NCBI GenBank assembly: GCA_009839745.1
Contig: VXPE01000132.1
Location: forward strand, 1 to 38,931
Source of the DNA: Candidatus Poribacteria bacterium
GTDB lineage: Bacteria; Poribacteria; WGA-4E; WGA-3G
Direction: 5' to 3'
Length of the DNA: 38,931 nt
Shown: positions 1 through 38,931 of the stretch, one piece after another
Numbering within the stretch: the stretch's first letter is position 1
Layout of the letters: the number at the start of each line of letters is the position of its first letter
Position numbers and translations under genes: made by a program
Notes under the pieces: model-generated
Told to the model about the DNA's origin: nothing
Seen by the model: only the letters and a program-made list of their open reading frames with translations
Databases searched by the model: none

Positions 1-1684
1 CCGATTGTCCCTTACGGACGTTTCCACCTAAATCCAGAATATAAAGCCTATCAAACTCATCTACGAGATGTTGCCGCATGCCGTCAAACATCTGTGCGTC
101 GATAAAACTGTTGTTTGTCACGAATACGACGATACCTTCGTCCCTTAGCTTATCTGTTGCCCACCGAATTGCCTTCACATAAGGATCATAGAGTTTATTT
201 TTAAGTTGCGCACTCGAAGCGGCAGCATACGTCGCGCGCACGCGACCATCAACCCCTGCATGCGGCTTATTTTTGTTGTTATCGTTCTCGTTTGCCTGTC
301 TGGCATTATAGGGGGGATTCCCAATAACAACGAACATCGGCATCTCTTTCTGTTCCTCAACCCGCAGTGTATTCTCAGGCGTGAAATAGGAGAACTCCCC
401 CGTTTGATGAGGCGCGTCCATCAGACCGAACGTATCGAACGTATCCACGAAACAGATATGCGGAAAAGGTTCATAAGTGCCCGTCCTCTCATAATAGGCG
501 TGTTCGATGTTCAGACTGGCGATGTAGTAAGGGAGCAACATCACTTCGTTGCAGTGGAGTTCCTCATGGTATTTCTGCGGCAATCGCCGTCCCTGAATCT
601 CCTGCATGAGTCGGACGATGAAGTTCCCAGTGCCAACAAATGGATCGATAATGTGAACTCCCATGTCCGATAGCGAGCGTCCGAACTCGGTTTTGAGAAC
701 GTGCTCAACGCTTTTCACCATGAAATCGACAATTGGCTGCGGCGTGTAGACGATGCCGTGTGTATCGGCAATATCCACAGAGAAACCTTGAAAAAACTGC
801 TCGTAAACGGTGTTTAGAAACGCCTGTTTCTGTGAGAAATCGGTGATGGTGGTGGCGGTTTTCTCAATCGCAACATAGAACGGATCCAGCGGACGGAGGA
901 ACTCGGAACGGCTCGGAGAACGACGGGTAAGGATTTGGATTACCTTCTCAATTTCTTGGGCGATGATGTTTCTGTTGGTAAAATCGGGATTGTCAAAGAC
1001 GGTGCGGAAAATTCGCTCAGTGAGGAGATGTTGGATGAGCATCTCTTCGACCTGTGCCTCGGTGAGGTTTGAGTCAATAGAGGCTCGGCACTGTTGATGG
1101 AAACTCTGGAAAGCTTGTCGGAACTCAGGATTGTCCTGCATTTCGGTCTCAATGCGCTTTGCAACACCTCGCCCTAACACTGGGACCTTTTCTTTGAATT
1201 CTTCAACGGCGGCATACCAATCGACAATATTTTCTTCTCGATACGCAAAGAAGGTGTTTAGCAGATTGATGAGGTCGTTCGGATCTGTGAGGTCTACATC
1301 GAGTCGGAGGTGTCCGTTTTGGTAGAGGAGTGCACGGGTCGGCGACTGAACGATGATATTTTTAAAGGGGTAACCCGCCTCTGATTTCTTCCGTGCTTCA
1401 GTAGGCAGGTCGTCGTGTGTATCTTTTGCTTCCCAATGTCCGTGTGGCAAGTCAAACGCATCAACGACTTCGCCATCTATCTGGATTCGCCTTTTCTGTG
1501 GGGTGTAGCGTGTCTTTTCACAGACGAGGATGAGGTCTGCTTGTCGGCAGTAGTGTTGGAGTAGGTTTTGGAATGCGGTTCGGACTGCGCCTTCGTGTTC
1601 TGCTCCGACTTTCGCGTATTCCGAAAGTTCAGTGTAGTAGTTTCTGATGGGTTTGTGTGTGGGTTTAATATTGAGGCTCGGCAT
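1..1684 (-). CDS. Type ISP-like restriction-modification enzyme, C-terminus cut by window edge
   Basis: Open from an ATG at 1682-1684 to the left edge, giving 561 codons without a stop. The N-terminal part carries a nuclease-like IDGEVVDAF...WEAKD signature (PD-(D/E)xK type). It is followed by the helical segment EEMLIQHLLTERIFRTVF, then an N6-adenine methyltransferase with motif I DPFVGTGNF and motif IV NPPY. This order matches single-polypeptide type ISP restriction-modification enzymes, which both cut and methylate DNA and carry a helicase-type motor in the full-length protein; helicase and target-recognition parts would lie outside the window or were not recognised. A promoter-like site sits about 50 bp upstream. 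A second, broken gene of the same family lies at 20696-21664. Family assignment is good; the specificity cannot be read. Confidence 0.85.
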   Translation of the reverse strand, partial: MPSLNIKPTHKPIRNYYTELSEYAKVGAEHEGAVRTAFQNLLQHYCRQADLILVCEKTRYTPQKRRIQIDGEVVDAFDLPHGHWEAKDTHDDLPTEARKKSEAGYPFKNIIVQSPTRALLYQNGHLRLDVDLTDPNDLINLLNTFFAYREENIVDWYAAVEEFKEKVPVLGRGVAKRIETEMQDNPEFRQAFQSFHQQCRASIDSNLTEAQVEEMLIQHLLTERIFRTVFDNPDFTNRNIIAQEIEKVIQILTRRSPSRSEFLRPLDPFYVAIEKTATTITDFSQKQAFLNTVYEQFFQGFSVDIADTHGIVYTPQPIVDFMVKSVEHVLKTEFGRSLSDMGVHIIDPFVGTGNFIVRLMQEIQGRRLPQKYHEELHCNEVMLLPYYIASLNIEHAYYERTGTYEPFPHICFVDTFDTFGLMDAPHQTGEFSYFTPENTLRVEEQKEMPMFVVIGNPPYNARQANENDNNKNKPHAGVDGRVRATYAAASSAQLKNKLYDPYVKAIRWATDKLRDEGIVVFVTNNSFIDAQMFDGMRQHLVDEFDRLYILDLGGNVRKGQS

Positions 1685-1694
1685 AACGTTCGCT

Positions 1695-1742
1695 CCGTGT
1701 ATAGTTAGCAATTGGATTGCAAACACTGCCAATTATACACGG
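1695..1742. repeat. 9-bp inverted repeat around the restriction gene promoter
   Basis: CCGTGTATA at 1695-1703 is matched by TATACACGG at 1734-1742, with 30 bp between the arms. The right arm overlaps the putative -10 element of the minus-strand promoter and the left arm sits just before the start codon. This could be an operator for the restriction-modification gene, but no controller gene is visible here. Confidence 0.4.
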
Positions 1743-1761
1743 ATAGAGGGCGGGGTTGCAA
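1732..1761 (-). promoter_or_regulatory. Sigma70-type promoter for the type ISP gene
   Basis: Read on the minus strand: TTGCAA (1756-1761), 18-bp spacer, TATAAT (1732-1737). It lies about 50 bp before the ATG at 1684. Confidence 0.5.
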
Positions 1762-1773
1762 GGAGAAAATTAA

Positions 1774-2036
1774 TTACCTGTTCCAGGGAATTTCAACACT
1801 TAATTCGTCAGCAAGCCGTTCAATTTCTTGTACTGGTTCTTTGTGGAGCGGAATCCCATTTGCGAGGCGTTCCTGCGTCAATTCCCACTCAATCTCACCA
1901 GGGAGGGTGACACGCGTAAATCCACTGCGTGGGGTGGCTTGACGGGTCATCCGAATTTGCCGGTCGATTTCGGCTTTAAATTCTGCGATAGCGGTGAAAC
2001 TGGCGATGTTAAAGGACACGTGGACAGTCGCTGAGA
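1774..2036 (-). pseudogene. C-terminal remnant of an Ldh-family (malate/L-lactate type) dehydrogenase
   Basis: The reading frame from a GTG at 2017-2019 gives 81 residues; the frame is open back to a stop near 2037. The sequence has the ending typical of NAD(P)-dependent malate/L-lactate dehydrogenases of the LdhA/MdhII class, with VTLPGEIEWE, then QERLANGIPLH and a final EIERLADEL helix. Full-length members are about 350 residues, so roughly the first 270 residues, with the Rossmann-like core and active site, are missing. No good ribosome binding site precedes the GTG. I treat it as a gene stump rather than a functional small protein. Confidence 0.6.
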
Positions 2037-2135
2037 ACCTTTGCTATTTCTGACCTCGCCATTTTAGCAGAATTGACCTTAAAGCGCAAATGCTGTTTAG
2101 AAAACTAAATAATCCAGTATTTAATAGGATTTTAT

Positions 2136-2165
2136 TTGCCGTTAGGTCTCATACTAAGGTATAAT
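2136..2165 (+). promoter_or_regulatory. Sigma70-type promoter for the heme-protein cluster
   Basis: TTGCCG (2136-2141), 18-bp spacer, TATAAT (2160-2165), about 90 bp before the ATG at 2254. The 2037-2253 stretch holds nothing else I can recognise. Confidence 0.5.
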
Positions 2166-2253
2166 GACTGCATATTCGCGTAAACACACAACCAAACGTA
2201 AACGTTGTTAGAATAACACAAAACTTCATTTCCACAGCACAGGAAACATACTC

Positions 2254-4698
2254 ATGATTTCGCTCAATTATGCCTCACCTTGTTTCTGTCTGATCTTCGT
2301 GCTACTGCTCGTTGCACTTGCTGTCAACGCGGGTGAAACGGACCCTTCCGATTTTTCACAAAACGGTGCTATCTTCTTGGAAGAATACTGTTTTAGTTGT
2401 CACGCCGGTGACCAGCCTGCCGCCGAACTCTCCTTGGATTCATTCACGGACAATCGCTCTTTAATTGAGAATAGGGACATCTGGGACCGGATTCTGGACA
2501 TGCTCACAACGGGTCAGATGCCTCCACCAGACAGTGATGGGATTCCACCGATAGAAACGTCGGAATCGTTTGTTGCGCACATTGAAACAATCTTTGAACA
2601 TGCCGATCGCATGGCTAAACCGGATCCTGGACGCGTAACGGTGCGCCGCCTCAATAAGGTCGAATACAAAAATACCGTCCGCGATCTACTGGGTGTTGAT
2701 TTCAATCCAACCGAGAATTTTCCTGCAGATGATGTCGGACACGGGTTTGATAATATTGGCGATGTGCTCACGATGTCACCACTTCTCATGGAGCGTTACC
2801 TTGAAGCCGCGGAGGCAATCGCCACACGTGTTATCTTGTTGGATCGACCACCGCCCTCGAAACGTTACCAGAGTGGGAGTCGTCTGGAACCGCACCACGA
2901 CGATGTCCCTGATGAGCGTTACCGCCTGCTCGATCCGACCGCCACAGAAGCGTGGAAATCCGGTCCTTTTACAACAGGGGTGACATACTTCAAGATAGCT
3001 CCCGATACGGAAATCATCTACCGCGCAACGCTTTATGCCGAAACAGACAGCGAAACACCCGTGGAAGTGGTGTTATTCATTCAGGGTACTGAATTGGAGG
3101 ACATAACACCTCCAGAGAAACTTGCACGCTTGGTCGGTGTAGATCCGACGGCAGACAACAACATCAAGGTTCTGAAGGCTTTTAAGATTACTGCACGCGA
3201 GGAAAAAAAGAGACAGACGATTGAATTCTTTATTACCGGTATTCCGAACATAGAAAAAGTCGGCATTGCGATGCTGAAACCAAGAGAAGGTGAACCGCAC
3301 GCGAAACTCCAGATTCGCACACTCTGGGCAGAGGGACCTTTAGAAACCAGACCCGATTCTCATTTTGAAATTCTGGCGTGCACACCTGATATCTCGCAAG
3401 CAGTGCAGACCCGTGAAGTGCTAACGCGGTTGCTTCGGCGCGCCTATCGCCGTCCACCCACCGAAATCGAAGTGGAGCAACTTGCCGAGTTTGTAGCATC
3501 AGTCCAAGCGGATGGGGTGTCGTGGGAGGCAGGGATTCAAGCTGCGATTAAAGTTATGCTTTGTTCACCGAAATTCTTATTTCGGTTGGAGTTAGACGAC
3601 CGTCCACTGGGTTCAGAACCGTATCCGATTGATGAGTTTCAACTCGCTTCTCGGCTCTCCTACTTCTTGTGGTGTAGCATGCCGGATGACGAGCTCCTTG
3701 AACTCGCTGAAAGAAAACAACTCACTGCCAATCTGGCGTCACAAGTTAAGCACATGCTTGCAGATCCGAAAGCCTCCGAATTGGGAAGTAACTTCGGAAC
3801 CCAATGGCTGCAAATCCAGCGACTGACAACGGCTGCGCCTGATCTGGAACAATTTCCATATTTCACAGGGAGTTTGCGTCTCGCCATGCTAAAGGAGACG
3901 GAACTTTTTGTCGAATCCATCTTTCGCGAAGATCGGAGTGTTCTGGATCTGATTGATGCCGATTACACTTTCCTCAATCAAACCATCGCAAACCACTACG
4001 GCATTATGGATACACAGGGAAACTGGAGAGGGCAAAAGAACCCGATACCGGGCGGAGAAGCGATTAAAGGCAGATCGTTTCGACGGGTCAAGATACAAGG
4101 GAACTCACGCGGTGGTGTCCTGAGCCACGCCAGCGTCTTGACGGTGACTTCTAATCCGACGCGTACGTCTCCCGTCAAAAGGGGACGTTGGGTTCTGGAA
4201 CAGATACTCGGTACACCGCCACCACCGCCACCACCGGATGTTCCGGAATTGGAAGAAGAGGGTGAGGCGGTTCACGGGATTACGCTGCGTGAACGTCTTG
4301 AGCAACACCGAGCGGATCCGGCATGTGCTAACTGTCATGCGAAAATGGATCCGATCGGATTCGCACTCGAAAACTACAACGCGATTGGGGCTTTTCGATG
4401 GAAAGATGGCGAATTGCGTATTGATACGACTGCGAAATTGCCAGATGGCACGATATTGCACGGCGTAGCAGACCTGAAACAGGTCGTCAAAGACAGAAAG
4501 GAGCAATTCTTACGCTGTCTGACGGAGAAAATGTTAACCTATGCTTTAGGCAGAGGATTGGAATACTATGATCGATCGACCGTTGATAGGATCGTGGCAC
4601 AACTTGAAGCCGGAGGTTATAGGAGTTCTGTGATGATTACAGAGATCGTCAAGAGTGATCCGTTTCGATTGCGCCGTGGAACGAAGGACAATTTATGA
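2254..4698 (+). CDS. Secreted DUF1592/DUF1588/DUF1587-type c-heme protein
   Basis: 814 residues with an N-terminal signal peptide (about 1-26). A first heme-binding CFSCH lies at residues 46-50 (PSCyt1/cytochrome c-like). Then come a DUF1587-like segment (RRLNKVEYKNTVRDLLGV), a DUF1595-like segment around RRAYRRPP, a DUF1592-like segment (LASRLSYFLWCSMPDDELL), DUF1588 (RGGVLSHASVLTVTSNPTRT, then a proline run), a second heme site CANCH at about 691-695, and DUF1585 at the C-terminus. This is the standard architecture of large exported proteins in Planctomycetes and relatives that are usually paired with a DUF1552 gene, which is present here at 6945. They are presumed redox proteins acting outside the cytoplasmic membrane, perhaps in polymer breakdown; no reaction is established. 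The stop overlaps the next start (ATGA). Confidence 0.92.
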   Translation: MISLNYASPCFCLIFVLLLVALAVNAGETDPSDFSQNGAIFLEEYCFSCHAGDQPAAELSLDSFTDNRSLIENRDIWDRILDMLTTGQMPPPDSDGIPPIETSESFVAHIETIFEHADRMAKPDPGRVTVRRLNKVEYKNTVRDLLGVDFNPTENFPADDVGHGFDNIGDVLTMSPLLMERYLEAAEAIATRVILLDRPPPSKRYQSGSRLEPHHDDVPDERYRLLDPTATEAWKSGPFTTGVTYFKIAPDTEIIYRATLYAETDSETPVEVVLFIQGTELEDITPPEKLARLVGVDPTADNNIKVLKAFKITAREEKKRQTIEFFITGIPNIEKVGIAMLKPREGEPHAKLQIRTLWAEGPLETRPDSHFEILACTPDISQAVQTREVLTRLLRRAYRRPPTEIEVEQLAEFVASVQADGVSWEAGIQAAIKVMLCSPKFLFRLELDDRPLGSEPYPIDEFQLASRLSYFLWCSMPDDELLELAERKQLTANLASQVKHMLADPKASELGSNFGTQWLQIQRLTTAAPDLEQFPYFTGSLRLAMLKETELFVESIFREDRSVLDLIDADYTFLNQTIANHYGIMDTQGNWRGQKNPIPGGEAIKGRSFRRVKIQGNSRGGVLSHASVLTVTSNPTRTSPVKRGRWVLEQILGTPPPPPPPDVPELEEEGEAVHGITLRERLEQHRADPACANCHAKMDPIGFALENYNAIGAFRWKDGELRIDTTAKLPDGTILHGVADLKQVVKDRKEQFLRCLTEKMLTYALGRGLEYYDRSTVDRIVAQLEAGGYRSSVMITEIVKSDPFRLRRGTKDNL

Positions 4699-5735
4699 TG
4701 CGGATTTTTCTCGTTTTCCTTTCATTCATCATAATTCTCCAGTCAAGTTGTTATACATCCTCCTATTATGAAATACCGGGTAGCAATCCGATGTCACAGT
4801 TGGAGGAAAAATATTCCGTTTACTTAGATTCGACATGGACGACAAAGCACGCTCACGCGCTTTTAAAGGTCTTTGAATCCATGTCCCCAAATCTGGATCT
4901 ACAATTTTCCAGATGGCGTATAACTGACGATGGCTTGGAACACGATATTAAGATTGAATCCAAGGATAAGTTAAAATTCGTTACGATTAGTAGAGATGTT
5001 TTTCCAGTTGAAGAATCTCAAGAGGTTGTGTCACCGGGCAAGCACCTCTATTATGCCGTCGTTCAATACGTAACAGAGAATGGAACAAACAGAGCCCTCA
5101 TAGAATTAATATTGCAAGCAAGGTATGGTATATCTGTCCCGTCTTATGATTCATTACCCGATGAAACGAAAAATAAAACAACAAAACGCTACTCGGATTT
5201 TGAAAATCATGATCTGATGCTCATTATATCAGTATTTGAAGAATTCCCTCAGGCATTACATAAAATACCTCGATTGAAGTATATAGTCCGCAGAGTCGAT
5301 AACGAAGATGATGAAAACAGAGGCGTGAGTCATGCCCTGACAAGTCGTGGGTACATAGAGTTTGCTGAATCCATTTTCACTCGTCGTCATTTTCGTGAAT
5401 TTATTATCACGCGTCGCATAATTGCCCACGAAAAGGCACATTTTTTATGGACTTATGTTTTTAATAGAGAACTTAAATTGGATTGGGCGAAACTTGGGGG
5501 ATGGTATAGAGAAGGAACAAGTGAGTCAGGTTGGTCAACAACTAAAGATCGATCGGCGTTTGTATCAGACTACGCTTCTGAAAAAAATCCAAATGAGGAT
5601 ATGGCGGAAAGTATTGCGAATTATCTGTTATCTCCTCATAAACTCCGTTCCTGTTGTCCTGAGAAATATGAATTTATTCACAATCGGATTATGCTTCTGT
5701 ATGTTGAACGCTGGGGCACGTCTGATTTTATGTAA
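4695..5735 (+). CDS. Lipoprotein with HExxH zinc-peptidase motif, family unknown
   Basis: 346 residues, beginning inside the previous stop (ATGA overlap), so probably translationally coupled. The N-terminus is hydrophobic and ends in a lipobox-like LQSSC, suggesting an exported lipoprotein. HEKAH at residues 245-249 fits the HExxH zinc-binding motif, and NEDMAES at about 300-306 offers a glutamate as third ligand (E301 or E305), the spacing seen in gluzincin-like enzymes. I do not recognise the family. The gene is visibly richer in A and T than its neighbours, and it separates the heme gene from the rest of the cluster, both of which suggest a later insertion. A secreted metallopeptidase is an inference from the motif alone. 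Confidence 0.75.
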   Translation: MMRIFLVFLSFIIILQSSCYTSSYYEIPGSNPMSQLEEKYSVYLDSTWTTKHAHALLKVFESMSPNLDLQFSRWRITDDGLEHDIKIESKDKLKFVTISRDVFPVEESQEVVSPGKHLYYAVVQYVTENGTNRALIELILQARYGISVPSYDSLPDETKNKTTKRYSDFENHDLMLIISVFEEFPQALHKIPRLKYIVRRVDNEDDENRGVSHALTSRGYIEFAESIFTRRHFREFIITRRIIAHEKAHFLWTYVFNRELKLDWAKLGGWYREGTSESGWSTTKDRSAFVSDYASEKNPNEDMAESIANYLLSPHKLRSCCPEKYEFIHNRIMLLYVERWGTSDFM

Positions 5736-5750
5736 ATCTGGGAGAGGCTT

Positions 5751-6752
5751 ATGAGTACATCAAAACAATTTTCACGTCGAACATTTTTACGCGGTTTGGG
5801 AGTCGGTGCGGCTTTACCTTGGTTGGAAACGATGGGACCCCTGGTGGCTTGGGCAGACACATCCATAGATGGGAAAGCGATTACGCGTTATCCCGATCCA
5901 GCGGTTGAAGTCATTGACCCACGTTTCGCGAAATACAAAGTCGGAAACGCTGTCGTAGAACGACTCTGGACGGGGTCGCGCTGGGCAGAGGGCCCCGTCT
6001 GGTTCGGTGATGGCGGATACCTCCTTTGGAGTGATATTCCAAACAACTGTATTCTGAAATGGCAGGAAGCCACGGGTATGGTGAGCGTTTATCGCAAACC
6101 GGCTAACTACACCAATGGACATACACGCGATCGGCAAGGTCGGCTTATCAGTTGTGAACACGGCACACGACGTGTCACACGTACCGAATATGACGGAACG
6201 ATTACCGTCCTCATAGACACCTTTGAGGGCAAACGCTTCAATGCCCCCAACGATGCTGTTGTTCATCCTGATGGACATATCTGGTTTACCGATCCGGGAT
6301 ACGGTATCCTTTCCCATTATGAAGGACATAAAGCAGAATTTGAATTGCCGACTTCCGTTTATCGCCTGAATCCTGATACTGGCGAAGCGGTCGTCGTAAC
6401 GGAAGAAATCGAAAGACCGAACGGCATCTGTTTCTCGCCCGATTACAATAAACTTTACGTTGCGGATACCGGTTCTCCGAAAAATATTGTTGTCCATGAT
6501 GTCGTCAACGGTGAAGGGTTGGCGAACAAACAGGTATTCGCGGATATGGCATCCGGTGCTGCTGATGGACTTCGATGCGATACCGATGGAAATCTGTGGG
6601 CAGGCACAGGCTGGGTCGGCGAAGGCTACGACGGTGTGCATATCTTCGCGCCAGACGGAACGCTTATTGGAAAGATCCATCTTCCCGAAATTTGTGCAAA
6701 CATCTGTTTCGGGGGCGTGAAACGCAACAGGCTTTTCATGGCAGGTAGCTAA
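5751..6752 (+). CDS. Tat-exported SMP-30/gluconolactonase-like protein, shortened by an in-frame stop
   Basis: 333 residues, starting 15 bp after the lipoprotein gene with a GGGAGAGG ribosome binding site. A twin-arginine leader (SRRTFLRGLGV) is followed by a six-bladed propeller of the SMP-30/LRE family. Candidate metal ligands are E in WAEGPVW, N in ERPNGICFSP and D in AADGLRCDTDGNLW. The family hydrolyses sugar lactones or similar esters. Two oddities: the leader is almost the same, at DNA level, as that of the DUF1552 gene at 6945, and the frame stops with TAA at 6750-6752, after which the expected last blade strand SLYSVYVNAQGVPYF continues in frame to a TAG at 6798-6800. CAA-to-TAA would explain this. 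The product may lack its closing strand. Confidence 0.85.
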   Translation: MSTSKQFSRRTFLRGLGVGAALPWLETMGPLVAWADTSIDGKAITRYPDPAVEVIDPRFAKYKVGNAVVERLWTGSRWAEGPVWFGDGGYLLWSDIPNNCILKWQEATGMVSVYRKPANYTNGHTRDRQGRLISCEHGTRRVTRTEYDGTITVLIDTFEGKRFNAPNDAVVHPDGHIWFTDPGYGILSHYEGHKAEFELPTSVYRLNPDTGEAVVVTEEIERPNGICFSPDYNKLYVADTGSPKNIVVHDVVNGEGLANKQVFADMASGAADGLRCDTDGNLWAGTGWVGEGYDGVHIFAPDGTLIGKIHLPEICANICFGGVKRNRLFMAGS

Positions 6753-6814
6753 TCTCTCTATTCGGTTTATGTCAATGCGCAAGGAGTGCCGTATTTTTAG
6801 CCAGTGATAAACAT

Positions 6815-6843
6815 TTGACAAGGGAAAAAAGATCGGGTATAAT
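6815..6843 (+). promoter_or_regulatory. Consensus sigma70 promoter for the DUF1552 gene
   Basis: TTGACA (6815-6820), exactly 17 bp, TATAAT (6838-6843). Both hexamers match the consensus fully. The start codon at 6945 is about 100 bp downstream, so the DUF1552 gene can be transcribed apart from the upstream cluster. Confidence 0.8.
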
Positions 6844-6944
6844 TGTGTCATAGGCGTTCTGAAACGAGAAATCACGTAGTAACAGTAGAGGTTTTCCAAG
6901 TTTCCTACTGCCTTAACTATAGGAGAGTTGACGAAGGAATAATT

Positions 6945-8294
6945 ATGAACACTTCAAAACAACTTTCACGTCGAACATTTTTACGCGGTTTAGGTGTCAG
7001 TATTGCTCTGCCGTGGCTGGAGGTAATGGGACCCCTTACCTCGTGGGCAAACGCTCCCGCGAGTGGGATAGCACACCAGACGGCTCCGAATCGGATGGCA
7101 TTCCTTTACGTGCCAAACGGAAAGATTATGGAGGATTGGACACCGAAGCAGGTTGGAACTAACTACGAACTCACAGATATCCTGAAACCTTTGGAAAATG
7201 TGAAAGACAAGATGTTGGTGCTCAGTGGTCTAACGGCTGATAAAGCCCGTGCGAACGGGGACGGCGGGGGTGATCACGCCCGTGCGATGGCTGCTTTCCT
7301 TACAGGCGCGCAGCCCCGTAAAACGGATGGTGCTGACATTCAAGCGGGTGTTTCTGTTGACCAGGCCGCGGCATCGCATATCGGTAGCCGGACCCGAATG
7401 CCTTCGCTTGAACTCGGAATTGATCCTGGAAGAAGGGCAGGGAATTGCGATTCTGGCTATAGCTGCGTTTATTCATCAACGCTCTCATGGCGTTCTGCGA
7501 CGCAACCACTTCCCAAAGAGGTACACCCGAAACTCGCTTTCGAACGACTGTTCTCCTCTCTGCCCGACACACAACGAGAGGAACGCGATCAACAGCGAAA
7601 AAGTATCCTCGATTTTGTCAGACAGGACTCAAAAGATATACTCCGTCACGTCAGTGGAAACGACGTCCGGAAACTCGATGAGTACTTCTCTTCTATCCGT
7701 GACATTGAAATAAGAATCGCATCGGCTGAAAAGTTCCCACGCATCGAAAGCCCGGACTATACCGTGCCGGAGGAGATTCCAGCAGATTATCAAGAACATC
7801 TACGTTTGATGATGGATCTTATGGTACTCGCATTTCAGGCGGATATAACCCGTGTTACAACCTTTGTCCTCGCAAATGAAGGGAGTAACAAACCCTATCC
7901 GTTCGTCGATGTTCCAGAGGGACACCACTACTTGTCACACCACAGCGGTGATGAAGAGAAGATAGAAAAGATCAAGCGAATTGATATCTTCCATTCTCAG
8001 CAGTTGGCGTATTTCTTGGACAAACTGGATGCTACCCGTGAAGGAGATGGTTCGCTCTTGGATCATTCAATGATTCTATACGGTAGCGGGAATGCGGATG
8101 GCAATCGACACAGCCACCACGATCTCCCAATTTTACTCGCTGGCAACGGCTGTGGAACGATCAGGAGCGGTCGTCATATTCGCTATCCGAAAGAGACACC
8201 GCTTAACAATCTCTGGCTATCCATGCTTAATCGGATGGATGTCGATCTTGCCCAATTAGGCGATAGCACTGGTAGTTTACACGGACTCTCTTAG
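6945..8294 (+). CDS. DUF1552 secreted protein with Tat leader
   Basis: 449 residues from the ATG at 6945, chosen because the twin-arginine leader (SRRTFLRGLGVSIALPWLE) starts there and a GAAGGA-type ribosome binding site precedes it; an earlier in-frame ATG at 6843 overlaps the promoter. The body shows DUF1552 hallmarks: the N-terminal RMAFLYVPNGKIMEDW segment, LSGLTADKA, the GGDHARAMAAFLTGA block, and the C-terminal SMILYGSGNADGNRHSHHDL segment. These proteins are exported and almost always encoded beside DUF1592 heme proteins; their activity is not established. The family fold resembles the sulfatase/alkaline-phosphatase-type DUF1501 group, but I cannot assign catalytic residues. Confidence 0.9.
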   Translation: MNTSKQLSRRTFLRGLGVSIALPWLEVMGPLTSWANAPASGIAHQTAPNRMAFLYVPNGKIMEDWTPKQVGTNYELTDILKPLENVKDKMLVLSGLTADKARANGDGGGDHARAMAAFLTGAQPRKTDGADIQAGVSVDQAAASHIGSRTRMPSLELGIDPGRRAGNCDSGYSCVYSSTLSWRSATQPLPKEVHPKLAFERLFSSLPDTQREERDQQRKSILDFVRQDSKDILRHVSGNDVRKLDEYFSSIRDIEIRIASAEKFPRIESPDYTVPEEIPADYQEHLRLMMDLMVLAFQADITRVTTFVLANEGSNKPYPFVDVPEGHHYLSHHSGDEEKIEKIKRIDIFHSQQLAYFLDKLDATREGDGSLLDHSMILYGSGNADGNRHSHHDLPILLAGNGCGTIRSGRHIRYPKETPLNNLWLSMLNRMDVDLAQLGDSTGSLHGLS

Positions 8295-8731
8295 GTCTAA
8301 AGAGAACGGCTGTGGGACCTTGTATGGGGTCTTCGCGTATACCGCAACGACATTCTCATTTGTAACGTATCCTGTTAGGTTGCGTCCTTTCATCCCATTA
8401 ATATTACTATTAGTAATATTATGCGTTTGACCTCAACGCCTGGATTAGGTCAAACGATACACCTCAATTGATCCTCCTACCAACATTTTCTCAGTAACAT
8501 ATTCGGAGTATTAAGGAAAAATGTCGCCGAAATTATCTGGCATTCCGTTGTAAAATAGCGGACACTTTCTGATTCGATATCTGCGGCATAATTTCGCGGT
8601 ATTAAGCGCACGAACCCAGTTATTGTGTGGGTTTCAAGCAAAATATCATTACTTTGGAAAAATTATTTTTGAGAATGGGTTTCATTATCAGAAATAAGGC
8701 AATCGCAATTTGGGATGTTTTTGGAGTTGTT
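8295..8731. other. Convergent intergenic region, no gene seen
   Basis: This 437-bp gap lies between the DUF1552 gene and the 3' end of the Uma2-type gene. It holds two adjacent perfect hairpins (8399-8456) and a weak Fur-box-like sequence at 8672-8690. No coding frame with convincing composition or ribosome binding site was found. Confidence 0.6.
8399..8456. repeat. Two adjacent perfect inverted repeats after the DUF1552 gene
   Basis: First hairpin: TAATATTAC (8399-8407), loop TATTA, GTAATATTA (8413-8421). Second hairpin: CGTTTGACCT (8424-8433), 13-nt loop, AGGTCAAACG (8447-8456). Neither is followed by a T-run, so a classical rho-independent terminator is not shown; they could mark transcript ends or a small mobile palindromic element. 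Confidence 0.6.
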
Positions 8732-9538
8732 TTATCGAGGACCGGATTGCGCCCGAAGGCGTTCTAACTCCGCCTCTAAAGCCTGCCGCCGTTCCATTTC
8801 TTCTTCAGCACGCGCTTCCGCTTCCACTCTCAGACGCTGCTCCTCTGCTCTCAGGTGTTGTGCCTCTATTCTCAGATGCTCCTCCTCTATAGAAGTCGTA
8901 ATTGGGGTGCCGTCCGGCAGATAGGGGCGTAAAAGCCGCACCTCGTTAGGCAAGATATTTTCCCAGCGAAACAAGAGGTTTAACGTCTCGCTGAACAACC
9001 CCCCTTGCGCATCCGGTAGGATTTCGCTGATGCCACCTGATGGACTTCGCCGCCACCCCCGAAACTCCGCTGGCTTCTTCATTTCAGGCTGATGGATGAA
9101 GTATTCTGGAACGCCCATATCCATCAAATACAGTTGAACTTTTTCATTCCGGTCTTGATTCGCAGTTGAATCCGAAAGGAATTCAAAAACCACGGCGGGA
9201 ACGGCACCTTCGGACCAGGTGTAAAAACTGCGCCGTTGGGGAAATTTATCAACCCCTAAAACAACATAAACATCTGGAGCGACGAATTTTGTCAGGGCAC
9301 CTTCACGGTAGTAGATGAAATTGTCAATGCCAACATAGATGTGCGGATTGATTGCAAAATATCGATAGAGTTGATCAAAAAAGTTAGAAATCTGTTCCGC
9401 GTGGAATCCTGTGGCAGCCATAGGTTCATCGTCCTCGCAGGGGTATCCTTCAATGTAGATAGTCGGTTTCCCACTCGCTTTTGGAAAAACAGGCATATAC
9501 TTTCTTTGTTTGAATTCAAAGTCTTTTAGAGTATCCAT
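8732..9538 (-). CDS. Uma2-type (DUF820) PD-(D/E)xK nuclease-like protein
   Basis: 268 residues from an ATG preceded by AAGGAAG. The core has the Uma2/DUF820 order: an N-terminal segment with GFHAEQISNFF and YYREGALTKFVAPDVYVV (the conserved PDV aspartate), PAVVFEFLSDST with the glutamate, and LYLMDMGVPEYFI. Bacterial Uma2 proteins are predicted restriction-endonuclease-fold nucleases, abundant in cyanobacteria and other environmental bacteria, with no settled role. The last 50 residues form a charged heptad-like coiled coil (LRIEAQHLRAEEQRLRVEAE and on), common in this family and likely for oligomerisation. The gene stands alone with its own promoter. Confidence 0.85.
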   Translation of the reverse strand: MDTLKDFEFKQRKYMPVFPKASGKPTIYIEGYPCEDDEPMAATGFHAEQISNFFDQLYRYFAINPHIYVGIDNFIYYREGALTKFVAPDVYVVLGVDKFPQRRSFYTWSEGAVPAVVFEFLSDSTANQDRNEKVQLYLMDMGVPEYFIHQPEMKKPAEFRGWRRSPSGGISEILPDAQGGLFSETLNLLFRWENILPNEVRLLRPYLPDGTPITTSIEEEHLRIEAQHLRAEEQRLRVEAEARAEEEMERRQALEAELERLRAQSGPR

Positions 9539-9660
9539 AATTTTCTTCCTTGTGAGGGACTGTGGGAGCCTAATGGGTTAAAGTGTTGGGTTTTGCTGGT
9601 ATTTGGGTGTGTTCGAGTTTAATGTTTCGCGCGCCGCAACTGCCATGCTATTTTCTTGTA

Positions 9661-9689
9661 ATTTTAGCAAAGTGCGTATGGTTTGTCAA
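9661..9689 (-). promoter_or_regulatory. Sigma70-type promoter for the Uma2-type gene
   Basis: On the minus strand: TTGACA (9684-9689), 17-bp spacer ending in TGC, TAAAAT (9661-9666). The leader to the ATG at 9538 would be about 115 nt. Confidence 0.65.
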
Positions 9690-9723
9690 GTCAAAACCGA
9701 TAAGACAAGCAGCGAGAGATAGG

Positions 9724-11634
9724 CTACCAATCTTTAAACGGGAATATGCGCGTTTCTGTCGCCATCCCGTAGAAACTCCATAAACTCCCTGCAACGAACT
9801 CACCGAGAATTAAACCGAGGAAGAACGGTGCCGCCTTGCGATGCAACTGCAATCCCCCCTGCTTGATAATCAGCCATTTTGCGGTCGTGCTAATCACAAG
9901 CGAGATCCAGAGCCAGTTCATACACCAATCCGCTGCTCCTGAGACAGCATAACCAACGGCATGGAAGGGCCACCAAAAGAAACGCATCCGTAAAAACATC
10001 AAGAGAAACGTGAATCCCATACCGACACCCATCGCGGTCACTTCAGGAACATTCGGTCCCATCGGAAAATTGAGTTGTTGTTGCAACCTATCGAAGGGAT
10101 GACGTGCAAAACCGCCAGCCGCCCCAAAATGATATACATCGTGGAGATATGCCCAGAAAGAACCGATCGAACCGACAAGGGCAGCAAGGAGCATTACCCA
10201 CACCAGGGGTTTCGGATTAAACCGCGCACGTGAAGCAAGCTGGAACCCTTCTAACTGATGCGGCATTGGATGACTGCGGTGCGCACGATTAAAGAAAAAT
10301 AGGAAAGAGAGTGCTGTTAAGTTCGGACCTCCCATACCCCGCGAACCCAGAATCGCCGGTAAAGCGTAATCAGGCCCCATGAAATGTAGATCGTGTGCGG
10401 GGGCACCGGATTCTACCCGCATGCGTGTGATCCCTGTTGACAACGCGAAATACATCGCAAAGAAGGCGATACCGAGCGAAATACTGATGCCTATCTTCAC
10501 TGAAAACCCTATGAGGTAGATACACCCCAACACAATGCCTATAACGGCAGTCCGATATCGCATCGGTTCAACGGACTCATCAAGGCTTGAACGTCCTGTG
10601 GTTATCTGTTTGAAGACTTCAGTGAGGTATTTGCGGCTTGCCCATATCGCGAAGATCGCAAGCCCAAGATACGCACCCAGTGACTGTTGTCGGTCATAAG
10701 GAAACCCGGGTAATCCCCGAACCCCGATGATGGCACCAGCGACTCGCTGCATCTTGCGAAACAGATAGAAAAACCAGCAAGAGAACGATAAGTCCAGAGG
10801 CATAAAGAATCCGAGGCCGATGACGAAGGGATAGATAGAAAACGGGGTCCAACCGATGGCGTTCCACGGTTTGTCCGTGAAAAACTGGCTGATATTCCGA
10901 AACCGAACGCCAATGATCGGAATGGTCGGGAAGAGGTAACTGAACCCGTTAATGAGGTTCAGCAACGAGACGAGGATAAACGCTGTCCAGAAGGGTTTAC
11001 TTCTGAAGAAGTTCCTACCGCTGTCGCGCGTCATTTCTAAGGGCAGCTGGATGATAGGGTAGGCAAGTTTTTCACGTTCAGTCCACTGCTTCCGAAGCAC
11101 AACGTTGATGCAGAGCATTACAAACACAAGTACGACGATGAAACTCGTCCACCACAAGGCCGGACCGAGCCATGCTTGTAGCACTTCTGCGCGATAAAAC
11201 GTGGTTTGCCCTTCGTAAAACCCTTCTAAAATCCCTTTATCTTGGACTGTTCCCCACGTCGGCATGTATCGGTATAAGAGTTCTCGCCATTCGTTTTCAG
11301 GGGTATCGAACCAGAAGACGTGCCCGATCATCGGAATGAGCACTTGTGTGTGGTCGTGTGAAGCAATCGCACTCGCCATGCAAAGCATCACATATATGAC
11401 AAGCAGTTCGCCATGTGTCAATGCCCACTGTCGATTTATTCGTCGGACAAGTAGATTGAGAAGGGTAATCGTAAATACGAAGAAGACTGCGTTGAAAAAC
11501 AGGGACATCGTTGTCGGAAAAAGCCCCCACCAGACCATCTCCGTGTACATAATCCAATAGCAGTTGACCGGAATAAGGATGAGGGATAATACAACGGATT
11601 TGAAGGTAACACCACGGGTTAAAGCCGAAGGCAT
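9724..11634 (-). CDS. Polytopic membrane protein, DUF6785/DUF6784 type
   Basis: 636 residues with roughly 12 hydrophobic segments across the whole length. It has conserved blocks shared with the paralogue at 16890-18851: EKLAYPIIQLPLEM, FMPLDLSFSCWFFYLF, FWWPFHAVGYAV and the C-terminal FFLGLILGEFVAGSLWS. I recognise it as the large membrane protein family of Planctomycetes-like genomes annotated with DUF6785/DUF6784. A transporter-like role is plausible from topology but no substrate or mechanism can be inferred. GGAG precedes the ATG. It follows the ASPIC-ankyrin gene by about 120 bp on the same strand and could be co-transcribed with it. Confidence 0.8.
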   Translation of the reverse strand: MPSALTRGVTFKSVVLSLILIPVNCYWIMYTEMVWWGLFPTTMSLFFNAVFFVFTITLLNLLVRRINRQWALTHGELLVIYVMLCMASAIASHDHTQVLIPMIGHVFWFDTPENEWRELLYRYMPTWGTVQDKGILEGFYEGQTTFYRAEVLQAWLGPALWWTSFIVVLVFVMLCINVVLRKQWTEREKLAYPIIQLPLEMTRDSGRNFFRSKPFWTAFILVSLLNLINGFSYLFPTIPIIGVRFRNISQFFTDKPWNAIGWTPFSIYPFVIGLGFFMPLDLSFSCWFFYLFRKMQRVAGAIIGVRGLPGFPYDRQQSLGAYLGLAIFAIWASRKYLTEVFKQITTGRSSLDESVEPMRYRTAVIGIVLGCIYLIGFSVKIGISISLGIAFFAMYFALSTGITRMRVESGAPAHDLHFMGPDYALPAILGSRGMGGPNLTALSFLFFFNRAHRSHPMPHQLEGFQLASRARFNPKPLVWVMLLAALVGSIGSFWAYLHDVYHFGAAGGFARHPFDRLQQQLNFPMGPNVPEVTAMGVGMGFTFLLMFLRMRFFWWPFHAVGYAVSGAADWCMNWLWISLVISTTAKWLIIKQGGLQLHRKAAPFFLGLILGEFVAGSLWSFYGMATETRIFPFKDW

Positions 11635-11756
11635 GTAATTCTCCAGTATTTTTATAGTTGTCAGTCTTCAGTTTTCAGTTAAAGATAAAGAGGGATCTGA
11701 AAATACATCAAATCTTTCGATCCCACCCGTTCGGTCCAACCTACGGGGGATTTTTT

Positions 11757-13889
11757 TTATTTCATAACTGCTTGGAGCATCTGCACAATGTCAAGATGTC
11801 CTCTCGATTGCGCTAACGTCAGGGCAGTATCACCTTGTCTGTTTTTCAGAGAGGCATCGGCACTATGCTCAAGGAGAAGCTTAACGATTTCTGAATACCC
11901 GCGCCACGCCGCATACATCAACGCTGTCTCACCGGTCCGGTTTTGGGTATTGACAACGGCACCTTTCGTCAGTAAGCGTTTGACAATCGCCAAATTTCCT
12001 GTCTTGTGGATAATAAAGATTAGCGGCGTATTGCCGTTGGGGTCTGTGAGGTCCACGTCTGCTCCGTTTTCGACGAGGAACATCACCACATTCCCGTATC
12101 CGTTTTCTGCGGCGATGTGTAACGGGGTCCTACCGAGCGCATCTTTTATGTTCATATCCGCGCCTGTGTCGTGAAGATGCTTAGTATCCCCTGTCCACGC
12201 AGCTGCGAAGAGTTTATCCTCGGGTGTATCTGAAAATTCAGAAATAACGTGTTCCCGATTTATGGGAAGATTTCTATAGACTTGCACGACACCGCTCTGC
12301 CACCGCACCTCAAGCCTATCGATAACAGGGTGCGCTCCCAATCCGAAGTGGAGTCGACCGTCATGGCTGGACAGGTAACTTGCGGCTCGATTAATCTCTT
12401 GGGCTTGTGTGTGTCCGCCTGCTGTCAAGGTAACGCGCGTCCCTACTGCGTCCCTACTGCTGATAACCCCAAGGGTTTTAATCCGAACCCAGTTGTGTTG
12501 TGTTCCAGTCTCATTTCGTAATAGGGTCACGGGACCGTTAGACTGTGTGACGAGCATATCCATATCACCGTCATTATCATAGTCTCCGAAAAGCGCACCG
12601 CGGCTTACTGCAGCATTTTGAAAATAGGCACCCCCGCTCGCGGATACCTCTTGAAATGTGCCATCTCCTCGATTACGGAAAATCTGATCCTGTTGACGAT
12701 AGGTCAGGATATCGTGTGTGTCTTCAATATTGTCAATAATATGCCCATTCGCGATGAATATATCCCGCCATCCATCGTTATCGACATCAAGGAAGCCTGT
12801 ACCGAAGCCGACGCACAGGTAACTCTCTTTACCGAGATGCGCTTCATAAATGACATCCGTGAACGTCCCGTCCCCGTTGTTCCGGTAAAGCGCGTTGGTT
12901 TCATAAGAGAGGTTCGTAACGAAAATATCGAACCATCCGTCGCCGTTGTAATCGTCAGTGGCAACACCCATCCCGGCTTGCGCAACCCCGTTGAAGCTGT
13001 AAGCGCATCCAGCCAGCAGCGAGATTTCACTGAACGTTCCATCCCCGTTGTTATAAAAAAAATCGTTTCGGGTATCGTCGTTTGCGACATAAAGGTCTGG
13101 AACACCATCGTTATTGAAGTCGGCTGAGACGACCCCTAACCCTTTTCCGTGAAACAAGCCACCAATACCTCCAACACCGGCTTCCTGACTGACATCCGTA
13201 AAAGTTCCGTCTCCGTTATTGCGATAGAGTGTATCGGGCGCGCCTTCATACAGGGAAGGATGACAATAGGTTTGAACGCCGTCTTCCCCGCATGGACGGT
13301 AGGGGACATCCGTTGTGTAGACAAGATAGTTCACAACGAACAGATCGAGGTATCCGTCCCGATTATAGTCCAGGAAGCAGGCGCTGCTACTCCACGCTGG
13401 ATCACCGACGCCCGCGTGAGCCGTGACATCTGTAAAAGTGCTATCACCGTTGTTACGGTAGAGAATATTGACCCCAAAATTAGTCACGTAAAGATCCACA
13501 TCGCCATCGTTGTCATAATCGGCGCAAGCCGTGCCTTGTCCGTAGTTGCCGCGATTTCCCACACCTGCAGTCGCTGTAATATCAGTAAAAGTGCTATCAC
13601 CGTTGTTACGGTAGAGCGTGCTCAGTGCCTCATCTGTTGTGGACGATTCCTTCCAATAGCCGCTGTTCACAAGGTAGATGTCCAAATACCCATCATTGTT
13701 GGCATCGAAGAAGGCACCACCCGCACCAAGGGTTTCGGGCAGATGATATGCCCCTTCCGCACCATTGATGTGCTTAAAATTGATACCTGCCTCCGCAGTT
13801 ACATCAACGAATTGAATCGCAGCCGGTGACGGCGAGAGCGGAACGCATATAAGGAGGACTGTAAGGAGAACGATGCTTTTACTTTTCAT
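11757..13889 (-). CDS. Secreted FG-GAP/VCBS + ASPIC (CRTAC1-like) protein with C-terminal ankyrin repeats
   Basis: 710 residues from the ATG at 13887-13889, chosen because MKSKSIVLLTVLLICVPLSP is a signal peptide; an upstream in-frame ATG at 13946 would bury it. About seven calcium-binding FG-GAP/VCBS repeats follow, each with a D-x-(N/D)-x-D-G loop (FFDANNDGYLD, CADYDNDGDVD, GDYDNDGDMD) between YRNNGD(S/G)TFTDV strands. Next is an ASPIC/UnbV domain at about 456-530, then four ankyrin repeats at about 560-708 (GRTPLHIAAENGYGNVV, GETALMYAAWRGYSEIV). The start overlaps the SUMF1 stop by 11 bp. It is probably an extracytoplasmic adhesion or protein-protein interaction protein. Ankyrin repeats attached to ASPIC are uncommon in my experience. 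Confidence 0.9.
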   Translation of the reverse strand: MKSKSIVLLTVLLICVPLSPSPAAIQFVDVTAEAGINFKHINGAEGAYHLPETLGAGGAFFDANNDGYLDIYLVNSGYWKESSTTDEALSTLYRNNGDSTFTDITATAGVGNRGNYGQGTACADYDNDGDVDLYVTNFGVNILYRNNGDSTFTDVTAHAGVGDPAWSSSACFLDYNRDGYLDLFVVNYLVYTTDVPYRPCGEDGVQTYCHPSLYEGAPDTLYRNNGDGTFTDVSQEAGVGGIGGLFHGKGLGVVSADFNNDGVPDLYVANDDTRNDFFYNNGDGTFSEISLLAGCAYSFNGVAQAGMGVATDDYNGDGWFDIFVTNLSYETNALYRNNGDGTFTDVIYEAHLGKESYLCVGFGTGFLDVDNDGWRDIFIANGHIIDNIEDTHDILTYRQQDQIFRNRGDGTFQEVSASGGAYFQNAAVSRGALFGDYDNDGDMDMLVTQSNGPVTLLRNETGTQHNWVRIKTLGVISSRDAVGTRVTLTAGGHTQAQEINRAASYLSSHDGRLHFGLGAHPVIDRLEVRWQSGVVQVYRNLPINREHVISEFSDTPEDKLFAAAWTGDTKHLHDTGADMNIKDALGRTPLHIAAENGYGNVVMFLVENGADVDLTDPNGNTPLIFIIHKTGNLAIVKRLLTKGAVVNTQNRTGETALMYAAWRGYSEIVKLLLEHSADASLKNRQGDTALTLAQSRGHLDIVQMLQAVMK

Positions 13890-14727
13890 AATCTTTGGCG
13901 AGTCGGAAGCCGATGAAACTGGTTCCAATCGCTGGGTATTGCCCAATCCGTGTGGAACACCGCGCTAACTTTTCCCTGTTCAACCACGACCCGCCTCTCA
14001 CAACGCGGCGACTCCCAACCGCCGGTCCTTTTGGATTTCCATCGGGACTCTGGCGGTAATAGGTTTCGGAATACCAGTCAGCCACCCATTCCCAGACGTT
14101 GCCCGCCATGTCGTGCGCGCCGTAAGGACTTGCCCCTGTAGGATAAGCACTAACCGGTTTCGGATGCGCCCTTGATTGCGTCCATGTATTGGCGTGGACG
14201 GTTGTTCCGTTGATGCGTTGCGTGAAGGTATTCCCCCAGGGCCAGCGTCTGGCGTTTGTTCCGCGTGCTGCTTTTTCCCATTCTGCTTCAGTGGGTAGCC
14301 GCATGCCGCGCCACGTCGCGTAGGCGACAGCGGAGTGCCATGAGATACCTATGACAGGATGATTCGGTTTCGTTTCTGCGATGCGGGGCCATGTCCCAAA
14401 CTCACCGTCATAACTGATCGGGGTGTGCTCACTGCCGATGCCGCCATTTTCAAGCCAAAATGGGTGGTATTCCGCGTTGGTTACCTCCGTTTTACCGATG
14501 TAATAGGCATCCAGATAGATTTTATGTGCAGGTGCTTCATTTGGTAGATCGTCATCGCTGCCCATAGTGAAATGCCCCGCGGGGATGAGACACATTTCGG
14601 GTTCAGTCCACGCGTAGGGTGAAAACGCCAAGAGGGTATAAAGTAAACCGAGAATGTATACTTCTCGGCTTGCAAAGCGTGCCGAAAATTTGCTATTGAG
14701 AAGTGGGTTTTGACGTGAGACGTTCAT
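13879..14727 (-). CDS. Exported SUMF1/FGE-sulfatase-domain protein
   Basis: 282 residues with an N-terminal hydrophobic signal ending near residue 42. The SUMF1 fold is clear: IPAGHFTMGSDDDLPNEAP, MRLPTEAEWEKAARG, WPWGN, HDMAGNVWEWVADW and RRVVRGGSWLNR ending in FIGFRLA. True formylglycine-generating enzymes need a pair of cysteines near the C-terminus; only one (RCSTR) is visible, so sulfatase activation is unlikely and a binding or other SUMF1-type role is more likely. The start overlaps the TPR stop by 35 bp and the end overlaps the ASPIC gene by 11 bp, which ties the three products into one operon. Confidence 0.88.
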   Translation of the reverse strand: MNVSRQNPLLNSKFSARFASREVYILGLLYTLLAFSPYAWTEPEMCLIPAGHFTMGSDDDLPNEAPAHKIYLDAYYIGKTEVTNAEYHPFWLENGGIGSEHTPISYDGEFGTWPRIAETKPNHPVIGISWHSAVAYATWRGMRLPTEAEWEKAARGTNARRWPWGNTFTQRINGTTVHANTWTQSRAHPKPVSAYPTGASPYGAHDMAGNVWEWVADWYSETYYRQSPDGNPKGPAVGSRRVVRGGSWLNREKLARCSTRIGQYPAIGTSFIGFRLAKDYEK

Positions 14728-15859
14728 ATTCCTGATAGGTTTTCTCGGCTTCTGTGTGTGCGCCAGCGAGTTCGTAAGCTTTGGAGAGATTCAGATAGAA
14801 GCGCGGTTCGGAAGGCTTTAAATGAATGGCTGTTTGATATTGATCTATCGCTTCGGAATACTGTTTTAACATCAAATGCGCGCCGGCAAGACTGTTGCGG
14901 TACGTTGCGACGTTCGGTTTCTGCTGAATCGCTTTCCGGTACATCGCCACTGCCTGCTTGTAGTTCTGTCCTTGAAAGTGGATGTATCCGAGGACTTCAT
15001 AGCCGCGCGTCTCTTGTGGTGCGAGCTTGACGTAACGTTCCAAAGATTGCGTTGCCTCGGTCCAGAGGTGACGCTTGAGTTGGGTTCTACCGAGTTGGTA
15101 CCACGCTTCGGCATTGGTAGGGTTTTGCTTCACAAATCGCTTGAGATGTGTCAGTTGCTCTTCCTCAATGGACAGCACCTCAAAACGTTGTAAATTCTTC
15201 TGCGCTGCTTGTGTTTCCCCGATACGACGATGTGCTGTGCCTAAAGAGAAATGCGCCTTCGCGTGGAAAGGATCGATTTCAATGAGTGCTTTAAAAGTAT
15301 CAATAGCGGATTGCCACGCTTCCTGTTGAAGAAAGGCATTCCCAAGTGTGTAGCGTGCCGTCAGCGAAGTTGGATCGAGTTTTAGTGCGTGTTGAAATTC
15401 CCGAATGGCGGCATCGGTGAGATTATCACGGAAATAGGCGATGCCCAATAGGGTCCGCATGCGGGCGTGATTCGCATCCATTGCGACTGCTTTCTGTAGG
15501 ACTTGGGTCGCCTGTGCGGTGTCCCCTAAGTGAACGAGTAACACATCACCTAATTCATAATACGCCTCGATATAATTTTCATCAGCGTTTATCGCTCGTT
15601 GGAATGCTTCTGCCGCCGCAGGGGTCTCCTCAGCCCCTTTATAAATCAATCCCAAGACGCAGTGGGCATCCGCCAAGGAGGTATCCAATGTGACGGCTTC
15701 CTCTAAAGCGGTTCTTGCTTTTTCCGGCTCTCCGTGGGCGAGGGCGCGTAATCCAGCGTCATATAACCGTGCCGCTTCGGGATGGTATCTCGGTGCTGCA
15801 ATGGTAAGCGAGGTCAGGAACAGTAGCAGATGCGCGAAAACGCGTTTGAATGGGATCAT
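14693..15859 (-). CDS. Exported TPR-repeat protein
   Basis: 388 residues: a signal peptide (about 1-22) and then about ten tetratricopeptide repeats through the whole chain, for example EAYYELGDVLLVHLGDTAQA, AKAHFSLGTAHRRIGETQAA and PRFYLNLSKAYELAGAHTEA. TPR arrays hold protein complexes together. As the first gene of an overlapping operon with SUMF1 and ASPIC-ankyrin proteins, it is probably a periplasmic or surface scaffold working with them. No enzymatic part is present. Confidence 0.9.
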   Translation of the reverse strand: MIPFKRVFAHLLLFLTSLTIAAPRYHPEAARLYDAGLRALAHGEPEKARTALEEAVTLDTSLADAHCVLGLIYKGAEETPAAAEAFQRAINADENYIEAYYELGDVLLVHLGDTAQATQVLQKAVAMDANHARMRTLLGIAYFRDNLTDAAIREFQHALKLDPTSLTARYTLGNAFLQQEAWQSAIDTFKALIEIDPFHAKAHFSLGTAHRRIGETQAAQKNLQRFEVLSIEEEQLTHLKRFVKQNPTNAEAWYQLGRTQLKRHLWTEATQSLERYVKLAPQETRGYEVLGYIHFQGQNYKQAVAMYRKAIQQKPNVATYRNSLAGAHLMLKQYSEAIDQYQTAIHLKPSEPRFYLNLSKAYELAGAHTEAEKTYQEYERLTSKPTSQ

Positions 15860-15885
15860 AGGTTCGAGGGAGTAGGGGTGTATAG

Positions 15886-15906
15886 GGACGGGGTTTTACC
15901 CCGTCC
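15886..15906. repeat. GC-rich intergenic hairpin
   Basis: GGACGGGGT (15886-15894), loop TTT, ACCCCGTCC (15898-15906), a perfect 9-bp stem. It lies between the LamG gene and the TPR operon, both on the minus strand. It may end LamG transcription or belong to the dispersed hairpins described at 20620, 27208 and 38466. Confidence 0.6.
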
Positions 15907-15929
15907 ACTACCACTATATCTAATTTACA

Positions 15930-16736
15930 TTATTGCGACTTAATGTCTGCCCACGTTGTTGTTAGCCGTCCCAGCGGGGTGACAGGTGTTAAACCGAGCA
16001 CAGACCCAAGCCCATCGTTCATTATATTTTGGATATCGGCTTGTTCGAGTGGCACATTGAAAATGCCGATCTCGTCCATCAATCCCAATGCCTGTCTTTG
16101 CGTGGGTGTTCCCCCTAAATGGACATCAACACCTGCGACACCGAAGACCCCCGTTGTATCCTGATCAACGTCAACTTCACCATCAATGTAGAGGACTTTC
16201 TTGGCACCATCGTAGGTGAAAGCGAGGTGATGCCATTGATCGTCGTTGACAGTGGTAGGTCCGAAGAGCCATCGCGGATTCAGTTCACGGCTACCGACTT
16301 CGACTTTTCCTTGATTGCCGCTTCTACCCGGACCAAAAACGTTCAGAATGTTGTTCCAATTGGTCGTAAAGGCAATGACCATGTGATCGTCTGCACAGCA
16401 TCCCCCGTGCGGATCGCCTTTTCGTTGGATTTTTACCCATGCGACCCCGGTGAAGGCTTCCGCTGTACTGTCTAAACTTTCTGAGTTTGCGACATTAACA
16501 TAGTCATCATCGCCGTCAAGGCTGAGTGCTTTTCCCCATTTGCCACCATCGGTAACCTCTGCCCCGTTTATAAGTTCGCCATCGTTTCCATAGGTACTGG
16601 AATCGCTCACATCACCATCGTCGAAGAGCCAGACACCGACAGCCGTCTCACTGTCGACTGCGGCGAAACTCTGTGACTGGATGAATGCCAATCCCAGGAC
16701 TGCCAAAACGCATAGGATTGCCCAATTTTTTGTCAT
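15930..16736 (-). CDS. Secreted LamG-domain protein with TTTW tail
   Basis: 268 residues from the ATG at 16734-16736, chosen for the signal peptide MTKNWAILCVLAVLGLAFIQ ending in SFA and for AGGAG 10 bp upstream; an earlier in-frame ATG at 16793 would lie within the upstream leader. The mature part is one laminin-G/concanavalin-like lectin domain (VGVWLFDDGDVSDSSTYGND, ALSLDGDDDYVNV, HHLAFTYDGAKKVLYIDGE, LMDEIGIFNVPL). It ends LGRLTTTWADIKSQ, a tail it shares with the LamG protein at 23034. It probably binds carbohydrate outside the cell; the ligand is unknown. It has its own promoter. Confidence 0.88.
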   Translation of the reverse strand: MTKNWAILCVLAVLGLAFIQSQSFAAVDSETAVGVWLFDDGDVSDSSTYGNDGELINGAEVTDGGKWGKALSLDGDDDYVNVANSESLDSTAEAFTGVAWVKIQRKGDPHGGCCADDHMVIAFTTNWNNILNVFGPGRSGNQGKVEVGSRELNPRWLFGPTTVNDDQWHHLAFTYDGAKKVLYIDGEVDVDQDTTGVFGVAGVDVHLGGTPTQRQALGLMDEIGIFNVPLEQADIQNIMNDGLGSVLGLTPVTPLGRLTTTWADIKSQ

Positions 16737-16785
16737 TTTTACAAATCTCCTGTGAAGAGGTTTTAGAATAGATTTTTCCGATGAA

Positions 16786-16802
16786 GCCTGCATCTTGCAG
16801 GC
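16786..16802 (-). promoter_or_regulatory. Hairpin at the predicted 5' end of the LamG mRNA
   Basis: A perfect 7-bp stem (GCCTGCA / TGCAGGC) with a 3-nt loop begins about where transcription from the promoter at 16809-16837 should start. Such 5' hairpins often stabilise mRNA; that role is inferred. Confidence 0.4.
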
Positions 16803-16808
16803 AAACTT

Positions 16809-16837
16809 AATTTAGCATGGGAGCGGGGCAACGTCAA
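16809..16837 (-). promoter_or_regulatory. Sigma70-type promoter for the LamG gene
   Basis: On the minus strand: TTGACG (16832-16837), 17-bp spacer ending in TGC, TAAATT (16809-16814), about 70 bp before the ATG at 16736. Confidence 0.6.
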
Positions 16838-16889
16838 GCAAAATTTTTATCTCCATTGTGCTGTGTGTCAATGTCGCCTTCGCTGGACA

Positions 16890-18851
16890 TTAACTAAGCA
16901 AGATTCGATAACCCGTGCTGACGCCCGTTGCCATTCCAATAAGTGCCCAGATTCCAGCGCAGATCATCTCGCCAAGCACAAGCCCAAGGAATATCGGCCT
17001 CGCACTTCGATACATTCTCAATCCCCCGTACCTGACGAGAGTATACTTCATTATCCAGCCTATAAAGATTGAGGGCCACAGCTTGAATGAGGCCCAAGAA
17101 CTCAGCATTGTATACCCGATTGGATGAAGTGGCCACCACACGAAAATCCTTCTCAGCCACATCAACAGCCCCATGAAAAGGCTGCCGCCGACCATAAAAC
17201 CTGTGTTCGTCCAGTCCGTCCCGGTATCGGCGCTAACGAGCACAGAAGTCAGCCACCGCATGTCGCCCGCCCCCCCTGTGTAAGGCGCACGATGTGCATA
17301 GCTGACCTCGAGGACGGAATAATATGAGACAAGGGTCCCGATAACCATCGCCGCACCCATACCTATTAACAGTCCCCTCCGTCTGACCTTGACTTCATCG
17401 GCCGCCTTGAGACCGTTTACCACATACGGCATCATAATTTCCCTCAAGTCGCGCGTGAGAGAGACCGGATGCATAAACAGCGATGTCATGGTTGAAGGAT
17501 TGATTCTCGCTGAACCCAGCGTGGTAAAGAGAACGTAATGCGCTGAATACGAAGGATTGACAAAAGGAATTCCGCCGTGGATGACTTGCCATGTCAAGAC
17601 AATGTAAATGCCGAGAAGCACCAGTACAAAAAGCAGTGCGAATCCGAACGACATTCCCATCAGATGATTTGCAAACGCCAGCAGCAATATCCCGCCGACG
17701 AGACCGATAATTGTCAATCCAGCGGGCATCGCTTCGTTTGTGTCCTCGCTTTTGCGAAAGGCACTGACAAGCATGCTTCTGATGTGATGCCGTGCTTTGA
17801 AAAGGGTGTAGATGACAAAGACAAGGCAGGCACCGATTTCCTGAGAAGCGCTGAACGAATACGCGTTGTGTTGCACGCCTGGACCTTTGATGATTTGGAA
17901 ACCGAGCATCGAACCGATAAGACATTGGAGTTTGAAGAATAGAAAGAAAAACCAGAGGCTAAACGACACCTCAAGCGGCAGTAAATAGCTGAACCCCACG
18001 ATCGAAGAATACAAGTTGAGTTGCAAAGGTTTCAGGGCACTCCAAGGCTTTTCCATTAAGTAGGGGTGGGGATTGAATCGGACGGGAAATTCCGGCACGC
18101 CAGGGAAGAACGCATGAATGCCGTTCAACGTGTGAATGCATAGGGGAACGGCACATCCGACCCATAATGCTTTGTTCCTGAAGAGTGAATTTCTCGCGCC
18201 CGGCGGGGTGTTTGCCATCTCCACAGGCAACACAACCAACGGAAAGCTACACCGTTCAATCTCGACCCATTGTCTGCGCAGCAGCACCGAGAGGCATATC
18301 ACAACGAAGTAGAGAACAAACACATAAAGGGTCCAAGCGAATAGAGGTATCAGCCATGTCCCCCAGGGGATGGATTCACCCGAAGAGATGCCTTCATAAA
18401 AGGATTTGATAGCCTTCTCATCACGAACAATACGCCAGTGGGGAATATATTGATGGAAAAGTGCCTCCCAATCATTTTCGGGTGTCGCAAAATACTGGTA
18501 GGCGACAAGCGGGTTAAAGGCATATCGCATCATGCCTGTCGAAGGAATCCCGGAGGCGGCTGCCATGATACACCAGATTGTCACCAATTCACCCGCCGAC
18601 AGTGCGAGTTTGGGAGAAACTGCACTCAAGATGCGGTTGCCAATCAACACCAGGATCGTCAAGACAAAAAATGGACCGACAGGAAAATGACCTCCAGCGA
18701 GAAAGACATTGCGAATCACGTAATCATTGTAAGGCGCAATCAGACATTCCCCGGCGGCACAGGCGAGTCCAATAAGAACTGCCCGCGATGATATGCCAAC
18801 AGGTTTGCTCGTGGGGTTTAAGTGAGTATCGAACCGTTCTGACTTGTTCAT
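16890..18851 (-). CDS. Polytopic membrane protein, DUF6785/DUF6784 type (paralogue)
   Basis: 653 residues, about 12 hydrophobic segments, and the same ordered blocks as the protein at 9724-11634: EIERCSFPLVVLPVEM, LLPLEVSFSLWFFFLF, FVWWPLHPIGYTML and the C-terminal FLGLVLGEMICAGIWALIGM. The first 25 residues are polar, so the N-terminus is probably cytoplasmic. Function is unknown; the topology suggests transport or a membrane enzyme. It is monocistronic, between its own promoter and the LamG gene. It is clearly diverged from the first copy, so an old duplication or separate acquisition is more likely than a recent one. Confidence 0.8.
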   Translation of the reverse strand: MNKSERFDTHLNPTSKPVGISSRAVLIGLACAAGECLIAPYNDYVIRNVFLAGGHFPVGPFFVLTILVLIGNRILSAVSPKLALSAGELVTIWCIMAAASGIPSTGMMRYAFNPLVAYQYFATPENDWEALFHQYIPHWRIVRDEKAIKSFYEGISSGESIPWGTWLIPLFAWTLYVFVLYFVVICLSVLLRRQWVEIERCSFPLVVLPVEMANTPPGARNSLFRNKALWVGCAVPLCIHTLNGIHAFFPGVPEFPVRFNPHPYLMEKPWSALKPLQLNLYSSIVGFSYLLPLEVSFSLWFFFLFFKLQCLIGSMLGFQIIKGPGVQHNAYSFSASQEIGACLVFVIYTLFKARHHIRSMLVSAFRKSEDTNEAMPAGLTIIGLVGGILLLAFANHLMGMSFGFALLFVLVLLGIYIVLTWQVIHGGIPFVNPSYSAHYVLFTTLGSARINPSTMTSLFMHPVSLTRDLREIMMPYVVNGLKAADEVKVRRRGLLIGMGAAMVIGTLVSYYSVLEVSYAHRAPYTGGAGDMRWLTSVLVSADTGTDWTNTGFMVGGSLFMGLLMWLRRIFVWWPLHPIGYTMLSSWASFKLWPSIFIGWIMKYTLVRYGGLRMYRSARPIFLGLVLGEMICAGIWALIGMATGVSTGYRILLS

Positions 18852-18948
18852 AATGCTTTGGCTGAAGCCAGATTTTGTCCATTTGAAATGTCACCTCTTC
18901 GTTTTTAGTAGTGCGCGTTTAAGAGCGGATTCAGTTCGTTGATAATAT

Positions 18949-18977
18949 ATCATAGCAGATTCACTTATGGAAATCAA
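18949..18977 (-). promoter_or_regulatory. Sigma70-type promoter for the DUF6785-type gene
   Basis: On the minus strand: TTGATT (18972-18977), 17-bp spacer ending in TGC, TATGAT (18949-18954), about 100 bp before the start at 18851. Confidence 0.6.
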
Positions 18978-19009
18978 GTTACGAAGTTAGGTCGGATTGC
19001 GGCTCTTCC

Positions 19010-19038
19010 TTGAATGTCGTCATCAAATATGCTATAAT
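19010..19038 (+). promoter_or_regulatory. Sigma70-type promoter facing the subtilase remnant
   Basis: TTGAAT (19010-19015), 17-bp spacer ending in TGC, TATAAT (19033-19038). The leader to the ATG at 19300 would be about 255 nt. Confidence 0.6.
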
Positions 19039-19299
19039 CTTAAGAAGTAAAATCAATGATACCCTTGAAGATACTGAAGTTTATTTAGAATTGAAATCCT
19101 TGTTTTTCCTACTTTTTATGGGCCGATTAATGTAACAAGTTCTTGTAACGGGTCCGAATGCCTATCGTGTAGCATCTGGTAGTTCCTGCTTGCATACAAA
19201 TTTTGGTTGCAATTTTAATGCTTGCTAAGTATTCTATACACATGGAAGACATCAATATGGCAAGAATCACCCATTATAAAGTCAAAAGGAAAGTTTTAA

Positions 19300-20219
19300 A
19301 TGCACAGTTTTATCGCGTTAACTAAGAAGTCAAACTTTCAGACAGTGGACTCTGGAACCGTATTGATGGAGGATAAACAACAATCGCAGCAAAGCAGCAG
19401 TAGATTATTCTCACAATTCACGGATGCAAGAACCCAGAAACTTACTGAAGCACTAACATTGTTGGGGTTCAAACAAATCACCCAAGAAACCTTTTCTGTG
19501 AATGAGCAGACATCAGATGATGAACAAACATCAAATTTTATATCCCTCGACTATCTCGGAGCATACATAATCAATAGTTTGGACAAGGAGAAAATTCAAG
19601 GAGCCCAGAAGTCAATTGAGGCATTAGATTATGAGATCATTCCTGATATTCAGCTTTCTCTACCAAAACCTATGTGCTCTGGAGAGATTTTTCGTCGGAG
19701 GAAGCAAATACGTTGGCCAGTGGAAAGCGGGATTCATCAGGCACATGAAAACGGCATTACAGGAAATGGTGTATTGATTGGAGTGCTTGACACTGGTTGT
19801 GATGCAGACCATATTCAATTTCGTAAGAAACTAATTGATTTTCGATACGTCCCACTTCGCTCCGGATCTGACAATCTACGTAAAGTCCGCGGTTTTGATG
19901 TAGATGGGCATGGCACCCACGTTTGTGGTATTATTGCAGGTCAACACATCGGAATTGCCCCAGGGGCTGATCTTATGGTTGCCTCAGTGATTGAAAGCGA
20001 GACCCACCGGACGAGTTTGTCCCGTATATGAGCGGCACGAGCATGGCTGCGCCTTATGTTGCTGGAATTGCTGCTCTGTATGCCTCAACAGATACAAAAC
20101 TCCAAGGGAAAGCACTTCGGCAACACCTTATCAACACAACTCTCCCTCTCCAAGCATCCGCGGATAGGGTTGGAGCAGGACTTGCGAGGTTTACAGAAAA
20201 TGGAAACGAAAGGATATAG
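19300..20219 (+). pseudogene. Subtilisin-like (S8) serine peptidase with internal deletion
   Basis: The first frame (19300-20031) has an AAAGGAAAG ribosome binding site, an N-terminal propeptide-like region, then the catalytic Asp block VLIGVLDTGCDADH and the catalytic His block DVDGHGTHVCGIIAG. It reads into MVASVIESETHRTSL and stops. The catalytic Ser block MSGTSMAAPYVAGIAALYAS follows at once in another frame (20028-20219). In S8 enzymes roughly 100 or more residues, including the oxyanion-hole Asn, separate the His and Ser blocks; here they are gone and the frame is shifted at about 20014-20022. The product cannot be an active protease. No signal peptide is visible. A small protein gene overlaps the end. 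Confidence 0.85.
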
Positions 20220-20550
20220 AACTGCCCCAGTTCACTCGGTTCCACCGTCGAACATGCTTCAATTTATGGTGAGGGTAAATAGGCCATCTTCCAAAGAATT
20301 GGAAGGAATTGGGCGGGCAGAGAAGTATAAATTGTTAAAAGCAAATTCTGTCAAACGCAAGGATGAAATTAAGGCATGGATTAGGGCACATGGATTGGAT
20401 AACGAAGTCTTCAAGATTGAGGAACCTACAGCCTTCAATATGTTGTTCATCACCTGTACACCTAAGGTTGCCAAGCAGCTTAAACATGCCGATGCTGTGG
20501 TTAGTGTTTTGCGAAGTCCAGAGTTTTCCGTGGCATTAACCAAACCATGA
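20200..20550 (+). CDS. Small protein paired with the subtilase, family unknown
   Basis: 116 residues from the ATG at 20200, overlapping the subtilase end by 20 bp in another frame, so probably translated with it. There is no signal peptide. The pattern LQFMVRVNRPSSKELEGIG, then a basic helix (AEKYKLLKANSVKRKDEIKA), a short ALNMLFITC-like strand (FNMLFITCTPK) and a final DAVVSVLRSPEF looks like the ferredoxin-like alpha-beta plait of subtilase propeptides/I9 inhibitors. I infer, without strong motif support, that it is a separate chaperone or inhibitor of the upstream protease. This frame is intact although the protease is broken. Confidence 0.6.
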   Translation: METKGYRTAPVHSVPPSNMLQFMVRVNRPSSKELEGIGRAEKYKLLKANSVKRKDEIKAWIRAHGLDNEVFKIEEPTAFNMLFITCTPKVAKQLKHADAVVSVLRSPEFSVALTKP

Positions 20551-20619
20551 ATGCAGTGTTTTTCTAAATTTACCACCCTTTAAGTATTCAAAGTGTAAAT
20601 AGAAACCTAAAGGCGATTT

Positions 20620-20652
20620 GGTGCGGTTGAAAAAACCGCACCTATCTTTTTA
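20620..20652 (+). terminator. Rho-independent terminator after the subtilase pair
   Basis: GGTGCGGTT (20620-20628), loop GAAAA, AACCGCACC (20634-20642), then a run of six T at 20647-20652. It lies between convergent gene ends. Confidence 0.65.
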
Positions 20653-20695
20653 ACAGATAATAAATTAGATCCAGTCAGCAGCTACCCTACCAGTT

Positions 20696-21664
20696 TACTG
20701 TTGTAGTGGTGGCAGTCCGTTAACAACCTTCACCGTTTTCAGGCTGACGGTGATAACCCGCCCAACCAAATTCACAATATATCGCGGTTGGTCGACACGA
20801 TTCGGGTCGTTGACGATACCGCTCCGTTTGTCCGTGCGGCTTGCTCAATAGCGAGGTAGAACCGATCTAAGGGTTTGAGAAACTCCTCGCGACTGAACGC
20901 CTGTCGGATGAGTTCATCAACGACGTTTTCAATCTCACGTGCGATGATGTTTCGGCGGGTAAAAGCGGAGTTATTAAAGACCGTCCGGAAGATACGCTCG
21001 GTAAGGATGTGTTGGATGAGCATCTCCTCAACAGCATCCTGTGAGAGTTCCGGGTTGATGGAGGTGCGGCAGGTATCGTAGAAATCGGTGAACGCCTTCT
21101 TGAAGGCTGGGTCGGTTTCGTGGCGTTGCTCAATGAGTGTCTTCAACCTGCTTGCGAGGTCCGGCACCTGTTCTCTGAAATCGGAGACGGTCGTCTGCCA
21201 ATTATCAATCTCAGGTGGGACGTAAGCAAATAGATGTTGAAGGGCGGCAATCAGGTTGGCGGGTTCGGTGATGTCTATATCAAGCACCTCGGCTTTGTTC
21301 TGATACAGGATGGCGCGCTGTGGTGTTTGGAAGAGGATATTGTCCAGCGGATAGCCTGCGTCCTGTTTTCCTGTGCAGCTTTAGCGAGGTTATCCTCTAT
21401 ATCTTTCGCTTCCCAGTAGGCGAGCGGGAGTCCGTATGTGTCGATGATGGCGCCATCGATAACGATGCGATTTCCTTTTGGAGCGCGCATTGGGTATTGT
21501 GGGACAAGCGTGGCGTTTATCTGCTTTGCACAGGCGTGCAGAAGAGTTTCAAAAGGAGAACTGACCGCGCCTTCGCGTATGATGTTGTGTTGTGCGTATT
21601 GCTGTAGCGTGGCGTAGTAGTCGCGGATTGCTTTGTGGTTGGGTTTGAGATTGAGTTTCGGCAT
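20696..21664 (-). pseudogene. Type ISP-like restriction-modification gene, collapsed by internal deletion and frameshift
   Basis: The N-terminal part (21275-21664) is homologous to the gene at 1-1684, with the nuclease signature IDGAIIDTYGLPLAYWEAKD. One base seems lost in the T-run at 21366-21369 (minus-strand A-run); restoring it joins QEKQDAGYPLDNILFQTP in frame with the second piece (20772-21287), which carries EEMLIQHILTERIFRTVF. At about 20838-20842, after FYLAIEQA, the sequence jumps to what I recognise as the extreme C-terminus of type ISP proteins, RTDKRSGIVNDPN, then QPRYIVNLVGRVITVSLKTV, ending with TAA at 20696-20698 in the original frame. The methyltransferase, helicase and most target-recognition parts are absent. 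Confidence 0.85.
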
Positions 21665-21670
21665 GGGAGT

Positions 21671-21698
21671 ATGATAGCAGATTTTGGGGGTAAGTCAA
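21671..21698 (-). promoter_or_regulatory. Sigma70-type promoter for the collapsed type ISP gene
   Basis: On the minus strand: TTGACT (21693-21698), 16-bp spacer ending in TGC, TATCAT (21671-21676). It lies only 7 bp before the ATG at 21664, so the leader would be almost absent. Confidence 0.45.
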
Positions 21699-21889
21699 GA
21701 AAATTTGGGATAGAGATACACAGATGTGTTATACTAATTATGCAAGTTGCCACCCTTATGGCATCCCTAAGCACATTTCAATCCTTAACGTTCAAGTTTT
21801 GAATCCCCAATTGGGTTGGAAAGTTGGAAATTCGGAATCCAGACACGCTCTAAATGCCTTTCACCCATCATTTCAATAAGGAGAAAACC

Positions 21890-22261
21890 ATGGACGGGAA
21901 ACATCTACCTTGGCATCTACCCTTAACAGATTGGTTACTGGGAGCAACAGTTTTGTTCGCAACCACTGGTACTGTTATTCTGTGTCGATTCTTATTGCGA
22001 AGATGGCGGGAATGGCGGATTCAAAAGTTTCTCGACCAACGGGCGGCACTCGCATCTCCAGGCGCGCAGCAGCTGACGGCACACGATAAGCAGCTGCTCA
22101 CAAGGAGGATTCGGCAATCCGGAAACGAGCGTTTGGAAAAAAGTTTCGCCTTCCGAGGGAACGCCGATCTCTACGTTGCTATTGTGCTTTTCGGACTAGC
22201 GATGTTCGCTTTGGTCCTGTTAGCCCTCGCAAATGGTTTCCATAAACACGGACTCCCATAA
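21890..22261 (+). CDS. Small membrane protein with two helices, unknown
   Basis: 123 residues from the ATG at 21890, chosen over an in-frame ATG at 21854 because AAGGAG lies 8 bp before it. One transmembrane helix follows a short N-terminal stretch (LLGATVLFATTGTVILCRFL), then a basic, arginine-rich cytoplasmic-like middle, then a second helix near the C-terminus (VAIVLFGLAMFALVLLALAN) and a short FHKHGLP tail. I do not recognise the family. A decayed copy of its 3' end lies at 22957-23030. Confidence 0.65.
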   Translation: MDGKHLPWHLPLTDWLLGATVLFATTGTVILCRFLLRRWREWRIQKFLDQRAALASPGAQQLTAHDKQLLTRRIRQSGNERLEKSFAFRGNADLYVAIVLFGLAMFALVLLALANGFHKHGLP

Positions 22262-22338
22262 ATACGCATATAACCGGGGCGAAGGAACTGACAACTTCTC
22301 ACTGCGATGGCTGTAACATAAAATGAGGTTCTGTACAA

Positions 22339-22944
22339 ATGGCTTATAGCAATTTTACCTTAGAAACGGTACGGAAGACATTTCACCTTAAAAAAATTGA
22401 ATCCACAGACATCTTTTCCGATATTGAGCCGCTAGATCCAAGCGAAGATCTCACAAGGGAACTGGCAAAAAAAGTGCCGTTAGCGATCGCTATCAGAACA
22501 GAGAAAGCGCGCTCGGAATTGATTGTTGCCAATATCCTTGTTGAACTCCGGGAGCACTTTGAGCATCGCATTAGTTTTTTTTCAGGAATTGACTTCAGTG
22601 TTGATCCCGAAAACGGATTAACAGGTGTCTGCGATTTTTTGGTAAGCCTATCGCCGGACCAATTTTACTTGGAGGCACCGGTTATTGTCCTCGTTGAAGC
22701 CAAAAACGCTGATCCGGCAACTGGATTAGGACAGTGTGTTGCGGAGATGCTCGCCGCCCAACGCTTTAATGCAGAAAGAGGAAATGAAATTCCATGTATT
22801 TATGGGGCTACAACCACGGGCACCGAATGGCTCTTCCTCAAATTGGAAGGTCAACAACTCTCTGTTGATATGGGAATCTATCAAATTAGGCAGTGCGGCG
22901 AGATCCTTGGCATCCTTTCAAGTATGATTGACCAAAAAGCGTAA
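22339..22944 (+). CDS. Predicted PD-(D/E)xK nuclease-fold protein, unknown function
   Basis: 201 residues, no signal peptide. A possible active site is D99 in LTGVCDFLV, followed by E120-A-K122 in VIVLVEAKNADP, the D...ExK spacing of restriction-endonuclease-fold proteins; FFSGIDFSVD just before may supply the structural strand. Similar small proteins starting MAYSNFTL with this pattern are, from memory, widespread in cyanobacteria and other genomes rich in mobile genes, always uncharacterised. It lies between the small membrane protein and a decayed copy of that gene's 3' end, which suggests it was inserted into a duplication. Confidence 0.65.
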   Translation: MAYSNFTLETVRKTFHLKKIESTDIFSDIEPLDPSEDLTRELAKKVPLAIAIRTEKARSELIVANILVELREHFEHRISFFSGIDFSVDPENGLTGVCDFLVSLSPDQFYLEAPVIVLVEAKNADPATGLGQCVAEMLAAQRFNAERGNEIPCIYGATTTGTEWLFLKLEGQQLSVDMGIYQIRQCGEILGILSSMIDQKA

Positions 22945-22956
22945 AGTTTTGATACT

Positions 22957-23030
22957 GGACTGTCGGGGACGCGATGATCGCCCTGGTCGTGTTAACCCGT
23001 GCAAATAACTTCCATAAAAGTGAGGTTTGA
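22957..23030 (+). pseudogene. Decayed copy of the 3' end of the small membrane protein gene
   Basis: Translates as MIALVVLTRANNFHKSEV and stops just before the LamG gene. It aligns with MFALVLLALANGFHKHGLP at the end of the 21890-22261 gene, and the DNA agrees in most positions around GCGATG and TTCCATAAA. There is no start region, so this is a remnant. Confidence 0.6.
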
Positions 23031-23033
23031 AAA

Positions 23034-23792
23034 ATGAAAATCGTAATGGCGAGTTTAATGCTTGTAAGTTTGATTGTCCTGAGTCTGGTGTTTACTGGTA
23101 TGAGCAGTGCTGAATTTGATCTGGAAACCGTTGTTGGGATGTGGCTCTTTGATGAAGGGAAGGGGAATACAGCGGCGGATTCCTCTGAAAATGGGAATGA
23201 TGGGAAATTTGAAAACGATCCGAAATGGACGAAGGACGGTAAGTTCGGATCCGCACTGGAATTCGATGGAAACGAGAGTAAGGGGCATGTCGTTGTCGGG
23301 GATCTGGGCTTAGATGGAGAAGTTACACTGGTTCTGTGGGCAAATCCGAGGGATGCCGCCAATGATGATCGGTTGATATCGAATATCAATGGACCGACAA
23401 ATCCGGCTTTCACGACTCGGTACCAAGGTGAAACCGTTGAAATCTGGAGTAGCGCGTGGAAACCCGTCATCCCAGAATTTGATGACAATAAATGGGGACA
23501 CTATGCGTTTGTCTTCGATGGTGAGGGAAATGTGACGGGCTATTACAATGGCAAAGAAGGTGAGACGTTTGCCGATACTTATACTTTTACGGAGATCGGT
23601 ATTGGTGCGAATTTCTTAGATCAATGGGGACAATATTTTTCCGGTCTCTTTGACGAGATCGCGTTTTTCAGTGTCGCGCTCACTGAAGATGACATCAAGG
23701 TCATCATGACAAAAGGATTGAAATCCGCGCTGGCGGTTTACCCCGCTGGGAAATTAACCACCACATGGGGCAACATAAAAGTCAGTCCGTAG
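23034..23792 (+). CDS. Secreted LamG-domain protein with TTTW tail
   Basis: 252 residues: a signal peptide (about 1-24, ending MSSA) and a LamG/concanavalin-like lectin domain (VGMWLFDEGKGNTAADSS, ALEFDGNES, GHYAFVFDGEGNVTGYYNG, LFDEIAFFSVAL). The C-terminus reads GKLTTTWGNIKVSP, the same tail type as the protein at 15930. GAGG lies about 9 bp before the ATG. It is likely exported and carbohydrate-binding. The large LamG enzyme at 23851 follows 58 bp downstream, so the two may be co-transcribed and share a substrate. Confidence 0.88.
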   Translation: MKIVMASLMLVSLIVLSLVFTGMSSAEFDLETVVGMWLFDEGKGNTAADSSENGNDGKFENDPKWTKDGKFGSALEFDGNESKGHVVVGDLGLDGEVTLVLWANPRDAANDDRLISNINGPTNPAFTTRYQGETVEIWSSAWKPVIPEFDDNKWGHYAFVFDGEGNVTGYYNGKEGETFADTYTFTEIGIGANFLDQWGQYFSGLFDEIAFFSVALTEDDIKVIMTKGLKSALAVYPAGKLTTTWGNIKVSP

Positions 23793-23850
23793 GGATCAAA
23801 CTAAGGGCAAAGCAAAATAATCTTAATCGCTAAAGATACGGAGCGAACAC

Positions 23851-26800
23851 ATGGAATATCACGCATTCATTACCCTTTTTGTAATAGCGGCATTGGTCTT
23901 AGCGAGTGAACTGAGTAGTGTAACAGCGGATGAAATTGGAGGGCTGTCGACGCAAGCCGCGTGTGGGCTTGCGGGACAATGGAATTTTGACGACGGCACC
24001 GGGACCGATCTCTCTGGCAATGGGAACCACGCCGTGCTGGGTGGCGCAAAGATTTATTCACTCGGTGAGGGGCAGGCGTGTATCGAAACGGTGTCCAAAA
24101 CCGAGCCGATGCGGATCCCTGTGTCTGAGAACTCCCCGCTTGCGATGTCACGTGGCACAATCTGTTTCTGGCTAAACACGATATCGGATCGATCCAACAT
24201 TCTCAGGTATAACAACGATGCTATTGAATTGAACACCTATCGCGGCTGTTTTCAGGTGCGTTTCCGAGGTGAAAAGGAGTTTGAATACTGGGAAGGGATT
24301 CTCGACTACGACTGGCCCCAATACGACATGCGCGAATGGGCGTTCTATCCGCATGTGAAAGCCACCATCGGCGATTCCGAATGGCATCTGTTTGCAGTCG
24401 CTTATGACGACGAAGCGAAGCAAATCGTCGGGTGGCGTGATGGCGAACAGATTGCCACGATTGACTTGTCGACGGTGGATACGGAACCGCTGCGCCGTGA
24501 AGGTTTAACGGAGATTCACACGGGTGAAGGCTTTGTCGGCTTTCTCGACGATCTGCGCATTTACGATAAGCCACTCACTGACGCTGAAATCCGTCGGATT
24601 TACGACGAGACGAAAGCCATCTATGCGGGAAGACGGGATACGAATCCGGCTGAAAGCAGGCAGAACACTTACAAGTACCAAGAAATAGACAGGACGCTCT
24701 ACAAGGCGTGGCTACAATTCAATCCGCTTGATACAGGACAACACAATCAAGATTTATTCAGAAACATTATCGCTGAGGGAGCGAATTCGACCGTCCAGAC
24801 GGCTGCTTCTGAATTGGCACAGGCGGCGGAATCCATGTTCAATTTCAAGCCTACTGTTTCGGAAATTGCCACTGTCGCTGGACCGAAGATCATTCTTGGA
24901 ACAGTTGATACCTCCGACTGGATCCGTGATCGTGCTGCAGACCTTCAACTCGATAGAATCGAAAGGGATGGGTTCGTCATCAAGGCAATCGAAGATGCCG
25001 TTGTGGTTGTGGGCGGAATACCCTCAGGGGTGGTTTTTGGCGCCTTCGACCTGATACGTCGCATCCAGATTGGACAGGATTTGCGCGCACTCGATGTGCT
25101 GGAAAATCCACAGGTGCCGATCCGTATGGTGTCACACTGGTCTTACTTCCGAGGACTTTTCGGCGACAGATGGCGCGGGGGTGGCAGAGACGATTCAATC
25201 TTCAGTTGGGAAGAGTTGCGCACGGGTGATACGAGGCGCATCCGAGATTGGGTGCGTATGTTGGCATCGTGCGGTTGGAATGCGCTCTGTCCGAGTGAGA
25301 TTAACTGGCACTACCGCAACAACTTTTTGGAGCATCTCGATGGGGTCGAAAAACTCGCCGACATCTGCCGAGACTACGGCATCAAACTCTACTGGAGTCC
25401 GAGTTATCTCCTGGCACTCGACCCAAAAACCGCCGATACCCTCTATGCGCGAGTCCCTGACTTCGGTGGCTATATGATGAAACTCGGTTCTGAGAAACAG
25501 AACGGTGATCCACGTCCACCAATGACGAACCGGATTGCGGATACACTGAAACCGTATGGTGGAAAGGTGCTCGTGCGCGCGTTTGTCTATGGCAACTTGC
25601 GATATACACCTGAACCCTATCGGAACTTGATCCCTTACGATCTGTTCGCACACGAAGACGGCAACTTTCGAGATAATGTTATTATCGTTCCGAAAGGCAG
25701 TCCTATGGATTGGGATCTGTGGGCACCGATCCCGGCACTTGACGGTGCGATTCAGAAAAATCTCTATGGCAGCGAACTCGTCATTGACAAGAGTTGGCCC
25801 GTCTCTTGGGTCAAAAAGTGGAAATGGTGGTTTGAACAGGACACCTATCGCAACGGACCGGGGAGTCTTAACAAATTCAGTGTGGATTGCATCATGGGGG
25901 TGTCGATGATCTCACCGTCACCGGCGTGGACGGAATGCCCATTGAACGCCGTGAACTATTACGGACTGGGTCGGCTCTCTTGGAACCCAGACCTGACGGT
26001 AGATGAAATTTACACGGAATGGATTCAGCAGACATTTGGCGATGATCCAGATATACTTCAAACGGTTAAGACTATCCTAATGATGCTTGAAGAGGTGACG
26101 CGTAAATCCTACAACTATCGGGGTTACCGCGGTATATGGCTTGATTCCTCCGACGACGATATGACAGAGAACAAGACCTCCTATATCGTCAACAGGGAAG
26201 GGGTAGGTGTTACGACCCCAGCGTTGCGTGAACGCGTGTTAGCGCAGTATGCCCCAGGACTTCGCAAGATATATGGGGATCCGTTGCGTGCGGAAGCGCA
26301 TCTCGTCGCATTCCACTTTGCAGAACACGATCAGCGACTTTCTATCGGTAGGACCCTCATCCAAGACATCTACGCCAACATGGAAGAGGCGGTCGAGATG
26401 GCGATACAGGCATCCGAACTCTGGAAAACGCTTGAAGGTAGAGTAGACTCGCATAGATATGAATACACGCTGGAAACGCTGGTGGACTATGCCGCATCCG
26501 TGCGCAGTATGACGCTTAAGAAATGGGTGACGAATTTTGAGAAGTATACGGGCAGAAAACGCGAGGAAACCCTCGCAGGACTGACAGCGGAAGCACTTGC
26601 GAAAGTTGGCACATACAACGTGAAGCATTTCGGTGCCGTTGCCGATGGCACGTCAAATGATGCAGATGCGATTAACGAAGCCATCACCGATTGCCACGCC
26701 GCTGGGGGCGGGACGGTCTTCGTACCTTCCGGTGTCTACGCGACGGGTTCTATCTACTTGAAAAGCAACGTTACGTTCGCAGTTGACACAGGGGCTGTGC

Positions 26801-27210
26801 TTAAGTATTCCTATCCGAACGCAGATATCGCGATGCTTGTCGGATCGGAATTGGAAAGCGTGAAAATATACGGTCCGGGAACCCTTGATGGTATGGGTAA
26901 CACGTGTATCGCATTAAAACGCACTAAAAACGTGAAAATCCGAAACCTGAATGTCTATAGAGGCGGTGATGCCGCAATTCTATCTGAAAATTGTGACGGA
27001 ACGCTTATTGACAACGTGGACATTCGAACGGATAACGACGGGCTTACGCTTTCTGAATCTCACAACGTAACGGTTACCGACTGCCGTATCGACGCGGTGC
27101 ACCGCGAGTATGGGAGACGTGTGGGGAGTGGTGAAGCAATTAAAATCAGTGGTGAAGAACACTCGTCCGAAAGCATCACTGTTCAAGATTGCTTTTTTGC
27201 AAACGAATAG
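23851..27210 (+). CDS. Secreted LamG / GH67-like / pectate-lyase-like multidomain protein
   Basis: 1119 residues with a signal peptide (about 1-26). LamG domain at about 38-250 (QWNFDDGTGTDLSGNGNHAV). An N-terminal glucuronidase-like alpha/beta domain leads to a GH67 alpha-glucuronidase-like barrel at about 410-760: VPIRMVSHWSYFRG, YGIKLYWSP, VPDFGGYMMKLGSEKQNGD and GGKVLVRAFVYG. By comparison with GH67, E548 would be the acid and D603 (HEDGNF) one base, but the REP glutamate is replaced in LWAP (A625). From about 922 a pectate-lyase-type right-handed helix follows (YNVKHFGAVADGTSNDADAI, GGGTVFVPSG), ending without a canonical active site and probably short of a full helix. A polysaccharide-degrading or binding role is likely; the precise substrate is not. 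Confidence 0.85.
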   Translation: MEYHAFITLFVIAALVLASELSSVTADEIGGLSTQAACGLAGQWNFDDGTGTDLSGNGNHAVLGGAKIYSLGEGQACIETVSKTEPMRIPVSENSPLAMSRGTICFWLNTISDRSNILRYNNDAIELNTYRGCFQVRFRGEKEFEYWEGILDYDWPQYDMREWAFYPHVKATIGDSEWHLFAVAYDDEAKQIVGWRDGEQIATIDLSTVDTEPLRREGLTEIHTGEGFVGFLDDLRIYDKPLTDAEIRRIYDETKAIYAGRRDTNPAESRQNTYKYQEIDRTLYKAWLQFNPLDTGQHNQDLFRNIIAEGANSTVQTAASELAQAAESMFNFKPTVSEIATVAGPKIILGTVDTSDWIRDRAADLQLDRIERDGFVIKAIEDAVVVVGGIPSGVVFGAFDLIRRIQIGQDLRALDVLENPQVPIRMVSHWSYFRGLFGDRWRGGGRDDSIFSWEELRTGDTRRIRDWVRMLASCGWNALCPSEINWHYRNNFLEHLDGVEKLADICRDYGIKLYWSPSYLLALDPKTADTLYARVPDFGGYMMKLGSEKQNGDPRPPMTNRIADTLKPYGGKVLVRAFVYGNLRYTPEPYRNLIPYDLFAHEDGNFRDNVIIVPKGSPMDWDLWAPIPALDGAIQKNLYGSELVIDKSWPVSWVKKWKWWFEQDTYRNGPGSLNKFSVDCIMGVSMISPSPAWTECPLNAVNYYGLGRLSWNPDLTVDEIYTEWIQQTFGDDPDILQTVKTILMMLEEVTRKSYNYRGYRGIWLDSSDDDMTENKTSYIVNREGVGVTTPALRERVLAQYAPGLRKIYGDPLRAEAHLVAFHFAEHDQRLSIGRTLIQDIYANMEEAVEMAIQASELWKTLEGRVDSHRYEYTLETLVDYAASVRSMTLKKWVTNFEKYTGRKREETLAGLTAEALAKVGTYNVKHFGAVADGTSNDADAINEAITDCHAAGGGTVFVPSGVYATGSIYLKSNVTFAVDTGAVLKYSYPNADIAMLVGSELESVKIYGPGTLDGMGNTCIALKRTKNVKIRNLNVYRGGDAAILSENCDGTLIDNVDIRTDNDGLTLSESHNVTVTDCRIDAVHREYGRRVGSGEAIKISGEEHSSESITVQDCFFANE

Positions 27211-27233
27211 GCGAGGTTGGAAAACCTCGCCTA
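27208..27233. terminator. Perfect 11-bp hairpin starting in the stop codon
   Basis: TAGGCGAGGTT (27208-27218), loop GGAA, AACCTCGCCTA (27223-27233). The first three bases are the TAG stop of the multidomain gene. It sits between convergent genes and can fold in either transcript, but there is no T-run. Confidence 0.6.
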
Positions 27234-27251
27234 CCAGAAGAGAGAGTGATG

Positions 27252-29093
27252 TTAATCATCGTCGCGTTCACTCAGTAATTCACCGCGAGCGAGACGCTCC
27301 GCATTTTCGGTGGACCACAAGATATTTTTCATCAACTTCTGCGCTGTGATGTAACGGGTCGCTGCCAATAGATGCATTCGCTGTTCTTCCACATCCGCCG
27401 ACAACTCGTAATGTCGAAACGCCACTTCCAGCACCTGGAACATGTGCAGTTCTGCATCTTCGCGAAGAAGGATGTGTGAGAGTGCCTGCTTCAACGGCTC
27501 AATCTCATGCCCTTCCTCCAGATATTGGTTCACCAGAATTTCTGCCTCATAGACCTTCTGGAAATCCGCAAACTCTTGTAGCCTTTCCAGCATCTTATCA
27601 AGAGAGTCATAGGTTTCATCAAGTCGCTGTCCCTGTCTCGGTATACGGGCGGCAGGCATGTTCAACCAACGCAGATATGCTAAGAAAACGACACCGTGAA
27701 AAATACCACGCAGTAAGTGTGCACTCGGTGCATAATCAAAGGCGTGATACAGGGCGTGTGCGTAGGAGTAAATGTTCGCCACATCGTGCCAATCGCCTTC
27801 GTTTTTGAGATGAAAACGAGCTGTCCGGATCGCCGAAGCATAGGTCATTGCGCGGCAGATGTCTCGTGGATTCACACCGGCACGCAGTTTTTCTTCCACC
27901 GCAACGACAATTGGTTCAAAATCGTCACCGAGGAGTGTCTGTGTAAACGCTGAAATATCGAGTTCCGCTGCGTTGGTTTGGTTGTCCTTCCAGATACTGT
28001 CCAGTCGTTCAAAGACGGGTTCTAACACAGGCACGGCATCTGCCCAGCGTGAGGTTTCCTCATGACGGGTTCGACTCACGAGATCAACAACAATCGGGCG
28101 TAAGATTTCGTGTGCGCCTTCCCATTCGACATAATCCAACGCCTCGAACATCTTGTTAGCGAAATCGAGGGCGTGTCCGTCGCCTGTAAAGTAGAAGTCG
28201 GTTGCGGCGGTGAAGACGAAATCAGCGAGCACTGATTTATCGTAGCCGCGGTCATTTAACGTCAACAGGATGCGCTCGGCTGCCCCTGAGTGCCGTTTAT
28301 CCACAAAGTAGCGGAACCACCGCTTGAGCGTTTCGAGGTCGTGTTCCTCACTCATTGCAGGAAACGGTGCACGATAGGGACGGGAGCTCCCTGTCGTTCG
28401 ACGGCTAATCTGAGTTAAGCCGTGGACGAGAAACAGGTTGTGATCGTTTGGATCTACATCGTCCCACAAGTTCGCCGCCAAAGTGAGGATAGCGACACCC
28501 GACGACCATCCCTCGCTACTTTTATGGGCACCGTAGTGGAGGCCCTGATGAATGATTTCGTTCGGTGCTGCGCCAGCGTCTCGCAGCGCGGTGACGGCTT
28601 TCGCGATAAAGAAGGTGCTGCGGTCTTTAAGCCCTCGTTCGAGTGCCCGTTTGCCACGGTCAATGACGCGTCGTTTTGCCGCTTCTCGTTCACCTTTTGC
28701 TAATCCAACATACAGGTAACCGTCATCGCGGAGTTCAACGGGAAAGGCTTTCAAATCATCGCCAAACGCCTGAAAACAACCTCCTGATTTGAGGTCGAAT
28801 TCCCAGTGATGCCAATGACAAATCAGGACACCATCTCGAATGCTGCCTTTGGACATAGGATACCCCATGTGTGGGCATCGGTTATCAACAGCGTAAAATT
28901 TATCTTCGTATTTAAAAACAGCCAAGTGTGTGCCGTTGACGTGGAACGGCTTGCCTTCCAAGTCTTGAAACTCGTCAGCCCGACAGACTTGATGATAGTC
29001 AAGATCGGTCTGCTCTACCATCTCTACAGGCACGGGTTCAAACTGGATAGAACCGGCACCGGCTTCTTCGGGAGTAAAGGTTGAAGTACGCAC
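27252..29093 (-). CDS. Rieske [2Fe-2S] protein with a large unknown C-terminal domain
   Basis: 613 residues from a GTG at 29091-29093 with a strong AGGAGG 7-bp upstream. The Rieske domain is at about 30-135: ligands C73-P-H75 in NRCPHMGYP and C92-H-W-H95 in LICHWHHWEFD. This is a complete [2Fe-2S] site like those of ferredoxin-type Rieske proteins and ring-hydroxylating oxygenases. The remaining roughly 470 residues are mostly helical with several histidines (HQGLHYGAHKSSEGW, YSYAHALYHAFDY), and I do not recognise them. The catalytic domain of ring-hydroxylating oxygenases is not apparent. It faces an enolase-superfamily gene across a short divergent region, hinting at a shared catabolic route. 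Confidence 0.85.
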   Translation of the reverse strand: MRTSTFTPEEAGAGSIQFEPVPVEMVEQTDLDYHQVCRADEFQDLEGKPFHVNGTHLAVFKYEDKFYAVDNRCPHMGYPMSKGSIRDGVLICHWHHWEFDLKSGGCFQAFGDDLKAFPVELRDDGYLYVGLAKGEREAAKRRVIDRGKRALERGLKDRSTFFIAKAVTALRDAGAAPNEIIHQGLHYGAHKSSEGWSSGVAILTLAANLWDDVDPNDHNLFLVHGLTQISRRTTGSSRPYRAPFPAMSEEHDLETLKRWFRYFVDKRHSGAAERILLTLNDRGYDKSVLADFVFTAATDFYFTGDGHALDFANKMFEALDYVEWEGAHEILRPIVVDLVSRTRHEETSRWADAVPVLEPVFERLDSIWKDNQTNAAELDISAFTQTLLGDDFEPIVVAVEEKLRAGVNPRDICRAMTYASAIRTARFHLKNEGDWHDVANIYSYAHALYHAFDYAPSAHLLRGIFHGVVFLAYLRWLNMPAARIPRQGQRLDETYDSLDKMLERLQEFADFQKVYEAEILVNQYLEEGHEIEPLKQALSHILLREDAELHMFQVLEVAFRHYELSADVEEQRMHLLAATRYITAQKLMKNILWSTENAERLARGELLSERDDD

Positions 29094-29174
29094 GATTTTC
29101 CTCCTGACCCTTAGTGTTCAATTCAAGCAGATTCGGTGTGAAACTTTTCTTTTTTTATTTCATTCTAACTATAA

Positions 29175-29203
29175 ATTATAGCATCTATCAATTTTAAAAG
29201 CAA
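29175..29203 (-). promoter_or_regulatory. Sigma70-type promoter for the Rieske gene
   Basis: On the minus strand: TTGCTT (29198-29203), 17-bp spacer ending in TGC, TATAAT (29175-29180). Its -35 end lies about 20 bp before the start of the divergent enolase-family gene, so the two units compete for the same space. Confidence 0.6.
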
Positions 29204-29223
29204 GTATGGCAGAGGCATTCACT

Positions 29224-30459
29224 ATGAAAATTACAGAAATCGAAGTTCACGAGATTACGCTTGAATATCAAGATTTTCTCGCCTATCAACTCAATCATTA
29301 CTATGGTCCGATCCGGCGGACTGTATACGTTGCTCGGACAGATACGGGCTTGGAGGGATTGGGTGAGAGCGGGAGACGCGAGCCTCAAGATATTATTGAT
29401 CTGTATATCGGGACGAATCCGTTTGACTGGGTAGGAGATGAGACCTCACTTGGACTCGGCACAGCGATGTATGACTTGATGGGGAAGGCAGCCGGCGTGC
29501 CGGTGTATAAGTTATTCGGACAGAAGTATCGTTCATGGGTGCCTGTGGGCTGTTGGACGGTTTCGACCGACCCGGCGCGCATGGCAGAGACCGTTGCTAC
29601 GTATGTGGCACAGGGGTATACGTGGATGAAATATCATCTCTCACCCTTCGAGAATGTCCTCGACCAGACGGCGGCAATGGAAGCCGTTGCACCGGAGGGA
29701 TTCAAGATCCACTACGACTTCACGATGGGCGGGACAGATGACCACATCCCTGAATTAGTTGATGCCTTGTCTCAATATCGCATCGCGGGTTGCTTTGAAG
29801 ATCCGTTGCCTGGTGAAGACCTGCAGGGTTACGCAGAACTCCGCCAACGCTCGCGATTGCCGATTGTCCTCCACCATTTTCCGATGGGTGCAACATACGA
29901 GGTGTTCATGAGACCTGCAGACATTTACATGCTCGGACACGCGAAGATCGGTGATGGGATCCGGCGCGCAGGACTTTTTGCGGCAAATGGGAGTCCGTTC
30001 ATGCTTCAGAATGTCGGTGGAAATATCACGCGTGCGATGACCACTCACATGATGGCGGCGTTTCCAACGGCGACCTTCCATTTTCATTCGGATACTGAGA
30101 CGTGGAAAACAGATGTGGTCAACGAGGATTTAACCCCGATTAACGGATTTGTGCGTGTTCCTGAATCTCCTGGACTCGGTGTGACGCTGGATCGTGATGA
30201 ATTAGAGCGTCTGAAGTCTTTAAAATTGCCGGAACAGGAGCGGTGGATTCTCAAATCTCAATTCAAAAACGGGACGAGGATGTATAACATCGCGGATCCA
30301 AGGAATTCACTTTTCATGGTGCGTCCGGATCGGAGCCGTCTGATTCCGATGCGCTACACCGCCCCTATTTCTACGATGTATTGGGACGACGATGGCAGTG
30401 CTGAATACAAAGAAACCTTCGCGCGTATTGAACGGGAAGGCGTGGTTTTGGAGAGGTGA
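29224..30459 (+). CDS. Enolase-superfamily (mandelate racemase/muconate lactonizing) enzyme
   Basis: 411 residues from the ATG at 29224, preferred over the in-frame ATG at 29206 because AGAGG lies 8 bp before it and family members begin MKITEIEVHEI. The N-terminal capping domain and the barrel are present: a YTWMKYHLS strand where the family's lysine-containing motif sits, HYDFTMGG with a likely metal-binding Asp, CFEDPLPGED with the metal-binding Glu, and PIVLHHFPMG. The superfamily abstracts a proton next to a carboxylate, giving sugar-acid dehydratases, racemases and cycloisomerases. The substrate is not readable; an acid-sugar dehydratase is plausible beside polysaccharide-degrading genes. 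Confidence 0.88.
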   Translation: MKITEIEVHEITLEYQDFLAYQLNHYYGPIRRTVYVARTDTGLEGLGESGRREPQDIIDLYIGTNPFDWVGDETSLGLGTAMYDLMGKAAGVPVYKLFGQKYRSWVPVGCWTVSTDPARMAETVATYVAQGYTWMKYHLSPFENVLDQTAAMEAVAPEGFKIHYDFTMGGTDDHIPELVDALSQYRIAGCFEDPLPGEDLQGYAELRQRSRLPIVLHHFPMGATYEVFMRPADIYMLGHAKIGDGIRRAGLFAANGSPFMLQNVGGNITRAMTTHMMAAFPTATFHFHSDTETWKTDVVNEDLTPINGFVRVPESPGLGVTLDRDELERLKSLKLPEQERWILKSQFKNGTRMYNIADPRNSLFMVRPDRSRLIPMRYTAPISTMYWDDDGSAEYKETFARIEREGVVLER

Positions 30460-30465
30460 TGGAGG

Positions 30466-30500
30466 TGGGGAGGATGCCGGGCGATTGTGGAGCCTCCCCA
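30466..30500. repeat. Inverted repeat after the enolase-family gene
   Basis: TGGGGAGG (30466-30473) and CCTCCCCA (30493-30500), an 8-bp stem with a 19-nt loop and no T-run, 7 bp after the stop. It could slow or end transcription between convergent genes. Confidence 0.35.
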
Positions 30501-30635
30501 TAAGTTGATGCGTTTGCTGGTTTGTAGTTGTTAACCATTATTTCGTGTGAGTGGTTCAGGGTTGTGGGTGTTGTGAGTTTACGGGAAAGTCGTCTTGTGT
30601 TTTCTATGTTAGAAATCTGTCAGGAAGGGAGATGA

Positions 30636-31040
30636 CTATTGCCTGTCTTTGGTGAGCGTTGCTTCCAATTCAGAGATTCGACGCTCAAAAGATTCTATGA
30701 GTGTTGTAAGATATTGAATTTCTGATCTAATAACTGCGATGAGCCCGTGGGTGTCCAACGGTTCAGAAACGGGTTTGGGATTTTCAAAAATTCGCCACGT
30801 ACTGCCTGAGCCTCTGGAAACATTCTCGGCAAACCCCTTACCTTTTAAATATCTCAGTGCCGCTTTGATAGGGTTTGTTTTCGCTGTTGATGGAAGGCCG
30901 CCGTTTGATTGATGGTGTTGGATAACGCCGTCATCAATCTCTCGTCTACTCATGGTTTTTCCTGCGAATTGTTCTAAGATAATTGCTTTGGCGATTTTGG
31001 GCTTAAGGCGTGCGCCCTTGTATCTATAGTTTGGGTCCAT
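30636..31040 (-). CDS. Small winged-helix-like protein with C-terminal coiled coil
   Basis: 134 residues from the ATG at 31038-31040, chosen over one at 31061 because GGAGGAATAGG precedes it. There is no signal peptide. The N-terminal half (KPKIAKAIILEQFAGKTMSR through NPIKAALRYLKGKGFAENVS and STWRIFE) has the helix-turn-helix plus beta-hairpin pattern of winged-helix DNA-binding proteins. The last 40 residues form a coiled coil (LIESFERRISELEATL). It lies 48 bp downstream of the sigma-propeller gene on the same strand, so it is probably co-expressed and may act with it in regulation. I do not recognise a named family. Confidence 0.65.
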   Translation of the reverse strand: MDPNYRYKGARLKPKIAKAIILEQFAGKTMSRREIDDGVIQHHQSNGGLPSTAKTNPIKAALRYLKGKGFAENVSRGSGSTWRIFENPKPVSEPLDTHGLIAVIRSEIQYLTTLIESFERRISELEATLTKDRQ

Positions 31041-31088
31041 GTTTCCTATTCCTCCGTTCATAATAAGAAAGTCGGGAATCGGGAAAGT

Positions 31089-34000
31089 TTAGAACGAGTT
31101 GGCTATATCCGTTTGCTCCTTAAGCGAGATGTGGAACATACCGTGGTCATGGGTTCCGACGTAAAGGCGATCTTTACTGACAACGAGTGATAGAATACTA
31201 TCCGGAACGTCTGCGGAAAGCAATTCCCACTCGCTGTGAGCATCTAATCGGTAGGCACCGCTATCGCCGACACCATAGATTCTCGTGCCGTCCACAGCGA
31301 ATTTGTCTATAACGGTGGGCATCCGGTTTTTATCGGTGATGACTTGCCAGTGTTCTCCATTTTGTGAGATCAAGACCCCTTTATCGGTTCCGATACAAAT
31401 TGTTGAACCCGCGGAGATAATCTCCTTGAAATGTGCAAAGCGGATCGGTAGCGTTGACGTGATGTCTTTCCAACTGTCTCCGCTGTCAAAGGATTGAAAC
31501 AATTTCCCATTTCCATTACCGAAGTAGATGGTTTTATCAGAAACAGCCACTGCAGATTGGAAGTCGATATCGACCAATCCTGTGTCCGTCCATTCAGGAT
31601 TACCGGGTTTCCATTTGAAAAGTCGCCTCTTATATTCAGCGTAAAATGTTCCACTATCAACGGCGAAGACTCCGATGTTCGTGTGTTTTTTTCTCAGTAG
31701 ATGCAACATATATGCTGAGGGATTACCATTGTCTGGTGCGACCTCGGTGTCAAAAGCGGGGACCCCATGAATCGGGATGAATTCATCGCCCGGAGCGGAT
31801 GTGCGGAAGATAAACGGTTTGTTTTCCTTAATTGAAATAGCATAGAGGACGTTATCAGCAATCGTTAGTTTTACGTTGGCATAAAAATCAGTATCGAAAC
31901 GGTTTTGATCCGCAACTCGTGCCTTTAAGTTTTGTATCGGAGTCGAGTTGCGGGTTAACGTTGTTAGTTGCCGGTTATCGGTTAACAGGTTTTCGTTATA
32001 ACCGCTAACCGAAGACCGATCTCCCGTTTGTGTGTGCGCGTGGGTATCGAAGTGAACACTTGCCCAAGTCTTACCTCCATCAGTTGACTGGACAAGGTCT
32101 CCACCGATATGCATATAGAGTCTATGATTTAGATCGATCAAGTCGTACGTTGCGGGACCTGTCATTCCGTCTACATAAGGGTGCCAAGATTCACCGGCAT
32201 CGGTTGTGCGGCTGATCCCATATGCATCGGCTTTGTAAAATGTATTCTCATCAATAGCCACTGCTGGGAATCTAGGCAAGCCAAGTGAACTGATGTTTGA
32301 TCTAAGATGTGTCCAAGTTTTCCCACCATCAATAGATCGAAATTCAGTTACGCCGAGGATTAAGAGGGTTTTACCTGCAGCCAGGACCTGTATAGCAGAG
32401 TCTAAGTTTGTGACCTGAGATTCATCTGTAGGTGTTATTTCAGTCCAGGAGTCTCCAAGATCTGGTGAGTGGAAGATCCTTTTTTGTAATACTTCAAGGT
32501 TCGATATTTTTGGATATGATTTACTGGATTCAGAGTAGACGACATCAGGTGCCATTCCAACATAGAGGTTATTTTCGTCAACGGTCAGGGCGTAAACTGC
32601 ATTGGATGCGTCAGTGATCAATTGCTGCCAATTGCTTGAACCGAGGCGATAGAGTCCTTGGTTTGTACCAGCGAATAAGGTGTTTCCTATTGCAGCGATT
32701 GTAAAAATCCGTTTTCCTGTCAATCCGTTGTTTATGGGGTTCCAGTGCTGACCAGCATCAGTAGATCGAAAGATTCCTTTCTCTTGAAGGGCAAGGTACA
32801 GCGTTACAGTTGCGTTGGGATCGTTTTTTGGGATTGGTGCTGAGACGATGAGTCCATTTGCGACCCCCTTCGGACGCGGGCCAAGAACGTTCCACGTTTC
32901 ACCGCTATCTCCCGAAGCGAGTACCTCATCAACGGAAACAGTATAGAGGGTGCTTTGGTGTTCTGTCATAGGCACTCGGTACTGTCCGGTGGTATCGGTG
33001 TTAATAAGTACCCATGTTGCGTCGGGTGTCAATTTATAGAGCCCTGTTTTTGCGGCTGCGTAGATTGTTCCATCGATTGCTTCAAAGATGTTGAAGACGA
33101 TACTGCCTTTGGGTCCGATTGACTGTGTCCACTGTGAATCGGAAAACTGGGAGGTATCGTCGTCCCACGCGTTTGTTGTGAGGGTGGTCTGTGAGGTTTG
33201 CATGCCGGCACCGCTGTTTTTACCGGGGATAATTGTTCTGCCGATCTGATTCCGCACCGCGGGTTTTGCGACAATCTCAAGGTAGATAGGTTCGTCAACG
33301 AGTTCAATGGTAGGTTCAGATTGTGCGTCAAAACTATATGGTTGCTGGAACCGGAGGAGGTATTGACCGCCAATGCCAAAGAGTATCACTAATGCCACTG
33401 CAGAACCGAATGCTACCCAAGGGAGTAGTGGTTTTTTTGCCGGTGGTGTTGGTGTCGGGCTCAGGTCGGCAATGTGTCGCATGACGTTCTCAGTGAGATT
33501 GTCAGACAACTGCACACCGCTAAGCGTTTCGCACACTAGTGCTTCCTCTTCTTGTAGACGCTTGCGTGCGCGTCGGAGTCGACTTTTAATTGTGTTTATT
33601 GACACGCCTAAGAATCTGCTGATCTCGTTGGTCGTCATTTCGCCGAGATAGTAGAGCGTCACGACGGTTCGCTCACTCTCTGGAAGTTTCTCCAGAAGCG
33701 TTTTGACAAGATTTTGGCGACGCTTTCCGGCTTCAGTTTCGCGTTGGTGGAAGGTATGGTGTAGATGGGAAGCCTCTTCTATCTCTTCTGGAAGTGTTTC
33801 CTCTAAGGATTGCATATTCAACCTGTCCATTTTAGCTTTATTTCGCTTTATCCAATTAATGCAGAGCCGATTGGCGATGACATAAAGCCATCCATCAAAT
33901 CGGTTTGGATCCTCCAGTGTCCCAAGTTTTCTGTAGACTTGAATGAAGGTGTCTTGGGTAATTTCCTCGGCAATCTGAAAATCCCCAATTTTCCGCCATA

Positions 34001-34103
34001 TAAGGGCATGAACACCTTTTTTATGTTTTCGCATCAATATACTGAACGCTTCGTCGTCGCCCGACAAAATTCTTTGAATCAGTTGCACATCGTTATCTAT
34101 CAT
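31089..34103 (-). CDS. ECF sigma factor fused through one membrane helix to a BNR/Ycf48-like propeller
   Basis: 1004 residues with GGAG before the ATG. Sigma region 2 at about 10-85 (AEEITQDTFIQVYRKL, FDGWLYVIANRLCINW) and region 4 at about 130-185 (LPESERTVVTLYYLGEMTTN, IKSRLRRARKRLQ) are intact and typical of ECF sigma factors. A linker with PTPTPP leads to a single transmembrane helix at about 227-250, and the rest, about 700 residues, is a series of BNR/photosystem-assembly-type strands (SGDSGETW, STDAGQHW, SIDGGKTW, STDGGKTW, SFDSGDSW). The sigma half would be cytoplasmic and the propeller extracytoplasmic, making a one-protein surface sensor that must be released or rearranged to act. 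It diverges from the glycosyltransferase cluster. Confidence 0.92.
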   Translation of the reverse strand: MIDNDVQLIQRILSGDDEAFSILMRKHKKGVHALIWRKIGDFQIAEEITQDTFIQVYRKLGTLEDPNRFDGWLYVIANRLCINWIKRNKAKMDRLNMQSLEETLPEEIEEASHLHHTFHQRETEAGKRRQNLVKTLLEKLPESERTVVTLYYLGEMTTNEISRFLGVSINTIKSRLRRARKRLQEEEALVCETLSGVQLSDNLTENVMRHIADLSPTPTPPAKKPLLPWVAFGSAVALVILFGIGGQYLLRFQQPYSFDAQSEPTIELVDEPIYLEIVAKPAVRNQIGRTIIPGKNSGAGMQTSQTTLTTNAWDDDTSQFSDSQWTQSIGPKGSIVFNIFEAIDGTIYAAAKTGLYKLTPDATWVLINTDTTGQYRVPMTEHQSTLYTVSVDEVLASGDSGETWNVLGPRPKGVANGLIVSAPIPKNDPNATVTLYLALQEKGIFRSTDAGQHWNPINNGLTGKRIFTIAAIGNTLFAGTNQGLYRLGSSNWQQLITDASNAVYALTVDENNLYVGMAPDVVYSESSKSYPKISNLEVLQKRIFHSPDLGDSWTEITPTDESQVTNLDSAIQVLAAGKTLLILGVTEFRSIDGGKTWTHLRSNISSLGLPRFPAVAIDENTFYKADAYGISRTTDAGESWHPYVDGMTGPATYDLIDLNHRLYMHIGGDLVQSTDGGKTWASVHFDTHAHTQTGDRSSVSGYNENLLTDNRQLTTLTRNSTPIQNLKARVADQNRFDTDFYANVKLTIADNVLYAISIKENKPFIFRTSAPGDEFIPIHGVPAFDTEVAPDNGNPSAYMLHLLRKKHTNIGVFAVDSGTFYAEYKRRLFKWKPGNPEWTDTGLVDIDFQSAVAVSDKTIYFGNGNGKLFQSFDSGDSWKDITSTLPIRFAHFKEIISAGSTICIGTDKGVLISQNGEHWQVITDKNRMPTVIDKFAVDGTRIYGVGDSGAYRLDAHSEWELLSADVPDSILSLVVSKDRLYVGTHDHGMFHISLKEQTDIANSF
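31910..32011. repeat. Palindrome-rich insert inside the propeller coding region
   Basis: Two inverted repeats lie side by side inside the gene: CCGCAACTCG (31910-31919) with CGAGTTGCGG (31944-31953), and CGGTTATCGGTTA (31972-31984) with TAACCGCTAACCG (31999-32011, one mismatch). They encode an Asn/Thr/Gln-rich stretch at about residues 697-731 (NENLLTDNRQLTTLTRNS) between propeller repeats, and the frame is kept. Confidence 0.6.
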
Positions 34104-34120
34104 CAGAATTCTCCATCATC

Positions 34121-34157
34121 TTGGTTAATGAACCATCCCCCTTGGTTAATGAACCAT
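34121..34157. promoter_or_regulatory. Two dyad operator-like sites in front of the sigma-propeller gene
   Basis: TTGGTTAATGAACCAT occurs at 34121-34136 and again, identical, at 34142-34157. Each copy is itself a dyad (TGGTT aatg AACCA), and the 21-bp period puts both on the same DNA face. They lie 18-54 bp before the ATG at 34103, close to or within the transcript leader. A binding site for an autoregulator is likely. Confidence 0.55.
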
Positions 34158-34186
34158 TCTCGTTAAAAGCTTAATAGAATTGCGTT

Positions 34187-34208
34187 CCCCTTTTTAATTT
34201 AAAGACAC
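34187..34208 (-). promoter_or_regulatory. GTGTCTTTAAATT-type motif upstream of the sigma-propeller gene
   Basis: On the minus strand this reads GTGTCTTTAAATTAAAAAGG followed by GG, about 85-105 bp before the start codon. The same 13-bp core, pointing the other way, precedes the glycosyltransferase operon at 34457, and a close relative lies at 38694. A shared promoter or activator site is inferred. Confidence 0.5.
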
Positions 34209-34456
34209 AATTTATTGGAGGAAGGGTGCATTTATATCAAAAATATTTGAAAGATGCGGATTTTTTTATTTTTTTCTGGACTGGTGATTTGTTTAGGGCA
34301 AGATTGTAGCATAAAACGCATTTGTTTTCTGATGCTTTTTTGTTAGTAAAATATTTCTCGTTAAAATCCTTCCTATACAGCTGTATAGAATCCCCTACTA
34401 GACAATTCAAACCTTTAAAACCTTTTTAACAGTATGCACCTTTTTCGCCTATAACG

Positions 34457-34477
34457 GTGTCTTTAAATTATAGAGGG
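34457..34477 (+). promoter_or_regulatory. GTGTCTTTAAATT-type motif upstream of the glycosyltransferase operon
   Basis: GTGTCTTTAAATTATAGAGG plus G at 34457-34477, about 60 bp before the GTG start at 34538. It matches the inverted copy at 34187-34208 over 13 bases. No good housekeeping -35/-10 pair is seen nearby. The rest of the 34104-34537 divergent region is AT-rich and holds no recognisable gene. Confidence 0.5.
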
Positions 34478-34537
34478 TCGAAAATTATAGTGTGGAAAAT
34501 TTTATCAACTTAACGAGGCAAAGGATGGAGGATAACA

Positions 34538-36256
34538 GTGCAAAATTTCTTTCCTAAAACCTTGCATCCTCTTTATATTTTTGAAGCGGAAAATGCCCTT
34601 TATGCAGCGGACCTTGAAAAAGCACGTGTTGTTGAGCTTTCGGTTGTAATGAGAGAGATGTTGAAGTTTGCGGAGAGCCAGAACGACATAGAAATCCAGC
34701 AGACCCTCGGAAACTCTTATACGGATGACGATATTCTTGAGGCATTTGAGAGGTTCGCGGTACTTGAGCGGGAAGGCTTATTATTCAATCGTGGTGAGGG
34801 GCTCAGGACGACTTTCAGCAATGAAAGTCAACGACGAAAGTTACTTGTCGCTATCCCGAGTATTACGGCGGATTCGTTTTTTGATATTGAATTACTCTCT
34901 GCTGGCACGAACATGGCACTTTCTCAGATGTTTCATCACCTTATCAACTACGTAGACCTTCATTTTGCCGGTGCTCAAAATCGCGAGTTAGCCGAGAATA
35001 TGTATGAAGTCAGTATGAGTGTGCGTGACTTAAAGCGATTGAGTCGAAGGGTCAGTGACACATATTTCGGTATTCTCACGCTACATCGAGAGCATGAGAA
35101 TTGGCTTTTTCCGCTTTATGAAGAGATTGAACTCCCTCCGATTCTGGTTCAGTGTCATGCGCCGCGCGGGCACGGTGGTTATGCGATGAATTCCCTTTTA
35201 CGGCACTATGCAGCAATGCGAGATTGTGATGGTTTTACGGCACCTTCAGATTATGTCCGCGAGTTTTATAGAGATTATGTGTGGGATCCGAGTTTCTTCA
35301 ATACACTGCCAAACGGTGTGGATTCAGCGTTGTTTAAGCCGATGGACAAGGCAGCGGCAAAGCGGGAAGTTGCGGAAGCAGTCGGAGATGCCCGTATTGA
35401 AACGATGCCGACTGTGGGTTATCTCTCACGAGTGCAATCGGAGAAAGGGGCATCCGTCTACTTGAAGTTGGCAGAGCTGAATCCCCATCTGCTTTTCTTG
35501 ATTGCGGGTCCGGGTCTCGGTAGGTATGCGTCATGTGAGTTGCCTGACAATCTTGTGTATGTGGGTTTCCATCGGCGTGAGAAGTTACCGATTATCTACA
35601 ATGCGTTTGATGTCTACTGTTTTCTGTCGATGTCAGGTGAGGAGACGTTTGGGTTAACGGTGCTTGAGGCAATGGCGTGTGGGGTTCCACCGGTCGTTCC
35701 GAATTTCGATGGTGTTCCCTCGGTTGTCGGGGATGCTGGGTTGATTGCGGATGCCGAGAATTTCGACCAAGACATAGCGACGCTTGTGAGTTATCCGTGC
35801 CCGATGGATTTTTCGGAGAAGCTTAATTTACTATTCAGAAATACTGGGATGCGTGAGCGGCTTTCTAAGAAGGCGAGAGCGCGGGCGGTGTCATTTACTT
35901 GGGATAAGACTGCGCGCCAGATTGTGCAATTGTTTGAGGAGCTTCATCGGAAAAAGCGGCTTATGAATCCGAACAGGCTTTTGAGTGTGTTCGCGTCGAC
36001 ACAAACGTTGGCATCGGGAGAAGCAGAGATATTGAAATACAAGTCGGTTGTGTTGAGTATGAACACGCGTTACGATCGGTGTCTCATAAGAAATGCGGCG
36101 TATCCGATGCGTGTTGAGGACGGGTTGGTGTTGAGTATTTTGAAAGACCATACGCCCAGAGAAGCGGAGGCACTGCTCACTGCACTGGTCTCGGATGAAA
36201 CGGAAGCCAAGGCAACTCTTAAAAGGGTTCGCGGCTTAATTAATGCAACGGCTTGA
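34538..36256 (+). CDS. GT4-like glycosyltransferase with N-terminal PqqD/RRE-like domain (copy 1)
   Basis: 572 residues from a GTG with GGAGGATAACA directly upstream. The N-terminal 12-82 stretch reads as a small winged-helix peptide-binding (PqqD/RRE-like) domain: strands around YIFEAENALYAADLEKARVV, then DDDILEAFERFAVLEREGLL, as seen at the start of radical-SAM peptide maturases. The rest is a GT-B/GT4 enzyme: acceptor half with HAPRGHGGYA and LPNGVDSALF, donor half with VGYLSRVQSEKGASVYLKLA, LFLIAGPG, and a complete E-x7-E motif (E369, E377, in ETFGLTVLEAMACGVPPVV). A C-terminal tail of about 90 residues resembles that of copy 2. I infer it glycosylates the cysteine-rich peptide encoded at 38095. 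It leads the operon. Confidence 0.85.
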   Translation: MQNFFPKTLHPLYIFEAENALYAADLEKARVVELSVVMREMLKFAESQNDIEIQQTLGNSYTDDDILEAFERFAVLEREGLLFNRGEGLRTTFSNESQRRKLLVAIPSITADSFFDIELLSAGTNMALSQMFHHLINYVDLHFAGAQNRELAENMYEVSMSVRDLKRLSRRVSDTYFGILTLHREHENWLFPLYEEIELPPILVQCHAPRGHGGYAMNSLLRHYAAMRDCDGFTAPSDYVREFYRDYVWDPSFFNTLPNGVDSALFKPMDKAAAKREVAEAVGDARIETMPTVGYLSRVQSEKGASVYLKLAELNPHLLFLIAGPGLGRYASCELPDNLVYVGFHRREKLPIIYNAFDVYCFLSMSGEETFGLTVLEAMACGVPPVVPNFDGVPSVVGDAGLIADAENFDQDIATLVSYPCPMDFSEKLNLLFRNTGMRERLSKKARARAVSFTWDKTARQIVQLFEELHRKKRLMNPNRLLSVFASTQTLASGEAEILKYKSVVLSMNTRYDRCLIRNAAYPMRVEDGLVLSILKDHTPREAEALLTALVSDETEAKATLKRVRGLINATA

Positions 36257-36286
36257 TTAATAAGCAGTCAGCGGTCAGTAAGAATC

Positions 36287-36344
36287 GCGACCCGGAGGTC
36301 GCTCCTACAGAAGAGGAGGTCGGGATTCGGAGATCACTCCTACA
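36287..36344. repeat. Repeat-bearing spacer between the two glycosyltransferase genes
   Basis: A short hairpin GCGACC-cgga-GGTCGC (36287-36302) overlaps the first of two similar 17-mers, CGGAGGTCGCTCCTACA (36293-36309) and CGGAGATCACTCCTACA (36328-36344), 35 bp apart. The CCTACA end recurs at the hairpin near 38466, so these look like members of a dispersed intergenic repeat. Confidence 0.5.
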
Positions 36345-36371
36345 AGAAAATTACGAAATGGAAACAGAATA

Positions 36372-38117
36372 ATGAAACGTAGAACAGATTATCGCCTGAA
36401 GCGTCACCATAAGTTTGAACATGGCGGACGCAAATATGTAGCTGACCTTGAGGCGGACGACATTGTTGAAGTAAACGCCGTGGAATGGGAGATCCTTTCG
36501 CGTTATGGGGCGCAGACCCAGTATGATATCGTGAAAGAACTGAAGCAGAAGTACAAGGTATCCTCTATCTTCGATGGCATTGAACGGTTGGAGCAACTTG
36601 GAAGGCAGGGCATCCTTCTGCGTGCTGAGATTGAGGCGGAGAGACTTCCTCATGCGAATGGAGATCGACATCCGAAGTTGTTGGTCCCCTTCGATTTTAC
36701 GAAGGAGAAGTTGGCGTTGGACCACGTCACGAATCTGAATCGGTATCGACTCTTAACGCACCTGACCAAGTATGCCGAGTTGGAGACGTTTAACTTTTCC
36801 AAAGACGGAGCGACGCACATAGATCTGGGACAAATTGATGTTCGGCATATAGAAGTTACGGATGACAACACTTTTTCTCCAGCATGGTATGCAGATGACG
36901 GATACACAGGTATCCTGCTCCTGTCGCAGTTCCTGTTAGATGATCTGCTCTTCTATCAGGTTTCAGATGTCCCCATTGTGCACTGTATAGAGGGTTTTCA
37001 GGGCTTACAAGGGAGTATAGTTGAGACCCTTCTGACGCTGAACGCTTTCCAAGATGCGAAGGATACGTTGGTCGTAAAGTCATCGTGGATGAAGGCGTGG
37101 CTTGAAGAGTTGGATATTCCGGGAGAAAAAGTGTGTGTTATTCCTGACGGCATAGACGTGGTTTCCGAGTCGTTAGGGGATAAAGCGTTAGCAAAGCGTC
37201 ACACGGCGGCGGTTTTTGAAAATCCGATGTTCGTTAGACAACCGGTTATCGGACTGATATCTGGATTTGAACCGAATCGCGGCGCGGTGTGGATTTCTGA
37301 GTTTGCGCGATCTAACCCGCACCTCACGATTTTTGTCTATGATGCGGTGTTAGCGCGGCGCGCGCTACATCTGCCGGAGAATGTGGTGATCTTCAGTGTT
37401 GACAGTGAGGAGACTCGAACGATTTTACCGCTATTCTTTCAGGCACTGGATCTTGTGTGTTTTCCTGCGATTCCCGGAACCCCGCTTTCGGTGGTTTCCG
37501 AAGCGATGGCGTATGGAACGGCTTGTGTTGTAATGACGAAGTATGGGATGCCTGCAGAAGTTTCGGGTGCTGGGGTTGCCGTGAAGTCGGACTGGGATAG
37601 TTTTGGCAATTTCCGTGTACCACTGCGGCATCTATCACAGACAATAAACGGACTGTTGGCACCCTGTGGTGGGCGTGCGGCATTTGCAGACGCTGCTAAG
37701 GGGCTAATGCAACGATTTACTTGGGAACAAACGGCAGGGGAACTCGTGCGGTTGTTTGAAGCGAATTTTCGTAAAAAAAGAGGTTTTTCAAAGACAGCGA
37801 GTCCTCTGTTCCCATCGATTTTTTGTCGTCAATATGACCCAGGGACCGGGACGATAGACACTTGTGCCTATCGACACGGAACGGGTAGGTATGAACATCT
37901 TGAAACCGCATTGGCAGAAGTGTTATCTGAACATCACACATCTGCTGAAGTTGAATCGGTTGTCAAGCATTTCCAGCGTACAGGTTCTGCTCCGACGTGC
38001 GATATGATTGATGCTGGAAATGGGTTTCCGAGCCGTGGGGGTCAGGAAACCAATCCCGCCAAGATGGAGCATTGGCAGAAAGGAGGAGTCCGAAATGAAT
38101 GCCAAGATCTTTGGTAA
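36372..38117 (+). CDS. GT4-like glycosyltransferase with N-terminal PqqD/RRE-like domain (copy 2)
   Basis: 581 residues, paralogous to the preceding gene throughout. Residues 10-78 form the PqqD/RRE-like domain (FEHGGRKYVADLEADDIVEV, VEWEILSRYG, IFDGIERLEQLGRQGILL). The GT-B part has VVKSSWMKAWLEELDIPG, VIPDGIDVV, IGLISGFEPNRGAVWISEFA and IPGTPLSVVSEAMAYGTACV. Here the first glutamate of the E-x7-E motif is replaced (G369) while E377 stays, so catalysis or donor use may differ, or this copy may serve as a partner of copy 1. Ribosome binding site is weak; the gene follows copy 1 by 115 bp. Its last 23 bp overlap the peptide gene, indicating translational coupling. Confidence 0.85.
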   Translation: MKRRTDYRLKRHHKFEHGGRKYVADLEADDIVEVNAVEWEILSRYGAQTQYDIVKELKQKYKVSSIFDGIERLEQLGRQGILLRAEIEAERLPHANGDRHPKLLVPFDFTKEKLALDHVTNLNRYRLLTHLTKYAELETFNFSKDGATHIDLGQIDVRHIEVTDDNTFSPAWYADDGYTGILLLSQFLLDDLLFYQVSDVPIVHCIEGFQGLQGSIVETLLTLNAFQDAKDTLVVKSSWMKAWLEELDIPGEKVCVIPDGIDVVSESLGDKALAKRHTAAVFENPMFVRQPVIGLISGFEPNRGAVWISEFARSNPHLTIFVYDAVLARRALHLPENVVIFSVDSEETRTILPLFFQALDLVCFPAIPGTPLSVVSEAMAYGTACVVMTKYGMPAEVSGAGVAVKSDWDSFGNFRVPLRHLSQTINGLLAPCGGRAAFADAAKGLMQRFTWEQTAGELVRLFEANFRKKRGFSKTASPLFPSIFCRQYDPGTGTIDTCAYRHGTGRYEHLETALAEVLSEHHTSAEVESVVKHFQRTGSAPTCDMIDAGNGFPSRGGQETNPAKMEHWQKGGVRNECQDLW

Positions 38118-38364
38118 AATTAATCACTTCCTGAAATCTGAAGACGGCCGTGTTGGTGTCAAAGTACCGCTGGCATTAGGAATAGCAAGTGGGAGTCTGT
38201 TGTTAGTTCAATCAGTGCTTTCCCCTTCCGCTTATGCTGGAGTTGATGAGTGCCGTTTTGATACTGACTGTGACCCCGGGGAGTCTTGTGAAAGTGTGTG
38301 TGAGGGTACAACGGAAAACGGTACCTGTTTAGGGGAATGGGTACGCAAATGCGTCGATTCATAA
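38095..38364 (+). CDS. Exported six-cysteine peptide, candidate glycosylated precursor
   Basis: 89 residues from the ATG at 38095, chosen for the strong AAGGAGGAG upstream; longer in-frame starts lie inside the glycosyltransferase gene. Residues 1-23 are a polar, basic leader (MNAKIFGKINHFLKSEDGRV), 24-42 a hydrophobic helix, and SPSAYA at 43-48 a likely signal-peptidase site. The remaining 41 residues hold six cysteines (53, 59, 65, 69, 78, 86; pattern CX5CX5CX3CX8CX7C) with several Ser/Thr. The unusually long leader fits recognition by the RRE-like domains of the two enzymes encoded upstream. Whether the product is an antimicrobial, a signal or a surface glycopeptide cannot be told. Confidence 0.75.
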   Translation: MNAKIFGKINHFLKSEDGRVGVKVPLALGIASGSLLLVQSVLSPSAYAGVDECRFDTDCDPGESCESVCEGTTENGTCLGEWVRKCVDS

Positions 38365-38465
38365 TCCTTGTAATTCAGGGATTAATTCAAACGATTGACT
38401 TCCGTTTTCGACACTCCTGTTGTGTTACCTCACAGCAAGTTTGTCCTCCATTAAGAAGTAAATGT

Positions 38466-38503
38466 GGGCAGGTCTTGTACCTGCCCCTACAATCATTTTT
38501 TTA
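38466..38503 (+). terminator. Hairpin and T-run after the peptide gene
   Basis: GGGCAGGT (38466-38473), loop CTTGT, ACCTGCCC (38479-38486), followed 10 bp later by a run of T. It is placed about 100 bp after the peptide stop and would end the glycosyltransferase-peptide operon. Confidence 0.5.
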
Positions 38504-38580
38504 ATCGTATCACCGAAACTTCATGGAACCTTCTACATAGGGAAATGATATACTGTTCCTACGCAATTGAGGATACGCCG

Positions 38581-38703
38581 ATGTCATACTATGAGGCTTT
38601 TCTTCTATTTTTGGCACTTACTTTCTGTGGGTATGCAAGTTATACCGAATCTGAAGATACATTGGTGTCTATGCACCCATTCGCGGAAAAACGGTGTCTT
38701 TAA
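38581..38703 (+). CDS. Possible very small exported protein, doubtful
   Basis: 40 residues starting MSYYEAFLLFLALTFCGYAS, with GAGG 9 bp before the ATG and a TATACT-like hexamer at 38549-38554. The start looks like a lipoprotein signal (LTFC), but only about 24 residues follow and the end runs into the repeated motif at 38694. It may be a truncated gene start rather than a working gene. Confidence 0.3.
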   Translation: MSYYEAFLLFLALTFCGYASYTESEDTLVSMHPFAEKRCL

Positions 38704-38733
38704 TTTTAAAGGGCATCAATTTTAAAGGGCATC
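38694..38733. repeat. GTGTCTTTAA motif with a perfect 16-bp tandem repeat
   Basis: GTGTCTTTAATTTTAAAGGG (38694-38713) resembles the motifs at 34187 and 34457. Overlapping it, AATTTTAAAGGGCATC occurs twice in tandem (38702-38717 and 38718-38733). A gene controlled from here would start beyond the window. Confidence 0.55.
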
Positions 38734-38931
38734 CTTAATCACAAGTGTTTTTATTTTATAGTAATGCCCCTGATTACCTATACACTAACGGAAAGGTGTG
38801 TCGCATTTTTGAAAGCGTCCACATATTGTTTGGACTTTACTATATCATCACAACTCATATCAAGGACCTCTTTAACTACTAAAGTTTGGACAATTTTAAG
38901 AATTAAGATGCAGAAAAGCAGAAAAGCAGGT
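38734..38931. other. End of window, no gene seen
   Basis: AT-rich sequence with stops in all frames I read and a short repeat (GCAGAAAA twice) at the very end. No RNA gene, promoter or coding frame could be supported. Confidence 0.5.

Follow-up and report, generated by a model that had tools for sequence, protein, structure and literature searches.

A sigma factor, a membrane helix and a beta-propeller ectodomain in one chain

The window, by which we mean the whole 38,931-nt stretch of Candidatus Poribacteria DNA analyzed here, carries a minus-strand gene for a 1004-residue protein, with two glycosyltransferase genes and a short peptide gene diverging from it on the plus strand (Table 1). The 1004-residue protein is encoded by a single ATG-started open reading frame, and the plus strand of the same interval is full of stops.

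Table 1. Features of the divergent sigma/glycosyltransferase locus (window coordinates)
Feature	Position	Strand	Basis or remark
141-aa protein	30636..31061	-	27 nt downstream of sigma gene; no predicted membrane helix
Sigma - membrane helix - double propeller protein	31089..34103	-	1004 aa, one open reading frame
Predicted tandem beta-propeller ectodomain, residues 323-996, Asp-box/BNR repeats	31116..33137	-	AlphaFold2, Foldseek
Juxtamembrane element, residues 251-288	33240..33353	-	RFQ.PYSFEA.SEPTIEI.DAPI...KPAVRNQ.GR
Single membrane helix, residues 226-250	33354..33428	-	Hydropathy; conserved A231, G233, G243, Y248
Post-sigma4 segment, residues 187-225	33429..33545	-	AlphaFold2; two short helices, Pro-rich stretch ending KKP
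ECF region 4, residues 132-183	33555..33710	-	PF08281; -35 covariation
ECF region 2, residues 23-89	33837..34037	-	PF04542 (Pfam); mean column entropy 0.85 bits in 75 relatives
ECF-type promoter motif TGCACCCTTCCTCCAATAAATTGTGTCTTT	34201..34230	-	Faces sigma gene, 127 nt before ATG
ECF-type promoter motif TGCACCTTTTTCGCCTATAACGGTGTCTTT	34435..34464	+	Faces glycosyltransferase operon, whose start is 103 nt away
GT4-type glycosyltransferase 1, first gene of predicted target operon	34538..36256	+	PF00534
GT4-type glycosyltransferase 2 with N-terminal PqqD/RRE-resembling domain	36372..38117	+	NCBIfam, AlphaFold2 topology
89-aa peptide	38095..38364	+	Conserved hydrophobic leader, then variable 6-Cys core; 15-member family

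In Pfam searches, the Sigma70_r2 match scored 46 bits against a cut-off of 24 and the Sigma70_r4_2 match 58.9 against 25.7; the TIGR02937 (sigma70-ECF) match reached 89.6 bits against a cut-off of 42.9. With both the sigma2 and the sigma4 domain above curated cut-offs, the protein belongs to the ECF sigma factors (sigma70 group 4), and its recognition helix comprises residues 168-183, SINTIKSRLRRARKRL. Hydropathy revealed one hydrophobic helix (best windows 226-252). The C-terminal part gave Sortilin-Vps10 and PSII_BNR matches, both above the Pfam cut-offs, so that the repeats are of the sortilin/BNR/Ycf48 type; no WD40 Pfam match was found in the protein, which has BNR/Asp-box repeats instead. 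An earlier note, made from the letters of the sequence, had read here ECF regions 2 and 4, one membrane helix and a BNR/Ycf48-like propeller in one frame. Pfam, hydropathy and AlphaFold2 confirmed this reading and support the idea that one chain tethers a sigma factor to a propeller of extracytoplasmic type.

The structure prediction of the propeller that the note had called for was run in AlphaFold2 with 75 relatives. It gave confident helices in sigma2 and sigma4 and a confident fold of the propeller region, with strands in propeller geometry over residues ~323-996, whereas residues 217-322 had pLDDT <50, leaving the helix and the juxtamembrane part without confident structure. The nearest Foldseek matches of the ectodomain were GH74 two-propeller enzymes (the top matches were all GH74, E about 1e-20). 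The TM-score to the GH74 target was moderate (about 0.54), in part because the query took in the sigma half. Lower matches included PorZ and the Bacteroides BT4663/BT4673 periplasmic sensors. In these models, the ectodomain has the two propellers of a GH74-type double propeller.

The 141-residue protein encoded downstream had no Pfam match and was conserved with the closest orthologues only. Elsewhere in the window, one 1119-residue chain combines LamG, GH67 and pectate-lyase-like parts (23851-27210, +), and a planctomycete-type PSD/PSCyt protein lies near a DUF1552 (HXXSHH) protein; the window also holds two DUF6785/6784 paralogues (coordinates of these genes: 2254-8294, +; 9724-11634, -; 16890-18851, -).

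An expanded family with exchangeable propellers

A short contig in a 141-contig assembly of an uncultured lineage raises the question of whether an assembly join or a frameshift had fused two genes, and the earlier note had named a break between residues 190 and 260 as the result that would overturn the single-chain reading. Nine further ECF fusions in the source genome fall in the same sigma subfamily, at 51-67% identity; two of them share a contig and the others lie apart. Six members of this assembly, on separate contigs, have the full sigma-helix-propeller layout. In addition, 75 complete relatives align end to end, and some relatives are in single-contig chromosome assemblies (L076, L088, L094 and L120). 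Because so many full-length relatives share the layout, single-contig assemblies included, we reject an artefactual fusion and consider its probability negligible.

Copies were counted with a linker-only profile (residues about 189-359), which found 8-61 copies per genome in the 24 genomes of the genus searched and 0-3 per genome in other families of the phylum. The chassis of sigma domains, helix and juxtamembrane element was present in 59/59 genomes searched of the Poribacteria family-level group, some of which had no more than one or two linker copies; in this wider survey, counts per genome were capped at 42. Every named record among the relatives listed was Candidatus Poribacteria, and the record names together with PMC8546597 indicate that the family is likely that of the sponge-associated Entoporibacteria. 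A survey by simple hydropathy, rather than by a trained predictor, placed a membrane helix at residues 190-300 in all 122 members with an intact N-terminus and exactly one helix in 120 of them.

Among the 75 full-length members, mean column entropy was 0.67 bits in sigma4, 0.85 in sigma2, 0.71 in residues 251-275 and 1.59 in the propeller. A 25-residue segment outside the membrane is thus constrained like the sigma factor itself. The same chassis carries Kelch propellers in five relatives (L145, L136, L114, L112 and L083) and WD40 propellers in two (L113 and L087), indicating that the chassis is modular; the juxtamembrane element is also kept in several Kelch-propeller members. In the sigma half, C81 was the sole conserved cysteine of the 75-member alignment, and the two-Cys link between sigma2 and sigma4 of the ECF57 type was not present.

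Other members of the subfamily depart from this layout. One paralogue is split over two frames (L038:7535-10296, -; G000:C112) and one propeller fragment is stranded (L192:6858-7322, -; G000:C64); these reflect either the decay of copies within the expanded family or errors in the assembly. At another locus, one 577-residue reading frame joins an ECF sigma of the same subfamily with an entire DnaN sliding clamp (L034:7402-9135, +; G000:C60). Full-length ECF-DnaN fusions without stops occur in >30 family genomes, single-contig ones included, beside separate dnaN genes, and we take the fusion to resemble a covalent version of phage T4 clamp-assisted transcription. On the same contig, an FtsZ/tubulin GTPase domain is joined to a more distantly related ECF sigma (405 residues; L034:12435-13652, +); this fusion is conserved at full length in many family genomes and has longer versions of 1350-1450 residues.

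A promoter motif that covaries with the recognition helix

The earlier note had singled out the divergent promoter region, and this interest proved well placed: an ECF-type promoter, TGCACCCTT-N-GTGTCTTTA, occurs there on both strands. The strict pattern was found twice only in the 38.9-kb window, both times in this intergenic region, where a sigma70-type consensus scan scored little above shuffles. Upstream of fused-sigma genes in general, the pattern was TGCA(C/A)C(C/T)TT-N14-17-GTC(A/T). It preceded 31 of 94 fused-sigma genes and 18 of 435 other genes, an odds ratio of 11.4 with p 5e-14 in a test run on the same sequences in which the motif was found. In four whole genomes there were 93 pattern matches and 5 for the reversed control. 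In a larger set of 173 genes, 85 had the motif and 88 paralogues lacked it; by eye, other paralogues carry TGGTATACT-like extended -10 boxes instead. If the promoters are used as proposed, transcripts of the sigma and the glycosyltransferase gene would each start a few nucleotides past GTGTCTTT. A repeat, GGTTCATTAACC, which is almost palindromic and present in two near-identical copies, was also noticed by eye just before the sigma gene start (34110-34155) and is a possible operator.

Among the 85 genes with the motif, the -35 triplet followed residues 173 and 177 of the recognition helix. AC(C/T) went with KS or KN (42/42), CC(C/T) with KR, KQ or KH (30/31) and CGT with TQ (10/10). The two positions correspond to base-contacting residues of the helix in the E. 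coli sigma-E/-35 structure, and K173 and R177 are candidate -35-contact residues of the window protein. Of about 240 sites, 173 and 177 predicted CGT best, with balanced accuracies of 0.99 and 0.97; the site ranked after them reached 0.89. Mutual information alone is confounded by relatedness. In a tree built without the recognition helix, 3-4 independent pairs differed in CGT, and in none of them did T173 change in the opposite direction. Such switches are too few for a phylogenetic sign test, and the case for a -35 code is strong but not decisive. For the ACC class, which has a single origin, many sites predicted equally well because one clade carries it. The tracking of the triplet by residues 173/177 argues for an active, autoregulating sigma.

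The same motif also precedes a dnaN gene (L194:998-1178, +) and an HtrA-like protease gene (L189:1666-1764, +), and the regulon may thus extend to replication and to quality control of the envelope. Since such targets are typical of general envelope or stress regulons, the motif could instead belong to an ordinary stand-alone ECF, with the fused sigmas being targets or decoys rather than readers. However, the recognition helix NT.(K/T)SRL.R(A/G)R.(R/H)L was shared by 9/10 close fused proteins but by no stand-alone ECF encoded in the source genome, and it is in the fused sigmas that helix residues go with the -35 triplet ahead of the encoding gene. We consider a stand-alone reader very improbable.

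The divergent glycosyltransferase/peptide operon

The divergent order of sigma and glycosyltransferase genes was kept in three orthologous loci (L070, L074 and L077). In these, the glycosyltransferase-facing site remained at 103-106 nt while the rest of the spacer had diverged; L078 also has a footprint of this motif. The second genes of glycosyltransferase pairs lacked a promoter site, as expected for an operon. Such glycosyltransferases were present in 19 sampled loci, and 31 of their 35 genes lay upstream of the sigma gene closest to them.

The N-terminus of glycosyltransferase 2 had a weak ScfB-like NCBIfam match (E 0.003), and AlphaFold2 predicted three strands followed by three helices, which suggests a PqqD/RRE-like peptide-binding domain. 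The peptide encoded next belongs to a family of 15 members with a constant leader (SEEGxVGVKSPLTLG...) and a variable core of 4 or 6 cysteines, encoded near RRE-like glycosyltransferases (besides the window, L032, L035, L088, L092, L094, L126, L137 and L190). The Cys-rich family is a candidate RiPP or defensin-like system, and the output of the predicted operon may be a modified secreted peptide.

Anti-sigma factors, proteases and possible release of the sigma half

The 1004-residue protein had no Pfam match to a zf-HC2 zinc finger or a FecR-type anti-sigma domain. It has cysteines at 81, 191 and 903 only and contains no HxxxCxxC motif; nor was a zinc-finger motif found in the post-sigma4 segment. 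We therefore rejected a zinc-finger or FecR anti-sigma part within the chain. The tethered sigma could be kept inactive by simple membrane tethering or by the 187-225 segment.

A separate partner, either a soluble anti-sigma or a periplasmic co-receptor on the juxtamembrane segment, could also silence the sigma, with the propeller binding that partner rather than a ligand. Propellers often bind proteins, the juxtamembrane residues are conserved across different propellers, and TolB-like propeller genes are frequent neighbours of fused sigmas (25 loci). However, the HxxxCxxC motif of zinc-finger anti-sigmas was present in 0/139 small neighbours of fusion genes, which bears out the earlier claim that no anti-sigma gene adjoins, and the neighbourhood survey found no gene family universal beside fused sigmas. 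We consider silencing by a separate partner improbable.

The earlier note had suggested looking for a rhomboid or a site-2 protease. Rhomboid was not found in any of 45 genomes of the family searched, single-contig ones included, and was present in 16/16 related genomes outside the family. Its absence from all 45 removes the rhomboid option, and we rejected rhomboid release by gene content. In contrast, RseP-type proteases (PF02163) were encoded in 24/24 genomes searched, so a site-2 protease is available; they were also found in 14/14 control genomes, and since they are near-universal, their presence is weak support for proteolytic release. Site-2 proteases usually cut type II substrates, and the N-in, C-out topology that we infer from charge and architecture fits a substrate of this type. 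Sigma release by proteolysis, which the earlier note had proposed, is plausible as an intramembrane cut on this gene content, and the juxtamembrane element at 251-288 is a candidate site-1 cleavage or partner-binding segment.

With somewhat better than even confidence, we propose that the protein is an autoregulated one-chain transmembrane receptor-sigma factor that is freed by proteolysis and drives its own gene together with the divergent glycosyltransferase/peptide operon. The ECF half would face the cytoplasm, held at the membrane, and the outer double propeller would sense a ligand, for which a glycan or a surface polymer is the likeliest class. This signal would bring about a cut in the conserved juxtamembrane segment, after which an RseP-type site-2 protease would cut the helix and free the sigma half. 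The freed sigma would then read TGCACC(C/T)TT-N-GTGTCTTTA promoters and raise expression of its own gene and of the divergent operon.

Cleavage may not be needed if the ligand shifts the conformation or oligomer state of the receptor and the sigma works while membrane-tethered. Changes in a dimer could be passed on by the one conserved helix, which has small residues, and no site-1 protease site or self-cleavage domain was recognisable in residues 251-322. Moreover, the C-terminally extended ECF41, ECF42 and ECF57 are held to use conformation or partner binding (PMC8999054). On the other hand, IutY, the characterised membrane-tethered case, is cut, and its truncation activates it (PMC8999054), while the highly conserved juxtamembrane segment suits a cleavage site. 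We consider action in the tethered state rather unlikely and retain proteolytic release as the preferred reading.

Discussion

A sigma factor freed from the membrane in this way would constitute a single-gene route from surface signal to transcription, expanded across a whole Poribacteria family. In the literature searched, we found no paper describing the sigma-helix-propeller architecture and no described surface-signal-to-transcription route for the uncultured sponge-type Poribacteria. The Poribacteria genome paper PMC3909097 noted abundant WD40 proteins and nowhere mentions sigma.

More broadly, and tentatively, Poribacteria may sense the outside through an invariant chassis with swapped BNR, Kelch and WD40 propellers, so that tens of receptors per cell would converge on three or four -35 classes. 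At the window, the output would be glycosyltransferases of the RRE type together with a secreted, Cys-rich peptide that may be glycosylated; we put the chance of this wider picture at somewhat below even. To our knowledge, the logic of a receptor family feeding shared promoters is known in no bacterium. The analysis offers exact predictions on the promoters read by each copy, the residues that set this choice and the candidate protease that would free the sigma half. The fused family would represent a ready-made natural collection of outside sensors, each with its transcription output attached.

Several known systems share parts of this design. ECF52 (SCO4117 of Streptomyces) likewise joins an ECF, a membrane helix and an outer carbohydrate-related sensor in one chain, and positive autoregulation is suggested by a motif ahead of its gene (PMC5826349). 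In ECF52, however, the chain includes a zf-HC2 zinc finger, and the outer part consists of a Pro-rich region and a carbohydrate-binding module; the group is reported from Actinobacteria only (PMC5826349). The relatives listed here are from Poribacteria, and the present protein lacks a zinc finger, has a double propeller and belongs to a family of up to about 60 copies per genome. In IutY (ECF243) of Pseudomonas putida, the sigma is similarly fused in cis to a membrane-bound regulatory part and is released by Prc and RseP; unlike here, that part is the membrane anti-sigma of a cell-surface signalling system answering aerobactin (PMC8999054).

ECF57 and the planctomycete WD40-extended ECFs resemble the present family in their C-terminal propeller and many young paralogues, and are proposed to act through protein interaction (PMC8999054, PMC8567305). 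The Poribacteria fusions differ from them in having one conserved membrane helix and Asp-box propellers, with WD40 in rare relatives only. The SigI/RsgI sigma systems of Clostridium thermocellum also have many paralogues, with exchanged outer polysaccharide sensors, a single membrane helix and release from the membrane by RseP; there, however, sigma and sensor are two proteins and an outer juxtamembrane domain self-cleaves (PMC12203970). Bacteroides BT4663/BT4673 (PDB 4a2l, 3ott) combine a periplasmic multi-propeller sensor and a transcription output in one chain, but the output is a hybrid two-component system with no sigma factor. The fusion described here is of a known kind, the ECF factors with C-terminal regulatory extensions, and is set apart by its propeller ectodomains, its scale and its readable promoter code.
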